Assembly (NCBI RefSeq): GCF_026914265.1
Contig: NC_069130.1
Location: forward strand, 13,240,886-13,304,885
Direction: 5' to 3'
Origin: Mya arenaria
Lineage: Eukaryota > Mollusca > Bivalvia > Myida > Myidae
Length of the DNA: 64,000 nt
This document shows positions 1-64,000 of this stretch, in pieces (within the stretch, counting starts at the first letter, position 1; the number at the start of each line of letters is the position of its first letter). Under the pieces are notes generated by a model. That model made no database searches and was not told the DNA's origin. It saw nothing but the letters and a program-made list of their open reading frames with translations. The position numbers were made by a program, and so were the translations under genes.

Positions 1-810
1 TTACTTGTGATAAATATTCTTTGGGAGTAATAGTGCATCTTTAACTGTTTGAAGAAATCGGCATTTGGTGGCCATATTTTAATAAACGTTTTGTAGGACA
101 TACTCAATATTGTACGTAGTTTCGCAGTAAACGGGACACCACACCGATTGATATAATGGGGTTTTATTTCATGATATTAATGATGACATTTAAACTCATT
201 ATGTTACTTACGAATAAGTGCGGGCCGATAGAAATACTCAGATTCATTCTGATAATACGCACATAAACAATTTACTGTAAACCTAACATTTAAGTCGAGT
301 TTTTTTTGTTTCATCTATGTAGAATTACCAAATAATCAGTTGTTGATTTCTATTATCATTAATTTGAAAAATCGTCCGTGATTCTTGTTCCGACGCGTTT
401 GATAGGAGTATGCTTGAAAGATAAACATTAAATTGTTCACCCAGACCTTGCCTATTTACTTTCCTTTTATGGCAAATATGGCTCGCGCCCTGCTTCAACT
501 ATCGCGTGCTTGATTTTGTTTTACCTACCTTTCTTGTCGTTGTGAATGTTTGCTTTCAATGTGGTTAAGATTGAAGCTTAAATCAGATGCGGGAAGTATT
601 TAGGATCGATATTGATTATAGTAATAAAAAGATCTTACTTAACGTTCAATTTTAATTTTAAAATATACCATAAACGGAACATTTTTGTGAAATAGTTGTC
701 ATTGAAAAGGAGTGCAAATATTTTTTTAAGTTATATTATTTAAACCGGTTGTTTTTTGAAAGTGGGCAGTATAAGGTGCTGCGTCTTTGAGCGCATGCTG
801 CTAGAGTGAT

Positions 811-935
811 ATGGGGCCGCCGACGTCACCAGATAAAGGCAAACTGAAAAATATTCAACGAAAGGTATTTTTTTTGAAATAATTAATAGTTTATAAAATA
901 TTGCAGAAGGATACATAACTCGTTAAAGTATGATG

Positions 936-968
<33 letters not shown>

Positions 969-3900
969 AATGAAATGTTATTTATCAAGCAAAATATTGA
1001 TTTAAGTTTTCTGTGTTACAAAGAATATGTTGTAAGAAAATTTATTACAAACTAACCATAAAACGTATCTCAATCATTCAATCGTACTTAATGAATTATA
1101 AACAACATTATTTTGCTGTAAGTATTTCAAATCAAATTCAATTTTTCGTTCATCATTTGCAAGTATGTGGTCGTGGATATGTTTGTTTGTTTGTTTGTTT
1201 GTTTTTAATTTACAACTACATCTAACGAATAAAATGGAAACAATATTATTTAGACAAATAAACGGTTCAAGAAAAATACTTATTTAGGACATCGCAATCA
1301 CCTTAAGCAAATTCAAAGTTTCGTTCATCTTCAATTCGTCAGAAGAATAGTTTCCTTTTTTATAATTAACAACTACGTCGTATAAAAGTAAAATTATTTG
1401 CGTAATCATTCAGAAAAAGCAGGTCCGAACAGAGTTCTATATCGAGCAACGCCTTTACCTTGATTATATCTGGATCATGAATGTATTATCAGACCACTTC
1501 AGATAATCGATGAACTTCATGAGTTGAAGTTGCCTTTCAAGAGGGAATTATCTCTGAAATGATAGTATGTAAAATAAACGTTGCCTTTAGAAGACGAATG
1601 TACGTTAGGTTTAATGATGTAAATGTTCGAAATACTATTTCATCCGAAAGGATGACAGTAATTTTCAAACCCGCCGAATATTTTGTTTTGTAAATCAGCA
1701 GTCAGCCTTTATTGAGTTTAATGGGGTGAATGGTAGATTTGAACAGGAGCTGGTTATTTCACAAAACGTAATAATCTTTCACCATTACTTCGTACACATT
1801 TACCAAAATAGTTGGTCTGGTTTTTTTTGCAGGTCCTCGGCCTATTTATTTTGCGAATGCATTCTTATAACAATTTAACCAGCTTAGTGGTTAATACACT
1901 GCGTAATATGACTCATAATGGCCCGAGACGTAGTCCCTATTTATAGTTACATATGTATTAAATTATATTTTATCTACTGACCTGGCCACTGATTAAACGC
2001 AACGATATGCCTGATTAAAATCAATTATTGCCGACTGTCGATTTACCAAAATAAGTGTACGGCAGAAAAAAAAAGACATTTCCATCACATTTGATTTAAG
2101 TTGAACAATCTTTAAATCGAGAAAAAAACACGACGCGTACGCACCAATGGCATGGAAAAAACACGACTTGTGCACCTCACTATCTGATTTTAGTTAAACA
2201 ACCTTTAGTTTGAGAAAAAGGCGACGCTTCGCACTAACGGCATGGAAAAAAAACACGACTTGTTCACCTAACTATCTGATTTCAGTTGAACAAGCCCCTG
2301 ATCGAGAAGAGACGAAGGGCCCGCATCAACGAGTGTTTGACGCAGCTAAAGGAAATAGTGCTGGAGGCGAACAAGGATGAGGTAAGGGTTAAAATAATTT
2401 AAGATAAAATAACATTACATAAGATTTATCTTAAATTGAAACACTTTACGTGAAAAATTTTCTTGCGATGCTTACGTAACACGGCAGCGGAAAATTGTGA
2501 AAGATAAGGTAAATATGATGTTAGATAAATTAACATAAGATCAGATTAACCTAGGTTAAAATGATTCAACATAAATTAATATATAAGCTGCTTTTATATA
2601 ATTAAAAACTGCATCAACTTATATTGTGCGCCTTTAAAGGCTTTTTGAAATTTGGGAATACAAAGTGGTAAGACAGGTTAAGAAAAATACGACATAATGT
2701 ACAAAAAACATTAAGTTAGTAACATTTGATATGCAATGTCACAAGATCGCAAAAATACAAATTGCCATTTTAAGATAAAATCTTTATCTACAAACATAAT
2801 ACGTTTTAAAAACGCACATTATGTAAAAGGTGTTCGTAATTGTCACTTTTATGTTGCATACTAGTATTAAATAATGCATTTTATAAAAATGATGTTCGAG
2901 TTTAAAGAGGCACAGCAAATATATATATCGCCCAATTTTTAGTGGTGATACATACTCAAAGAATACATCATTAATTGCAAATCCAGATGTTTAAAGCTAT
3001 AAGGGACCCTGTTCCTAAAGCGCCTTCCCAACCGAGGAACATTTAAAATGCATTAGTTATTTAATACAAATAAATGTTATGGTGTATGCCATTTGTAATG
3101 GGAATGATGTATTCCATTAGTAATCAGATTTGGGTACTCAATTTACCGTTGATGTTATGATTGGTATTGTTAACTTAAATTGTGATAAGCAATGTACAAA
3201 ATTCAAAATAGACAGTAATGGTTGATAAAGTAAGTCGCTATTGATTTCAAACTACATGTAATTCTAAAGCTGCACGCTCACAGATTGAACGTTTTGAAAA
3301 CATTTTATTTTTTTGTCTTGGAACGAGCCAATTTTTGCGAAAATCCATAGAAACCAGTTATAGAAGACTGCTGACAAAAATAGATCGCAGATTGTTATAT
3401 TTAAGTTATTTTTTTATGTTTTATGTACTTTTCTGAAACCGTTAGTAACGGTTAAAGCCATAAAACATTAATTTTCGAACGGAAATATAAAAATCTACGA
3501 TCTGATCTTTTAATCTTTTATCATTGGTTTGCAGATATATTTATGCAAAAAAATTGACCTTTCCGAGACAAAAAAAATATAAAAAAAGTTGTAAAAATGG
3601 TATATCTGTGAGAGTGCAGCTTACTTGTATGTATTCTGGTTTCTTATAAAGAACATATGCATACAACCTCGGTAAATCGGTGGTAATCAGTGTCTGATGA
3701 AGATAATATAACAAACATATAATATAATATTCATATATAATTGTTAACACGTTCCGTTACATGGCTACAACGGATATAATAAAGGGCATGTAATACTTAA
3801 AGCCGCATTTGTGTTAAATGAACTTCTATAACAATCAAAACATGTCTACTTTGTCAAAACAAAATAAAAACGGATATGTATTAAACTTGATTTTAGCAAA

Positions 3901-6467
3901 ACTTAAAGTATAGTGGTTAAAGTAATTTATTTTGTAATCATATACACCAATGTTTACCAGGCGCCCAGATGGTAACCCAAACTGAAATATAAAACCTCAT
4001 ACTTAATACACCGCCCAAGTATTAAGTACACGATGTCAATTATAGTAGGTGCGTGAAAACAAATTGTTCCAATAGCAAGCAATGTCAAAATTCGCATGAT
4101 GTTTGTCATTTCTTCATTTGATGTATAACTTAGGTCTTAAATTTCATATAACATCTTCCAACCCTGAGATTGTGATCTACGATGTTTGTAGATGTATTTT
4201 AAATAACCCTTGTCACCATAATAGTTGCTTCACATTATTACATTTTTAACGAACTATATTACTCTACTTTTGTCCTGTTTTACGAACGTTACTCACGTTC
4301 ATAAAAAATTGGTGCCCCCCCCCCTCCCCCTCCATTAATATAACATTGTCCCGCGAACTCTTTATGACAATATGGTAGAATGAATATTCATTAAAAACAC
4401 CATAATATATTATACTGAAAAAGTCATACTTTTGGTAGGACCTTCATTGTGGTTATGTTCAAAATGTATCACATTGATGTTTTATTAATGAAAAAAAAAA
4501 CCTTAAAAGAGTGATCCTGTTACATGACAGAAAATATGAACTCTGTCAAATAAATAACATCTTCACATTCACCTAATATTAACCTATGACACTCTTCAAT
4601 GGCTGATAAATTGCGCATTTAAATCATAGTGTGTCTAATTTATATACTTTCTGATGAAAGAATCGTACAATACGTATCGAGTTACATACTATGGGGGAAT
4701 TTTATCGTAAAAATGTGAGTCATACAAACAAATATCATTTATCAAATGATATGCGTTCTAACGAGTTCTTATTTCCTTTTGGAGAGTACTTAGGGGTCGA
4801 TAAACCTATCTTTTCGAAAAGGGCTATAATACACAATGCTTTTGACATTAGTAAAACTACATAGAATGTCAATAATGGGCAAAATCCGCAGCAACTGTAT
4901 AAGCCCTATAAGGGCGACTAACGGATCTATCGGATAATCCATTTAACATTGTCCTGGCGAACTTTTTATGTCAATATGGTAGAATGAATATGCATAGAAT
5001 ACATCAATAAACACCATTTTAAACTCATGTAAACCAATTCATTCACGAAGAAGTAGCCCAAAATCCAACATATTTAATGTAAAACTTTTGATGAGGAGGC
5101 TCATGGTCAGTTTCCTAACGTGAAATCATTCTAGCGCCCCTGAGAGAGTTTTCATTGCATTCTACAGTTTGATTGTAACCTTACTTCTTTGACATACTAT
5201 TTTCATTTTTCGCCTTCAATCATTTCCATATAATATGTTACAGATGAGACAAATCGCACAAATATCGCATTAATAATCCTTTCAAGGAACTGAAAGCAAG
5301 GCAGATACTGGTCTGGCCTTTGTATTTCTGTTTTATCGAGGATATATTGTATTTGAAATTTATGAAAAGCATTACCTTTTCAGGCTCACAGACCATCAAA
5401 ACTAGAGAAAGCTGACATCTTAGAAATGACGGTGGACTTTGTAAAATCCCGCCTGGTCTTGTATTCTGGTAAAGAGTTAATGTGTCCATTAATATGTTTA
5501 ATATGACAACAATCAAGCTTCAGTAGAATGGACTTAGTTAAGAAAGTCAAAAAATCATGTAACTGTGCAATAAAGTTTAACATGCTTCCATGAATTCAAA
5601 TATAAAACAGTGCAACGCTTTAAACTTTAAACAATATAACACAGTTTGTATTTAATTTCAGATGTTGATGCAAGGAATGCCATAACTCCACCAAGTGATG
5701 CTGAAAAGGAATATCTAGCTGGTTACTCGAAATGTTTGGAGGAAATTACCACATTCCTCGAATATAAGAATAATAGCCATACATTACCGCCGGATATTTT
5801 CCAACCTCTGTCCGCTAAACTCGGTCAGAAGAACGTTGATCAATCTACCAGTATTGACGTTCAGACATTACAAAGTGCTATAGTAAACCATGTGTCTACG
5901 AAACTTGAGCAGAACCACTATGGAGCAGGCCCACAACATGAACAAACTCAAAGCAGCAACGAGACTAACCAAACTTTACAAGAGGCAACAATCAAAAACA
6001 CTCTACCACAACTCAAACAGCATCCAAGCGCTGTACGCGTGAGCTGTGAAGTTTTTGGAAAATGCAAACAAGTGCCCGTATTACCTGTAAAACCACAATA
6101 CCAAGCTATTGACTTTACAAAGGCTAAACCAACGCATACAAGTGAAACAGACACTACAATAAGTACAAACATAAACAAAACTTGTCCATCAATCAATAAT
6201 CAGATACATTTAGAAGCCAAACCAATGACTTCAGTCCAACCGAACTATATTTTGCCAGCAATGCTTCAGCCAAGTGGCCTATTGTGTGGAGGACAGTTTA
6301 TGTTATTACAGATCAACCCAACCACAGTACCACAAACCACAACATGCATTCAGTGGAACACTTCAGTTGCACCAGTTAGAAATACTGACACATCTGGAAA
6401 AAAGGTTTTAACGAACGAGGCAGATAAGCTTGCAAATGGTAACGGCAGTCATTGGCGACCGTGGTAG
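811..6467 (+). CDS. HES: HES-family bHLH-Orange transcriptional repressor (4 exons)
   Basis: Exons 811-864, 2286-2381, 5384-5468 and 5662-6467 join in frame (phases 0, 0, 1) with GT-AG borders, giving about 346 residues. An in-frame TAG at 802-804 fixes the start at 811. Exon 2 holds the basic region and helix 1 (KPLIEKRRRARINE, with the proline typical of Hairy/E(spl) proteins). Exon 3 holds helix 2 (SKLEKADILEMTV). Exon 4 starts with an Orange domain (EYLAGYSKCLEEITTFLEY), then a long low-complexity Gln/Thr-rich region, and ends in WRPW directly before the stop. WRPW recruits Groucho/TLE corepressors in this family, and such proteins act in the nucleus, often as Notch targets. WRPW rather than YRPW argues for HES and against HEY. 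The exact orthologue cannot be assigned. Intron 1 carries degenerate copies of the exon 2 start. Confidence 0.93.
932..967. repeat. ATT/TTA trinucleotide microsatellite
   Basis: About 12 ATT units in the first intron of the HES gene, ending in TTATAAATG. A simple repeat with no sign of function. Confidence 0.9.
2066..2285 (+). repeat. 92-93 bp tandem repeat containing degenerate copies of the HES exon 2 start
   Basis: Two units start at 2101 and 2194, and the real exon 2 starts at 2286, so the spacing is 93 and 92 bp. A partial unit precedes 2101. Each unit begins with a near copy of the acceptor and first codons of exon 2 (TTGAACAA at 2101, TTAAACAA at 2194, TTGAACAA at 2286) after a TGATTTNAG tract. 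It then runs through an equivalent of the basic region, an A-rich block and a shared CACGACTTGTNCACC block. Both upstream copies meet a stop after four codons, so they cannot replace the real exon. They look like old tandem duplicates of the exon border. Confidence 0.75.
3265..3623. mobile_element. MITE with GCTGCACNCTCACAGAT inverted ends (family 1)
   Basis: Inverted termini TAAAGCTGCACGCTCACAGA and TCTGTGAGAGTGCAGCTTA bound about 359 bp inside HES intron 2. It shares internal blocks (GACTGCTGACAAAAAT, GCCATAAAACAT) with the copies at 22797, 40794 and 57167. There is no coding capacity, so it is a non-autonomous DNA element. Confidence 0.75.
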
Positions 6468-8361
6468 TGTGTAGGCTATTAGTAACGAAGTGTTTACATA
6501 AGTTATGTTGAAATTCAGGGCTCAACGAACCACATGTGCTTACAGACTTGCATTGTACTTTTGAAATATTCATTTTTTTCAATTGTAGTAGATTTGTACC
6601 AAACTTTCCAAAGATAGAAATGAATGACTGTGATACTTTAACTATGATGAAAGAAAGATTATATATATTTACAACATATTATGTATAAAGAAATTAAATG
6701 CATTGTTATTTGTCAATGTGGAAAATGGAATTAAGGCACATTTACCACATAAATAACTAAATAAGTACGATAACATCAATGAAATATGTTATTGTGGGTG
6801 TTCAATGTTCACTTGACTGTGGTCGTGATACCTAGACGTGTAATATATAAACAAGTACATCTAGGTAAACATGTGTCCCATGGTAGTTGAATAGCATTAG
6901 GCGTAAAAAAATAAAACTTGTGTATTTCCGGTTTACCGAAATACCCTGCTTTTTTGCACACGGCCGTATTAAGAATTGCAAGAAGACTATTTTATCTGGC
7001 TCAAGACCACAGTTATCTGCCCCCCGTTGACCAAGATCCGGATGTGAATACAGAAACAAAGAGTGCTTGTGTTCAAGTATCAATATTTTATTAAAATTGA
7101 ATGAAAAAGAAGCAAAAAATGTTCTTTTTGCAGAGAACTTGACTGAATTTGACACTCTAATGCAGAAATTGATAGTTTTCAATGTAAATATTGGAAAAAT
7201 CATAGCTTGTGGAAGTCTGAAAATTAGTTGTTTGTAGCCGATTGACTCCCTGGCGGAAGGGTTATGTATTTGAACTCAATTTTGACAGTCGGGTCAATGG
7301 TCAACATGGTGTTCTCTTGTGATTATATTTTGTGTCTTGAATTGTTCTAGAGATGCCATGTCCTTGTTTTTCAATTGGGGTGTGCACATACATCTAGATG
7401 TACCCAGAGAAAATGGCGACGGTTTGCGGTTTGGAAACGATATTCATACACAACTTCCTAACAAAAACATTTACTAGTAATAATTATCCTGAACTACCTA
7501 CCTTATATATGTTGCCAATGAAATGGGGAACAAGCATATATGGTTTAGTTTAAACAATATATATTTTACAACGATTGTGAAGAAAGTTGTGATAATATAT
7601 AATATTTCATTATCGTTTGCACTGTGTTGCGCGAGAGTGGGGTCTTGTGTTGTGGGGGAAACACGATCAAGTTTCGAGAAAACCCACTTGTCCGGCTTGG
7701 TGACCACAAACCAAACTCATATGCACCCATTTGGTTTGCCTTACCAACCTCCAGGTACACCTTGCCAGATAATTGATGAATGTATATGTCATAATTGTAT
7801 GTATAAATATGTATATACAACAATAACATATACATCAATTATGTATTTAAATTAAATATTTAAACATTATTTATGTTTAAATTTTTCTCCTACTTAACCT
7901 TTTTAACAACTTCAATTAAACTTCACGTGCATTATAAACAGGTATTCCTCTTTCGAATATGTTGAAAGAGTTGTATTCCATTTTGAAATTTGGTTGCTAT
8001 TGCAACGGAAATCGAAAAACTTGAAATTCTTCATCTTGTCAGAAACCGATGTTCGGTTTGAAACAAGATTAAAATTGACCCCAGGGCTAAGTTTATATTC
8101 ATATCGGCACAGCAATGGATCTGGTTTCGACAATCGGATTGTGCACTGTTGACAATTATAACACACTAGACTTGACCTTGACGGTACGAATTAAGGAGAA
8201 CCAACGACTCGTTTTCGGAGAATGTAAGTGTTGTTACTACTGCCCGGACTGTAACTCACACGATCTCGACAGTTTTAAAATTTAGAGACGAATGCGCGAA
8301 TGCTACGGGTGTCAAAGCACCCTTTTGATAGAAGTGCCAGTTCGAGGAGTAGCTCACGTTT
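6468..8361. other. Intergenic region between HES and RCC2
   Basis: No convincing exon is visible. The open frames here are short and AT-rich. 7620-7780 carries a diverged dispersed-repeat fragment in minus orientation (key block CCACTTGTCCGGCTTGGTGACCA); a relative lies inverted near 11398-11430. The first part should include the HES 3' UTR: an ATTAAA at about 6692 is a possible polyadenylation signal. Confidence 0.5.
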
Positions 8362-8540
8362 TATAAGCCTAGCTCAGTGGACAGCCTCTATAATTCAGAT
8401 TCGGCTGCGGGATGTTTGGGGTTCAAACCCCGGCCGCGTAGAACCGTAAGACGTTAAACTGATATGCCGGTACCAGTAGCCCCCTTACCTAGCGCTCCAC
8501 ATTTAAAGTGTATCAGCTGTATTGGCAGAATTAAATGAAC
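8362..8540 (+). mobile_element. tRNA-derived SINE
   Basis: A tRNA-like head carries an A box (TAGCTCAGTGGA, about 8370-8381) and a B box (GGTTCAAACCC, 8420-8430) at normal spacing, followed by a non-tRNA body (AAGACGTTAAACTGATATGC). The head does not fold as a good tRNA: its acceptor stem is unpaired and the anticodon arm is poor. It is therefore called a SINE rather than a tRNA gene. The 3' limit is approximate. Confidence 0.6.
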
Positions 8541-9078
8541 TGTTATAATTTACTTCCTTTATTTCTTAATGTAATTTCCAGTGATACTATTATCTTTGGC
8601 AATTATTTGGCCTAAAGTACTAAATGTACAGACAAGCTTGTCTTGTGGATATCTCTTTATTAATCAGAAGTTAATTGTAATTTTAAAAATAGCCACACGT
8701 TATTGCACATTACTTAATGAAACCATAAGTGTATTATATTGAGTTTTATTTGTAATGTGTTTTTAAAAAAAAGTTACACCGATGACAACGGTGCGCAATG
8801 AAACACTTCCCAGCTACCTTGAGCAAATTAGTGTGATCTATAACTCGTATTTTAATAGTGATGTGTAACCAATTCACGATGAGGTACGGAATATAACGAG
8901 AGTTAACGGAGATAAATGTCCAATTAAAATACTCGGATATCTACTTCGTGTATTTTCGGATGACCTCGTAAAAACGTGAAACCGGCAAAGAGAAAATAAC
9001 ACAAACATTTTGGCGGCAGCAAAAACGTCAAAAATAACCAACTGAACAGGCCATTCAGAGAAAATTTGATTGTTAACT

Positions 9079-12000
9079 ATGCCACCGAAAAAGCGAGAAG
9101 CAGCTGGCGCCAATGGTAAAGCTCCAAAGTCAAAGCGTCAAAAGAAAAAGAAGGACGAATTTGATGACTCTGATTCAGATGTCGGTGTCGATGAGGCGAA
9201 CAATGGAAATGGTCCACAAGTCGTAGAAGACACCGGACCCGCTGTTGATATCGTAAGATTTAAGTGTCATACGGTCGTGTATATGTTAAGGTACATGTTT
9301 GTTGTTTATGTATCTACGATCCATAGGAAATCGTCTGTTTATGCCGTGTTATCTTCTTTTTTGAAGGTTACATTCAACTAAATATTAATACCGAAAGGCT
9401 GAACTGACTAGCTTCTTTTGTCATACACCTTTGTTCTCAGCCCCCTCCCCTCCCCAAATTTTCTGTAAAGTTCTGAAATGAAATGTTTGATAATTGAGTA
9501 TTAAAAGTTTCTGTATCTTTACAGTGGTGTAAATTCTGCGTGTGGGTAAGAACCATCTGCTTGATAAGCTCAATTGGTTAGAGCGTCGTGCTAGTTTTCA
9601 AGCAGTTGTGGGCGCACAGGGTACACTTTTCCTCCAAGGTTATGCACCAGTCAATTGTAACCACGTCTACCCCAGGTCCGGTGAATAGCGGGGACTTTGG
9701 TCACGCTAACCCCGCGTAAAATCCCCGCTCTGAGGGGACGAACTGCTGGTAAAATCCCCGCTAAATGCCCCCAAATTCAAGGGACCTTGGTAAGGCCCAT
9801 TCCCCGCTATTTTTTGGCGCGAGGACAACACAACCGTATTCACCCGGCACTGCATGGCCACCTGGAAGGTAAAAACATGACCCATTTCTCCTGCTATCCC
9901 TGGTATACCCTGGGGACCTGGGGGTCTATGGTTACAATTGACTGGTGCATTACTTAAATGATGGGGGAGGTATGTAGTGTTTGTGGGTAAAATCAACGGC
10001 CCAGTTAGATCCGTTGGGTTGAGCTCCGAGCTGTTCTGGCGTTAAGTGCCCAACACCAGGCGCATTTTTCCTCACAGGTTTACTTTAATTCCACTTGAAA
10101 TGGGAGTGGAAAAGTTTCAGGCTTAAAGCTTCTTACTCTTGCTTATAAGGGTACAGTCAAGTCAAGAGTGATGGTCTTTGAAATCCAACACATTTGAGTT
10201 AAAAAAAAAGTGAGATGTTTGTTTCAAAACACCTCTATGTCCTCTGGCAGCCAGTTTTACTGCAGCTTAAGTAAGTTGATGAGTGATGACATTATGACAA
10301 TAAATGGCAACCAGTTAGCATATAAAACAATATTCTGGCATGATAATCATAACTAGCTCTACTTTGCAAGATATGTAGCAGATTGGTAAAACTGTAACAC
10401 TTAAACATTTCTCATGCACACCTTATTTAACTCATATTTATTTCAGACTTTGGAAGCTCCAATGATCAGCGGTGAACTTCTCTTGTGTGGTATGATGAAC
10501 TGGGACATGACTGGACGTAAAAGTCTTCCTAAAGGAGGTATTTGGACATCAGTTTTTTTATTTAGCCCAAGGTCAGAGTTCCCATGGCGAATTATAGTTG
10601 TTGATTTTTCAAGGAACTTGTGAAAAGTTAGGGTAATAATCTGAGACCAAGGGCCATGGTAGCTATTTGTGAAATAGCAGAAAGAGGGAAAAAAGACTAA
10701 GGCATTTTTTTTCCTTCTGGTTAATAATCAAAATACCTTTAACAAATCTTTAATTGGCACTTCATTAAATTCTATTTACCGGCGTACCATCCCAAAGTTA
10801 TTATCTATCTGCCAATACTTCTGTTTCTTGAAATCAGATTATTGAATAGGATGGAGGCCATCATTATTGATAATTCTCATAGATGACCAGGGCGTTTTCT
10901 TAGAATTTTTTTTACCAGCACTGGTTCATTTTAAACATCCTAATAAATTATGTGATGTGAAGTTTTTTTGGTAATTGAACTCAGAAATCATTGATTTTCA
11001 TCACATTCAGAGATATGAAATATGAAATGTCTTGATTTATTGCAATAGATATTTACACCCCAGGGATTGATATTTCAGCCATTGTGGGTCTTTTAAAGGG
11101 AAAATAAACTAATAATAAATAATTTCCTAAATCGCAGGAGACAAGACAGCTTTTTCTTTTAATTTTTTTTTCCAAATTTCGGCATTTTCACGACTCAAAA
11201 TTTCCAAAATGTTTAGGGTCTTTTTCCCAAAATGGACAGAAAAAGCCCTGATGACTAAATAATGAGCTCCAATGAACGCAAATATATTTTGAAAAATTGG
11301 GATTTGGTCAGGTCAAAGTCATGAATTTTTTCTATGATTTGTGGGAACCCTGAGGGTGTCTCTGTTTTGATTCCAGGCCTTTGCACTCGTCAATTTGGTT
11401 AGTCACCAAGCCAGACAAGTGGCTTTCCTATTGGTGGTGCATTGATTTTATATTAACTTTAAAGAGTACAAAACCACGCTTGTATCTTCCCAGGGAACAG
11501 GATTTATATAGAATTTTGTGATCACTTCGTCAATATTCTATTTGTTAATATTAAATTGTGTACATTTAACATTCTGTAGTTTATTAATCATTGTAAATAA
11601 AGTTTATTATTCAACAAAACTATATTATCTTCTGACAATACCAATTATAATGCAATAACAATTTTTATACAAGATGCATTTATTTTATTTTTTCAGCGAA
11701 TTCAAAGGGTCCAAACCTGTGGAAACCGAATCGTCTTGCCGGTATCACAGGGGAAGTTAGGGTACGCACAATTGTCAGTAGCAGCATGAGTGCCCACAAC
11801 GTAATCATTGACACCGCAGGAAAAGCATATTCCTTTGGTTAGTATGGAATGATTAATTTTATCAGTGCTCCAGCTAGGCCTAAAAAGCAGGGTGGAGTAC
11901 CATGCAGCCCTTTTCCTACACCCTGCAGACGCGTAGCAAGGGCCAATTTGGGGTTATGCGGTATCAATGTCTTGGGGGTAGGTTAACCCCTTCAACCCCT

Positions 12001-15000
12001 ACCTCCCCCTTTGGTTTTTATTTTAAATCCAGGTTATTGATATGACAAAATCTTTCATAATTTCAATACGCAAAGTTCTGTGCATATGCGTACAGTAAGC
12101 TAGGCGCCTGCACTGCTGCCTTTTCACTTCATCCCGCTGTGCCCTTTTGTTTGACTGAGTCAATTTTCAGAAATAGATATGAAATAATAAATTATATACC
12201 TCGACACTTAAGGAAAGCTAACAGCTAAGGTATTTATAACAAACTATTTAGTATTGAAAGTAGTTACAACACATACACAATAAGAATTGAACATTGACCC
12301 TTGCAAGTGCCCCTTCTCACCTAGCACCCAGCCCTTTCCAATTACTGGCTGGAGCACCTGGTCATTAATATATTTTAAGTTGTAAGTAAAGATTTGAGAT
12401 ATGACTGCTGTTGTGATAGCATAGTTTCGGGTTTTTAAGGGCGATTGGATGAAAATTATGGGGTAGTTCTGATCTTAAAGATAAACATAAGTCTTGCAAA
12501 AGAAGTGTTAGTGTTGACAGTTGACAGAATCTGTTTGGAATTATTTAAGCAAATCTGTTTACCAGAAAAAAACAGAGTCATTGTAACATTGAGATATATG
12601 AGAGGCAGCCACGTCATTGTGACGGTAATTAATACTGCATTATGCAGTGGTCGAAATAAACACAAGCCCACTAGCCTTGCACGGGTAAAATATATTTCGG
12701 CTTGCTCAAATTCTGAATTTTATATAGCAGGGCTTGTAAAAAATAATCCTGTTTTATTTTTCAATTGTTTTCTATCTTAGGGAGAAATGACAAGGGCCAA
12801 CTTGGTCTCGGACATTTAAACCGTGTGGACAAGCCAACAGTCATTGAGTGTCTTGATGGATTGAACATCATAGCTGCTGCAACGGGAAGGAGCCATACCC
12901 TCTTCCTAACAGGTATATTTTAAGCTAGTAAATTCATAATGTTACCTGGGTTGTCTTGATAAGCAGGCAGATATCAAGAATCGACGTAGAATGAATATCA
13001 TAGCTGCTACAACAGTAAGAACCAAGACCTCTTCACAACAGTCTGTGGAGATGGCCGAGTGGTTAGAGAGTTTGTCTCTGGATCAGACGGCCCCTTGTTC
13101 GATCGCAATATGAGCTTTGTTATTGATAGTACTGGTAATCACTGAGGAATGGTGAATGGTTTTTAATCAAATGTTCCTTGCAGATTTGAAAAAAGAAATG
13201 TTTACGGTACACATGCTTTTGAAACATATTCATCATTGCGATGTTAAATAAATCTTGTGTTTATATTATGAATATTTATTGTAAAAACTAGTGGTCGAAA
13301 TAAGTCTGAAAGCCCTACACAGGTGAAATTATATAATAGTCTTGATTTTAAATAGCAGGGGTTGTTAAGGGGACTTGACACTATAAATTGGAAAACCATT
13401 ATGCATTATTTTTAAACGGAAAAAAACACAGCTGAGACAGTGACAAAACATTCTTTTAATCATGCAATATGACGTATAATTGGCCTCATACTAGCTCATA
13501 AGAAAATATCTAAGCCTGTTATGAGAAAATACTAAATTTGATGATTTTGTAACCATATGGTGTCTTTCAGAATATTGATGCCAAGAACATGTGTCAGAAT
13601 TCTAGATTGTTCATACAAACATTCAGATATAAATTAAAACTTGAAAATAGCATAAGTGATCTTAATGATTTTAAAGCAAAAAAACCTTGGATTTCAGACA
13701 AGGGTCAAGTGTTCAGCTGTGGAGAAAACAAGATGGGTCAACTTGGAATCGGTACATCCGTAGCGCATGTTGCCAGCCCACAGAGGATCGCATACAGGGG
13801 TCCACCTGTTCGTACATTTGCGTGCGGGGCAGAGTTCAGCATGATGGCGGATATCAGGGGAAATCTGTACTCATTTGGATGTCCGGAATATGGACAGCTA
13901 GGTAGGCTGAAATAGCTGGAGAATTTTTTGGCTGACAAAAAAAAATCATTTTTAAAATATTTTAAATAATGTGTTTAAACTCTTCACTGATAGGGTTTTT
14001 TTTTATCCCTTGACCAAAAGCAATAGTCCTAATATGCACAAGCCCACAAGAGCTGCTATTGTGAAATGCTCTCTGAGCTTGCTCAAATTGATTTTACATA
14101 GCAGGGCTTGTTCAAATATTCAGATGACAGCACTAGTTCAAGAATTTCAACTTGTTGATTTAAAAGTCTAATTTCAATGGCTGAAAAAGTACACTTTCAT
14201 GTTGGGGAAGCTGTATGTATTTCTTATTTTATTATTGTGAAAGGAAGGAATTATAAATGAAATAAAAGGTCTGGCATCCTTCTGCCGTAATGGTGATCAG
14301 CATGTGTACCCTACTGCCTTCATTAATTAAAGAATTAAATGCTTAGAATAATCAAACATTTCTCTTTTTATACGCACATTCATAGGGTGGGTGAGCACGT
14401 TGTTTGCTCAATACATGTTACTTTAAAAGCCTTTGTCAAATTATCAACAAGTTTGGTCAGAATGTGAATTTGCATAATATCTTATAAAAGTTCGATAACC
14501 AGCCATATCGCGCTTGTCAGTTGAGAATAATTGACCTTTAGTTATAGAATTTACCAAAAATTGGTCTTTTCTGCTCAATAACAGTTTAGAAGCCTTCGTC
14601 CAATCATCACCAAATAATCAGAACGTTCATAAGCATAACAACTTGGACAAGTTTGATAACCAACCATATTGCTAATTCAATTCCAATTCCTAACATTTTC
14701 TGTCAAATTCTAATGTTTAAGTTTATAGCCCTAAATGATGATGCCCTTTTTTCGCCCTTACTGCTTTGTCCTATTTCTGCAACACCTTGCCCTATTTAAA
14801 ACCTGGCTCAAACTCTATTTTAGGTCACAACACCGACGGTCAGTATTTCCTCACTAGCAACAAGCTGTCGTTCCACTTTGAGACCACCCCTAGGAAAGTT
14901 GCGGTTTGGATTGAGAAATCAAGGGACGGTCGTGTCACACCAATTGTCGATGTGGAAGTCCGGGAGATTGCCTGTGGAATAAATCACACTGTGAGTTATA

Positions 15001-18000
15001 GTTAAAGTGACGGTTCCCATGGCTTTTTGTGTCCCCTGCAAAGCATGCCTGACACAATGGGATTACTTTTAGCGAACGACTGCGCTCTCATGGATTAACT
15101 GTTTAACATTTTTTTTTATCTTGGAATAAGATAGTTTATGTGTAAATATCTGAAAACCAGTGTCTGAGTGATATAAGAGTGCTGACAAAAAATCAGATCG
15201 CAGGTTTTCATAATTATGTTAAAAAATTGATGTTTTATGTGAAAACATTTTTGTTTTATGCCATAACTCAAACACTTTTCAAGGTATACAAACGAAACTT
15301 TGTAGGCATGTTGCCAGAGACAATATATACAAGAATATGAAGGTCAATTTTTTTACTGAAAATCAATGGATGAGAAATGTACAATCCACAGCGCTTGTTT
15401 TCTGACAAGATATCATTTAACATTTTGCTTCAATAATGCTTTCTAAAAAAACTTCAGGTTGTTGTCGACAGCAAGAAGCGTGTTTTCTCTTGGGGGTTCG
15501 GGGCGTACGGGCGACTAGGCCATGCGGAAAACAAAGATGAGATGGTTCCAAGACTCATAAAGTCATTCGAGGGGCTAAACAGAGGTGCCAGCACTGTGAA
15601 AGCAGGATCCAGCTTCTCTTTCGCTGTCACTGAAACTGGTAGGCTTCAATTTCAATAAATATTCAGCTTTGATTTTCTTAAAGAATTAATTAAGGTTTCA
15701 TCTTGTCTTTAGTCAGTGTTCATTAAGCATCTTGATGAAAAATTTAAACTTAGTGAAAAAATGTTTCTTTTTTTTCTGCTTCCCGTTAATCCTTGTGAAA
15801 GTTGTCAATGACTTCAAAGGATGGTGGGTTAGAAATGTTAGCTGTGTGGGGAGTGGATGGGATGTATACAGGGTTCGACACTAACGGTAGTCCGAGACTA
15901 CCAGATTTTTGGTCGGACTACAAGACATTTTAAGTCAATAGTCCGTCGGACTACTAGAAGAAAGTAAATATCACATCAGTTAATTGAGCATAAAATCTTT
16001 ATTACGCTTAAACTTGCGTAAAACGTGATGTCAAGAAGCCGATTATCACCGGTAAACACTCATTGTAAAGCTTGCCGAAGATGGCCGAGCAGTTCCGGAC
16101 AACGTGGACTGTTAACCGAAATTCGCTAGCATTTCGTACAGCCTATCGATCAATGTTTAAACCAGTCAGTAGAATGTCTTTATTTAGAAAGGGAAAAACC
16201 ATTTTCGCACTCTATGGTGTGTTTTAATCGTCAGACATGTGCACCTCTGCCAATGTCAGCGAGGTAGATTTGGGTCCAAGTGGCAGAATTTTTAAATCCC
16301 TTGCATTTTCAGTCAAAAACAATGAAAGATACGATGTAGACAAACACATGACGGTTGTTACTATTTTTAGATTTTCTGAAAATACGTCATGGTTATTATG
16401 GTTTAGGGTATTGCCAAATGTCGGTGTTCATATAAAGCAAACAGAAGGAACATTATGTCTGGCTTATGAAATCTTCTAAACTGGCTTTTAGAAGAGCAGC
16501 TGATAAATTAATCATACTTCCAAAACAGGTATAATGCAACTGTAAGTGCAGACGACGACAAAATTGTGTACGTTAATTTTCGCGCTAAAATGTCGTAACA
16601 TTTTATACATTGAAGCAAGGGCCAATACCAATTGAGACCAAGCCGATAGCGATAAGGCTACACATACAATGTCACATGACCGCTTAATTAGGGACCTCCG
16701 ACAAATACCCAGAAGCAGACGATAATAATACAAAAAGTTATCAATGACAATCAGATAAAAAACATGGTAAAACATAGCAATAAAAGCAAGAATACCATTA
16801 AATAAGTTCATTATTATTAATTGTATGCAGTGTATAATTCAGGTAGAAAAATGTCTAGACGTTAGAATAATTTATTTCTAAATAACATCGGAATTTTGTT
16901 ACAGTAGAATACCAGTCTCTATTTTAAAACTCTAATAAAGGGAAATAAGACATGTATTATACTTTTCTATCCGAAAATCAACAAAAAAATGATGTTCGTA
17001 TAGATCCATTGTCAAAACTCAATGGATTTCGCTGTTTTTCTTCCTTTCTCGATTGATAATCATGTATACATATATACTTTTTGTGACTTTAAGCTATATA
17101 TCAGATATTTAATTAAATTTAATAAAAAATGTAAAACTCACATAAACTAAGGTGTCTTTTTCACTAATATGTCAAAACAAACTTAAAATCAAACATATAT
17201 GCTTCGGATTTAAAACTTTTCGCACAATAAGGAGACAAATTTCAAAATCAAACTAAATCGCTAGATATCATCAATATTGTACACTAATTCTCATAATGAT
17301 ATTTCTTATTTTAAGGCAATTAAAACGGAAATATACGTATATTATGTACGTTTACATTAAGACATTTTGAGAATTGAATTAGTTGCCTAAACAGTCCCTT
17401 GTTATCTATTATAATTTTAGCAGCATTAAGGGAAAATGTCAGTATTTCGGATTTCTTAGTTAACCTGTTTTTACTATCACTCAATTATGAGACATAATTT
17501 GTGTTAAATATATATAACAGCGTAATTACACTACTGTTGATATGTGAGGATTGTCGGAGGTCATTGAGGAAAGCAACAGCAACTGATAAGCCCTGCCTTA
17601 TCTGGACGCTGATTGGTCAATCGGGTATTGATCAGCTAGTTTGACTGACAGGCAGCGTCATGTTAATTGTTATCTTACTCCCATATAAAAAATCACTAAT
17701 AGTACTTTCGGAATTTATTTCATCATGTTTTTTAAGCATTATATGATATGTCGTTTAGATTAGCAAAGAATAAGTAGTTGAATAGTAGGATGCCAATAAT
17801 CAAATATTGCTTATCAGTAGGATGTCTGTCATTTGTGCCATAACTTCTCAGTCGAGGTGTTTTAGTGTCAAGTGATTTATTGCAACATTTTCCTGAAAGT
17901 GACAGATTATGGGGTATTTTAGCATGGTAATTAGATTTTTAATCTGAGGTATTTTAGCATGGTTTTTAGCATTTTTTAGGTTTTAAAATTAAATTTAAAG

Positions 18001-19435
18001 GCCAAATTTTTTTTGAATAATGTGGAAATTTTAAGATTGAGACAGATAAAAATCATGACCAATCAAATGGTTATACTGACAATGTTCTAAGAAGGCTAAG
18101 TCTCACAAAACACTGATGGAATCCGTTGCAGGCTTGCATTTGGACTACCAGAATTTTTGCTGGACTACCCAGATTTCGGATCCAGTAGTCCGAGGAACTA
18201 CCTTGTGAAAAATGTTAGTGTCTAACCCTGGTATATACCCAAATTTAATCCCCCTGGTTTACTTACAGGAGCGTTGATGTTCTGGGGACAAACTAAGACA
18301 TCAGGAGAGGCCACTATGTACCCGAAACCCGTTATGGACCTCAGTGGATGGAGAATAAGGAGTGTTGGCTGTGGGTGAGTACTAGTCTTTGTCATCGTCA
18401 CTTAAATAATAAAAGACGACTAAATTTGAAGGATGGTAAAATTTAAACAGCTTCAAATTGAATACTTGACTTTGTCCTTGTGCGTAAAAATTGTTAAAAT
18501 TTATGGTAAAGACATAAGTAAAGCTGCACATATTAACTTGAACCTGATTAGAAAATAGTTAATACTAGATGACTGCAAAGAAATTTTCCTATAGTGTTTG
18601 TACTGTGTTGTGTGTTGCAGGAAGAGCAGTGTAGTAGTTGCGGCAGATGATAGTGTGGTTGCCTGGGGACCTAGCCCTGCATATGGTGAACTGGTGAGAT
18701 GAATATATGAGCTGTTTGCTGAAAAATGGATTTAGAAGAACCTCAGGGTTCTTTTTGGGGACCAAAATTCCACAACATTACCCACCTTGATAAGTTTACT
18801 TTTTTTCCCAATGCAGTGTCAAAATTCCCAATTAGGTTGTCCTGTTTTGGGTAATTGGAAGGAGAAATAACCAATGTACATGTGTGTATATGCATTTTTT
18901 GTTGGCTATATCACATTAACATTAGTAATAACTGGATAGGCATATTATATGCTAATCCAGTAATTACTAATGTTAATGTGGTTGTCTATATGAAAAAACA
19001 TTTCACTTATTACTATCTTTTTGGAAGAAGAATAATTTGCATCTCTTCATGTTTATAAAGTCTGCTTTAAGACCGGGAGGTAGAATGTTTGATCTCACTA
19101 GGGGCTTGTTTTTATACGGCTGGTCGCTGACCGAGGCTAGTTAAATAATGGATTTCAACTGCCTTCCTGCCAGGCACCAAGTATATTGGATAGAAATCAC
19201 GAGTTCATAAGTCCAGCGGAATTGCCCTCAGTTTCGAAAAAGTTGTGTTTACCTTTAACAGGGTTTTGGAGAGGGCTGCAAGTCATCCACAACCGCGAAG
19301 GAAGTGAAGAACCTAGAGGGCCTGTACATCCACACAGTCTCATGCGGCCAATCCCACACCCTCATGTTGGCCCGGGTAGACACAGAGGAGGAGAAGGCCA
19401 GTCTCAACAAGTTGCCTCTGTATACGCCGGGCTAA
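9079..19435 (+). CDS. RCC2: RCC2 (TD-60), RCC1-repeat beta-propeller protein (10 exons)
   Basis: Exons 9079-9252, 10447-10537, 11697-11837, 12781-12912, 13698-13901, 14824-14990, 15458-15638, 18269-18374, 18621-18693 and 19262-19435 join in frame with GT-AG borders to about 480 residues (human RCC2 has 522). An in-frame TGA at 9067-9069 fixes the start. Residues 1-58 are a basic nuclear-localisation-like stretch (KSKRQKKKK) followed by acidic residues. After this come RCC1 repeats with GRNDKGQLGLGH (about 136), GENKMGQLG (about 188), GCPEYGQLG (about 240) and WGFGAYGRLGH (about 314). GKSSVVVAAD and WGPSP lie near 398-415, and the protein ends in KLPLYTPG. In animals RCC2 binds Rac1 and RalA and acts at centromeres, in cytokinesis and in adhesion. 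A second, intact last exon lies at 37452-37625. Confidence 0.95.
9565..9640 (+). mobile_element. Diverged tRNA-like SINE fragment interrupted by a MITE
   Basis: An A-box-like block (AAGCTCAATTGGTTAGAGCG, about 9577-9596) starts a tRNA-like head in RCC2 intron 1. The body stops where the MITE at 9644 begins. A related block with GGCGCATTTTTCCTCACAG appears just beyond the MITE (about 10060-10078), which fits a repeat split by the later insertion. Confidence 0.4.
9644..9949. mobile_element. Harbinger-like MITE with TTA target duplication (family 5)
   Basis: Inverted termini TGCACCAGTCAATTGTAACC and GGTTACAATTGACTGGTGCA bound 306 bp in RCC2 intron 1. TTA sits on both sides (9641-9643 and 9950-9952), the 3-bp target duplication used by PIF/Harbinger elements. 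The inside is GC-rich with repeated CCCCGCT blocks and makes short spurious reading frames. There is no transposase. Confidence 0.75.
11863..12360. mobile_element. hAT-like MITE, CAGTGCTCCAGC ends (family 2)
   Basis: About 498 bp in RCC2 intron 3 with inverted ends CAGTGCTCCAGC and GCTGGAGCACCTG. It shares GGCCTAAAAAGCAG and a long internal stretch (ACTAAGGTATTTATAACAAA onward) with the copies at 21835 and 39837. Ends starting with CAG suggest hAT. I found no clean target duplication. Confidence 0.65.
12645..12735. mobile_element. Truncated MITE, CAGTGGTCGAAAT end (family 4)
   Basis: The left end and first about 90 bp of the family best seen at 22245-22410 (CAGTGGTCGAAATAA, then ACAAGCCC, then TAGCAGGGCTTG). 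It stops close to the acceptor of RCC2 exon 4 (AG at 12779-12780), so its end lies within about 45 bp of the splice site. Confidence 0.55.
12989..13041 (+). pseudogene. Partial duplicate of RCC2 exon 4 in intron 4
   Basis: This 53-bp stretch matches the last 53 bases of exon 4 (12860-12912), with ATCATAGCTGCT identical and similarity running to the terminal ACAG; I estimate three quarters of positions match. It lies 77 bp after the real exon end. The donor GTATAT of exon 4 is replaced by TCTGTG, so it cannot act as a normal internal exon. It is a local duplication relic. Confidence 0.65.
13044..13140 (+). mobile_element. tRNA-Ser/Leu-like SINE head
   Basis: An A box (TGGCCGAGTGGTTAGAG, about 13052-13068) and a B box (TTGTTCGATCG, about 13095-13105) lie at tRNA spacing, directly after the exon 4 relic in RCC2 intron 4. 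The TGGCCGAGTGG form is typical of type II (Ser/Leu) tRNAs. The anticodon stem is poor and no long variable arm is evident, so a SINE is more likely than a tRNA gene. Confidence 0.45.
13290..13375. mobile_element. Truncated MITE, AGTGGTCGAAAT end (family 4)
   Basis: A diverged left part of the family 4 MITE in RCC2 intron 4: AGTGGTCGAAATAAG, AAGCCC and TAGCAGGGGTTG appear in family order. The right end is missing. Confidence 0.45.
14021..14183. mobile_element. Full-length diverged MITE (family 4)
   Basis: About 163 bp in RCC2 intron 5, almost the length of the 166-bp copy at 22245. It starts CAATAGTCCTAATATGCACA and ends AGTCTAATTTCAATGGCTG, a diverged version of the family inverted ends, with GCTTGCTCAAATT and TAGCAGGGCTTGTTC inside. 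Confidence 0.55.
15113..15260. mobile_element. Partial family 1 MITE
   Basis: RCC2 intron 6 shows internal blocks of the family 1 MITE (TCTTGGAATAAG, GTGCTGACAAAAAATCAGAT, GATGTTTTATG) in the same order as at 3310-3480, without recognisable inverted ends. The limits are approximate. Confidence 0.4.
15869..18230. mobile_element. 2.36-kb non-autonomous hAT-like element with GTAGTCC subterminal repeats
   Basis: Inverted ends CAGGGTTCGACACTAAC and GTTAGTGTCTAACCCTG bound 2,362 bp, most of RCC2 intron 7. GTATA lies on both sides (15864-15868 and 18231-18235) and is a likely 5-bp target duplication. Clusters of GTAGTCC/GGACTAC heptamers follow each end (about 15885-15956 and 18140-18202), like transposase-binding subterminal repeats in hAT elements. 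The inside has only short frames (80 codons at 16237, 99 codons on the minus strand at 16512) without transposase motifs, so it would depend on a partner in trans. Confidence 0.75.
18912..18980. repeat. 69-bp near-perfect palindrome in RCC2 intron 9
   Basis: The arms CACATTAACATTAGTAATAA and the matching right arm ending TTACTAATGTTAATGTG pair over 26 bp with one mismatch, and the centre (GCATATTATATGC) is itself palindromic. GTTGGCTATAT on the left and GTTGTCTATAT on the right look like an imperfect direct repeat, as if a foldback element had inserted. Confidence 0.85.
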
Positions 19436-19817
19436 CCCTATACCCTTTGTATTGCTGTTTGACAGAGGCTGCAGTGGATTTTTCTGACAGGTGTCTTAAG
19501 TGAAAAAGGCCTGATTCTTATTACTTACATGTGCTTTAGTTAATGGTTTATGTTATATGTGCAAGTCTTAAATAACTTTTAGATGACTTAATCAAAGATT
19601 TGATTGTTTTTTGACAGTTGATGACTGGAGTATTAAACAATTCATGTGGTTTTGAAGTTAATGATTAAAAAACAAAAAAATATAATTTGTCCCATTGAAG
19701 CAAAAGAAAAGACATCTGTTTAATGATTTATTGTGTGTCTTAGTTTGAAATTCTGTATCCGCAAGTACTATATTATAAGTGTATGGACCATTTTTTTTGT
19801 GAGCTTCGTTTTGTATA

Positions 19818-19992
19818 ACAGTTGAACCCTGATGACTCAAACTCCCAGGGACAGTCGAAAATACCTTGAGCCTTGGAAAATTTAAGCCAATAAAAATGCT
19901 TACTTTCAGTAGAAAAAAAATGGTCATTTACATCCACTTGTAGCCAAGGAGGATATCAAGACGAGCAGGTTTGAACCAACAGGGTTCGACCG
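19818..19992. mobile_element. Mariner-like MITE (family 3)
   Basis: About 175 bp with inverted ends ACAGTTGAACCCTGATGACT and AACCAACAGGGTTCGACCGT next to TA dinucleotides, downstream of the RCC2 last exon. It is related to the element at 20935. Confidence 0.6.
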
Positions 19993-20934
19993 TAATTCAT
20001 TGTAACCAATTGTGGATGAAATCAAATATGATCCGACTGGTTGTTTAATATTTTTGACTAATTTTGTGTGAATCTCTTTTAATAAGGAAGTGGCATAATA
20101 CCAATATTTTTCTCCCACCAAATGGTAAAAATGCCTCAAATTGGTCTTTAATTTCACTTGTTAATGGAGCCTTTAAATTTGTAAATAATTTCAATGTAGT
20201 TTGGTCATTGTGAGGATGTATGTATTGTTTTCGATAGTTTAGTTTAAAGATTGGTGATTATGATTGTGTGTGAGAGATATAAGCACCTGTGTTGTGAATG
20301 ATTTATCAATATTTACGCCTTCCTTATGATCAGTGTTAAGGGCTTGGCACAAGACTGACCTAACTGTATATGGAATAGAAGGAATTACATGTGTCTTTTC
20401 TTGAGAGCCCTTGATTATTATGGCAAATCAGATGTTTTTCTAAATTGAACATCAGGAAGTGATAATTTTATTTTACATTCAGGGCTGTCTTTTGATTTGG
20501 AGCGGCTATAAGACCCAGTTCCCCAAGAAAAGGAATAGAGCTTTTTTCCATTATCTTTAAAATCTATCCTTTGAAAATACAATTGCAGGTCAAATTTAAA
20601 TTAAAAAAAAATCATTTATTATTGACACTATATTGTGTACTGTGTTTTGATACAATTGTATATTTCAGCAATTTGCATTAAATGTTTTTTTGTTAGTTTT
20701 TTTGTCAACTTTCAAAATTCCACTTTAAAGCAAAAATAATGCTATTTAAAAGTCCTCTTTTTCAGGGCTCTGGCCCCTTCCCCAAATGTAGAAAGACAGC
20801 CCTGACTTAACTTTTGTGGCATTAACTAAATTCAGTCATAATAGCTCGATGAAACATGTGTATTTAAGCAGGGTACTTGCATTACAGTACTTCAAAAACT
20901 TCCACTAACAACAAAATTTTACCATACTTGTTTA

Positions 20935-21109
20935 CAGTGGAACTTTGTTGGCTCGAACTCCCAGGGACTAACGAAATAACATCGAGCCTCGGAAAATTTG
21001 AGCCAAACGGGAATGCTTACCTTCAGTATAAAGAAATTTGTCCTCTACATTCAGTTTGAGTCAAGGAGGCGTTCAAGCCAAGCTAGTTCGAGCCAACAGG
21101 AATCAACTG
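20935..21109. mobile_element. Mariner-like MITE (family 3), TA-flanked
   Basis: A 175-bp element bounded by TA on both sides (20933-20934 and 21110-21111). Its ends are CAGTGGAACTTTGTTGGCTC and GAGCCAACAGGAATCAACTG. TA duplication and CAGTGGAAC-like ends fit non-autonomous Tc1/mariner. Confidence 0.7.
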
Positions 21110-21834
21110 TAATTTCCTTTGTAATATTTGTGTTTTCCGAGCCCGGGGTCCATTGACCCAATTTCGGTTGACATACTAGGGGTCTCTGGTAATTTTATGC
21201 AGTCCTTGTAAATATTTGATTTCAAGCTCAAAGTTTTTAAAGATCTAAATGCTAGGCCCTAGCTTCAATAGAAATTCAGTCAGGAACATTTACATATAAT
21301 GTATTATTCACGAGGAAGATATTGTTGCAGGTGCTTCTATTATACTAGTATATGTCAATGTTCTTACTTCAGGAAACAATAAACATTTCCTGATGCTTAT
21401 TTTCATGTGTGTTCAGGGATACAATACAAACTAGCTTATTGTTGTTTTTTTCCTCATTTATCATATTTGTGATACATTCTGAACAAATTCAAATTATCGA
21501 ATGTTAATTTCTGTTTATTTTCTTTAAATTTTGTATCTGTGTATTATTATTTAAAATTACAAGATCATTTATTTCCTGAAACTTTCATTAAATGAGCTGT
21601 GTATAGCTTTTCTTTCGAATTCTAGATCATTCTCATTTTCTAAGGTTTTCACGTGTTGTCTTGTTTTGATTTTTCCAGTATCCGGAGGTTTAAAATATGT
21701 GTTACCCTTAATTGATTATTAGCAAGCATTGTTAAATTGATATTGACAAGCCCAAATTCTTACACTTATCTTTGGCATCATATATTTTAAGCAAGCCAAG
21801 CTTATGTAATATCCAGAATTTTAGCTGTACTCCA

Positions 21835-22190
21835 CATAGGCCTAAAAAGCAGGCTGGGGCACCCTGCTTGCCCTTTTCCAGCACCCTCCGGCCTTTTTAC
21901 TACACCATGCTGTTATCTTTTGTTTGAGAGTCAGTTTTAAGAAATGAGTATAAAAATAAGAGTATAAAAATAGAAATATACACAATTTTGACTCTAAAGA
22001 CAGTAAAATAAATATAACAACTAAGGTATTTATAACAAACTATTTAGTATTGAAAGTAGTTACAACACATACACAATAAGAATTGAACATTAGCCCTTGC
22101 AAGTGCCCTATTAAGGGTTATTCAATGTGCATCAAAAGTGCCCTTTCTGACCTAGCACTCTGCCATTTTCAAATCCTTGCTGGAGCACTG
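21835..22190. mobile_element. hAT-like MITE (family 2), unit A copy
   Basis: 356 bp with ends CTGTACTCCACATAGG and TTGCTGGAGCACTG and the shared body seen at 11863. The same insertion is present in unit B at 39837, so it predates the A/B duplication. Confidence 0.65.
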
Positions 22191-22244
22191 AAAAATTAGG
22201 GATCCCATGATGCAATTTACCAGTGAAGGGCTTTTGGGCTTGTT

Positions 22245-22410
22245 CAGTAGTCGATATTAGCACAAGCCCGCAAGCCCTTCACTGGTAAAATGCTTTCCGG
22301 ACTTGCTCAAATTCTGGGTTTTAAATAGCAGGGCTTGTTCAAAAATGTAATGCCAAGCTGTAGTATATGAATTCGGGCTAGTTCATCCAAAAGACTAATT
22401 TCGATGACTG
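22245..22410. mobile_element. MITE with CAGTNRTCGAAATTAG ends (family 4), unit A copy
   Basis: 166 bp with inverted ends CAGTAGTCGATATTAG and CTAATTTCGATGACTG and a 6-bp direct repeat CTTGTT on both sides. The CAG start suggests hAT. It is shared with unit B at 40242. Unit C begins about 16 bp beyond the corresponding right end. Confidence 0.7.
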
Positions 22411-22796
22411 CTTGTTCTAGATTCCACCATCGGTTTGATTCTAGATCTGATCGATTCGTGACAAATTGTAAATGTTAAGCCCTTGCAAAATTAAATCAAT
22501 CAACGGTAATCATCATCTTATTTAAAAGCTGTTTATGGCATAATTTTTCTTCAAAAATCATGTAAAATTATCACTCTGATCTCCGTTAACACCACACTCT
22601 ACCTCTCACATTGCCCAATTTAAAAAATTTATTAAAACTTTTGCAATAATGATATTTAGATTTTATTTGAATTCTATACTATTTTTATCAAGTTTTGTTG
22701 AATAAGTATTAGTTTAAACTTAATTGTTTCTTTGATGTTGATACTCGCTTCTGTTGTTGTTTTTTCGACAATATTTTTGAGAGGTTAAATTGAGGT

Positions 22797-23144
22797 TTTA
22801 AAGCTGCACTCTCACAAGTTTGACCTTTTTGAAAACATCTGTGCCTTTAATTCAGTCATATAAGATAGAACAGATCTCAATTGTTTGGTAAACTGCTGAA
22901 AATTGCATTTTTTGCCATAAAACATCAACTTTCAAACGTAAATATGGAAACTCTTAAAGCGTTAGTTATGCTTTTAGCGATAAAACATCAACTTCCAAAC
23001 GTAAATATGGAAACTCCGATCCGCTCTTTTGTCAGCAGTTTTATATCTGAGGTTTTCATGCACTTTCTCAAAAATTGGCACGCTCCAAGATAAAATATAA
23101 AAAAAAGTTATCAAATCGTTCAGTTTGTGAGAGTGCAGCTTTAA
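22797..23144. mobile_element. MITE (family 1), unit A copy
   Basis: 348 bp with inverted ends TTAAAGCTGCACTCTCACAA and TTGTGAGAGTGCAGCTTTAA. Inside, a block of about 60 bp (CATAAAACATCAACTTTCAA onward) is duplicated. Unit B shares this duplication but unit C does not. Confidence 0.75.
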
Positions 23145-24427
23145 GTGACAATAAACAAAGAAACAGAAAGAACCTTTTTGCTGAGAATGCTCTGGTGCCA
23201 CCAGTACTGGTTTCTACCCAGGAAACAGTCATACGTGTGATTTTCTAAGCTTTTGTCACTAATGATTAAAAAGAAATAAGTCAATACTAAAGTAACCTTT
23301 TCGCTTTCAGGCATTGTATCGATTTATTGTTTATAAATAACAAGTGTGATTCTTGGGTTATTTCCATGAACAATCGAGGGATAGAGATTTAACAAAACAT
23401 ATTGTGGTTTGTTAAAGTGTATGGGGATTGTTTTGTTGATTATAATTGGACAGTGATGTTGAAAGGGACTCGCTCACCTGTTTGATAAGCCCATATACAT
23501 CGAAAAAAAGTTTTCATGTAAATTGTGAACAGAACGCTTGTTTCAATGATATGACGTCATCAGTAATTCAAATAAGAGCTCTGTTATGAATAATTATTTA
23601 AAAATATATTTTTCAGAAAAAGTTAGTACACAATTGAAAATAAAATTATTTTAAGCTTGGCATTGACAAAATTATGTTCAATTGAATATTTGTCAGTTAC
23701 TGTTAGTGTTTGTTCATTGTTATAAGTAAATATCTTGATTTGGAAAAAAATGTTGCCAACAAAATCAGTGAGCTGGGTCCCGTTAAGAACATCGTTTTTA
23801 CTGGTTTATAACAAATACTCAAAGTTGGAATTTGCTGTTTTGTTAACATACGGAATGTATGAGTCGGTTCACCATTTCGTTGGAGATTTTTTTCTTTAAA
23901 TAATACATGTAAATTGATAAGAAAAAATGTATGTCTGAAGAAAACTGAAAATGACCTTCCTTACTAAAAGAATGCACTTTTAACATTGAAATATATGGAG
24001 ACATGATTTTTTAATAGTTGCATTTGTAATGACTCGAACATATTTTAATACTTAAGTTTTTGTGAAAATAGTCTGCCAAAGTACTAGTCTTATTTTTTCA
24101 ACTAGTACAGTGTGTAATATTTAAATACTTGTCCAAGGACATCATTTTGTTAGAACACATAAGGCTTTATAAGTTTATATCATGCTTTACTTCATCACAT
24201 ATATTCATTATCGATGTTTGACATTCAATATGTAGAACTCACTGTTATAATTCATCCATCACCATTCATTCACTTGGATTTCAGGAACACTATATATTTA
24301 CTATATGTTGTCTAAATGGTGTACATGTACCTTGACTGAAATTACACAAATAAATTACAAAGATTGAAAATGCTCCAGTTCTTATTTCTGATTGTGAATG
24401 AATTGTTATCCTCCCTGAAGTGTAACG

Positions 24428-24720
24428 CCCCTGAAGTGGCGGATTCATGGTCTAGTGGTAACAGTCTGGACTGTCAATCCAGGGGTGGCATGTTCGATTT
24501 CCTGCCGCAACACTCAAATAATAATCGTATTCTAGGAAGGACGTTAAATGGCGGTCCCATGTGGCAGTACACTAGTGCACGTTAAAAAAACAAGGTAGCT
24601 CCAACCAGGGTTGCATTCTGTTAGCAGTATGCTCCAAAAAACCCAAACAAGAATGAGTAAACAATCTGATCGGAGCACCTGGCCGAAAGGGCCATGACCG
24701 AGTGAGAGTATTAATTAACA
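24428..24720 (+). mobile_element. tRNA-derived SINE, unit A copy
   Basis: The tRNA-like head carries an A box (TGGTCTAGTGGTAAC) and a B box (GTTCGATTTCC). The body follows (GGAAGGACGTTAAATGG, then AGTGCACGTTAA and AAAGGGCCATGACCGAGTG). The same SINE sits at the matching place in units B (42428) and C (58668), so it predates all three. It resembles broad metazoan tRNA-SINE families with a conserved central domain, but I cannot assign the family. Confidence 0.65.
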
Positions 24721-25454
24721 AAATGCCCCTGAAGGCTTATAATCGACAGTGATCGTGTGTCCGTCCGTACATATCGTGTCTCAGCTGTAACTTACATAAG
24801 TTTAATTATATTCGAATTTCAAACACCTCGCCGAACATGAACAGTAGCATGGGAAGGTGGGTCGCGTATAGCATCGTGATGCAAGGCTCAAAATGCAAGG
24901 TCACACTTAGTGGTCAGTTATTGCCATATTGAAAGAGTAAAAGTCGTTTTAAAACGTCCAGTAAAACTACAGAAATTCCTTCAAAATTCATTTTTTTGGC
25001 ATATTTGATAGTTTTTTGTTTTAATAAAAAGAGATACACATGTAACTACACATTATGCATGAGAATTGAATTTGAAGGAAAATAACCACAGTTTGTATCA
25101 AAGCAATAGAAACCAACGTTGATGTGCTGCATTTATGGACAGTTTCTGAAGGTAGATATGGAAGTCTTTCGTGATTAATTCTAACCTTCGTGATAACTAT
25201 TTATGCGCCTTTAGAACGGTTGTTGGCTTAAGGACACATTCAAACGCGTTCTTATTTAACTTGAGAATACAAAAAACATTGCATTTATGAATTCCATTTT
25301 TAATCAAATGTCCATACCATTTTAATGGGAGGTGATCGGTTTGGCTACAAACAATGTTTCGCGATTTGCGTGCCTTTGGTATGACATGAGACTTGAATTC
25401 TGGAAATGCATATTACTTCCATTTAAAAACTGCATCGGTATTATTTTTTTCCCC

Positions 25455-25838
25455 GTCTAACAAGGTTATTTGGACGACCCAGGAGGCTTTTATTTTATTT
25501 TCATGTCTAACAAGGTTATTTGGACGACCCAGGAGGCTTTTATTTTGTTTTCATGTCTAACAAGGTTATTCGGACGACCCAGGGGGCTTTTATTTTGTTT
25601 TCATGTCTAACAAGGTTATTCGGACGACCCAGGAGGCTTTTATTTTATTTTCATGTCTAACAACATTATTTGGACGACCCAGGAGGCTTTTATTTTGTTT
25701 TCATGTCTAACAACGTTATTCGGACGACCCAGGAAGCTTTTATTTTATTTTCATGTCTAACAAGGTTATTCGGACGACCCAGGAGGCTTTTATTTTGTTT
25801 TCATGTCTAACAAGGTTATTCGGACGGCCCAGGAGTCT
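25455..25838. repeat. 50-bp minisatellite, about 8 copies
   Basis: Units start exactly every 50 bp at 25455, 25505, 25555, 25605, 25655, 25705, 25755 and 25805; the last is partial. Core: GTCTAACAAGGTTATTYGGA, then CGACCCAGGAGGC and a T-rich tail. Units differ at a few positions only. The unit B site has two copies and the unit C site one. It lies about 2.6 kb upstream of the first HSPA12 coding exon. Confidence 0.95.
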
Positions 25839-26922
25839 TAAATCAGGAAGTGTCTTGCATACTAATTTGACTTCGACATGTCCGGGCACGTGGTATGAAT
25901 GGATCAGGAGCATTTAAGCAGCATACCGTGCGCTTGTTAACACGCAATGGCTTGTAATAGCTCTTGTTTGGGATCGAGCGCCTTTTTATGATTTTGCAAG
26001 TAAACAAGCAAAAGTTAATTAAGCTGTGAAATGGGCGTGTTATAATCGTGTGAGTCATATTAATATGAAATTATATTTTTCTAAAGTTTTGATGGTTTCA
26101 CCTCAATAACCAAATGCACTTTAACCCTATCGACATGGCTAAAATCAGTCGATTTTGATGGGTCTCTGTACGTTTGAATGTTGTCGAGCCCAATAAAAAC
26201 AAATCAGATTGTTTGCAAGTTTATGAAGAACACTAAATGGTGTATAAAAGAATGATCGGTGCTTTTTAAACATGCACAAATAGCTTTACCATGGAGCTAT
26301 AGAAGAGACAAGTACGAAATTTTCACGACAATATACTTTAAGTGCTATTTTAATGTTGGTTCTATCTAGAGACCATGCATTTCGTAATAAATTATTTCAT
26401 TCACGATTGAGAAATCGAGGCTCGAAAAGGTGTCCGCTGTTACGAGGGTCCTTCAACAAGTTTTATCAAATGGTAAATACTAAAATTACAATATCAAATA
26501 GAATTCGCCTTGTTGTAGCTCACCTATTTATGTTCCATGTACCAGAAGTATAATTGTATTCCTTCTTACCATTGTCTAAAACTGTCAGAGTAGCTTGCCC
26601 TGTATCTACCATTTATTTATCAACATTACCAATGAGAGAATGCGCTTTAATAAAAAGTGCAACGTATTGTTCTGCAGATTAAGTTTATGCAATAAAACCC
26701 AACTCTTTAGACAATATTATGCACTTGATATAAACTATATCTAAACATGGCAGTCACGATAAAGTAAAAATGAAAGAAATAGCGGACTCCTTTTAGTAAA
26801 ATTATAAGCCATTTTAACGTGTTTAGTACTCTGTAAGACTTTAACATCCAGTATAGCTATTCAAATCTATCCTAGATAACTGGTCAGGTATATCGCTATG
26901 AAAGAATGATTTCCATTGATCC

Positions 26923-27041
26923 AACAGTCGTTACAGATATTACATTTGGACTGGGTTATATTGTGCTGAAGGGCGGAAGTAATTAATATACTTTGTATAA
27001 GAGCAGTTTGTACCAAAATGCCATAATATTTTTAAGTTGAG
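26923..27041 (+). promoter_or_regulatory. Candidate 5' UTR exon and promoter region of HSPA12 paralogue A
   Basis: A strong donor AG|GTAAGT lies at 27041/27042. The matching site is GTAGGT at 44681 in unit B and GTAAGT at 63049 in unit C. Joined to the acceptor ending at 28442, it would give a 1.4-kb 5' UTR intron. A TATA-like TGTATAAGAG lies near 26994 in unit A only. The exon start is unknown and I saw no convincing three-part heat-shock element nearby. The call rests on donor conservation in two or three copies. Confidence 0.35.
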
Positions 27042-28463
27042 GTAAGTGTTCTTATGAAGTTATGTTATTAAACCAACAATAACGTGTACGTTTTAGTAAA
27101 CATAGAATCACAAGCAATTTACTTTAATCTGGTTGGTAATATTGTTATTAACAAAACATTCTCAATCATTGAAATGACTTCAGTAACAGCATTAACATAT
27201 TTGATCTTTCAAAACTTCGATTTTTTTTATTGTAACTGTTAATTGAATACGGAGATGGTCATGCTAGTTTTGTTGTAGTAAATTAAAGAACAATGTACTA
27301 TTATTTCTGAACAGTCGTACAAATTAAGGCACATCTAGTTGTTGAGGTTTTTCTGAAAACCAAACTACTTCCTTGTTTAGAAAAATGAAAAATGAAGTGC
27401 GAATATTTGTTTATTGTTTAGTTAGTTGTGGTTATTAAACGTCCGAATAAGGATGAAACAGGTCTAAAGTTGAGAGATTGCGTTCGACTTACAAGACTTA
27501 GACGGTGTATACGTATGAAAGGGACTACTCTCTTTTTGCCGTTAAAATGCGTTGGAAAAAGGTTCAGCTTATGGGAACCAGTAAAGCTTGTCATTCATTG
27601 CTCTTATAAGGAGCTTGCAGGCTGGTAAGAAAATTGTAGATATTCTTGGCAGGGTCTGAAATTTATACGGAAATACCCGAGGATCATGTATATGTTTAGA
27701 TCGTCACTTTTCACAAATACAAATTTTGGCTTATGCGTTGAAAATAGTTCCATATTTGAACGGAAAATATGTTTCATTACTGTGCAATACAGAATGAAAC
27801 AACCCTTGTTTCATTTCAACTATTATTGCAACTGACAAGTTCACAACATATCGCTGATTTTTTTCCATATTTTAGGAGAATGAAGATGTAAGTCACTCCT
27901 GTAGATCTTGTTTGTGTATTAATTATTCAAAAGTGTGACATTAACAGCAAATCAATGGTAACTGAGCAACATATGGACAATGACAAAGTTTTTTCCTCTT
28001 AAACCTTTCGACTTTATACAGACACTTAAAGTAAAAAGAAACCAAATTTGAACAGAGTGATGTTTTCTCTGAATTGTATGCATAATGTAGCCATCTGACA
28101 ATTACAAACAGTAGCAGTTATCATGAATCGTTCAGATTTAAGTGCGTGTTTTTTTGCCATTTCGTTTATCGCGCCGTTTGTCCAAAAATAAATTTGTCGT
28201 ATAGTGCTGTTTGGACTGAGTATGAACACAAGATCACTATTTTATATTGTGAAACAAAACAGTTCTGTTAAAAATATATATGAATGGATCAGAAAAACAC
28301 AAATCTGACAAACTGAAGCATTTCAATTCCGTATTTTTGTTTGCAGTCGAATAACATCGTGACATTAATGCTATGAAATCCACAATCACTATAAAACATG
28401 TACAAGAAATTGCAAAATATATTATACTTTATATCTTGCCAGAAATCACTCAAACCAGTAAGA

Positions 28464-31400
28464 ATGTCGACCTTCCTGGTAGTTGCCAGCATAGACTTTG
28501 GAACAACCTACTCGGGATGGGCCTACTCATTTCGCTTTGAGTTCGAAAAGGATCCCACAATTGTACATGCTAAAACATGGCATGGAGGCAACTTCGTCTC
28601 ACAAAAAGGTATGTTTATTCTCTGCGTTGGGAGTTATAACTAATTGCCAATAAATCAAAAGCTTGATTACCGTGAATTTGCTACAATGGCGCCACCAGTT
28701 AAAAAGCACAATTTCTGCGGCGGTTGTGTCTTTTAAATGTATAATGATGGCCAAACTGACCTTGGTACAAGTAATCATAGTTACCTCACAAACCTTGTAA
28801 CTGTTCAATCTTTATACTGGGATTGTCCTGATTAATGAATTTGAACTACTACTTTTTATAAATAAATAGCACTCCAAACAAAACAATTGAAACAACCCGG
28901 GACAAGACAAGTAGCCTTTTATCAAGATCTTATTTAAAGGCATATGGTTTAAAGCCAAGTAAGCACCAAACAAGAGACAAAACGTTAAACACATCAAACA
29001 TTAAACAACTGTGACAATACTGCCTCAACCCGTGTACCTCTAATGACTGCAGCTTAACATGCGCATAGTTTTTCTAATTTGTAAACTTCCATTACGTTAA
29101 TTCCACGTCAATGGTAATTTCCAAGAGGAAGCAAATGTTTGCAGGGCGGATTCAGTTAGTTGGTGATTATTGCAATGGCAGTCGGAAAGTTAACATCAAG
29201 AAAATGAAGTAATAATACATATTAAAATGGGCATTTGGAATCGTGAGGGACGTTTGGTACAGATAAGACTGGCAATCCCGTTTTTGCGACGAATGTGTTT
29301 ATCATCGCATCACAAGAAGTTAGAGTTTCTAAAATTCCATAATGCTGATCAAATACTAATTGCTTTTAAATGCTCAGAAAAAAAACTGTTTGTTGGTTTA
29401 CAGTTTTATGTATACAAACCAGGACTCGTTGAGACTGGAAGTCCTTTTATAGCAGGCCTAATATAATAATAGACCTCAAATCGGTAGTAACGTAAATGAT
29501 GATGTTAAATAAGAAGTTTTGGTTAGAAATTTTGTTTAATATGATTGAAAGTCAGTTGAATATTTGATGGTACAGGGGTAAGGGAATTTTAAAGGACAAC
29601 GTACAAGGTTAAAGTTTGATACGTTATAACATATATATTGTTTATTTTCTTGATGAACAGTGATGCAAGAATTGTGATTATGTTGAGCTGAATCAACTTA
29701 TTTAAACTGCTGTTTTTTCTCCATGATTTTGTCTCCGTATCAATTATTTGCCTAATAATATGAACTTAATATGGACTAAAAAAGAAAGCAAGACGGTTTT
29801 GATGTAAATTTAAAATAAAGTCTGAACAGTTCTGGTTTCATCGTTTAATGCTCGCTATACTATTGAATAATTCCGTGGCTCAGTTTGTGAGTGCTCATCC
29901 TCACATTTCTCTACATTTATCTTAAAAATGCTCTGATCATACGGGCACAAAAAAGGCTTTACAACAGAACAATTAAACAATTATGCAATAACTTGTCTAT
30001 TCGTTTATAATGGGGTACATCCTTTGAACGGTGGTTATTTAGAATAAAACTAAACTGATTGATTTAAAAAAAATCTCTTTCAAAAGGACCAACCTGCATC
30101 CTCATCAAGCCAGATGGTAAAACTCTAGAAGCTTTTGGGTACGAAGCAGAGACCAAATACGCAGACCTAGCCGGTGAGAATGAACACAAAATGTGGTACT
30201 ACTTTCGGAGATTCAAAATGAAGCTCTTTAACAAAGAAGTAAGTCTTCAGGCTATTATCAATTTCTTTTTATTGGACTAAATTGGGACAACTGTACAAAC
30301 ATTCGACTTTTCAACACCTAGTGAACTCGCTTACAATTTTAACCGTTATTAAAACATCTATTAATAAACACTATTTTTATTTTGGCTCTTGTGTTGCCGT
30401 GTTTGTATCTTTTTGATGATCTGTTCTGTTTAGCTTTGGTTATGCCATTAAACAAGATGATAGTATGTTTTAGACATTTGGGATTGTCGTCGTAGCTTCT
30501 ATCAGTCCTTTCTGCAATGACCAATGCCTAAAAGTATTGCATTTTTCACATTTGTGCAATCTTAGCAGTTCTTTTTTTAAAAACAACAACAACCAAACAA
30601 CATCTGTATATGTGAATGCTAAAATACATATAAAGTTGTTTACTATATTCGATTAGTAAATGTATTTTCAAGCATATAATACATGTGTTTCTTACTTTCA
30701 GACACTGACTATGTCTTTAGAGATTGAAGATGAAGAAGGCAAACGTCTTAAAGCAATCACAGTATTTTCTCTTTCCATTCGCTATCTGAAGGAGGATTTA
30801 ATGAAAACTTCTTCCGACAAATTACGTGATGATATCACGGAAAAGGACATTCATTGGGTTATCACAGTTCCAGCAATTTGGAGTGAACCAGCCAAGAAAT
30901 TCATGCGCGAGGCAGCTAGACTGGTATTTGATGTTTTTCCTTTATTGTCTATATTTTGTCGTGTGTGTCTCCACTTGTCTGTTTATTTGACCTAAGGCCG
31001 TGTGCTTTTTGCTAATAAAAATACAGGAAGTGTCAAGCTACTGGGATGATCTGTGTAGTTTTCATTACACCATCTATTAAACAAATGAGATAATCGTAAA
31101 CTCTTATATTGCCATTCTTAATAGATTACGAAACACTTGTATCATCATTGTTAGAATCGTTTTTGAACATAGCTTATACTACGTTTCAGGTATCATTCTT
31201 GTGGTGAATGCGCTATAAAAGGTACCACGCGACATTTAAATAACAGTTCGTTTGTACATTTTGCCATTAATGTTATAATTCTTACTGATGTTTTCCTAGG
31301 CTGGCATACCGTTTGGTCAGTTGAGTGTTTGTCTGGAACCGGAGGCGGCTTCCATATATTGCCGGCATTTGCCAATGGAAAAAAGTTCCGATACTTCCGT

Positions 31401-33189
31401 GTCTTCATTTCAACCGGGAACAATATACTTGGTCTTGGATGCTGGCGGTATTTATCATAACGTTATTATTTTAGAAAACTAATAAACAAATAGTATGTAA
31501 GTCGAGTTTGGTTAATGTAACAAATTCAATCTTATTTTTTTTTGTTTATTGAAACCTACGTGTAGGTACGAGCAGATATTGACTGTTTGCAACAGGTGGT
31601 AGCTGTCCCAATATGCGTACATTGCAATAATGATGAAAATTATAAGTTCCGGAACAGCAAATTCTGCATAAGGTCAAACCATATGTATATGATGATTGAT
31701 TTACTACACAGTTTTTTTTCCAGAATATATATATACACAAAATAATATTTTTAAACCTTCTATTCCAAGTTTTCTTGAATCGGAAAACTTATTCGGTGTG
31801 GGGAAAAGGTAAATCTAACGAATCATGCATACATATTATAATATCGTCTTATGGATTGGTATACAGAATCTTTATGTAAAGGTTGGCACTTGCAGGTGGT
31901 ACTGTTGACATAACAGTTCACGAAATCACTCAAGAGGGAACACTAAAGGAACTTTCGATGGCATCAGGGGGCCCATGGGGTGGTACAAAGGTAGACGATG
32001 CGTTTCTAGCGCTATTCAATAAAATAACAGGTAAATGCACATTTAATTTAGATCACATCATTTTTTATATTATTTGTTATAAATAAAGAATAAAACTAAC
32101 GCTACAAACAATATAGTTGATACAAAATTTGATTGAAATTGCAGTTGTGTATAACAAATGTATTTATTTTATTTTTTGATTTCAAATCTGATTGCTCATA
32201 AATTTTCTAAATCATTAATGTCATATCAATGTTATTGCATAATGTCATTTTCTTCGTTCGTAGGTGTTGACATAATCGAGAGACTGAAACGCGAATACAT
32301 GGAAGATTACATAGAACTGGTTAGGAATTTTGAAATGAAGAAACGAGATATTACCGACAAACCTGGAACAACACTCATTCGCATTCCAGTCAGTGTGATG
32401 GATCTTGCTGAGGAGATGACCGGAAAAACTCTCAAGCAAATGCTGCAAGATTCGCCATACAAACAATCGATTCGCCAAGACAAGGATAAAATGAAAATTG
32501 ACACGAAAGTTTTAGTGTCACTTTTCGACACCACATTAGAAAGTATAGTAAGCCATGTGAGTACACTCTTTCAGGAGACGGCTCAGGATTGCAAGACAAT
32601 ACTGATGGTTGGTGGATTGTCTGACTCGGAATTGCTACAAGAAAAAGTGAAATCTGTGTTTAAAAATAAATCTCCTATAGTTCCTCTGGACGCAGGGTTG
32701 GCTGTTTTGAAAGGAGCAGTAATTTTCGGTCATAACAAGAGAGAAATTGTCTCAAGAATAGCACGATATTCATATGGACTGAAAACAGTAAGGGTTTTCG
32801 ACCCTGAGGAGCATCCTGTAGAAAGAATGTATATTGACAGCAAAAGACATGGTAAGCCCTCAGTTGGAGGATGTTTTTCAAAGTTAATTAAAAGGGGCGA
32901 CGCCGTTGAAGCACAAAATTCATCCGAACCAAAATCTTTTTATCCATTTAGTCACGGAACAGGTTTTGCCGCTAAACTATACTGTTCATCGCAAACGATT
33001 TGTCCACGATTTGTCGACGAAGAAGGGTGCAATTTTATCGGACAATTTAATGTGCCCTGTCTCGATATATTTGGAAACGTGGGACCCGCAAATGTGTCCC
33101 TCCTCTTTGGAGGCACGGAGATTGAAGCACGTGCAGTTTTACAAAGTACTCTTGAAAATGTCACAGCAACATTCGATTTTCCTGATTAA
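28464..33189 (+). CDS. HSPA12: HSPA12-like Hsp70-family protein, paralogue A (6 coding exons)
   Basis: Exons 28464-28608, 30087-30238, 30702-30923, 31300-31447, 31896-32030 and 32264-33189 join in frame with GT-AG borders to 575 residues (human HSPA12A is about 675). The Hsp70-type ATPase signatures are present: phosphate-1 DFGTTYSG (11-18), VITVPAIW (152-159), phosphate-2 DAGGGTVDIT (220-229) and the adenosine loop ILMVGGLSDS (380-389). The C-terminal part is the divergent HSPA12 form and ends FDFPD, without the EEVD tail of cytosolic Hsp70. No signal peptide or membrane segment is visible. HSPA12 proteins are atypical Hsp70 relatives; chaperone activity is less certain than for canonical members. 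An in-frame ATG at 28398 is probably intronic, because a good acceptor (CTTGCCAG, ending 28442) lies between it and 28464. By eye it is clearly close to paralogue B along its whole length. Confidence 0.95.
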
Positions 33190-33530
33190 ACATTTGGAGC
33201 TACAAAGCACCTACCACTCAAAATATTATACGAACAACTTGACTTTAAGAAAAAAATATTTATGCTATACAGATTAAGTAGGATGAGGATTGTATATAAA
33301 CTGTGACATGCTAGCCAGTGTGTCTGACCTATAAAGGTCAAGATAAATAAGCTAACACATTCACGCTTCCAAAACATTTCTCTTTCGGAATTTATATCTA
33401 CACTGTATTTACTTATATCAAATTGTTGTGAAACAACGAGAGTGTTAATTTTGATTGGATTCTGATGTTTTGCATTTGAGACAATCCTATATGCATTCAA
33501 TTGTTGTTTTCGTGTAACATTCTGCATTAT

Positions 33531-33532
<2 letters not shown>

Positions 33533-33628
<96 letters not shown>
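33533..33628. repeat. (TA)n microsatellite, about 48 units
   Basis: An unbroken TA run of about 95 bp, 340 bp after the HSPA12 A stop. The matching place in unit B (near 51390) has only a short TATATA. Confidence 0.95.
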
Positions 33629-33629
<1 letters not shown>

Positions 33630-33849
33630 TGTATCATTACGCGGAAAAAACATCGTGTATGTACGTGTTTTTTATTATATGCCTCTAACAATATATAAAC
33701 AGTGGCTGCCATTACGTTGGTTTAGATGTAATGCATGCAATATATTGCTTGCTTGTTTTCCCATGCACATAGGGGTACTATATTGATTTATCATTTACTT
33801 TCTGGTGGTTTAATAGTTGATGTGTTCCACTGTTTTGGAATTTGATCCT

Positions 33850-33998
33850 GGGCCAGTATTCAATATTGATCTTATTAATATCCTTAGATATGCCTCGGTG
33901 ATACCATTCAGCCTATTGGTCAGCTAAATAAACAGGCAATCAAGCACTTCGTTTCTTATCTTACAAGTACAATCTAAGTTGCTTATTGAATACGGCCC
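33850..33998. mobile_element. MITE with GGGCCRTATTCAATA ends, absent from unit B (family 6)
   Basis: 149 bp with inverted ends GGGCCAGTATTCAATA and TTATTGAATACGGCCC. Unit B reads straight through the corresponding site (near 51610) without the element, so it probably inserted after the A/B duplication or was converted away in B. Confidence 0.65.
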
Positions 33999-33999
33999 C

Positions 34000-35925
34000 A
34001 ACTCTCAGTTCTAAATTAAAAGTCAGCACATCGGTGATACACAGTTTGGCGCAGTATTCGGAAAGACTATATTTAACTTTCATGTTAAATTCTTTTAAGG
34101 CATATAACAAATATAAAAAAAAAAATATTTCAGTGTACGAGCGCAATACATTTCTTCCAGTGAACACCGCAAGTAATTATAGTTATTAATACCGAAACAA
34201 ACAATTATCCTCTAACGTATTTCACTTCAGAAATCAATTATTCTGATTTATGTTAATGAAAACATTTTGTTATAACACAATTACCCCCTATTTTAAGACG
34301 GCATTATTCTGCCCTTAACCTGTAACGTAAACAACAGAAATATAACAGTACCAGAGTAGCTCATGTACAGCAAGTGTTATCAATCCTTCTGAAATTATTC
34401 AGGGCAATTTCTGGCATGAGCTGTTGGCCGTTGATGTTCGCAAGTGCTTATAAGAAAAGTATTACTGCTATCAGAAATTCTACGACCACCTCAATAATGT
34501 AAGCAATCTTGAGAAATATCCATCTACGTTAATGTATCAATGCTGTTGTACGATTTGATATACTTATGGTATCAAAGCTTTTCTGATTTGATGGCTCAGA
34601 GCATTTGTATGTGTATCGCAGTTTTACTGTATCTCACATAGCTGGTTTCACTGCCATTTTAATATGGAAATGCTACTAACACTACGGAAGGTCAGTAGTC
34701 AATAAAGTACAATTTAGGATTTTGAAGAAGACAGAGTTCGACAGTCAAACGCTAAACAAGAACACACTGTTGCCTAGAGTTAACCACGATTTGGATATCT
34801 CCGAAAATAGTGTAGACGACATTAGGTAGTACTGAGCCTGACAATGCTGGCTTGTTCAATACAATAGCGATATAACAGTGTGACTTATGTACACGGCAAT
34901 CCTAATTACTTTTTTCTGGGCTTGACCTGTTCGCCGTGAATGTTATTTGCAAGTGTCAATAAGATTATTTTCAAGAAGGAATATAACGTAGGTGATATAT
35001 GTTCAGAACATATTATTGATTGAACATTTTGTAACTTGTACATAGTAGAAAAAAACGAACATAAATGTCTCAAGTATGCGGCGTAAAAAGTTGTAACTAC
35101 ACTTTATATCATCGGTTTTGGCATGTACTATTTTTTGACAAAAAAGGTTTCCCCATCGCGATGTATCTATCATATGCGAGAACAATTGTCAACCAGACAA
35201 ATGCATTGTGTGAAATAGTCAGTTCAGGGACTTGGTAAGGTAGGCGAGCACACTGCAATGTTCAAATGGTATATACTCCGGCAGCCTCGAGTCTAGAATG
35301 ATAAGCGTTAACGTCAACCCAGATTTTTAGACGTTCAATGCGGTCAGCATTTGTTCATTAATAAAGGTCACCTTGAAGTACGTTCATTACAAGGTCTACC
35401 ATGGCTATGAAAATGATGGACAATTTGCATGTATCGTATAAGAAAAAAAATCCAAGACTTAATAACAAATGAATTCAGTTCTTCGCTGAGCAGCTCTGAA
35501 ATTACAGACAAAGTATTTCAGTTTTGTAAAACTAATTTGTCCATGTAATTATATTTGCATTGCTTCACTAGTTTTAATAGAATGTTAAGCACAATGCCAA
35601 GCTCGTGATGCCTAAAATCATTGGTGTTAAAACAAATTAAATAATTACACATACACTACAATTAACGGAAATTCTTATATAAATATCATTTTTTTAACAG
35701 AGGCTGTTCTTCCTGGCATGTCTCCACACATATAATCCTTTTGGTTGCCGAACTGTTGTATTAACATAATACAATGTGGCTCTTAACGGATGAATAATTA
35801 AAGCGAACAAATCTAAAAACTGATCGGAAATACATTTTGCCATTTTACTGGCTCGGACAGTGTCCCCAAGAGAGGCAATGATGGAGGGTAATGGCTTGAA
35901 TGATTCTGAAATAATTGGTGACAAA
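34000..35925. other. Gene-free tail of unit A
   Basis: No gene is recognisable. About 34040-35485 has no counterpart in unit B (junction near 51650-51665), a 1.4-kb insertion or deletion difference. 35486-35760 again matches unit B (51660-51920). Confidence 0.5.
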
Positions 35926-36500
35926 TGTTCACCATATTGAGACGATATTGTGTAAGGTGCTTATTAAAACCAGCTAAATTTAAGGTTAAAGTCACACTTA
36001 GAGGTCGAATTTCATATGGCCGTAATTCGTGTTAGCTCCATTTCTCTTGCACTGCTTCAATGATTTTTGAATGAACATCAAATGTTCACCATAATGAGTC
36101 GATGTGCAGATAATATGTTACAAACAGCTCGATTCAAGGTCAAGGTCCCACTTACAGGTCAAATGTCATATGACTACATTTCACGTCTCGGCCTTGACTC
36201 TTGAACCGCTTAATGGATTTTAAAATATCATGACATATATATTCATCATATTGAGACGATGTGTAGAGCTCATGTTACAACCAGCTTAGTTCAAGGTCAA
36301 GGTCTAAGATAGATGGTCAAATGCCAAATAACTATTAAATGACTATATTTCGTGTCTTACCATTTTGAGACGATGTGCAGAGCTCATGTTACAACCAGCT
36401 CAGGTCAAGTTCAAGGTCAAAAATAGAGGTCAAAGGTCATATGACTATTTAATGACTAGATTTAGTGTCAAATGACACAATATTGAGACAAGGTGCAGAG
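35926..36500. repeat. Degenerate tandem repeat rich in AAGGTCA
   Basis: About four diverged units of roughly 130-170 bp share TTGAGACGATGTGCAGAG, CATGTTACAACCAGCT, CAAGGTCAAGGTC and GGTCAAATGTCATATGACTA. It lies between units A and B. A diverged relative of the AAGGTCACACTTAGTGGTCA block also occurs inside the units near 24897. Confidence 0.7.
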
Positions 36501-37451
36501 AGAAGAAATCAATTTTTAATTGCAAAAACAACCTTCTTGTTTGAAATGAGTTTTTACTTTCAGATTCAATACATTGGATAGGTATGCTGATAAGCCACAC
36601 TTTCGTTGTGTACAGTTCAACACATCCATCATTAGCTTGGGCTTGTACAGTTCAACCCGCAGGTCCATAACATATTTTAAGAAGACAAAAATATATGCAT
36701 GTTTATGTGTTACATTCTTGTAATCTCAGTAGTGACTTAGGCTGATATCAAGAGACACATTCGGCGTACATCAACAGTTGTACCAATGCAAAGAATGTTT
36801 TTTCTTTCAATATTGTTAGTACCTCCTTGTGGTAACATAATCATGATAAAATGTTATATTTCATTGCAAACAGTATTTCATTGGGAACTTTAATCCCGTC
36901 ATGTAAACAACCATGGGGAAATTTTACAAATGGTTTCTATAAATATATTCTTGTCTTTGTTAATATTGATAGGGTTCTCTAAAATATCATGTTACTAGAT
37001 AGCCATCAGATTGTCAATGGGTATCTTTTTGTGCTTTAACAAATACTGATATTTTGCTTTATGTTGAAGTGATTTATAGTGTAACTCGTGACTAAAAAAA
37101 AATGTTTGTTTGCAAATTTCAAAAGCATATTAATCAGTGTATTATAATTAATATTATTGCTCAATAGTTATAGGAAAAAAGCAACAAAAAAAACCTAAAA
37201 GTATTTATCTGTACAGGTATATTTTATCAACATAATATATGAGGGAATGCGCTTTAAAAAAGAAAAAGACTTATTGTTCTGCTAATTAAGTCTCATTAAC
37301 TTGAAGAACAACAATAATATTTTGACAATCTGCATAATGTGTATGTATTTTTGAGTCATCCACAAATGCGTTACAGTATAAAGTGTTGTATATGAACTCA
37401 AAGTGTTTTTTGTATTTATTGTTTTGACAAAGTTCTGCTTTCTTTTTACAG

Positions 37452-37625
37452 GGTTTCGGTGAGGGCTGCAAGTCATCCACAACCGCGAAGGAAGTGAAGA
37501 ACCTAGAGGGCCTGTACATCCACACAGTCTCGTGCGGCCAATCCCACACCCTCACGTTGGCCCGGGTCGACACAGAGGAGGAGAAGGCCAGTCTCAACAA
37601 GTTGCCTCTGTATACACGCGGCTAA
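37452..37625 (+). CDS. Second, intact copy of the RCC2 terminal exon
   Basis: Encodes 57 residues plus stop in phase 0, matching exon 10 of RCC2 (19262-19435) at 166 of 174 bases. Five changed codons are synonymous and two are not (Met to Thr, Pro to Arg). It ends KLPLYTRG, slightly nearer the human KLPEYNPRTL. The acceptor has a better pyrimidine tract (CTGCTTTCTTTTTACAG) than the proximal one. No upstream RCC2 exons are duplicated, so it is either an alternative last exon reached over an 18.8-kb intron from 18693, or an inert passenger of the duplication. Splice competence is visible; use is not. Confidence 0.7.
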   Translation, partial: GFGEGCKSSTTAKEVKNLEGLYIHTVSCGQSHTLTLARVDTEEEKASLNKLPLYTRG

Positions 37626-38000
37626 CCCTAAAGTATTTATATTGCTGTAAATCGGGGGCTGCAGTGGGGTTTTCTGACAGGTGTCTTACGTGAAAAAGGC
37701 CTGATTCTTATTACTTACATGTGCTTTAGTTAACGGTTTATGTTATATGTGCAAGTCTTAAAGACTTTTAGATGACTTAATCAAAGATTTGATTGTGTTT
37801 TGACAGTTGATGACAGATATATTTAACATTTCATGTGGTTTTAAAGTTTATGATTAAAAACCAATAAGTTATAATTTGTACCATTGAAGTAATAAAAGAA
37901 ACATCTGTTCAATGATTTATAGTGTGTCTTGTTTGAAATTCTGTATTAGCAAGTACTAAATTGTATGTGTATGGACCATTGTGAGTTTCGTTTTGTATAA

Positions 38001-38174
38001 CAGTCAGTCCCTGTTGACTCGAACTCCCAGGGCCCGTCGAAAATTCCTTGAACCTTGGAAAATTTAAACCAATTAAGAATGCTTACATTCAGTAGAAAAA
38101 AAGATCATTTACATCCACTTGTAGCCAAGGAGGATATCAAGCCAAGCGGGTTCCAACCAACAGGGTTCAACTGT
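38001..38174. mobile_element. Mariner-like MITE (family 3), unit B copy
   Basis: Counterpart of 19818-19992. Ends CAGTCAGTCCCTGTTGACTC and CAACAGGGTTCAACTG. A diverged second one with a damaged left end lies at 38947-39107, matching 20935-21109. Confidence 0.55.
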
Positions 38175-39836
38175 TCCTCAAAGTAAGCAATTGAGGATGA
38201 AATCAAATATGATCTGACTGGTTGTTTTAATTTTTTTGAAATTTGTTGTGTGAATCTCTTTCTTTTAATAAGGAAATAGCATTATACCAATATTTTTTTC
38301 TCCCACCAAATGGTAAAAATGCCTCATTTGTCTTTAATTTCACTTGTTAATGGAGCCTTTAAATTTGTAAATAATTTCAATGTAGTTTGGTCATTGTGAG
38401 AATGTATGTATTGTTTTCGATAGTTTAGTTTAAATATTGGTGATTATGATTGTGTGAGAGATATAAGCACCTGTGTTGTGAATGATTTCGCAATATTTAC
38501 GCCTTCCTTACGATCAATATTAGGGCTTGGCACAAGACTGACTTAACTGTTTATGATTAGAAGGAATTACATGTGTCTTGCGTTGAGAGCCCTTGATTAT
38601 TATGGCAACTTGTAGGCAAATCAGATGTTTTTCTAAGTTGAACATCAGGAAGTGATAATTTTATTTTTCATTCAGGGCTGTCTTTCGACAAAATTTGGGG
38701 CTGCTATAAGACCCAATTCCACAAACAAAGGAATATAGTTGTTTTTACCAATATTTTGGTTAAAATTCCCCAGGCTCCCATTATCTCTAAAATGTATCAT
38801 TTGAAAAAAACAATTGCAGGTCAAATGTAAATAAAAAAACAATCATTTATTTTTGACACTATATTGTGTACTGTGTTTGGATACATGTATGTTACATCAA
38901 TTTACATTAAATGTTTTTTTTTGTTTTGTTTTTGTCATCTTTCAATCAGCTCGAACATCCAGGGACTGGCGGAAATACCTCGAGCCTTAGAAAATTTGAG
39001 CCAAACGGAATTGCTTACCTTCAGTATGAATAAATCTGTTTTCAACATCCAGTTCTAGCCAATGAGGAACTTGAGCCAGGCTAGTTCTAGCCCACAAGGT
39101 TCAACTTTATATTTCCTTTGTAATATTATGTGTTTTCCCTAAGATTTTCAAGCCGAAGGTTTTTCGACCCAATTTCGGTTGACATACTGGGGTCTCTGGT
39201 AATTTTATGCAGTCCTTGTAAATATTTGATTTCAAGCTAAAAGTTTTTAATAATCTAAATGCTAGGCCCTAGCTTTAATAGAAATTAAGTAGGGAACATT
39301 TACATATAATGTATTATTCACAGGAAGATATTGCAGGTGCTTCTATAATACTAGTATATGTCAATGTTCTTACTTCAGGAAATAATAAACATTTCCTGAT
39401 GCTTATTTTCATGTGTGTTCAGGGATACAATACAAACTAGCTTATTGTTGTTTTTTTCCTCATTTATCATATTTGTGATACATTCTGAACAAATTCAAAT
39501 TATCGAATGTTAATTTCTGTTTTTTTTTTCTTTAAATTTTGTATCTGTGTATTATTATTTAAAATTACAAGATCATTTATTTCCTGAAACTTTCATTAAA
39601 TGAGTTGTGTATAGCTTTTCTTTTGAATTCTAGATCATTCTCAATTTCTAAGGTCTTTTTTCACGTTTTGTCTTGTATTGATTTTTCCAGTATCGGAAGG
39701 TTTAAAATATGTGTTACCCTTAATTGATTATTAGCAAGCATTGTTAAATTGATATTGACAAGCCCAAATTCTTACACTAATGTTTGGCATCATATATTTT
39801 AAACAAGCCAAGCTTATGTAATATCCAGAATTTTAG

Positions 39837-40187
39837 CTGTGCTCCACATAGGCCTAAAAAGCAGGATGGGGCACCCTGCTGCCCTTTTCCAGCACCCTCC
39901 GGCCTTTTTACTACACCATGCTGTAATCTTTTGTTTGAGAGTCAGTTTTAAGAAATGAGTATAAAAATAAAAATATACACAATTTTTACTCTGAAGGCAG
40001 TAAAATAAATATAACAACTAAGGTATTTATAACAAACTATTTAGTATTGAAAGTAGTTACAACACATACACAATAAGAATTGAACATTAGCCTTTACAAG
40101 TGCCCTATTTAGGGTTATTCAATGTGCATCAAAAGTGCCCTTTCTGACCTAGCACTCTGCCATTTTCAAATCCTTGCTGGAGCACTG
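39837..40187. mobile_element. hAT-like MITE (family 2), unit B copy
   Basis: Counterpart of 21835-22190, with ends CTGTGCTCCACATAGG and TTGCTGGAGCACTG. Confidence 0.65.
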
Positions 40188-40241
40188 TAAAATTAGGGAG
40201 CCCATGATGCAATTTACCAGTGCAGGGCTGTTGGGCTTGTT

Positions 40242-40407
40242 CAGTAGTCGAAATTAGCACAAGCCCGCAAGCCCTTCACTGGTAAAATGCTTTCCGGACT
40301 TGCTCAAATTCTGGGTTTTAAATAGCAGGGCTTGTTCAAAAATGTAATGCCAAGCTGTAGTATATGAATTCAGGCTAGTTCATCCAAAAGACTAATTTCG
40401 ATGACTG
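40242..40407. mobile_element. MITE (family 4), unit B copy
   Basis: Counterpart of 22245-22410. It starts CAGTAGTCGAAATTAGC and ends CTAATTTCGATGACTG, with CTTGTT on both sides. The left end is closer to the likely consensus than in unit A. Confidence 0.7.
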
Positions 40408-40793
40408 CTTGTTCTAGATTCCACCATCGGTTTGATTCTAGATCTGATCGATTCGTGACAAATTGTAAATGTTAAGCCCTTGCAAAATTAAATCAATCAA
40501 TGGTAATCATCATCTTATTTAAAAGCTGTTTATGGCATAATTTTTCTTCAAAAATCATGTAAAATTATCACTCTGATCTCCGTTAACACCACACTCTACC
40601 TCTCACATTGCCCAATTTAAAATTTTTATTAAAACTTTTGCAATAATGATATTTAGATTTTATTTGAATTCTATACTATTTTTATCAAGTTTTGTTGAAT
40701 AAGTATTAGTTTAAACTTAATTGTTTCTTTAATGTTGATACTCGCTTCTGTTGTTTTTTTTTCGACAATATTTTTGAGAGGTTAAATTGAGGT

Positions 40794-41146
40794 TTTAAAG
40801 CTGCACTCTCACAAGTTGATGTTTTGACCTTTTTGAAAACATCTGTGCTTTAATTCAGTCATAAAAGATAGAACAGATCTCAATTGTTTGGTAAACTGCT
40901 GAAAATTGCATTTTTTGCCATAAAACATCAACTTTCAAACGTAAATATGGAAACTCTTAAAGCGTTAGTTATGCTTTTAGCGATAAAACATCAACTTTCA
41001 AACGTAAATATGGAAACTCCGATCTGCTCTTTTGTCAGCAGTTTTATATCTGTGGTTTTCATGCACTTTCTCAAAAATTGGCACGCTCCAAGATAAAATA
41101 TAAAAAAAGTTATCAAATCGTTCAATTTGTGAGAGTGCAGCTTTAA
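40794..41146. mobile_element. MITE (family 1), unit B copy
   Basis: Counterpart of 22797-23144, including the internal duplicated block. Both inverted ends are intact. Confidence 0.75.
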
Positions 41147-42427
41147 GTGACAATAAACAAAGAAACAGAAAGAACCTTTTTGCTGAGAATGCTCTGGTGC
41201 CACCAGTACTGGTTTCTACCCAGGAAACAGTCATACGTGTGATTCTCTAAGATTTTGTCACTATTGATTAAAAAGAAATAAGTCAATACTAAAGTAACCT
41301 TTTGGCTTTCAGGCATTGTATCGATTTATTGTTTATAAGTAACAAGTGTGATTCTTGGGTTATTTCCATGAACAATCGAGAGATAGAGATTTAACAAAAC
41401 ATATTGTGGTTTGTTTAAGTGTATGGGGATTGTTTTGTTGATTATAATTGGACAGTGATGTTGAAAGGGACTCGCTCACCTGTTTGATAAGCCCATGTAC
41501 ATCGAAAAAAATGTTCATTTTTATGTAAATTGTGAACAGAACGCTTGTTTCAATGATTTGACGTCATCAGTAATTCAAATAAGAGCTCTGTTATGAATAA
41601 TTATTTAAAAATATATTTTTCAGAAAAAGTAAGTACACAATTGAAAATAAAATTATTTTAAGCTTGGCATTGACAAAATTATGTTCAATTGAATATTTGT
41701 CAGTTACTGTTAGTGTTTGTTCATTGTTATAAGTAAATATCTTGATTTGGAAAAAAATGTTGCCAACAAAATCAGTGAGCTGGGTCCCTTTAAGAACATC
41801 GTTTTTACTGGTTTATAACAAATACTCAAACTTGGAATTTGCTGTTTTGTTAACATACGGAATGTATGAGTCGATTCACCATTTCGTTGGAGATTTTTTT
41901 CTTTAAATAATACATGTAAATTGATAAGAAAAAATGTATGTCTGAAGAAAACTGAAAATGACCTTCCTTACTAAAAGAATGCACTTTTAACATTGAAATA
42001 TATGGAGACATGATTTTTTAATAGTTGCATTTGTAATGACTCGAACATATTTTTATCCTTAAGTTTTTGTGAAAATAGTCTGCCAAAGTACTAGTCTTAC
42101 TTTTCAACTAGTACAGTGTGTAATATTTAAATACTTGTCCAAGGACATCATTTTGTTATAACACATAAGGCTTTATAAGTTTATATCATGCTTTACTTCA
42201 TCACATATATTCATTATCGATGTTTGACATTCAGTATGTAGAACTCACTGTTAAAATTCATCCATCACCATTCATTCACTTGGATTTCAGGAACACTATA
42301 TATTTACTATATGTTGTCTAAATGGTGTACATGTACCTTGACTGAAATTACACAAATAAATTACAAAGATTTAAAATGCTCCAGTTCTTATTTCTGATTG
42401 TGAATGAGTTGTTATCCTCCCTGAAGT

Positions 42428-42716
42428 GTTACGCCCCTGAAGTGGCAGATTCATGGTCTAGTGGTAACAGTCTGGACTGTCAATCCAGGGGTGGCAGGTT
42501 CGATTTCCTGCCGCAACACTAAAATGATAATCGTATTCTAGGAAGGACGTTAAATGGCTGTCCCATGTGGCAGTACACTAGTGCACGTTAAAAAAACAAG
42601 GTAGCTCCAACCAGGGTTGCATTCTGTTTGCAGTATGCTCCAAAAAAAAAAAACAAGAATGAGTAAACAATCTGATCGGAGCACCCGCCGAAAGGGCCTT
42701 GACCGAGTGAGAGTAT
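42428..42716 (+). mobile_element. tRNA-derived SINE, unit B copy
   Basis: Counterpart of 24428-24720. The B box GTTCGATTTCC and the AGGACGTTAAATGG body are kept. Confidence 0.65.
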
Positions 42717-43419
42717 TAATTAACAAAATGCCCCTGAAGGCTTATAATCGACAGTGATCGTGTGTCCGTCCGTACATATCGTGTCTCAGCTGTAACTTGC
42801 ATAAGTTTAATTATATTCGAATTTCAAACACCTCGCCGAACATGAACAGCAGCATGGGAAGGTGGGTCGCGGATAGCATCGTGATGCAAGGCTCAAAATG
42901 CAAGGTCACACTTAGTGGTCAGTTATTGCCATATTGAAAGAGTAAAAGTCGTTTTTACAATGTCCAGTAAAATTCAGAAATTCCATCAAAATTTATTATT
43001 TGGCATATTTGATAGTTTGTTCTGTTTTTAATAAAAACAGATATAACTACACATTATGCCTTAGAATTGAATTTGAAGGAAAATAACCACATATTGTATC
43101 AAAGCAACAGAGGCCAACGTTGATGTGCTGCATTTATGGGCTGTTTCTGAAGGTAGATATGGACGTCTTTTCTTTAATTCTAACCTTCGTGATGACTGTT
43201 TATGCGCCTTTAGAACTGTTGTTGGCTTCAGGACACATTCAAACGCGTTCTTATTTAACTGGAGAATACAAAAAACATTGCATTTATGAGGTCCATTTTT
43301 ATGTGTTTATCAAATACCCATACCATCTTTGCGTGCCTTTAGTATGACATAAGACTTGAATTCTGGAAATGCATATTACTTTCATTTAAAAACTACATCG
43401 GTATTACTTTTATTTTCCT

Positions 43420-43505
43420 GTCTAACAAGCTTATTTGGACGACCAAGGAGGCTTTTATTTTATTTTCATGTCTAACAAGGTTATTCGGACGACCCAGGAG
43501 GCTTA
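43420..43505. repeat. 50-bp minisatellite, 2 copies (unit B)
   Basis: Units start at 43420 and 43470 with the same core as at 25455. It is the short allele of the array expanded in unit A. Confidence 0.9.
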
Positions 43506-45780
43506 AATCAGGAAGTGTCTTGCATACTAATTTGACTTCGACATGTCCGGGCACGTGGTATGAATGGATCAGGAGCATTTAAGCAGCATACCGTGCACTT
43601 ATTTACACGCAATGGCTTGTAATAGCTCTTGTTTGGGATCGAGCGCCTTTTGATTTCGCAAGTAAACAAGCAAAAGTTAAATAAGCTGTGAAATGGGCGA
43701 GTTATACTCGTGTGAGTCATATTAATATCAAATTATAATTTCTAAGGTTTCGATGGTTTCGCCTCAATAACTTAATGCACCCTAACGACATGGCTAAAGT
43801 CAGTCGATTTTGATGGGTCTCTGTACGTTTGAATGTTGTCGAGCTCATTAAAAAAAAAATCAGATTGTTTGCAAGTTTATGAAGAACACTATATGGTCTA
43901 TAAAAGGATAATCGGTGCATTTTAAACATGCACAAATAGCTTTACCATGGATCTATAAAAGAGACAAGTACGAAATTTTCACGACGATATACTTTAAGTG
44001 CTATTTTAATGTCGGTTTTACCTAGAGACCATGCATTTCGTAATAAATTATTTCATTCAGTATTGAGACATCGAGGCTCGAAAAGGTGTCCCCTGGTACG
44101 AGGGTCCTTCAAAAAGATTTATCATATGGTAAATACTAAAATTACAATATCAAATAGAATTCGCCTTGTTGTAGCTCACCTATTTATGTTCCCTGTACCA
44201 GAAGTATAATTGTATTCCTTCTTAACATTGTCTAAAACCGTCAGAGTAGCTTGCCCTGTATCTACCCTTTTTTTATTAACATTACCAATGAGAGAATGCG
44301 CTTTAATAAAGAGTGCAACGTATAGTTCTGCAGATTAAATTTATGCAAAAAATAACTTTTTAGACAATACTATGCACTAGATATAAACTATATCTAAATA
44401 TGGCAGTCACGATAAAGTAAAGATGAAAGATTTTTTTTGTAAATTGAAAATAATAAGCCATTTAAACGTGTTAAGTCCGCTGTAAGACTACATCCAGTTT
44501 AGCTTATCTATGCTAGATAATTGGTCAGGCATATCGCTATGAAAGAATGATTTCCATTGATCAAACAGTCGTTTCAGATATAACATTAGGTCTGGTTTAT
44601 ATTCTGCTGAAGGGCGGAAGTAATATACTTCGGATAAGAGCAGTTTGTACAAAAATGCGATTAACATTTTTAATTTAGAGGTAGGTGTACTTATGAAGTA
44701 ATATTATTGACCAACAGTAACGTATAGGTTTTATTAAAAAGAATCACAAGCAATCTACTTAAATCTGGTTGGTAACATTGTTATTAACAAAAACATTTCA
44801 ATCATTGAAACGAATTCAGTAACAGCGTGAACATATATGATCTTTCAAGCGCTCGATTTTTTTTATTGTAACTGTTAATTGAATACAGAGATGGTCATGC
44901 TAGTTCTGTTGTAGTAAATTTAAGAACAATGTACTTTCGTTTCTGAACAGTCTTGCAAGTTTAGGCATATCTAGTTGTTGAGCTTTTTCTGAAAACCAAA
45001 CTACTTCCTTGTTTAGAAAAAGGAAAAAGGAAGTGCGAATTATTTGTTTATTGTTCAGTTAGTTGTAGTTATTAAACGTCCGAATAAGGATGAAACCGGC
45101 CTAAAGTTGAGAGATTGCGTTCGACTTACAAGACTTAGACGGTGTAAAGGGACTACTCTCTTTTTGCCGTTAAAATGCGATGGAAAAAGGTTCAGCTAAT
45201 GGGAACCAGAAAAGCTTGTCATTCATTGCTCTAATTAGGTGCGTGCTGGCTGGCAAGAAAATTGTAGATATTCTTGGCAGGGTCTGACCTCCGTAAATCA
45301 ATTGAAATTTATATGGAAATACCCGGGGATCATGTTTCTGTTTAGATCGTCACTTTTCAGAAATATAAATTTTGGCTTATGCGTTGAAAGTGGTTCTATT
45401 TGATCGGAAATATATTTCATTACTGTGTAATACAGAATGAAACAAACCTTGTTTCAACTATTTTGCAACTGACATGTTCACAACATATCGCTGATTTTTT
45501 ACTACATATTTCAGGAGAATGAAAATAATAGTTACTCCTGTATATCTTGTTTGTGTGCTTATTATTCGAAAGTGTGACATTAACAGCAAATCAATGGTAA
45601 CTGAGCAACATAAAGACAATGACAAAGTGCTGTCCTCTTAAACCTTTCGACTTAATACAGACACTTGAAGTAAAAAGAAATCAAATTTGAACATAGTGAT
45701 GTTTTCTCTGAATTGTCTGCATAATGTAGCCATCTGTCAATTAAAAACAGTAGCAGTTATCATGAATCGTTCAGATTTAA

Positions 45781-45828
<48 letters not shown>
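45781..45828. repeat. (GT)n microsatellite
   Basis: About 24 GT units with one GTTT interruption, 310 bp before HSPA12 B. Unit A has only GTGCGTG followed by T at this place (about 28142). Confidence 0.9.
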
Positions 45829-45832
<4 letters not shown>

Positions 45833-46140
45833 CATTTCGTTTATCGCACCGTTTGTCCAAAAATAAATATGTCGTATAGTACTGTTTCGTCCGAGTATGG
45901 ACACAATATCTCTATTTTTATATTGTAAACTAAACAGTTCTGTTAAGAATATATATTAATGGACCAGAAAAAAACACAAATCTGACAAATTTAAGCTTTT
46001 CAATTTCGGCTTTTTGTTTGTAGCCGAATAGCATCGTGACATTAAGGCTATACAATCCATTATCACTATAAAACATGTACAAGAAATTGCAAAATATATT
46101 ATACTTTATATCTTGCCAGAAATTACTCGAACTAGAGATA

Positions 46141-49100
46141 ATGTCGACCTTCCTGGTAGTTGCCAGCATAGACTTTGGAACCACCTACTCGGGATGGGCC
46201 TACTCATTTCGCCATGAGTTCGAAAAGGATCCAACAATAGTACATGCTAAAACATGGCACGGCGGCAATTTCGTCTCACAAAAAGGTATGTTCATTCTCT
46301 GCACTAGGAGTATAAACCTATTGCCAATTAACCAAAAGCTTGATAACCGTGAATTTGCTACAATGGCGCTACCAGTTAGCAAGCGCAGTTTCTGCTTCTG
46401 TTGTGTCTTTTAAATGTATACTGATGGCCATAATGGCCTTGGTTCAAGTAGACATAGTTACCAACCTGTAAACTCTTAATCTTTATACAGGGATTGTCCT
46501 GATAAATGAATTTGAACTACTACTATATTTATAGAAAATGAAAAATAGCACTCCTAATGAAACAATTGAATCACTCTGCGACAAGACAAGTAGCTTATGA
46601 TTTAAACAAGATTTTATTTAAAGGCACATAGTGAAAGGCCAAGCAAACACCAAACAAGAGACAAACCTTTAAAAACATCAAACATTAAACAACTGTGACA
46701 ATACTGCCTCCACCTGTGTACCTCTGATGACTGCAGCTTATCATGCGCATAGTTTTTCTTATTTGTAAACTTCCATTACGTTAATTCCACGTCAATGGTA
46801 ATTTCCAAGAGGAAGCAAATGTTTGCTGGGCGGATTCAGTTAGTTGGTGATTATTGCACTGGCAGTCGGAATGTTAAAATCAAGAAAATGAAGTAATAAT
46901 ACATATTTAAATGGGCATTTGGAATCGTGAGGGACCTTTGGTACAGATAAGACTGAAAATCCCGTTTTTGCGACGAATGTGTTTATCACCGCATCACAAG
47001 TAGCTCGAGTTCCTAAAATTCCATAATGCTGATCAAATACTTATTGCTTTAAATGCTCAGAAAAACTGTTTGTTGGTTTACAGTTTTATATATACAAATC
47101 AGGACTCGTTTAGACTGGAAGTCCTTCTATAGCAGGCCTAATATAATAATAGACCTCAAATCGGTAATAACGTAAATGATGATGTTAAATAAGAAGTTTT
47201 GGTTAGGAATTTTGTTTAATATCATTGAAAGTCAGTTGAATATTTGATGGTACAGGGTTAAGGAAATTTTAAAGGACAACGTACAAGGTTAAATTTTGAT
47301 ATGTTATAATATATATATATATAGTTTATTTGGTTGATGAACAGTGATGCAAGAATTGTGATTATGTTAAGCTGAATCAACTTATTTAAACTGTTGTTTT
47401 TTTTCTCACCATAATTTTGTCTCCGTATCAATTATTTGCCTAATAATATGGACTAAATATGGACTAAATTCGAAAGCAAGACGGGTTTGATAAAACTAAA
47501 GTCTGGACGGTTTTGGTTTCATCGTTTAATGTCCGCTATATTATTGAATAATTCCGTGGCTCAGTTTGTGAGTGCTCATTCTCACATTTCCTTACATTTA
47601 TCTCAAAAAATGATTTGATCATACCGACACAAAACAAGGCTTTTAAAACGATGCAACAGAACAATTCTTGTCTATTCGTTTATAATGGGGTACATCCTTT
47701 AAACGATGGTTTTTTTAGAATAAAACTAAACTGAATAATTAACAAAATCTCCGTCTAAAGGACCAACCTGCATCCTCATCAAGCCAGATGGTAAAACTCT
47801 AGAAGCTTTTGGGTACGAAGCAGAGACGAAATACGCAGACCTAGCCGGTGAGAATAAACACAAAAAGTGGTATTACTTTCGGAGGTTCAAAATGAAGCTC
47901 TTTGACAAAGAAGTAAGTTTTCAGGCTATTATCAGTATATTTTTTATTGGACTACATTGGGACAACTGTACAAACATTCGACTTTCCAACACTTAGTAAA
48001 CTCGCTTACAATTTTAATGGTTGTTAAAACATTTATTTATATTTTGGCTCTTGTGTTGCCGTGTTTGTATCTTATGATGATCTGTTTTGTTTTGCTTTGG
48101 TTATGCCATTAAACAAGATGATAGTATGTTTTGGACATTTGGGATTGTCGTTGTAGCTTCAATCAGTCCTTTCTGCAATGACCAATGCCTAAAATGCCTA
48201 TTGCATATTTCACATTTGAGAAATCTTTGCGAAAAACATAATAAATAAGACATCTGTAGATGTGAATGTTAGAATACATATAATGTTGTTTACTATTATC
48301 GAGTAGTAAATGTATTTTCAAGCATAAATTTATGTGTTTCTTACTATCAGACACTGACTATGTCCTTGGAGATTGAAGATGAAGACGGTAAACGTCTTAA
48401 AGCAAGTACGGTCTTTTCTCTGTCCATCCGCTATCTGAAGGAGGATTTAATGAAAACTTCTTCCGACAAATTACGTGATGATATCACGGAGAAGGACATT
48501 CATTGGGTTATCACAGTTCCAGCAATTTGGAGTGAACCAGCCAAAAAATTCATGCGCAAGGCAGCTAGAGAGGTATTTGATGATTTTCTGTATTGTCCAT
48601 ATGTTGTCATGTGTGTTTCCACTTGTCTGTTTATTTGACCTAAGGCCGTGGGCTTTTTGCTAATAAAAATACAGGAAGAGTCTAAGTACTAGGATGGTCT
48701 GTGTCGTTTTAATGCCATCATTGATAAAACGAATGAGATAATCGTATACCCTAATATTGCCATTCTAAATAGATTACGAAACACTTGTATCATCATTGTT
48801 AGAATCGTTTTAAAACTTAGCTTATAATATGTTTCAGGTATCATTCATGTGGTGAATGCGCTATAAAAGGTACCAAGCGACATTAGAATAACAGTTCCTT
48901 TGTATATTTTGCCATTTATGTTATAATTCTTACTGATGTTAATCTAGGCTGGCATACCATTTGGTCAGTTGAGTGTTTGTCTGGAACCGGAGGCGGCTTC
49001 CATATATTGCCGTCATTTGCCATTGGAAAAAAGTTCCGACACTTCCGTGTCTTCTTTTAAACCGGGAACAACATACTTGGTCTTGGATGCTGGCGGTATT

Positions 49101-49352
49101 TATCATTTTTTTATATTTTTTTTAGAAAACTAATAAACAAATAGTATGTAAGTCGAGTAAGGTTAATATAAAAAAATCAATCTTAGATTTTGTTTTGTTT
49201 TATTTAAACCTTCGTGTTTGTACAATTACATTTTGGCTGTGCGTACATTGCAATAAATATAAAAATGATAAATTCTGGAACAGTAAATACTGCATAAGGT
49301 CATACCATATGTATATTACTGATGTTGGATTTACCACACAGTTTATCTTCCA

Positions 49353-49413
<61 letters not shown>

Positions 49414-50877
49414 AAATAATATTTGTTATACCTTCAGTTCCTCGTTGTCTTGGAAAACCTTTTTCCGTTTGATCGAAAAAAAGTCTTTGTGGGGTAAAGG
49501 TACATCTAAGGAATTATGCATATATAATATAATATCGTCTTATGGGGTGGTATAAAACAGAAGCGTTGTGTAAAAAGTTGGTACTTGCAGGTGGTACTGT
49601 GGACATAACAGTTCACGAAATCACTCAAGAAGGCAAACTGAAGGAACTTTCACAGGCGTCTGGGGGTCCATGGGGTGGTACAAATGTAGACGATGCGTTT
49701 CTAGCGCTATTCCATTTAATAACAGGTACATTTAGATCACATCATTGTATTTTATTTGTAATAATAGTGTCATACTTACGGTATAACGCTCCAAACATAT
49801 AGTTGATACAAAGTTTGAATGAAATTGTAGTTGTGAATATACCAAATGTATTTTTTTTCTTTAATTTCAAATCTGACTGCTCATAGATTTCCAAAATCAT
49901 TAATAGATTTGTAATACTAATGTTATTGCACAATGACATTTACTTTGTTCGAAGGTGTTGACATAATCGAAAGACTGAAACGGGAAAACATGGAAGATTA
50001 CCTAGAACTGGTAAGAAATTTTGAAGTGAAGAAACGAGATATTACTGACAAAGCTGGAACAACACTCATTCGCATTCCAGTCAGTATGATGGATCTTGCT
50101 GAGGAGATGACCGGAAAAACTCTCAAGCAAATACTGCAAGATTCGCCGGAAAAACAACTTATTCGCCAAGACAGGGATAAACTTAAACTCCACACGGGTG
50201 TTTTACTGGCACTTTTTGACATCACAGTAGAAAAGATAGTTAGCCATGTGAGTACACTTTTTCAGAATACGGCCCAGGATTGCAAGACAATACTGATGGT
50301 TGGTGGATTTTCGGACTCGAAATTGCTACAAGAAAAAGTGAGATCTGCGTTTAACAATGTATCAATTATAGTGCCTCCGGACGCAGGGTTGGCTGTTTTG
50401 AAAGGAGCGGTGATATTTGGTCACAACAAGAGAGAAATTGTCTCAAGAATAGCACGATATTCATATGGACTGGAAACGGTCACGGATTTCGACCCTGAGA
50501 AGCATCCTGTAGAAAGAATGTATATTGACAGCAACAGGCATGATAAACCATCAGTTAAAAAATGTTTTTTCAAGTTAATCAAAAAGGGAGATACAGTTGA
50601 GGCAGAAAAAGAATCCGAACCAAAACCTTTCCGTCCATCAGGGCACGGAACAGGTTTTGCCGCTAACCTCTACTGCTCATCGCAAACAAATCCATTATTT
50701 GTTGACGAAGACGGGTGCAATTTTATCGGACACTTTAATGTGAGCTGTCTCGATAAGATTGGAAACGTGGGATACGCAGATGTGTCCCTTCTCGTTGGAG
50801 GCACGGAGATTGAAGCACGGGCAGTTTTACAAAGTACTCTTGAAGAAGTCACAGCAACATTCGATCTTCCTGATTAA
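46141..50877 (+). CDS. HSPA12: HSPA12-like Hsp70-family protein, paralogue B (6 coding exons)
   Basis: Exons 46141-46285, 47761-47912, 48351-48572, 48948-49095, 49591-49725 and 49955-50877 join in frame to 574 residues, with intron positions and phases identical to paralogue A. DFGTTYSG, VITVPAIW, DAGGGTVDIT and ILMVGGFSDS are all kept, so ATP binding is expected. It is one codon shorter than A near the C-terminus (SSQTNPLF against SSQTICPRF). Several acidic/basic swaps occur in the last exon, for example in the region after PVERMYIDS. Ends FDLPD. All reading frames are open, so this is a second functional-looking gene. As in A, the in-frame ATG at 46075 probably lies in an intron, since an acceptor ends at 46119. 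Confidence 0.95.
49355..49411. repeat. (TA)n microsatellite in HSPA12 B intron 4
   Basis: About 28 TA units. Paralogue A has only a short TATATATATACAC at the same place (about 31724). Confidence 0.95.
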
Positions 50878-51920
50878 ATGTTTGCAGCTTAGCAATTGGA
50901 AATAATATGCCACCAAAAGGCAGTTGTCATACAAACCACCTACCACTAAAGGAAAAGAAAATATACGACAAACGTGACATTAAGTAAAAATGGTTTTATG
51001 TAATACAGGTGAAGAACGATGAAGAATTGTAGCATTCTAGCCAACATGTGTGACCGAAGCGTGAGGGTAAATAAGCTCAACACATTCACGCTTCCCAAAA
51101 AATATCTTCCGGAATTTCCATCTATTTACTTGTATCAAAGTTTTGACACAACGAGTGTGTGACTTTTGATTGGATTCTGTTTAATGAGGGTTTTTTCATT
51201 TGAGACTTTCCTATATGCATTCAATTGTTTTTTCTTCTTCTGTTGATTTTTAAAACATGTGTAACATTCTGCATTAAAATTCTTATCGTTTCTTGTAAAC
51301 ACGTTGAATGTAATCTTACCTCGTTATTATGTTAAAATGTATCGATTGTATCTAAAAATCTTATTGTATTGACCATAAGTTTTGACATATGTATATATTG
51401 TATCATTACTCGGAGAAAACATCGTGTATGTACGTGTTTTTATTATATGACAATATATAAACAATGGCTGTCATTACGTGGGTTTAAATGTACTGCATGC
51501 ATCAATATATTGCTTGCTATTTTTCCCATGCGCATAGGGGTACTATAATGTTTTATCATTTGCTTTTTGGTGGTTAAATATTTGATATGTTCCACTGTTT
51601 TTGAATTTTATCCAGCTCTTTGTTCTAAATCAAAAGTCAGCGCATGGGTGGGACTACATAAAGCAGCTCTGAAATTACATACAAAGTATTTTGGTTTTGT
51701 TATACTGACTTGCCTGTGTAGTATATGTGTATTGATTCACTAGTCCTTTAAAAATGTTATATAAAATGCCAAGCTCGGGATATCTAAAATCATTATGTTA
51801 AAACAATTGAAATAATTACACATTTATTATAATTTACTGAAATTCTAATCTAAATATTATAATAAAATAGAGGCTCTTTTTCGGCATTTCTGCATGTTTT
51901 TTTTCTCATATTATCCCTTT

Positions 51921-52560
51921 GTTTGGAACTTGGAAAGCTGCTTAACATTTCGTTCTGGCTAATATACTTTAACAGATACGGGCGATACAAGTTCACGACG
52001 AACAGACAGACAAACGGACGGACAGACAAACGGAGATACAGACAACCTTGTCAAAAGCAACATGTCGAAAGGGATTTTTTTAAAGTTGATCTGGTAAATC
52101 CTGTTAATTCTTACATAACAAGGTAATAATTTTCATATAAGTGGTAGCTGTATTCTAAAACAGAAAGGCTCTATCGATGGAACTCGCAATTATTTTAAGG
52201 ACGCAGCTTTTTAAGCGTACAATACATTTTACAACTCCGCAAAGGCTACTCTTTTTGAGACAACTAACAAAGTAACATATCAAGACTGCACATGTTTCAC
52301 TTCTTATTACATGACAAAATGACTGACAGTAAATGATACTTATTATAAAGGCTAAATGTATTATTCATGTCGTGTATACTGATCAGAATGACTATTGATG
52401 TATATAAAAAAATGCGGCTTACTGTCAGCGGGAAACGGGGTATTTATACTTGACGGTGAATAACTTCTCTTTTCGTAGTGTCAACAAACTATACCACGTT
52501 GCACACAATTCACACGTTTCGCATATTTCACACAATGTGATTTCGCATGTTAAATTTAAA
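51921..52560. other. Gene-free stretch after unit B
   Basis: Nothing gene-like. 52003-52045 is a short imperfect run of ACAGACAAACGGACGG units. The rest is AT-rich unique sequence. Confidence 0.5.
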
Positions 52561-54050
52561 ATCAACGTCTGCTTCCAGCCCCTGTTGAGCAGTAGCGCCG
52601 GTCTGCGTAGAAGATAGTGGGATGGGAATTTCTACAAGTCAATAAAAATGAAATGACATGTGTTACTTGGTTGAATGTCATGAATGCGTATCTCTGCCAT
52701 GTTAATCGCACATTTATCAGGTGTAGATTTAGACCACCCGGCCGAGCCAGTGCCCTACGGAAAGCGCCATGTTGCGGGTGAATTATGATCTCCCAATTAC
52801 ATCTAAAAAAACCTCCAAAAGGTGAAAGTTGGGAAACTTCAAGCAATCTAGCACGGAACAGACTTTGGTCATCAACAGTCAAACCCTTTCGATTTTATTT
52901 TAAGAATGGAACGTGTACGAGACTTGGGCGTTTATAACTGCGAACGGCTAGCGAGCGCCAGCGTCCAGCCTTTTGTATCTTGTCTGCCGGAATACAATTT
53001 AAGGCGGCTTAGGCAGGGCTTGTTACCGGTGAGCCATCGAATCGGCAAAACAAGAGGCCCCCAATATTTAGGGCGCATGTTCATGTACAAGGAACCCGAT
53101 TGGAAAAATCTGGTTATTAGATCGGTTGATACCAATACGTTCGTGGTCGCTCAAGCCGAATAACGTAGCATAAGGATTTACGAATCTTGTTCCAGGGCGA
53201 TGTCATTTATTGAAATAATTTTATCGAATGAATTGCCATTGGTTACAGCCAGCTTCCCAACCCTAAAAACCCGAAGATATTATAAGCAGACCAGATTCGT
53301 ATTCTCAAATATGCATACGGTTGGTAAATTTGCATCATTTGGAACCACACAAATTGGAGATATTCTAAACTTTCACATTGGAGGCGTTTTTAAGGGAACG
53401 GCCACACGTTCTTATGCTATTTCAGTGTTTATTATGTTCTTGATGATGTCTGAATGTGATCCTGCTGACTTAAGATAAATAAACCGAATGGCCGTGAGTG
53501 ATCCTGCATATTATAATTGAAATCTATGTGAAAAAAAAATAAAAAAAATTGGCATCTACGCGGTTCGGGTAACGTGAAAAAGATTGTTCAAGGTCGGGAA
53601 TAACTATTGGTGAATGAGCTAGGTGTCACTGGTGCCTGAATGCTGGGGCACCGGGGTTGAGCGGTAGGAAGACCCGGGGTGAGGCAAATCTCGGTGACCC
53701 TGATTGTCAGTGACTTGTGGGTGGCTGTGACCGCGGGGACATGATCTGAACGTGTGCGCACTCTGGCATGCCATACATATTTGAAGGAACCAGGCAAACC
53801 TTGGCTAGGTTTTCCGCTACATAGAAATCAACGTCGGATGGGTAGCGTGGGTTGCCGGTGGCTTGGTGTGTGAGCTTGACCAAAGTAGTCGGTGCGAGCT
53901 GAGACTTGGCGCGAGATTCACCATTGTTCCGGGTGCGAGCTGCAACATGGTTGAGAGCATGCGCTGCTCTGTGAATGGCGGCGGGGCCGCTCCATTAGCT
54001 TGCGGCGGCGCCGTACCCTTGTCCCGAAATGCAACTTTGGCGGTTTAACA
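52561..54050. other. GC-richer block with unassigned short open frames
   Basis: Base composition rises above the AT-rich surroundings. Open frames are a 106-codon minus frame (52562-52882), an 85-codon plus frame from an ATG at 52906 to 53163, a 69-codon minus frame (53588-53797) and a 61-codon plus frame (53863-54048). I recognise no family in any of them, and no splice pairing joins them convincingly. It could be an exon cluster of an unknown gene, a CpG island or a degraded repeat. Confidence 0.35.
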
Positions 54051-56798
54051 ATAGGACGTCTTTGTAGCACCACAGTTACATAGCAACAATTCAAAAGTCA
54101 TTGCGACGTTGCTTGTAAGACTGTCAACACGACAAACAATGACAGTATACTAAATCTTAATTAAATCTTAATTTATCGATTGAACTTTGATATAAGGGTA
54201 GTACTTGCGGTTCCGAAACCCAACAAAATATGTTAAAATCTGGATGCAACCTTGTAAACGGAATAAATAATATCAATAATACGATCAGATTATTTGTAAG
54301 CTACACAATTATCATTATACAAACCTTAAGAAGAAGACTTAGTTATAAAATCTATAAAATAAACCCATTTTTGGAAGAGAAAATTTTCCATTACCGTTCA
54401 AGAAAAGTATGCAGATGAAAAGAAAGAAGTTAGGGAGTAACCCATGTCGGTTACATGTCACTACTATATGGCTGTAGCTGTAACTGATTGAGGCCACGAT
54501 AAATTGGGTTATGAAGAAAGGTAACCGTTCGTATATCTTGTTTTTATTTGATTTTGATTTTGTTTAAAATATTGTAATGGTTGCGCTGCTTATTTTAACT
54601 GATCGTGCTTCTGTAGGGAAGACAAAATCGAAAAGTTGAAAGTCTGTGCTTCTTTTTCATTTAATATACAATTCTTTTGCGCTCTTTAAATTTATGTGAT
54701 TAAAAAGAAGTAATTCATATTCCAAGGAAAGAAAATAATTCGATGAAACGGTATAATCTATGAAAATAAATAATAACCTGTGAAATTATCGTTAGCATGG
54801 ATACAGATAACGCCCGTTGCATATCTTGCATGTGGTGTACTCACCTGTTTCGCGCCATAGAAGACTTCACATTTCCATAAAAGTTCATTTTCCTCTCTTT
54901 TTTATATTGGTATTCAAAGTACCAAGCGTCATCCACACTAGTTTTAAAACACACCGCATAGTTTTGGAAAGACTGTTTATGCTTTTCGTTGGGAGTTCAA
55001 AAGAAATTCAAATACATGCATACACAATAGTATGTTTTGTTGATAATATGTTACTGCCGACATCATATGTACATCCTATTGTGATCACAAACGGTTTGAT
55101 AAGATCTCAAAACCAACCCGGAGAATAGGATCAAAGTCACAGACAATCAAAGCAGTGATCATTTGCGCTTTTCTTTTCAGGCACTAGCTGGTTATTTATC
55201 ACATTAGCAGTCTCTATTCATTATGATCATGTCTACATCCCCTTTGTTAAATAGTTTTCTGGAATAGTTTCTTCGTATTATTAATTGTATTTAACTAAAC
55301 AAGCTACAAAAGTCTGACTTTATAACATGCTGAACAGAAACATTTAGTACACACAAAAAAACATTCAATCATTACCCCTGTTCCTGTCTCAGCAAATCAA
55401 TCCGATAAAAAAGAATTCGTAGTAATAACACAAAAAAATAATGCAAAAAGTCTTATTGAAACGGTAACACTTTCCCTAACATATTCTCCATATTCTGAAA
55501 ATTCATTTCAGACTTCCGTAAGAAAGGAATATATTTCATTATTGTTTTAGTGAATTTTCAGGACTCTAATGACAAATGACAGAACAGCCAATATTACTGG
55601 AAAAGAAGTGAAGAATTTAAAACATATAAAACTATTATTAAATCCAAATGATGTTAAGGAAAAACAATATATAATAACTAGGTCCAAATAATTGTCACAC
55701 ACGCAGCAATCCATTTTTGTCAACAATATATCTACAAATTCACCCATAAACTCCACTCCATTCAAAAAATATTATTATCATTTCCCAGAGATGCCCTGTT
55801 AACCAATTGTTACACCATGTTACACGCTGTTATAATATATCGAAAAACTCAAAATCGGGGTGTTTGATTCTTTTGAGTGTTTCATGCCTGTAACTTTGAT
55901 GAGACTATACAATAGTTGCAGCATGTACGAAAATATACGAGATAGTATATATATTTTGTTGCACCCTGTTACGCTTGTAACGTGTTACAATAACAGAACC
56001 CACCACACACCGGATTGGTTGGGCTTTTATTGACAATAACGCCCTGTTAAAATAAAAATAAATGTTGTATAACAGAAATATCATGAAAAATACAGAGAAA
56101 AGCTCAGAAGTCAAAAATAATCCTAATTGATGGGCACCAGGCAAGGGCCCAACCGACAATGAACTATAGACTCACACATTTTAACATTACATACACAAAT
56201 TAAAACACCAAAAAAACCTAAAAAGTTCGACTGGGGTTACTATCCACTAATTTTTGATGGAAGAGTCAACGGAATAGTTATGGTCCATTTTTATTGTACA
56301 TGAGTTAAACACAATAAAACACATATGTTCATGTTATTATGTTTTTCAAAATGGAAATAGTGTACCATTTCTGTATCTAGGTGCCATGTAGGCTATTCTT
56401 CATTCCAGAACTCTTGTTTTTCTTCAGAATACTAAGCAAAGATTTACACCAACATAATCTATGAGATGATGCCCTTTTAAAATGAATAGAAGATTTTGAA
56501 TCATAACATACGGGTAAATAAGTCGATATTAAGATGTTCGTGATATTGTCTCTACCTATTCTAGTGAATAACGTTGACTTTAAACTATCGAAGTAATAAA
56601 ACGGCCATGATTTTTAATTTGATCGATGAAAAGTTATTTTTTCTAGTTGGTAAGTGCCAAGATAGGAAATAGACGTCCCTCGATAACCTTAAAGATATCC
56701 ATATATAATGGTCTCGGTGGACATACCATGAAGACGAATAAGTAGCGACCTAGTGCAGCCGCCGCACGGTACTTGATAATGCTCTTGGAAGGGTTTAT
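54051..56798. other. Gene-free, AT-rich spacer between units B and C
   Basis: No exon is recognised. 55800-56160 has several GTTACAC/GTGTTAC blocks and GGGCTTTTATTGACAATAAC, perhaps a decayed inverted-end element. The join to unit C is abrupt at about 56799. Confidence 0.4.
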
Positions 56799-57166
56799 AC
56801 CATCGGTTTGATTCTAGATCTGATCGATTCGTGACAAATTGTAAATGTTAAGTCCTTGCAAAATTAAATCAATCAACGGTAATCATCATCGTATTTAAAA
56901 GCTGCTAATGGCATATTTTTTTTTCAAAAATCATGTAAAATTATTACTGATCTCCGATAACACCACACTCTACATCTCACATTGCCCACTTTGAAAATTT
57001 TATGTATACTTTTGCAATAATGATATTTAGATTTTACTTGAATTATATTATATTTTTATCAAGTTTTGTTGAATAAGTATTAGTTAAAACATATTTTTTT
57101 TATATTAATAATTGCTTCTGAGTTTTTTTCCAACAAGAGATATTTTAGAGGTTAAATTGAGAATGT

Positions 57167-57495
57167 TTTAAAGTTGCACTTTCACAAGTTGATGTTTTGA
57201 CCTTTTTGAAAATTTTTTGTCTCAGAATCAGGTCATTTTGGGATCATTGCTTTTAATTCAGTCATATTAGATAGTTCTCAATTGTTTTGTAAACTGCTGA
57301 ACATTTCATTTTTCCTAAAGCACTAGTAATGCTTTTAGCCATACAAATTTCAAACGTAAATATGGAAACTGTGATCTGCTCTTTGTCAGCAGTTTTATAT
57401 CTGTGGTTTCCATGCATTTTCTAAAAAATTGGCGCGTTCCAAGATGAAAAATAAAAAAGTTGTCAAAACGTTCAATCTGTGAGAGTGCAGCTCTA
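57167..57495. mobile_element. MITE (family 1), unit C copy
   Basis: Ends TTTAAAGTTGCACTTTCACA and CTGTGAGAGTGCAGCTCTAA. It lacks the internal block duplication found in A and B and keeps TTTTTGTCTCAGAATCAGG, closer to the HES intron copy. Confidence 0.7.
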
Positions 57496-58667
57496 AGTGA
57501 CAATAAACAAAGAAACAGAAAGAACCTTTTCGCTGAGAATGCTCTGGTGCCACCAGTACTGGTTTCTACCCAGGAAACAGTCATACGTGTGATTCTCTAA
57601 GCTTTTGTCACTATTGATTAAAAAGAAAAAAAAAGATACTAAAGTAACCTTTTTGCTTTCAGACATCGTATTGATTATTGTCAAAAAGTAACAAGTGTGA
57701 TTCTTGGGTTATTTCAATGAACATTCAAGGGATAGAGATTTAACAAAAAATATTGTGGTTTGTTCATGTGTGTGGAGACTGTTTTGTTGAATATAATCGA
57801 ACAGTTATATTTAAAGGGACCCGCTCACGTTTTACAAGGCCAGACATCGAAAAAAAGATTAGTAGTTTGCTTTGAAAAAAGAATGATTTTAAGCTTGGAA
57901 TTGACAAAATTATGTTCAATTGAATTTGAATATTTGTCAGTTACTGTAAGTGTTTTTTTATTGTTATAAATAAACTATCTTGTTTTGGAAAAAAATGTTG
58001 CCAAGAAAATCTGTGAGCTGAGACCCTTTAAAAACATGATTTGTACTGGTTTATAACAAATACTCAAAGTTGGAATTTGCTGTTTTGTTAACATACGGAA
58101 TGTATGAGTCGGTTCACCATTTCGTTGGAGATTTTTTTCTTTAAATAATACATGTAAATTGATAAGAAAAAATGTATGTCTGAAGAAAACTGAAAATGAC
58201 CTTCCTTACTAAAAGAATGCACTTTTAACATTGAAATATATGGAAACATGATTTTTAATAGTTGCATTTGTAATGACAAGAACATATTTTAATCCTTAAG
58301 TTTTTGTGAAAATAGTCTGTCAGAGTACTAGTCTTACTTCTTCGTCTGGTACAGTGTGTAATATTTGAATACTTGTCTTAGGACATCATTTTGTTAGAAC
58401 ACAAGGCTTTATAAGTTAATATCATGCTTTACTTCATCAAATATATTCATTATCGATGTTTGACATTCAATATGTAGAACTCACTGTTATAATTCATCCA
58501 TCACCATTAATTCACTTGGATTTCAGGAACGCTATATATTTACTATATGTTGTCTAAATGGTGTACATGTACCTTGACTGAAATTACACAAATAAATTAC
58601 AAAGATTGAACGTGCTCTTGTTCTTATATCTGATTGTGAATGAGTTGTTATCCCCCCTGAAGTGTTA

Positions 58668-58960
58668 CGCCCCTGACATGGCTGATCCATGGTGACATAC
58701 TTGACTGTCAATCCAGGGGTGGCAGGTTCGATTCCCCGCCGCACCACTAAAATTCTAATCGTCCTCTAAGAAGAACGTTGAATGGGATTCCCATGTAACA
58801 GTCAAATACACTGGTGAACGTTAATGAACCAGGGTAGCCCTTACCAGGGTTACGTTCTGTATGGGCATTATGCTAAAAGAATATGACGAACAATCTGGTC
58901 GGGGCACTCGCCGAAAGGGCCTTGATCGAGTGCGAGTATAATAAACAAAATGTCCCTGAA
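58668..58960 (+). mobile_element. tRNA-derived SINE, unit C copy
   Basis: Counterpart of 24428 and 42428. The B box (GTTCGATTCCC) is intact and closer to consensus than in A and B. The A-box region has a small deletion. Confidence 0.6.
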
Positions 58961-60470
58961 GGAATGCTTATAATCGACAGTGATCGTGTGTCCGTCCGTA
59001 ACTATTGTGTCTCAGCTGTAACTTGCATGCGCTTAATTATATTAAATTTTAACAAACCTCGCAGAAAATGAACAAAAGCATGGGAAGGTGGGTCGCGGAT
59101 TACATCGTAATATTGGGCTCAAAATGCAAGGTCACACTTAGTTGTCAGTTATTGCTACATTGGCAAAGTAAAAGTGTCTTAAAATGTCCAGTAAAACTAC
59201 AGAAATTCCTTCAAAATTAATTTTATGGCATATTTGATAGTTTTTTTTTTCTGTTTAAAAAGAGATATAACTACACATTATGCCTTAGAATTGAATTTGA
59301 AGGAGAATAACCACAACATTTATCAAGGCAAAAGAGGCCAACGTTGGTTTGCTGCATTTATGGACAGAAGGCAGATATCGGAAGTATTCCGTGATGAATT
59401 TTAACCTTCGTGATAATTTATTACACTGTATGCGCTTTTATACCGGTTCTGTACGATAGGACAAATACACACCCGTCCTTTAATATTGTACTGAAGAATA
59501 AAAAACATTTTATTTATGAGGTACATTTTTATGTGTAAATCAAATGTCCACACTATCTAAATGGGAGGTGATCGGTTTGGTTGCAACCAAATAATGTTTG
59601 CGATTTGCGTGCCTTTGGTATGACATGAGACTTAAATTCCGGAAATGCATATTACTTCCATTTAAAAACTACATCGGTATTAATTATATTTTCCTGTCTA
59701 ACAAGGTTATCTGGACGACCCAGGAGGCTTAAATCAGGAAGTGTCTTGCATACTAATTTGACTGCGACATGTCCGGGCACGTGTTATGAATGGATCAAGA
59801 ACATTTAAGCAGCATACCGCGCACATTATTTACACGTAATGGCTGTGTAATACCTCTTGGTTGAGATCGAGCGCCTTTTTGCAAGTAAACAAGTAAAAGT
59901 TAAAACACGTTAAGTAAGCTTCCGGTTCGTGTGAAGTGTGTGTGCTATACTCGTGTGAGTCATATTAATTAAAATGTAATTGTTATTTGTTAGGTTTTTG
60001 ATGGTTTCGTCTCAATAAAACAAATGAACTTTAACCCTATTCACACGGCAAAAATCAGTCGATTTTGTTGGGTCTCTGTACTTTGAATGTTATCGGGCTC
60101 ATTAAAAACAAAGCAGATTGTTTACAAGATTATAAAGAACACTATAACTTTTTATGGTCGCCGCATTTTAAACATACAACAATTGCTTTACCATGGAGCT
60201 ATAGAAGTTACAGGTACGAAATCTTCCAGATACTCGACAATATACTTAAATGATATTTTAACTTTTGTTCTACGTACAGACTATGCATTTCGTATTAAAC
60301 TATTTCATTCACGATCGAAAACAACGAGGCTCGAAAAGGCGTCCGCTGGTTCGAGGGTCCTTCATTTGAAACGTTTTATCATATGATAAATATCAAAATC
60401 ACAATAGAAACTCGAATTCGCTTTGTTGTAACTCACCTGTACCAGAAGTATTTTTAATTCCTTGTTACCG

Positions 60471-60563
60471 TTGTCTAAAACCGTCAGAGTAGCATGCCCT
60501 GGTAATATGTTCAGTGCCATAAATGTAATACCAAGGGCAGGCTACTCTGACGGTTTTAGACAA
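60471..60563. repeat. 33-bp inverted repeat with 27-bp loop at the edge of a 2.1-kb extra segment
   Basis: TTGTCTAAAACCGTCAGAGT (60471 on) pairs with its complement ending at 60563, over about 33 bp with two or three differences. Only the left arm exists in units A (about 26573) and B (about 44229). Confidence 0.8.
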
Positions 60564-62625
60564 TGGTTCAATCACCCCTTAATTTTTATTGGCTTTGGAG
60601 TTGACATTTAACAGGAAAATGCCCTTTCTTAGTTCCTATTCTTAGTCAGAATAATGAATTTACCCCTTTCCTAAATTCTTACCTCATCAGCGATACCTAA
60701 AGCCATTTATCGCTAATGTCATTTGACCATCTCCTTCACAGCAACAACAAACTTGTCAACGTTGTCTATCCGTCCATAATGGTGGCCATCTTTTATGCTT
60801 ATTGTTACCAACTTTAAATATCTTTGTTTTTCATGATCACAATGAACAAAGCTACATCAATATCAGACAACACTTCGTAGACACGTTTTGATTGAATTGG
60901 TGATGAAATTTGGTTTCTTTATTAAATACATTTCTCTTCTAGCTTCATAACACAGTATTATATTGCCTATACTACTTCAAATTTGAATAACATTTTCATT
61001 ACTCAATCATTTCAGATCAGATTTCATTTTTTTGGTAGATAAAGGTAGAAAAATTTCCAACCTGGATTATGTAGCCACCTATCTTAAGCAGCCACTTTGA
61101 CCTTTTCCGAAAAGTTGCCACTTAATACATGTTTGACTGTAGTTGGTAGTAATTGGTAGACCTACATGTTTTGAGTTAAATGGTCAAGTTAAACATGTTA
61201 TATAATTTACCATTTAGCCTTTTGAAGTACATGTGTACCCTCGTACATTAAACTAAAGCATAAAGCATGATTCCTCGAATATACTTTCCTTTGTTAAACC
61301 GGACAAATACTACTTTACTTATTTACTGATATTGAAATTTAAGGTTTTGTATGGTGGCATATTACTGTCGTAAGATAAACTGATAACGTTCACGTATTGT
61401 GTGTATAATATCGTGTTAACCACTGAATTTTCGCGATGATTATCTAGCTATCTAGTTAAAATTCGCGTTACCTTTTTGGTAAGATAAATATCATAAGACT
61501 AAAAACAGGCTTGAAAGTGCCCAGAACTGCCAGCTATTACCTTTTTAAGCTGTACAGCACTTACAGGTTAACTAGTTATGGTTTGCGAATTCCACTTTTA
61601 TACAATCTATTTATAGATAAGTGGTAACACGAATCTTATTACGTTAACCAGTTAGTATGTTACTGATAAAGTGAAATTCGCAAACAATAACTAGATAACC
61701 AGTTACTGCTTGGAGCCAAAAGTGCGTTTTTAGACATGTAATGGTATCAAATATCATGTTTAAGAGTATGGAAGGGGTTATCCGGAAGTTGATGCATGCT
61801 GCTTTAGTGCCATTTCTCATCTTTGTTTGCAAGTGATAAGTGCCTACATGCAATTGCTGTGTGCCTATTTGTTACTCACTACCGCATCTGTCTATGTCTT
61901 ATAACTTTTATTTGCTTTCAGAGTGAATTAACTGGCGGATAACACATTCCATATAAGAGTGCCCCTAATTTTAACAACGAAATGGGGACAAGGTTAGAAC
62001 GTATTGTACAACCCTTAATGTCGCCGTTCCAACAGATAGATGCTCTGTGAAAAGCGTCATATAATGGACCATATATAATAAGAGTAATGCGTTCGAGCAC
62101 GTTGATTAAAATTATCTAATTATAAGTGAAAAAGTATGTGTTACATATTTTGGTTTCAAAAAGGGCATCATTACTGTGACAATTCCTTTGCAAACGGGTC
62201 CGAACGCCGGCAGCATGACACAAACCTTGACAGTATGTATGTGCTGTGAAATGGTGTTCCACAACAGTTTGAGCTTGAGGTTTGCATCTATATTACATAT
62301 ATTATGAAAGAAATCATAAATGAACCGAATAGTTTTCGTCAGATATTCAAATTCCTTATTATGTTAAAACGTATTGCAGCAACTCTAATGTATTGTCATA
62401 GTCTTGGCATTCTCTTCTGATACATCGTTTGCACTCAAGTCATTTCTCAATATCATCTGAACTTTTTTTCCACCTAGCAGCACCTCTCTTTTTAAAAGCG
62501 CATTTTCTAATGTATATAATGTTTATAAAAATCATTGAGAAATAGTTTTAAAAAATGAAACCACTTAAAAGTAATAAATTGGACTCAAGTCAAGAAGTAT
62601 TTTTTTTAAAGTATCGATCAGTCTT
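60504..62625. other. Segment present only in unit C
   Basis: Units A and B read directly across this site (about 26604 and 44262). The segment has no long open frame and no recognised gene. It holds the hairpin arm at its left and a second inverted repeat at 61566-61700. It may be an insertion in C or a loss before A and B diverged. Confidence 0.6.
61566..61700. repeat. 35-bp inverted repeat spaced by 64 bp
   Basis: GGTTAACTAGTTATGGTTTG (61566 on) and the complementary arm ending CTAGATAACC (61700) pair over about 35 bp with few mismatches, including GTTTGCGAATT. The arms could be the ends of a small foldback or MITE insertion of 135 bp. Confidence 0.75.
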
Positions 62626-64000
62626 TTTTATTAACATAACCAAAGAGAGAATGCGCTTTAGTAAAGAGTGCAACGTATAGTTCTGCAAATTAAGTATATG
62701 CAAACAGATTTAAGTCTTTAAACAATAATATGCACTAGATGTATAAACTATATCTAAATATGGCAGTCACGATAAAGTAAAAATAAAAAATAGACTCCTT
62801 TTTTGTAAACTGAAAATAAAAATAAGCCATTTAAACGTGTTTAGTACGCTTTAAGACTACATCAAGTATAGCTTATCTATGCTTGATAATTGGTCAGGTA
62901 TATCGCTATGAAAGAATGATTTCCATTGATCAAACAGTCGTTACAGATATTACATTTGGACTGGGTTATGTTCTGCTGAAGGGCGGAAGTAATATACCTT
63001 GGACAAGAGCAGTTTGTACCAAAATGCGATTTATATTTTTAAGTTGAGGTAAGTGTTCTTATGAAGTTATGTTATTGAACCAACAGTAACGTATAGGTTT
63101 TATTAAAAAAGAATCACAAGCAATCTACTTAAATCTGGTTGGTAACATTGTTATTAACAAAAAAATCTCAATCATTGAAACGAATTCAGTAACAGCGTGA
63201 ACATATATGATCTTTCAAGCGCTCGATTTTTTTCATTGTAACTGTTAACTGAATACGGAGATGGTCATGCTAGTTCTGTTGTAGTAAATTTAAGAACAAT
63301 TTACTTTCGTTTCTGAACAGTCTTGCAAGTTAAGGCACATCTAGTTGTTGAGCTTTTTCTGAAAACCAAACTACTTCCTTGTTTAGAAAAAGGAAATTGG
63401 AAGTGCGCATTATTTGTGTATTGTTTAGTTAGTTGTAGTTATTAAACCTCCGAATAAGGATGAAACCGGCCTAAAGTTGAGAGATTGCGTTCGACTTACA
63501 AGACTTAGACGGTGTAAAGGGACTACTCTCTTTTTGCCGTTAAAATGCGATGGAAAAAGGTTCAGCTAATGGGAACCAGAAAAGCTTGTCATTCATTGCT
63601 CTAATTAGGTGCGTGCAGGCTGGTACGAAAAATTGTAGATATTCTTGGCAGGGTCTGACCTCCGTAAACCAATTGAAATTTATATGGAAAAACCCGGGGA
63701 TCATGTTTCTGTTTAGATCGTCACTTTTCACAAATATAAATTTTGGCTTATGCGTTGAAAGTGGTTCTATTTGATCGGAAATATATTTCATTACTATGCA
63801 ATACAGAATGAAACAAACCTTGTTTCAACTATTGTTGCAACTGACAAGTTCACAACATATCGCTTATTTTTTACTACATATTTCAGGATAATAAAGATGT
63901 TAGTTACTCCTGTAGATCTTGTCTGTGTGTTAATTATTCAAAATTGTGACATTAACAGCAAATCAATGGTAGCTGAGCAACATATAGACAATGGCAAAGT

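Follow-up and report, generated by a model that had tools for sequence, protein, structure and literature searches.

A second copy of the RCC2 terminal exon beside an HSPA12-like gene array in Mya arenaria, probably carried along by tandem segmental duplication

Here we describe a 64,000-nucleotide stretch of the genome of the clam Mya arenaria (RefSeq assembly GCF_026914265.1, contig NC_069130.1, positions 13,240,886 to 13,304,885 of the forward strand; hereafter the window), in which the 3′ end of an RCC2 gene lies beside HSPA12-like genes and the last RCC2 exon occurs twice (Table 1). The assignment to RCC2 rather than to UVR8, HERC or RCC1 is borne out by the solved-structure match of the exon 9-10 peptide: the best match was 5gwn_A, “Protein RCC2” (E 3.2e-29), the only RCC2 chain returned among solved structures and one that we take to be human RCC2, followed by UVR8 (E 1.1e-17). 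Exon 9 ends at a donor at 18693/18694, from which an intron would measure 568 nt to the first copy of exon 10 (copy A) and 18,758 nt to the second (copy B). One HSPA12-like (HSP70-type) gene with matching open exon blocks is found in each of two duplication units, A and B. The joined exon pieces of gene B matched the Pfam HSP70 profile PF00012 at 27.6 bits (cut-off 20.6) and DnaK chains weakly; the subfamily name HSPA12 is that of the original prediction, the profile match supporting HSP70 only. For the HSPA12-like 3′ exon, the only Pfam match was a sub-threshold one to BcrAD_BadFG, and NCBIfam returned nothing.

Table 1. Features of the window, in window coordinates; poly(A)-type signals are motif matches only.
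Feature	Positions	Strand	Basis and remarks
RCC2 exon 9	18621..18693	+	Sequence; translation matches 5gwn_A; donor GTGAGA from 18694
Duplication unit A	19231..35726	+	Aligned in blocks to 33848, then fragment 35489-35726
Intron 9 tail and acceptor, copy A	19231..19261	+	A/B homology begins here; 7 of 31 bases mismatched
RCC2 exon 10, copy A	19262..19435	+	Sequence comparison; match to solved RCC2 chain; ends LPLYTPG stop
3′ flank/UTR, copy A	19436..20715	+	ATTAAA at 19632, 19664, 20600, 20677; AATAAA at 19889
HSPA12-like gene A	28464..33189	+	Several exons; six conserved blocks, open as far as seen; exon limits approximate
Duplication unit B	37421..51894	+	Aligned in blocks to 51613, then fragment 51662-51894
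Acceptor tail ahead of exon 10 copy B, start of unit B	37421..37451	+	Sequence comparison
RCC2 exon 10, copy B	37452..37625	+	Sequence comparison, genome search; ends LPLYTRG stop
3′ flank, copy B	37626..38945	+	ATTAAA at 37853, 38906; AATAAA at 37891, 38830
HSPA12-like gene B	46141..50877	+	Joined exon pieces match Pfam HSP70; exon limits approximate
Unit C, 5′-truncated, without RCC2 exon 10	56799..64000	+	Runs past the window, carrying HSPA12-like gene C

Self-alignment of the window revealed a segmental duplication of about 15 kb in tandem, whose two units are colinear and share one orientation; it is made up of three blocks (19231-20715 matching 37421-38945, 20951-25302 matching 38949-43301 and 25740-33848 matching 43408-51613) and a further fragment at the right. 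The third unit, C, starts at the point equivalent to 22426 of unit A and 40423 of unit B. Homology between A and B begins 31 bp before exon 10 and has a less sharp right end; since the first aligned base lies so close to the exon, the left breakpoint is placed in RCC2 intron 9, with exon 10 the only RCC2 exon caught. The original prediction of a duplicated last exon thus stands as to the duplication, but the exon was not copied alone: it came with its neighbour as part of the segment. Two smaller differences between the units were also seen. A 50-bp tandem repeat is present in eight copies in unit A (25441-25839) and in about two in unit B (43408-43504), and about 2.1 kb of unit C (60501-62624), probably an insertion, separates blocks that are nearly adjacent in A and B.

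The two exon copies are 174 bp each, 95% identical and 18,190 bp apart in the same orientation. Both are open in the same phase, continuing the frame of exon 9, which bears out the prediction of a complete, in-phase second exon 10. They differ by eight substitutions (exon positions 6, 9, 81, 104, 117, 165, 167 and 168) in seven codons, with no indel; five of the seven changed codons are synonymous and the two replacements are M to T and P to R. Translation confirmed that copy B would end the protein in YTRG where copy A ends it in YTPG. At the P/R codon the 5gwn_A chain has P, as in copy A, so copy B is probably the changed copy at that site, whereas the M/T codon is uninformative on which copy changed because the chain has V there. 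A whole-genome search with the DNA of exon B (1,216,080,610 bases in 18 contigs) found two places, with E values of 3e-84 and 2e-73 that rule out a chance match between the copies. When the peptide of exons 8-10 was used as the query, all four genomic matches fell at this locus, one each for exons 8 and 9 and two for exon 10; of the exons covered, exon 10 alone is matched more than once in the genome. A tblastn search with the exon peptide of the window and the next 40 kb recovered copies A and B and no third exon 10.

The HSPA12-like 3′ exon gave at least 132 match rows in the genome, on the contig carrying RCC2 (C9) and on other contigs, several with internal stops; this is a lower bound, 129 of 536 candidates having been scored. 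Among the 132 matches listed, 32 (counted by hand) fall within 13.27-14.86 Mb of C9, and among those listed on C9 none lies to the left of RCC2, which makes RCC2 look like the flank of an array. Most likely, RCC2 flanks a large HSPA12-like array whose edge unit took exon 10 along.

A tandem arrangement of this kind might also arise if two haplotypes had been placed in series, and the original prediction had named a haplotype artefact as a possible source of the second copy. Bivalves are highly heterozygous according to the probable source paper, which used haplotig purging (PMC10663159). The same study describes RNA sequencing of six tissues and gives BioProject PRJNA874712 for its raw data. 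Against such an origin, neither the window nor the 40 kb beyond it contains an N, a third diverged unit stands in series, relations among A, B and C are mosaic, and A and B are about 10% divergent in blocks 1 and 3, where indels are numerous, though block 2 differs at only 3.9% of sites. Because the relations among A, B and C shift along the array, they point to an older array with exchange between members rather than to haplotypes laid side by side, and we regard an assembly artefact as extremely unlikely.

We suggest instead that copy B is probably a passenger terminal exon, brought along by a tandem duplication at the margin of the HSPA12-like array. A duplication that began on its left within RCC2 intron 9, shortly before exon 10, would have copied this exon together with its 3′ flank and the HSPA12-like gene beside it. 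RCC2 would have gone on using the near exon 10, copy A, whose stop and poly(A)-type motifs are its own, and copy B, with no RCC2 exons of its own ahead of it, would be left as an orphan terminal exon, joined at most by rare read-through splicing. Colinear, same-orientation homology extends far beyond the exon, and exons 8 and 9 are each matched once in the genome. The order of events, the use of exon A and a mostly silent copy B are what we infer from this arrangement. Several observations sit less easily with a passenger: dN of 0.016 and dS of 0.16 between the copies look like constraint, the exon carries no indel, the copy B acceptor has not decayed, and an AATAAA follows the copy B stop. 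A retrocopy was rejected, since genomic flank was copied along with the exon and the exon 8-10 query gave only its four matches, all here. Recent gene conversion as the sole cause of the similarity between the exons is also unlikely, the high exon dS of 0.16 arguing against recent homogenisation.

The features that copy B would need for splicing and 3′ end formation (acceptor, frame, stop and poly(A)-type motifs) appear to be present, none being visibly broken. Pyrimidines make up 0.82 of positions -20 to -4 at the copy B acceptor and 0.65 at that of copy A, in keeping with the strong acceptor that had been predicted, and an AATAAA, as a motif match only, lies 265 bases after the copy B stop. 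Copy B may on this account work as an alternative terminal exon of RCC2: some transcripts would pass over exon 10A, extend across HSPA12-like gene A and be spliced from 18693 to 37452, giving a product with two changed residues near its C terminus and a message with another 3′ UTR. The open in-phase exon with its stop and motifs, the better polypyrimidine tract and a dN/dS of about 0.1 between the copies are all consistent with such use. The geometry of the original proposal, with HSPA12-like gene A inside an RCC2 intron, is sound, the gene lying between the two copies on the same strand and the copies sharing phase; the use of that intron is putative. Exon A, however, lies only 568 nt from the donor, and as it comes with a stop and poly(A)-type motifs, use of copy B would need both exon A skipping and about 18 kb of read-through. 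We consider a working alternative terminal exon unlikely. The intact acceptor could also serve other transcripts, copy B lying between the two HSPA12-like genes on their strand: it might be spliced into a chimeric or read-through transcript of gene A, or into the untranslated leader sequence of gene B. In Drosophila yakuba, tandem duplications are reported to have produced chimeric structures (PMC5460883). The coding start of gene B, on the other hand, lies about 8.5 kb downstream of copy B, and splicing of copy B into either of these transcripts seems very unlikely.

Whether copy B has been kept as coding sequence bears on the choice between a passenger and an alternative terminal exon, and depends on how the exon compares with the rest of the duplication. 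Seven of the 31 bp before the exon and 13 of the 45 bp after the stop differ between A and B, so exon 10 stands out locally. Across the noncoding 3′ flank, 125 of 1262 aligned sites differ, with 18 gap events; block 2 differs at 170 of 4321 sites and block 3 at 823 of 7907. Noncoding positions 19481-19625 (about 145 bp), with only four differing sites and one gap by hand count from the mismatch map, are as quiet as exon 10, which tells against reading the exon as specially preserved for use as an alternative end of RCC2. No more than eight differences are seen in 11.9% of the 174-bp segments that block 1 contains beyond the exon, in 85% of those from block 2 and in 8.5% of those from block 3, the last figure including HSPA12-like exons, and the identity of exon 10 (8 of 174 sites differing) is unexceptional for the duplication unit. 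Of noncoding segments of 174 columns, 15% have no gap, as against 0 of 233 in the adjacent flank. The closest pair among the three units changes along the array: in block I (22426-23510) A groups with B, by 99 sites against 5 and 9, and in block IV (26612-29028) B with C is slightly ahead, by 138 against 96 and 99. The extra likeness of 20951-25302 and 38949-43301, together with this shifting closest pair, suggests gene conversion, and the change from A/B in block I to B/C in block IV makes conversion or a mosaic history likely elsewhere in the array.

By the NG86 method, exon 10 of A and B gave dN 0.016 and dS 0.161, and the HSPA12-like 3′ exon dN 0.116 and dS 0.228. The null that we used held copy A constrained and copy B free, rather than both free; the synonymous excess is then weaker than it appears, because the copy A lineage should gather mainly synonymous changes anyway. 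In simulations with copy B free, an open frame with at most two nonsynonymous codons arose in 2.6% of runs (about 0.03) at d = 0.106, which is how far the 3′ flank has diverged by the JC measure, in 1.3% at d = 0.12, in 8.6% at d = 0.08 and in 33% at d = 0.05. The exact outcome (five synonymous and two nonsynonymous changes, open frame) had a probability at d = 0.106 of 0.019 (omega 0.05) or 0.040 (omega 0.2) with copy B constrained, against 0.004 with B free, making it about 5 to 10 times likelier under constraint; at d = 0.05 the corresponding values were 0.0017 and 0.0083 against 0.0062, and the advantage was gone. With real noncoding segments supplying the mutation pattern and indels ignored, the null probability was 0.09-0.13, or 0.19-0.24 on the assumption that 30% of the differences had existed as alleles when the duplication occurred. 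Requiring gap-free segments lowered it to 0-5.5%, a filter that also counts gaps arisen on the A side.

The original prediction had taken five synonymous codons out of seven as a hint that coding had been kept. The count holds, and the inference is weak: given seven changed codons, two or fewer were nonsynonymous in 6-8% of free-B runs, and in 5-19% of real-segment draws with at least five synonymous changes. Across all settings the null probability spans about 0.01-0.33, on an exon chosen for looking conserved. For an alternative terminal exon, then, the values near 0.03 (simulation at flank divergence) and 0.09-0.13 (real noncoding segments) speak in favour, but the null is not firmly rejected at 0.19-0.24 with allelic differences or 0.33 at the lowest divergence. 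The substitution pattern leans towards coding constraint on copy B without establishing it, and a true neutral divergence as high as the HSPA12-like dS of 0.23 would make the free-B null less likely. We judge it improbable that the duplication gave RCC2 a functional second terminal exon, so that its last intron now encloses an HSPA12-like gene and protein-level selection has preserved copy B.

Alternative last exons are a form of alternative polyadenylation linked to splicing. The clam locus resembles them in having two in-phase terminal exons, each with a stop and poly(A)-type motifs, but differs in that a whole gene lies between the copies and the second exon is a candidate only. The locus is also like partial (incomplete) gene duplication through a tandem segmental event, in which an intragenic breakpoint copies the 3′ end of a gene and its neighbour in the same orientation; in this clam the segment caught one complete terminal exon with its acceptor, which would be splice-competent in principle. 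In Drosophila yakuba, tandem duplications shuffle exons and regulatory parts, with expression measured by RNA-seq (PMC5460883); the clam case is alike in that tandem duplication moved an exon, but is known from genome sequence. A literature search on RCC2 with an alternative last exon found no paper, and among the titles listed on HSPA12 in bivalves or clams and on partial duplication none names this locus.

The locus illustrates that a growing HSPA12-like array in a clam can spill into a single-copy neighbour and leave behind a splice-ready orphan exon. Were copy B used, the locus would exemplify nested genes and alternative last exons arising in one step. If it is unused, the 95% identity of the exon copies is a warning on a practical level for gene annotation and RNA-seq mapping. 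The RCC2 3′ flank also contains an interspersed repeat of about 180 bp (19818-19997), which both units carry and which has matches of about 75-83% identity on many contigs; it is SINE-like by size only.
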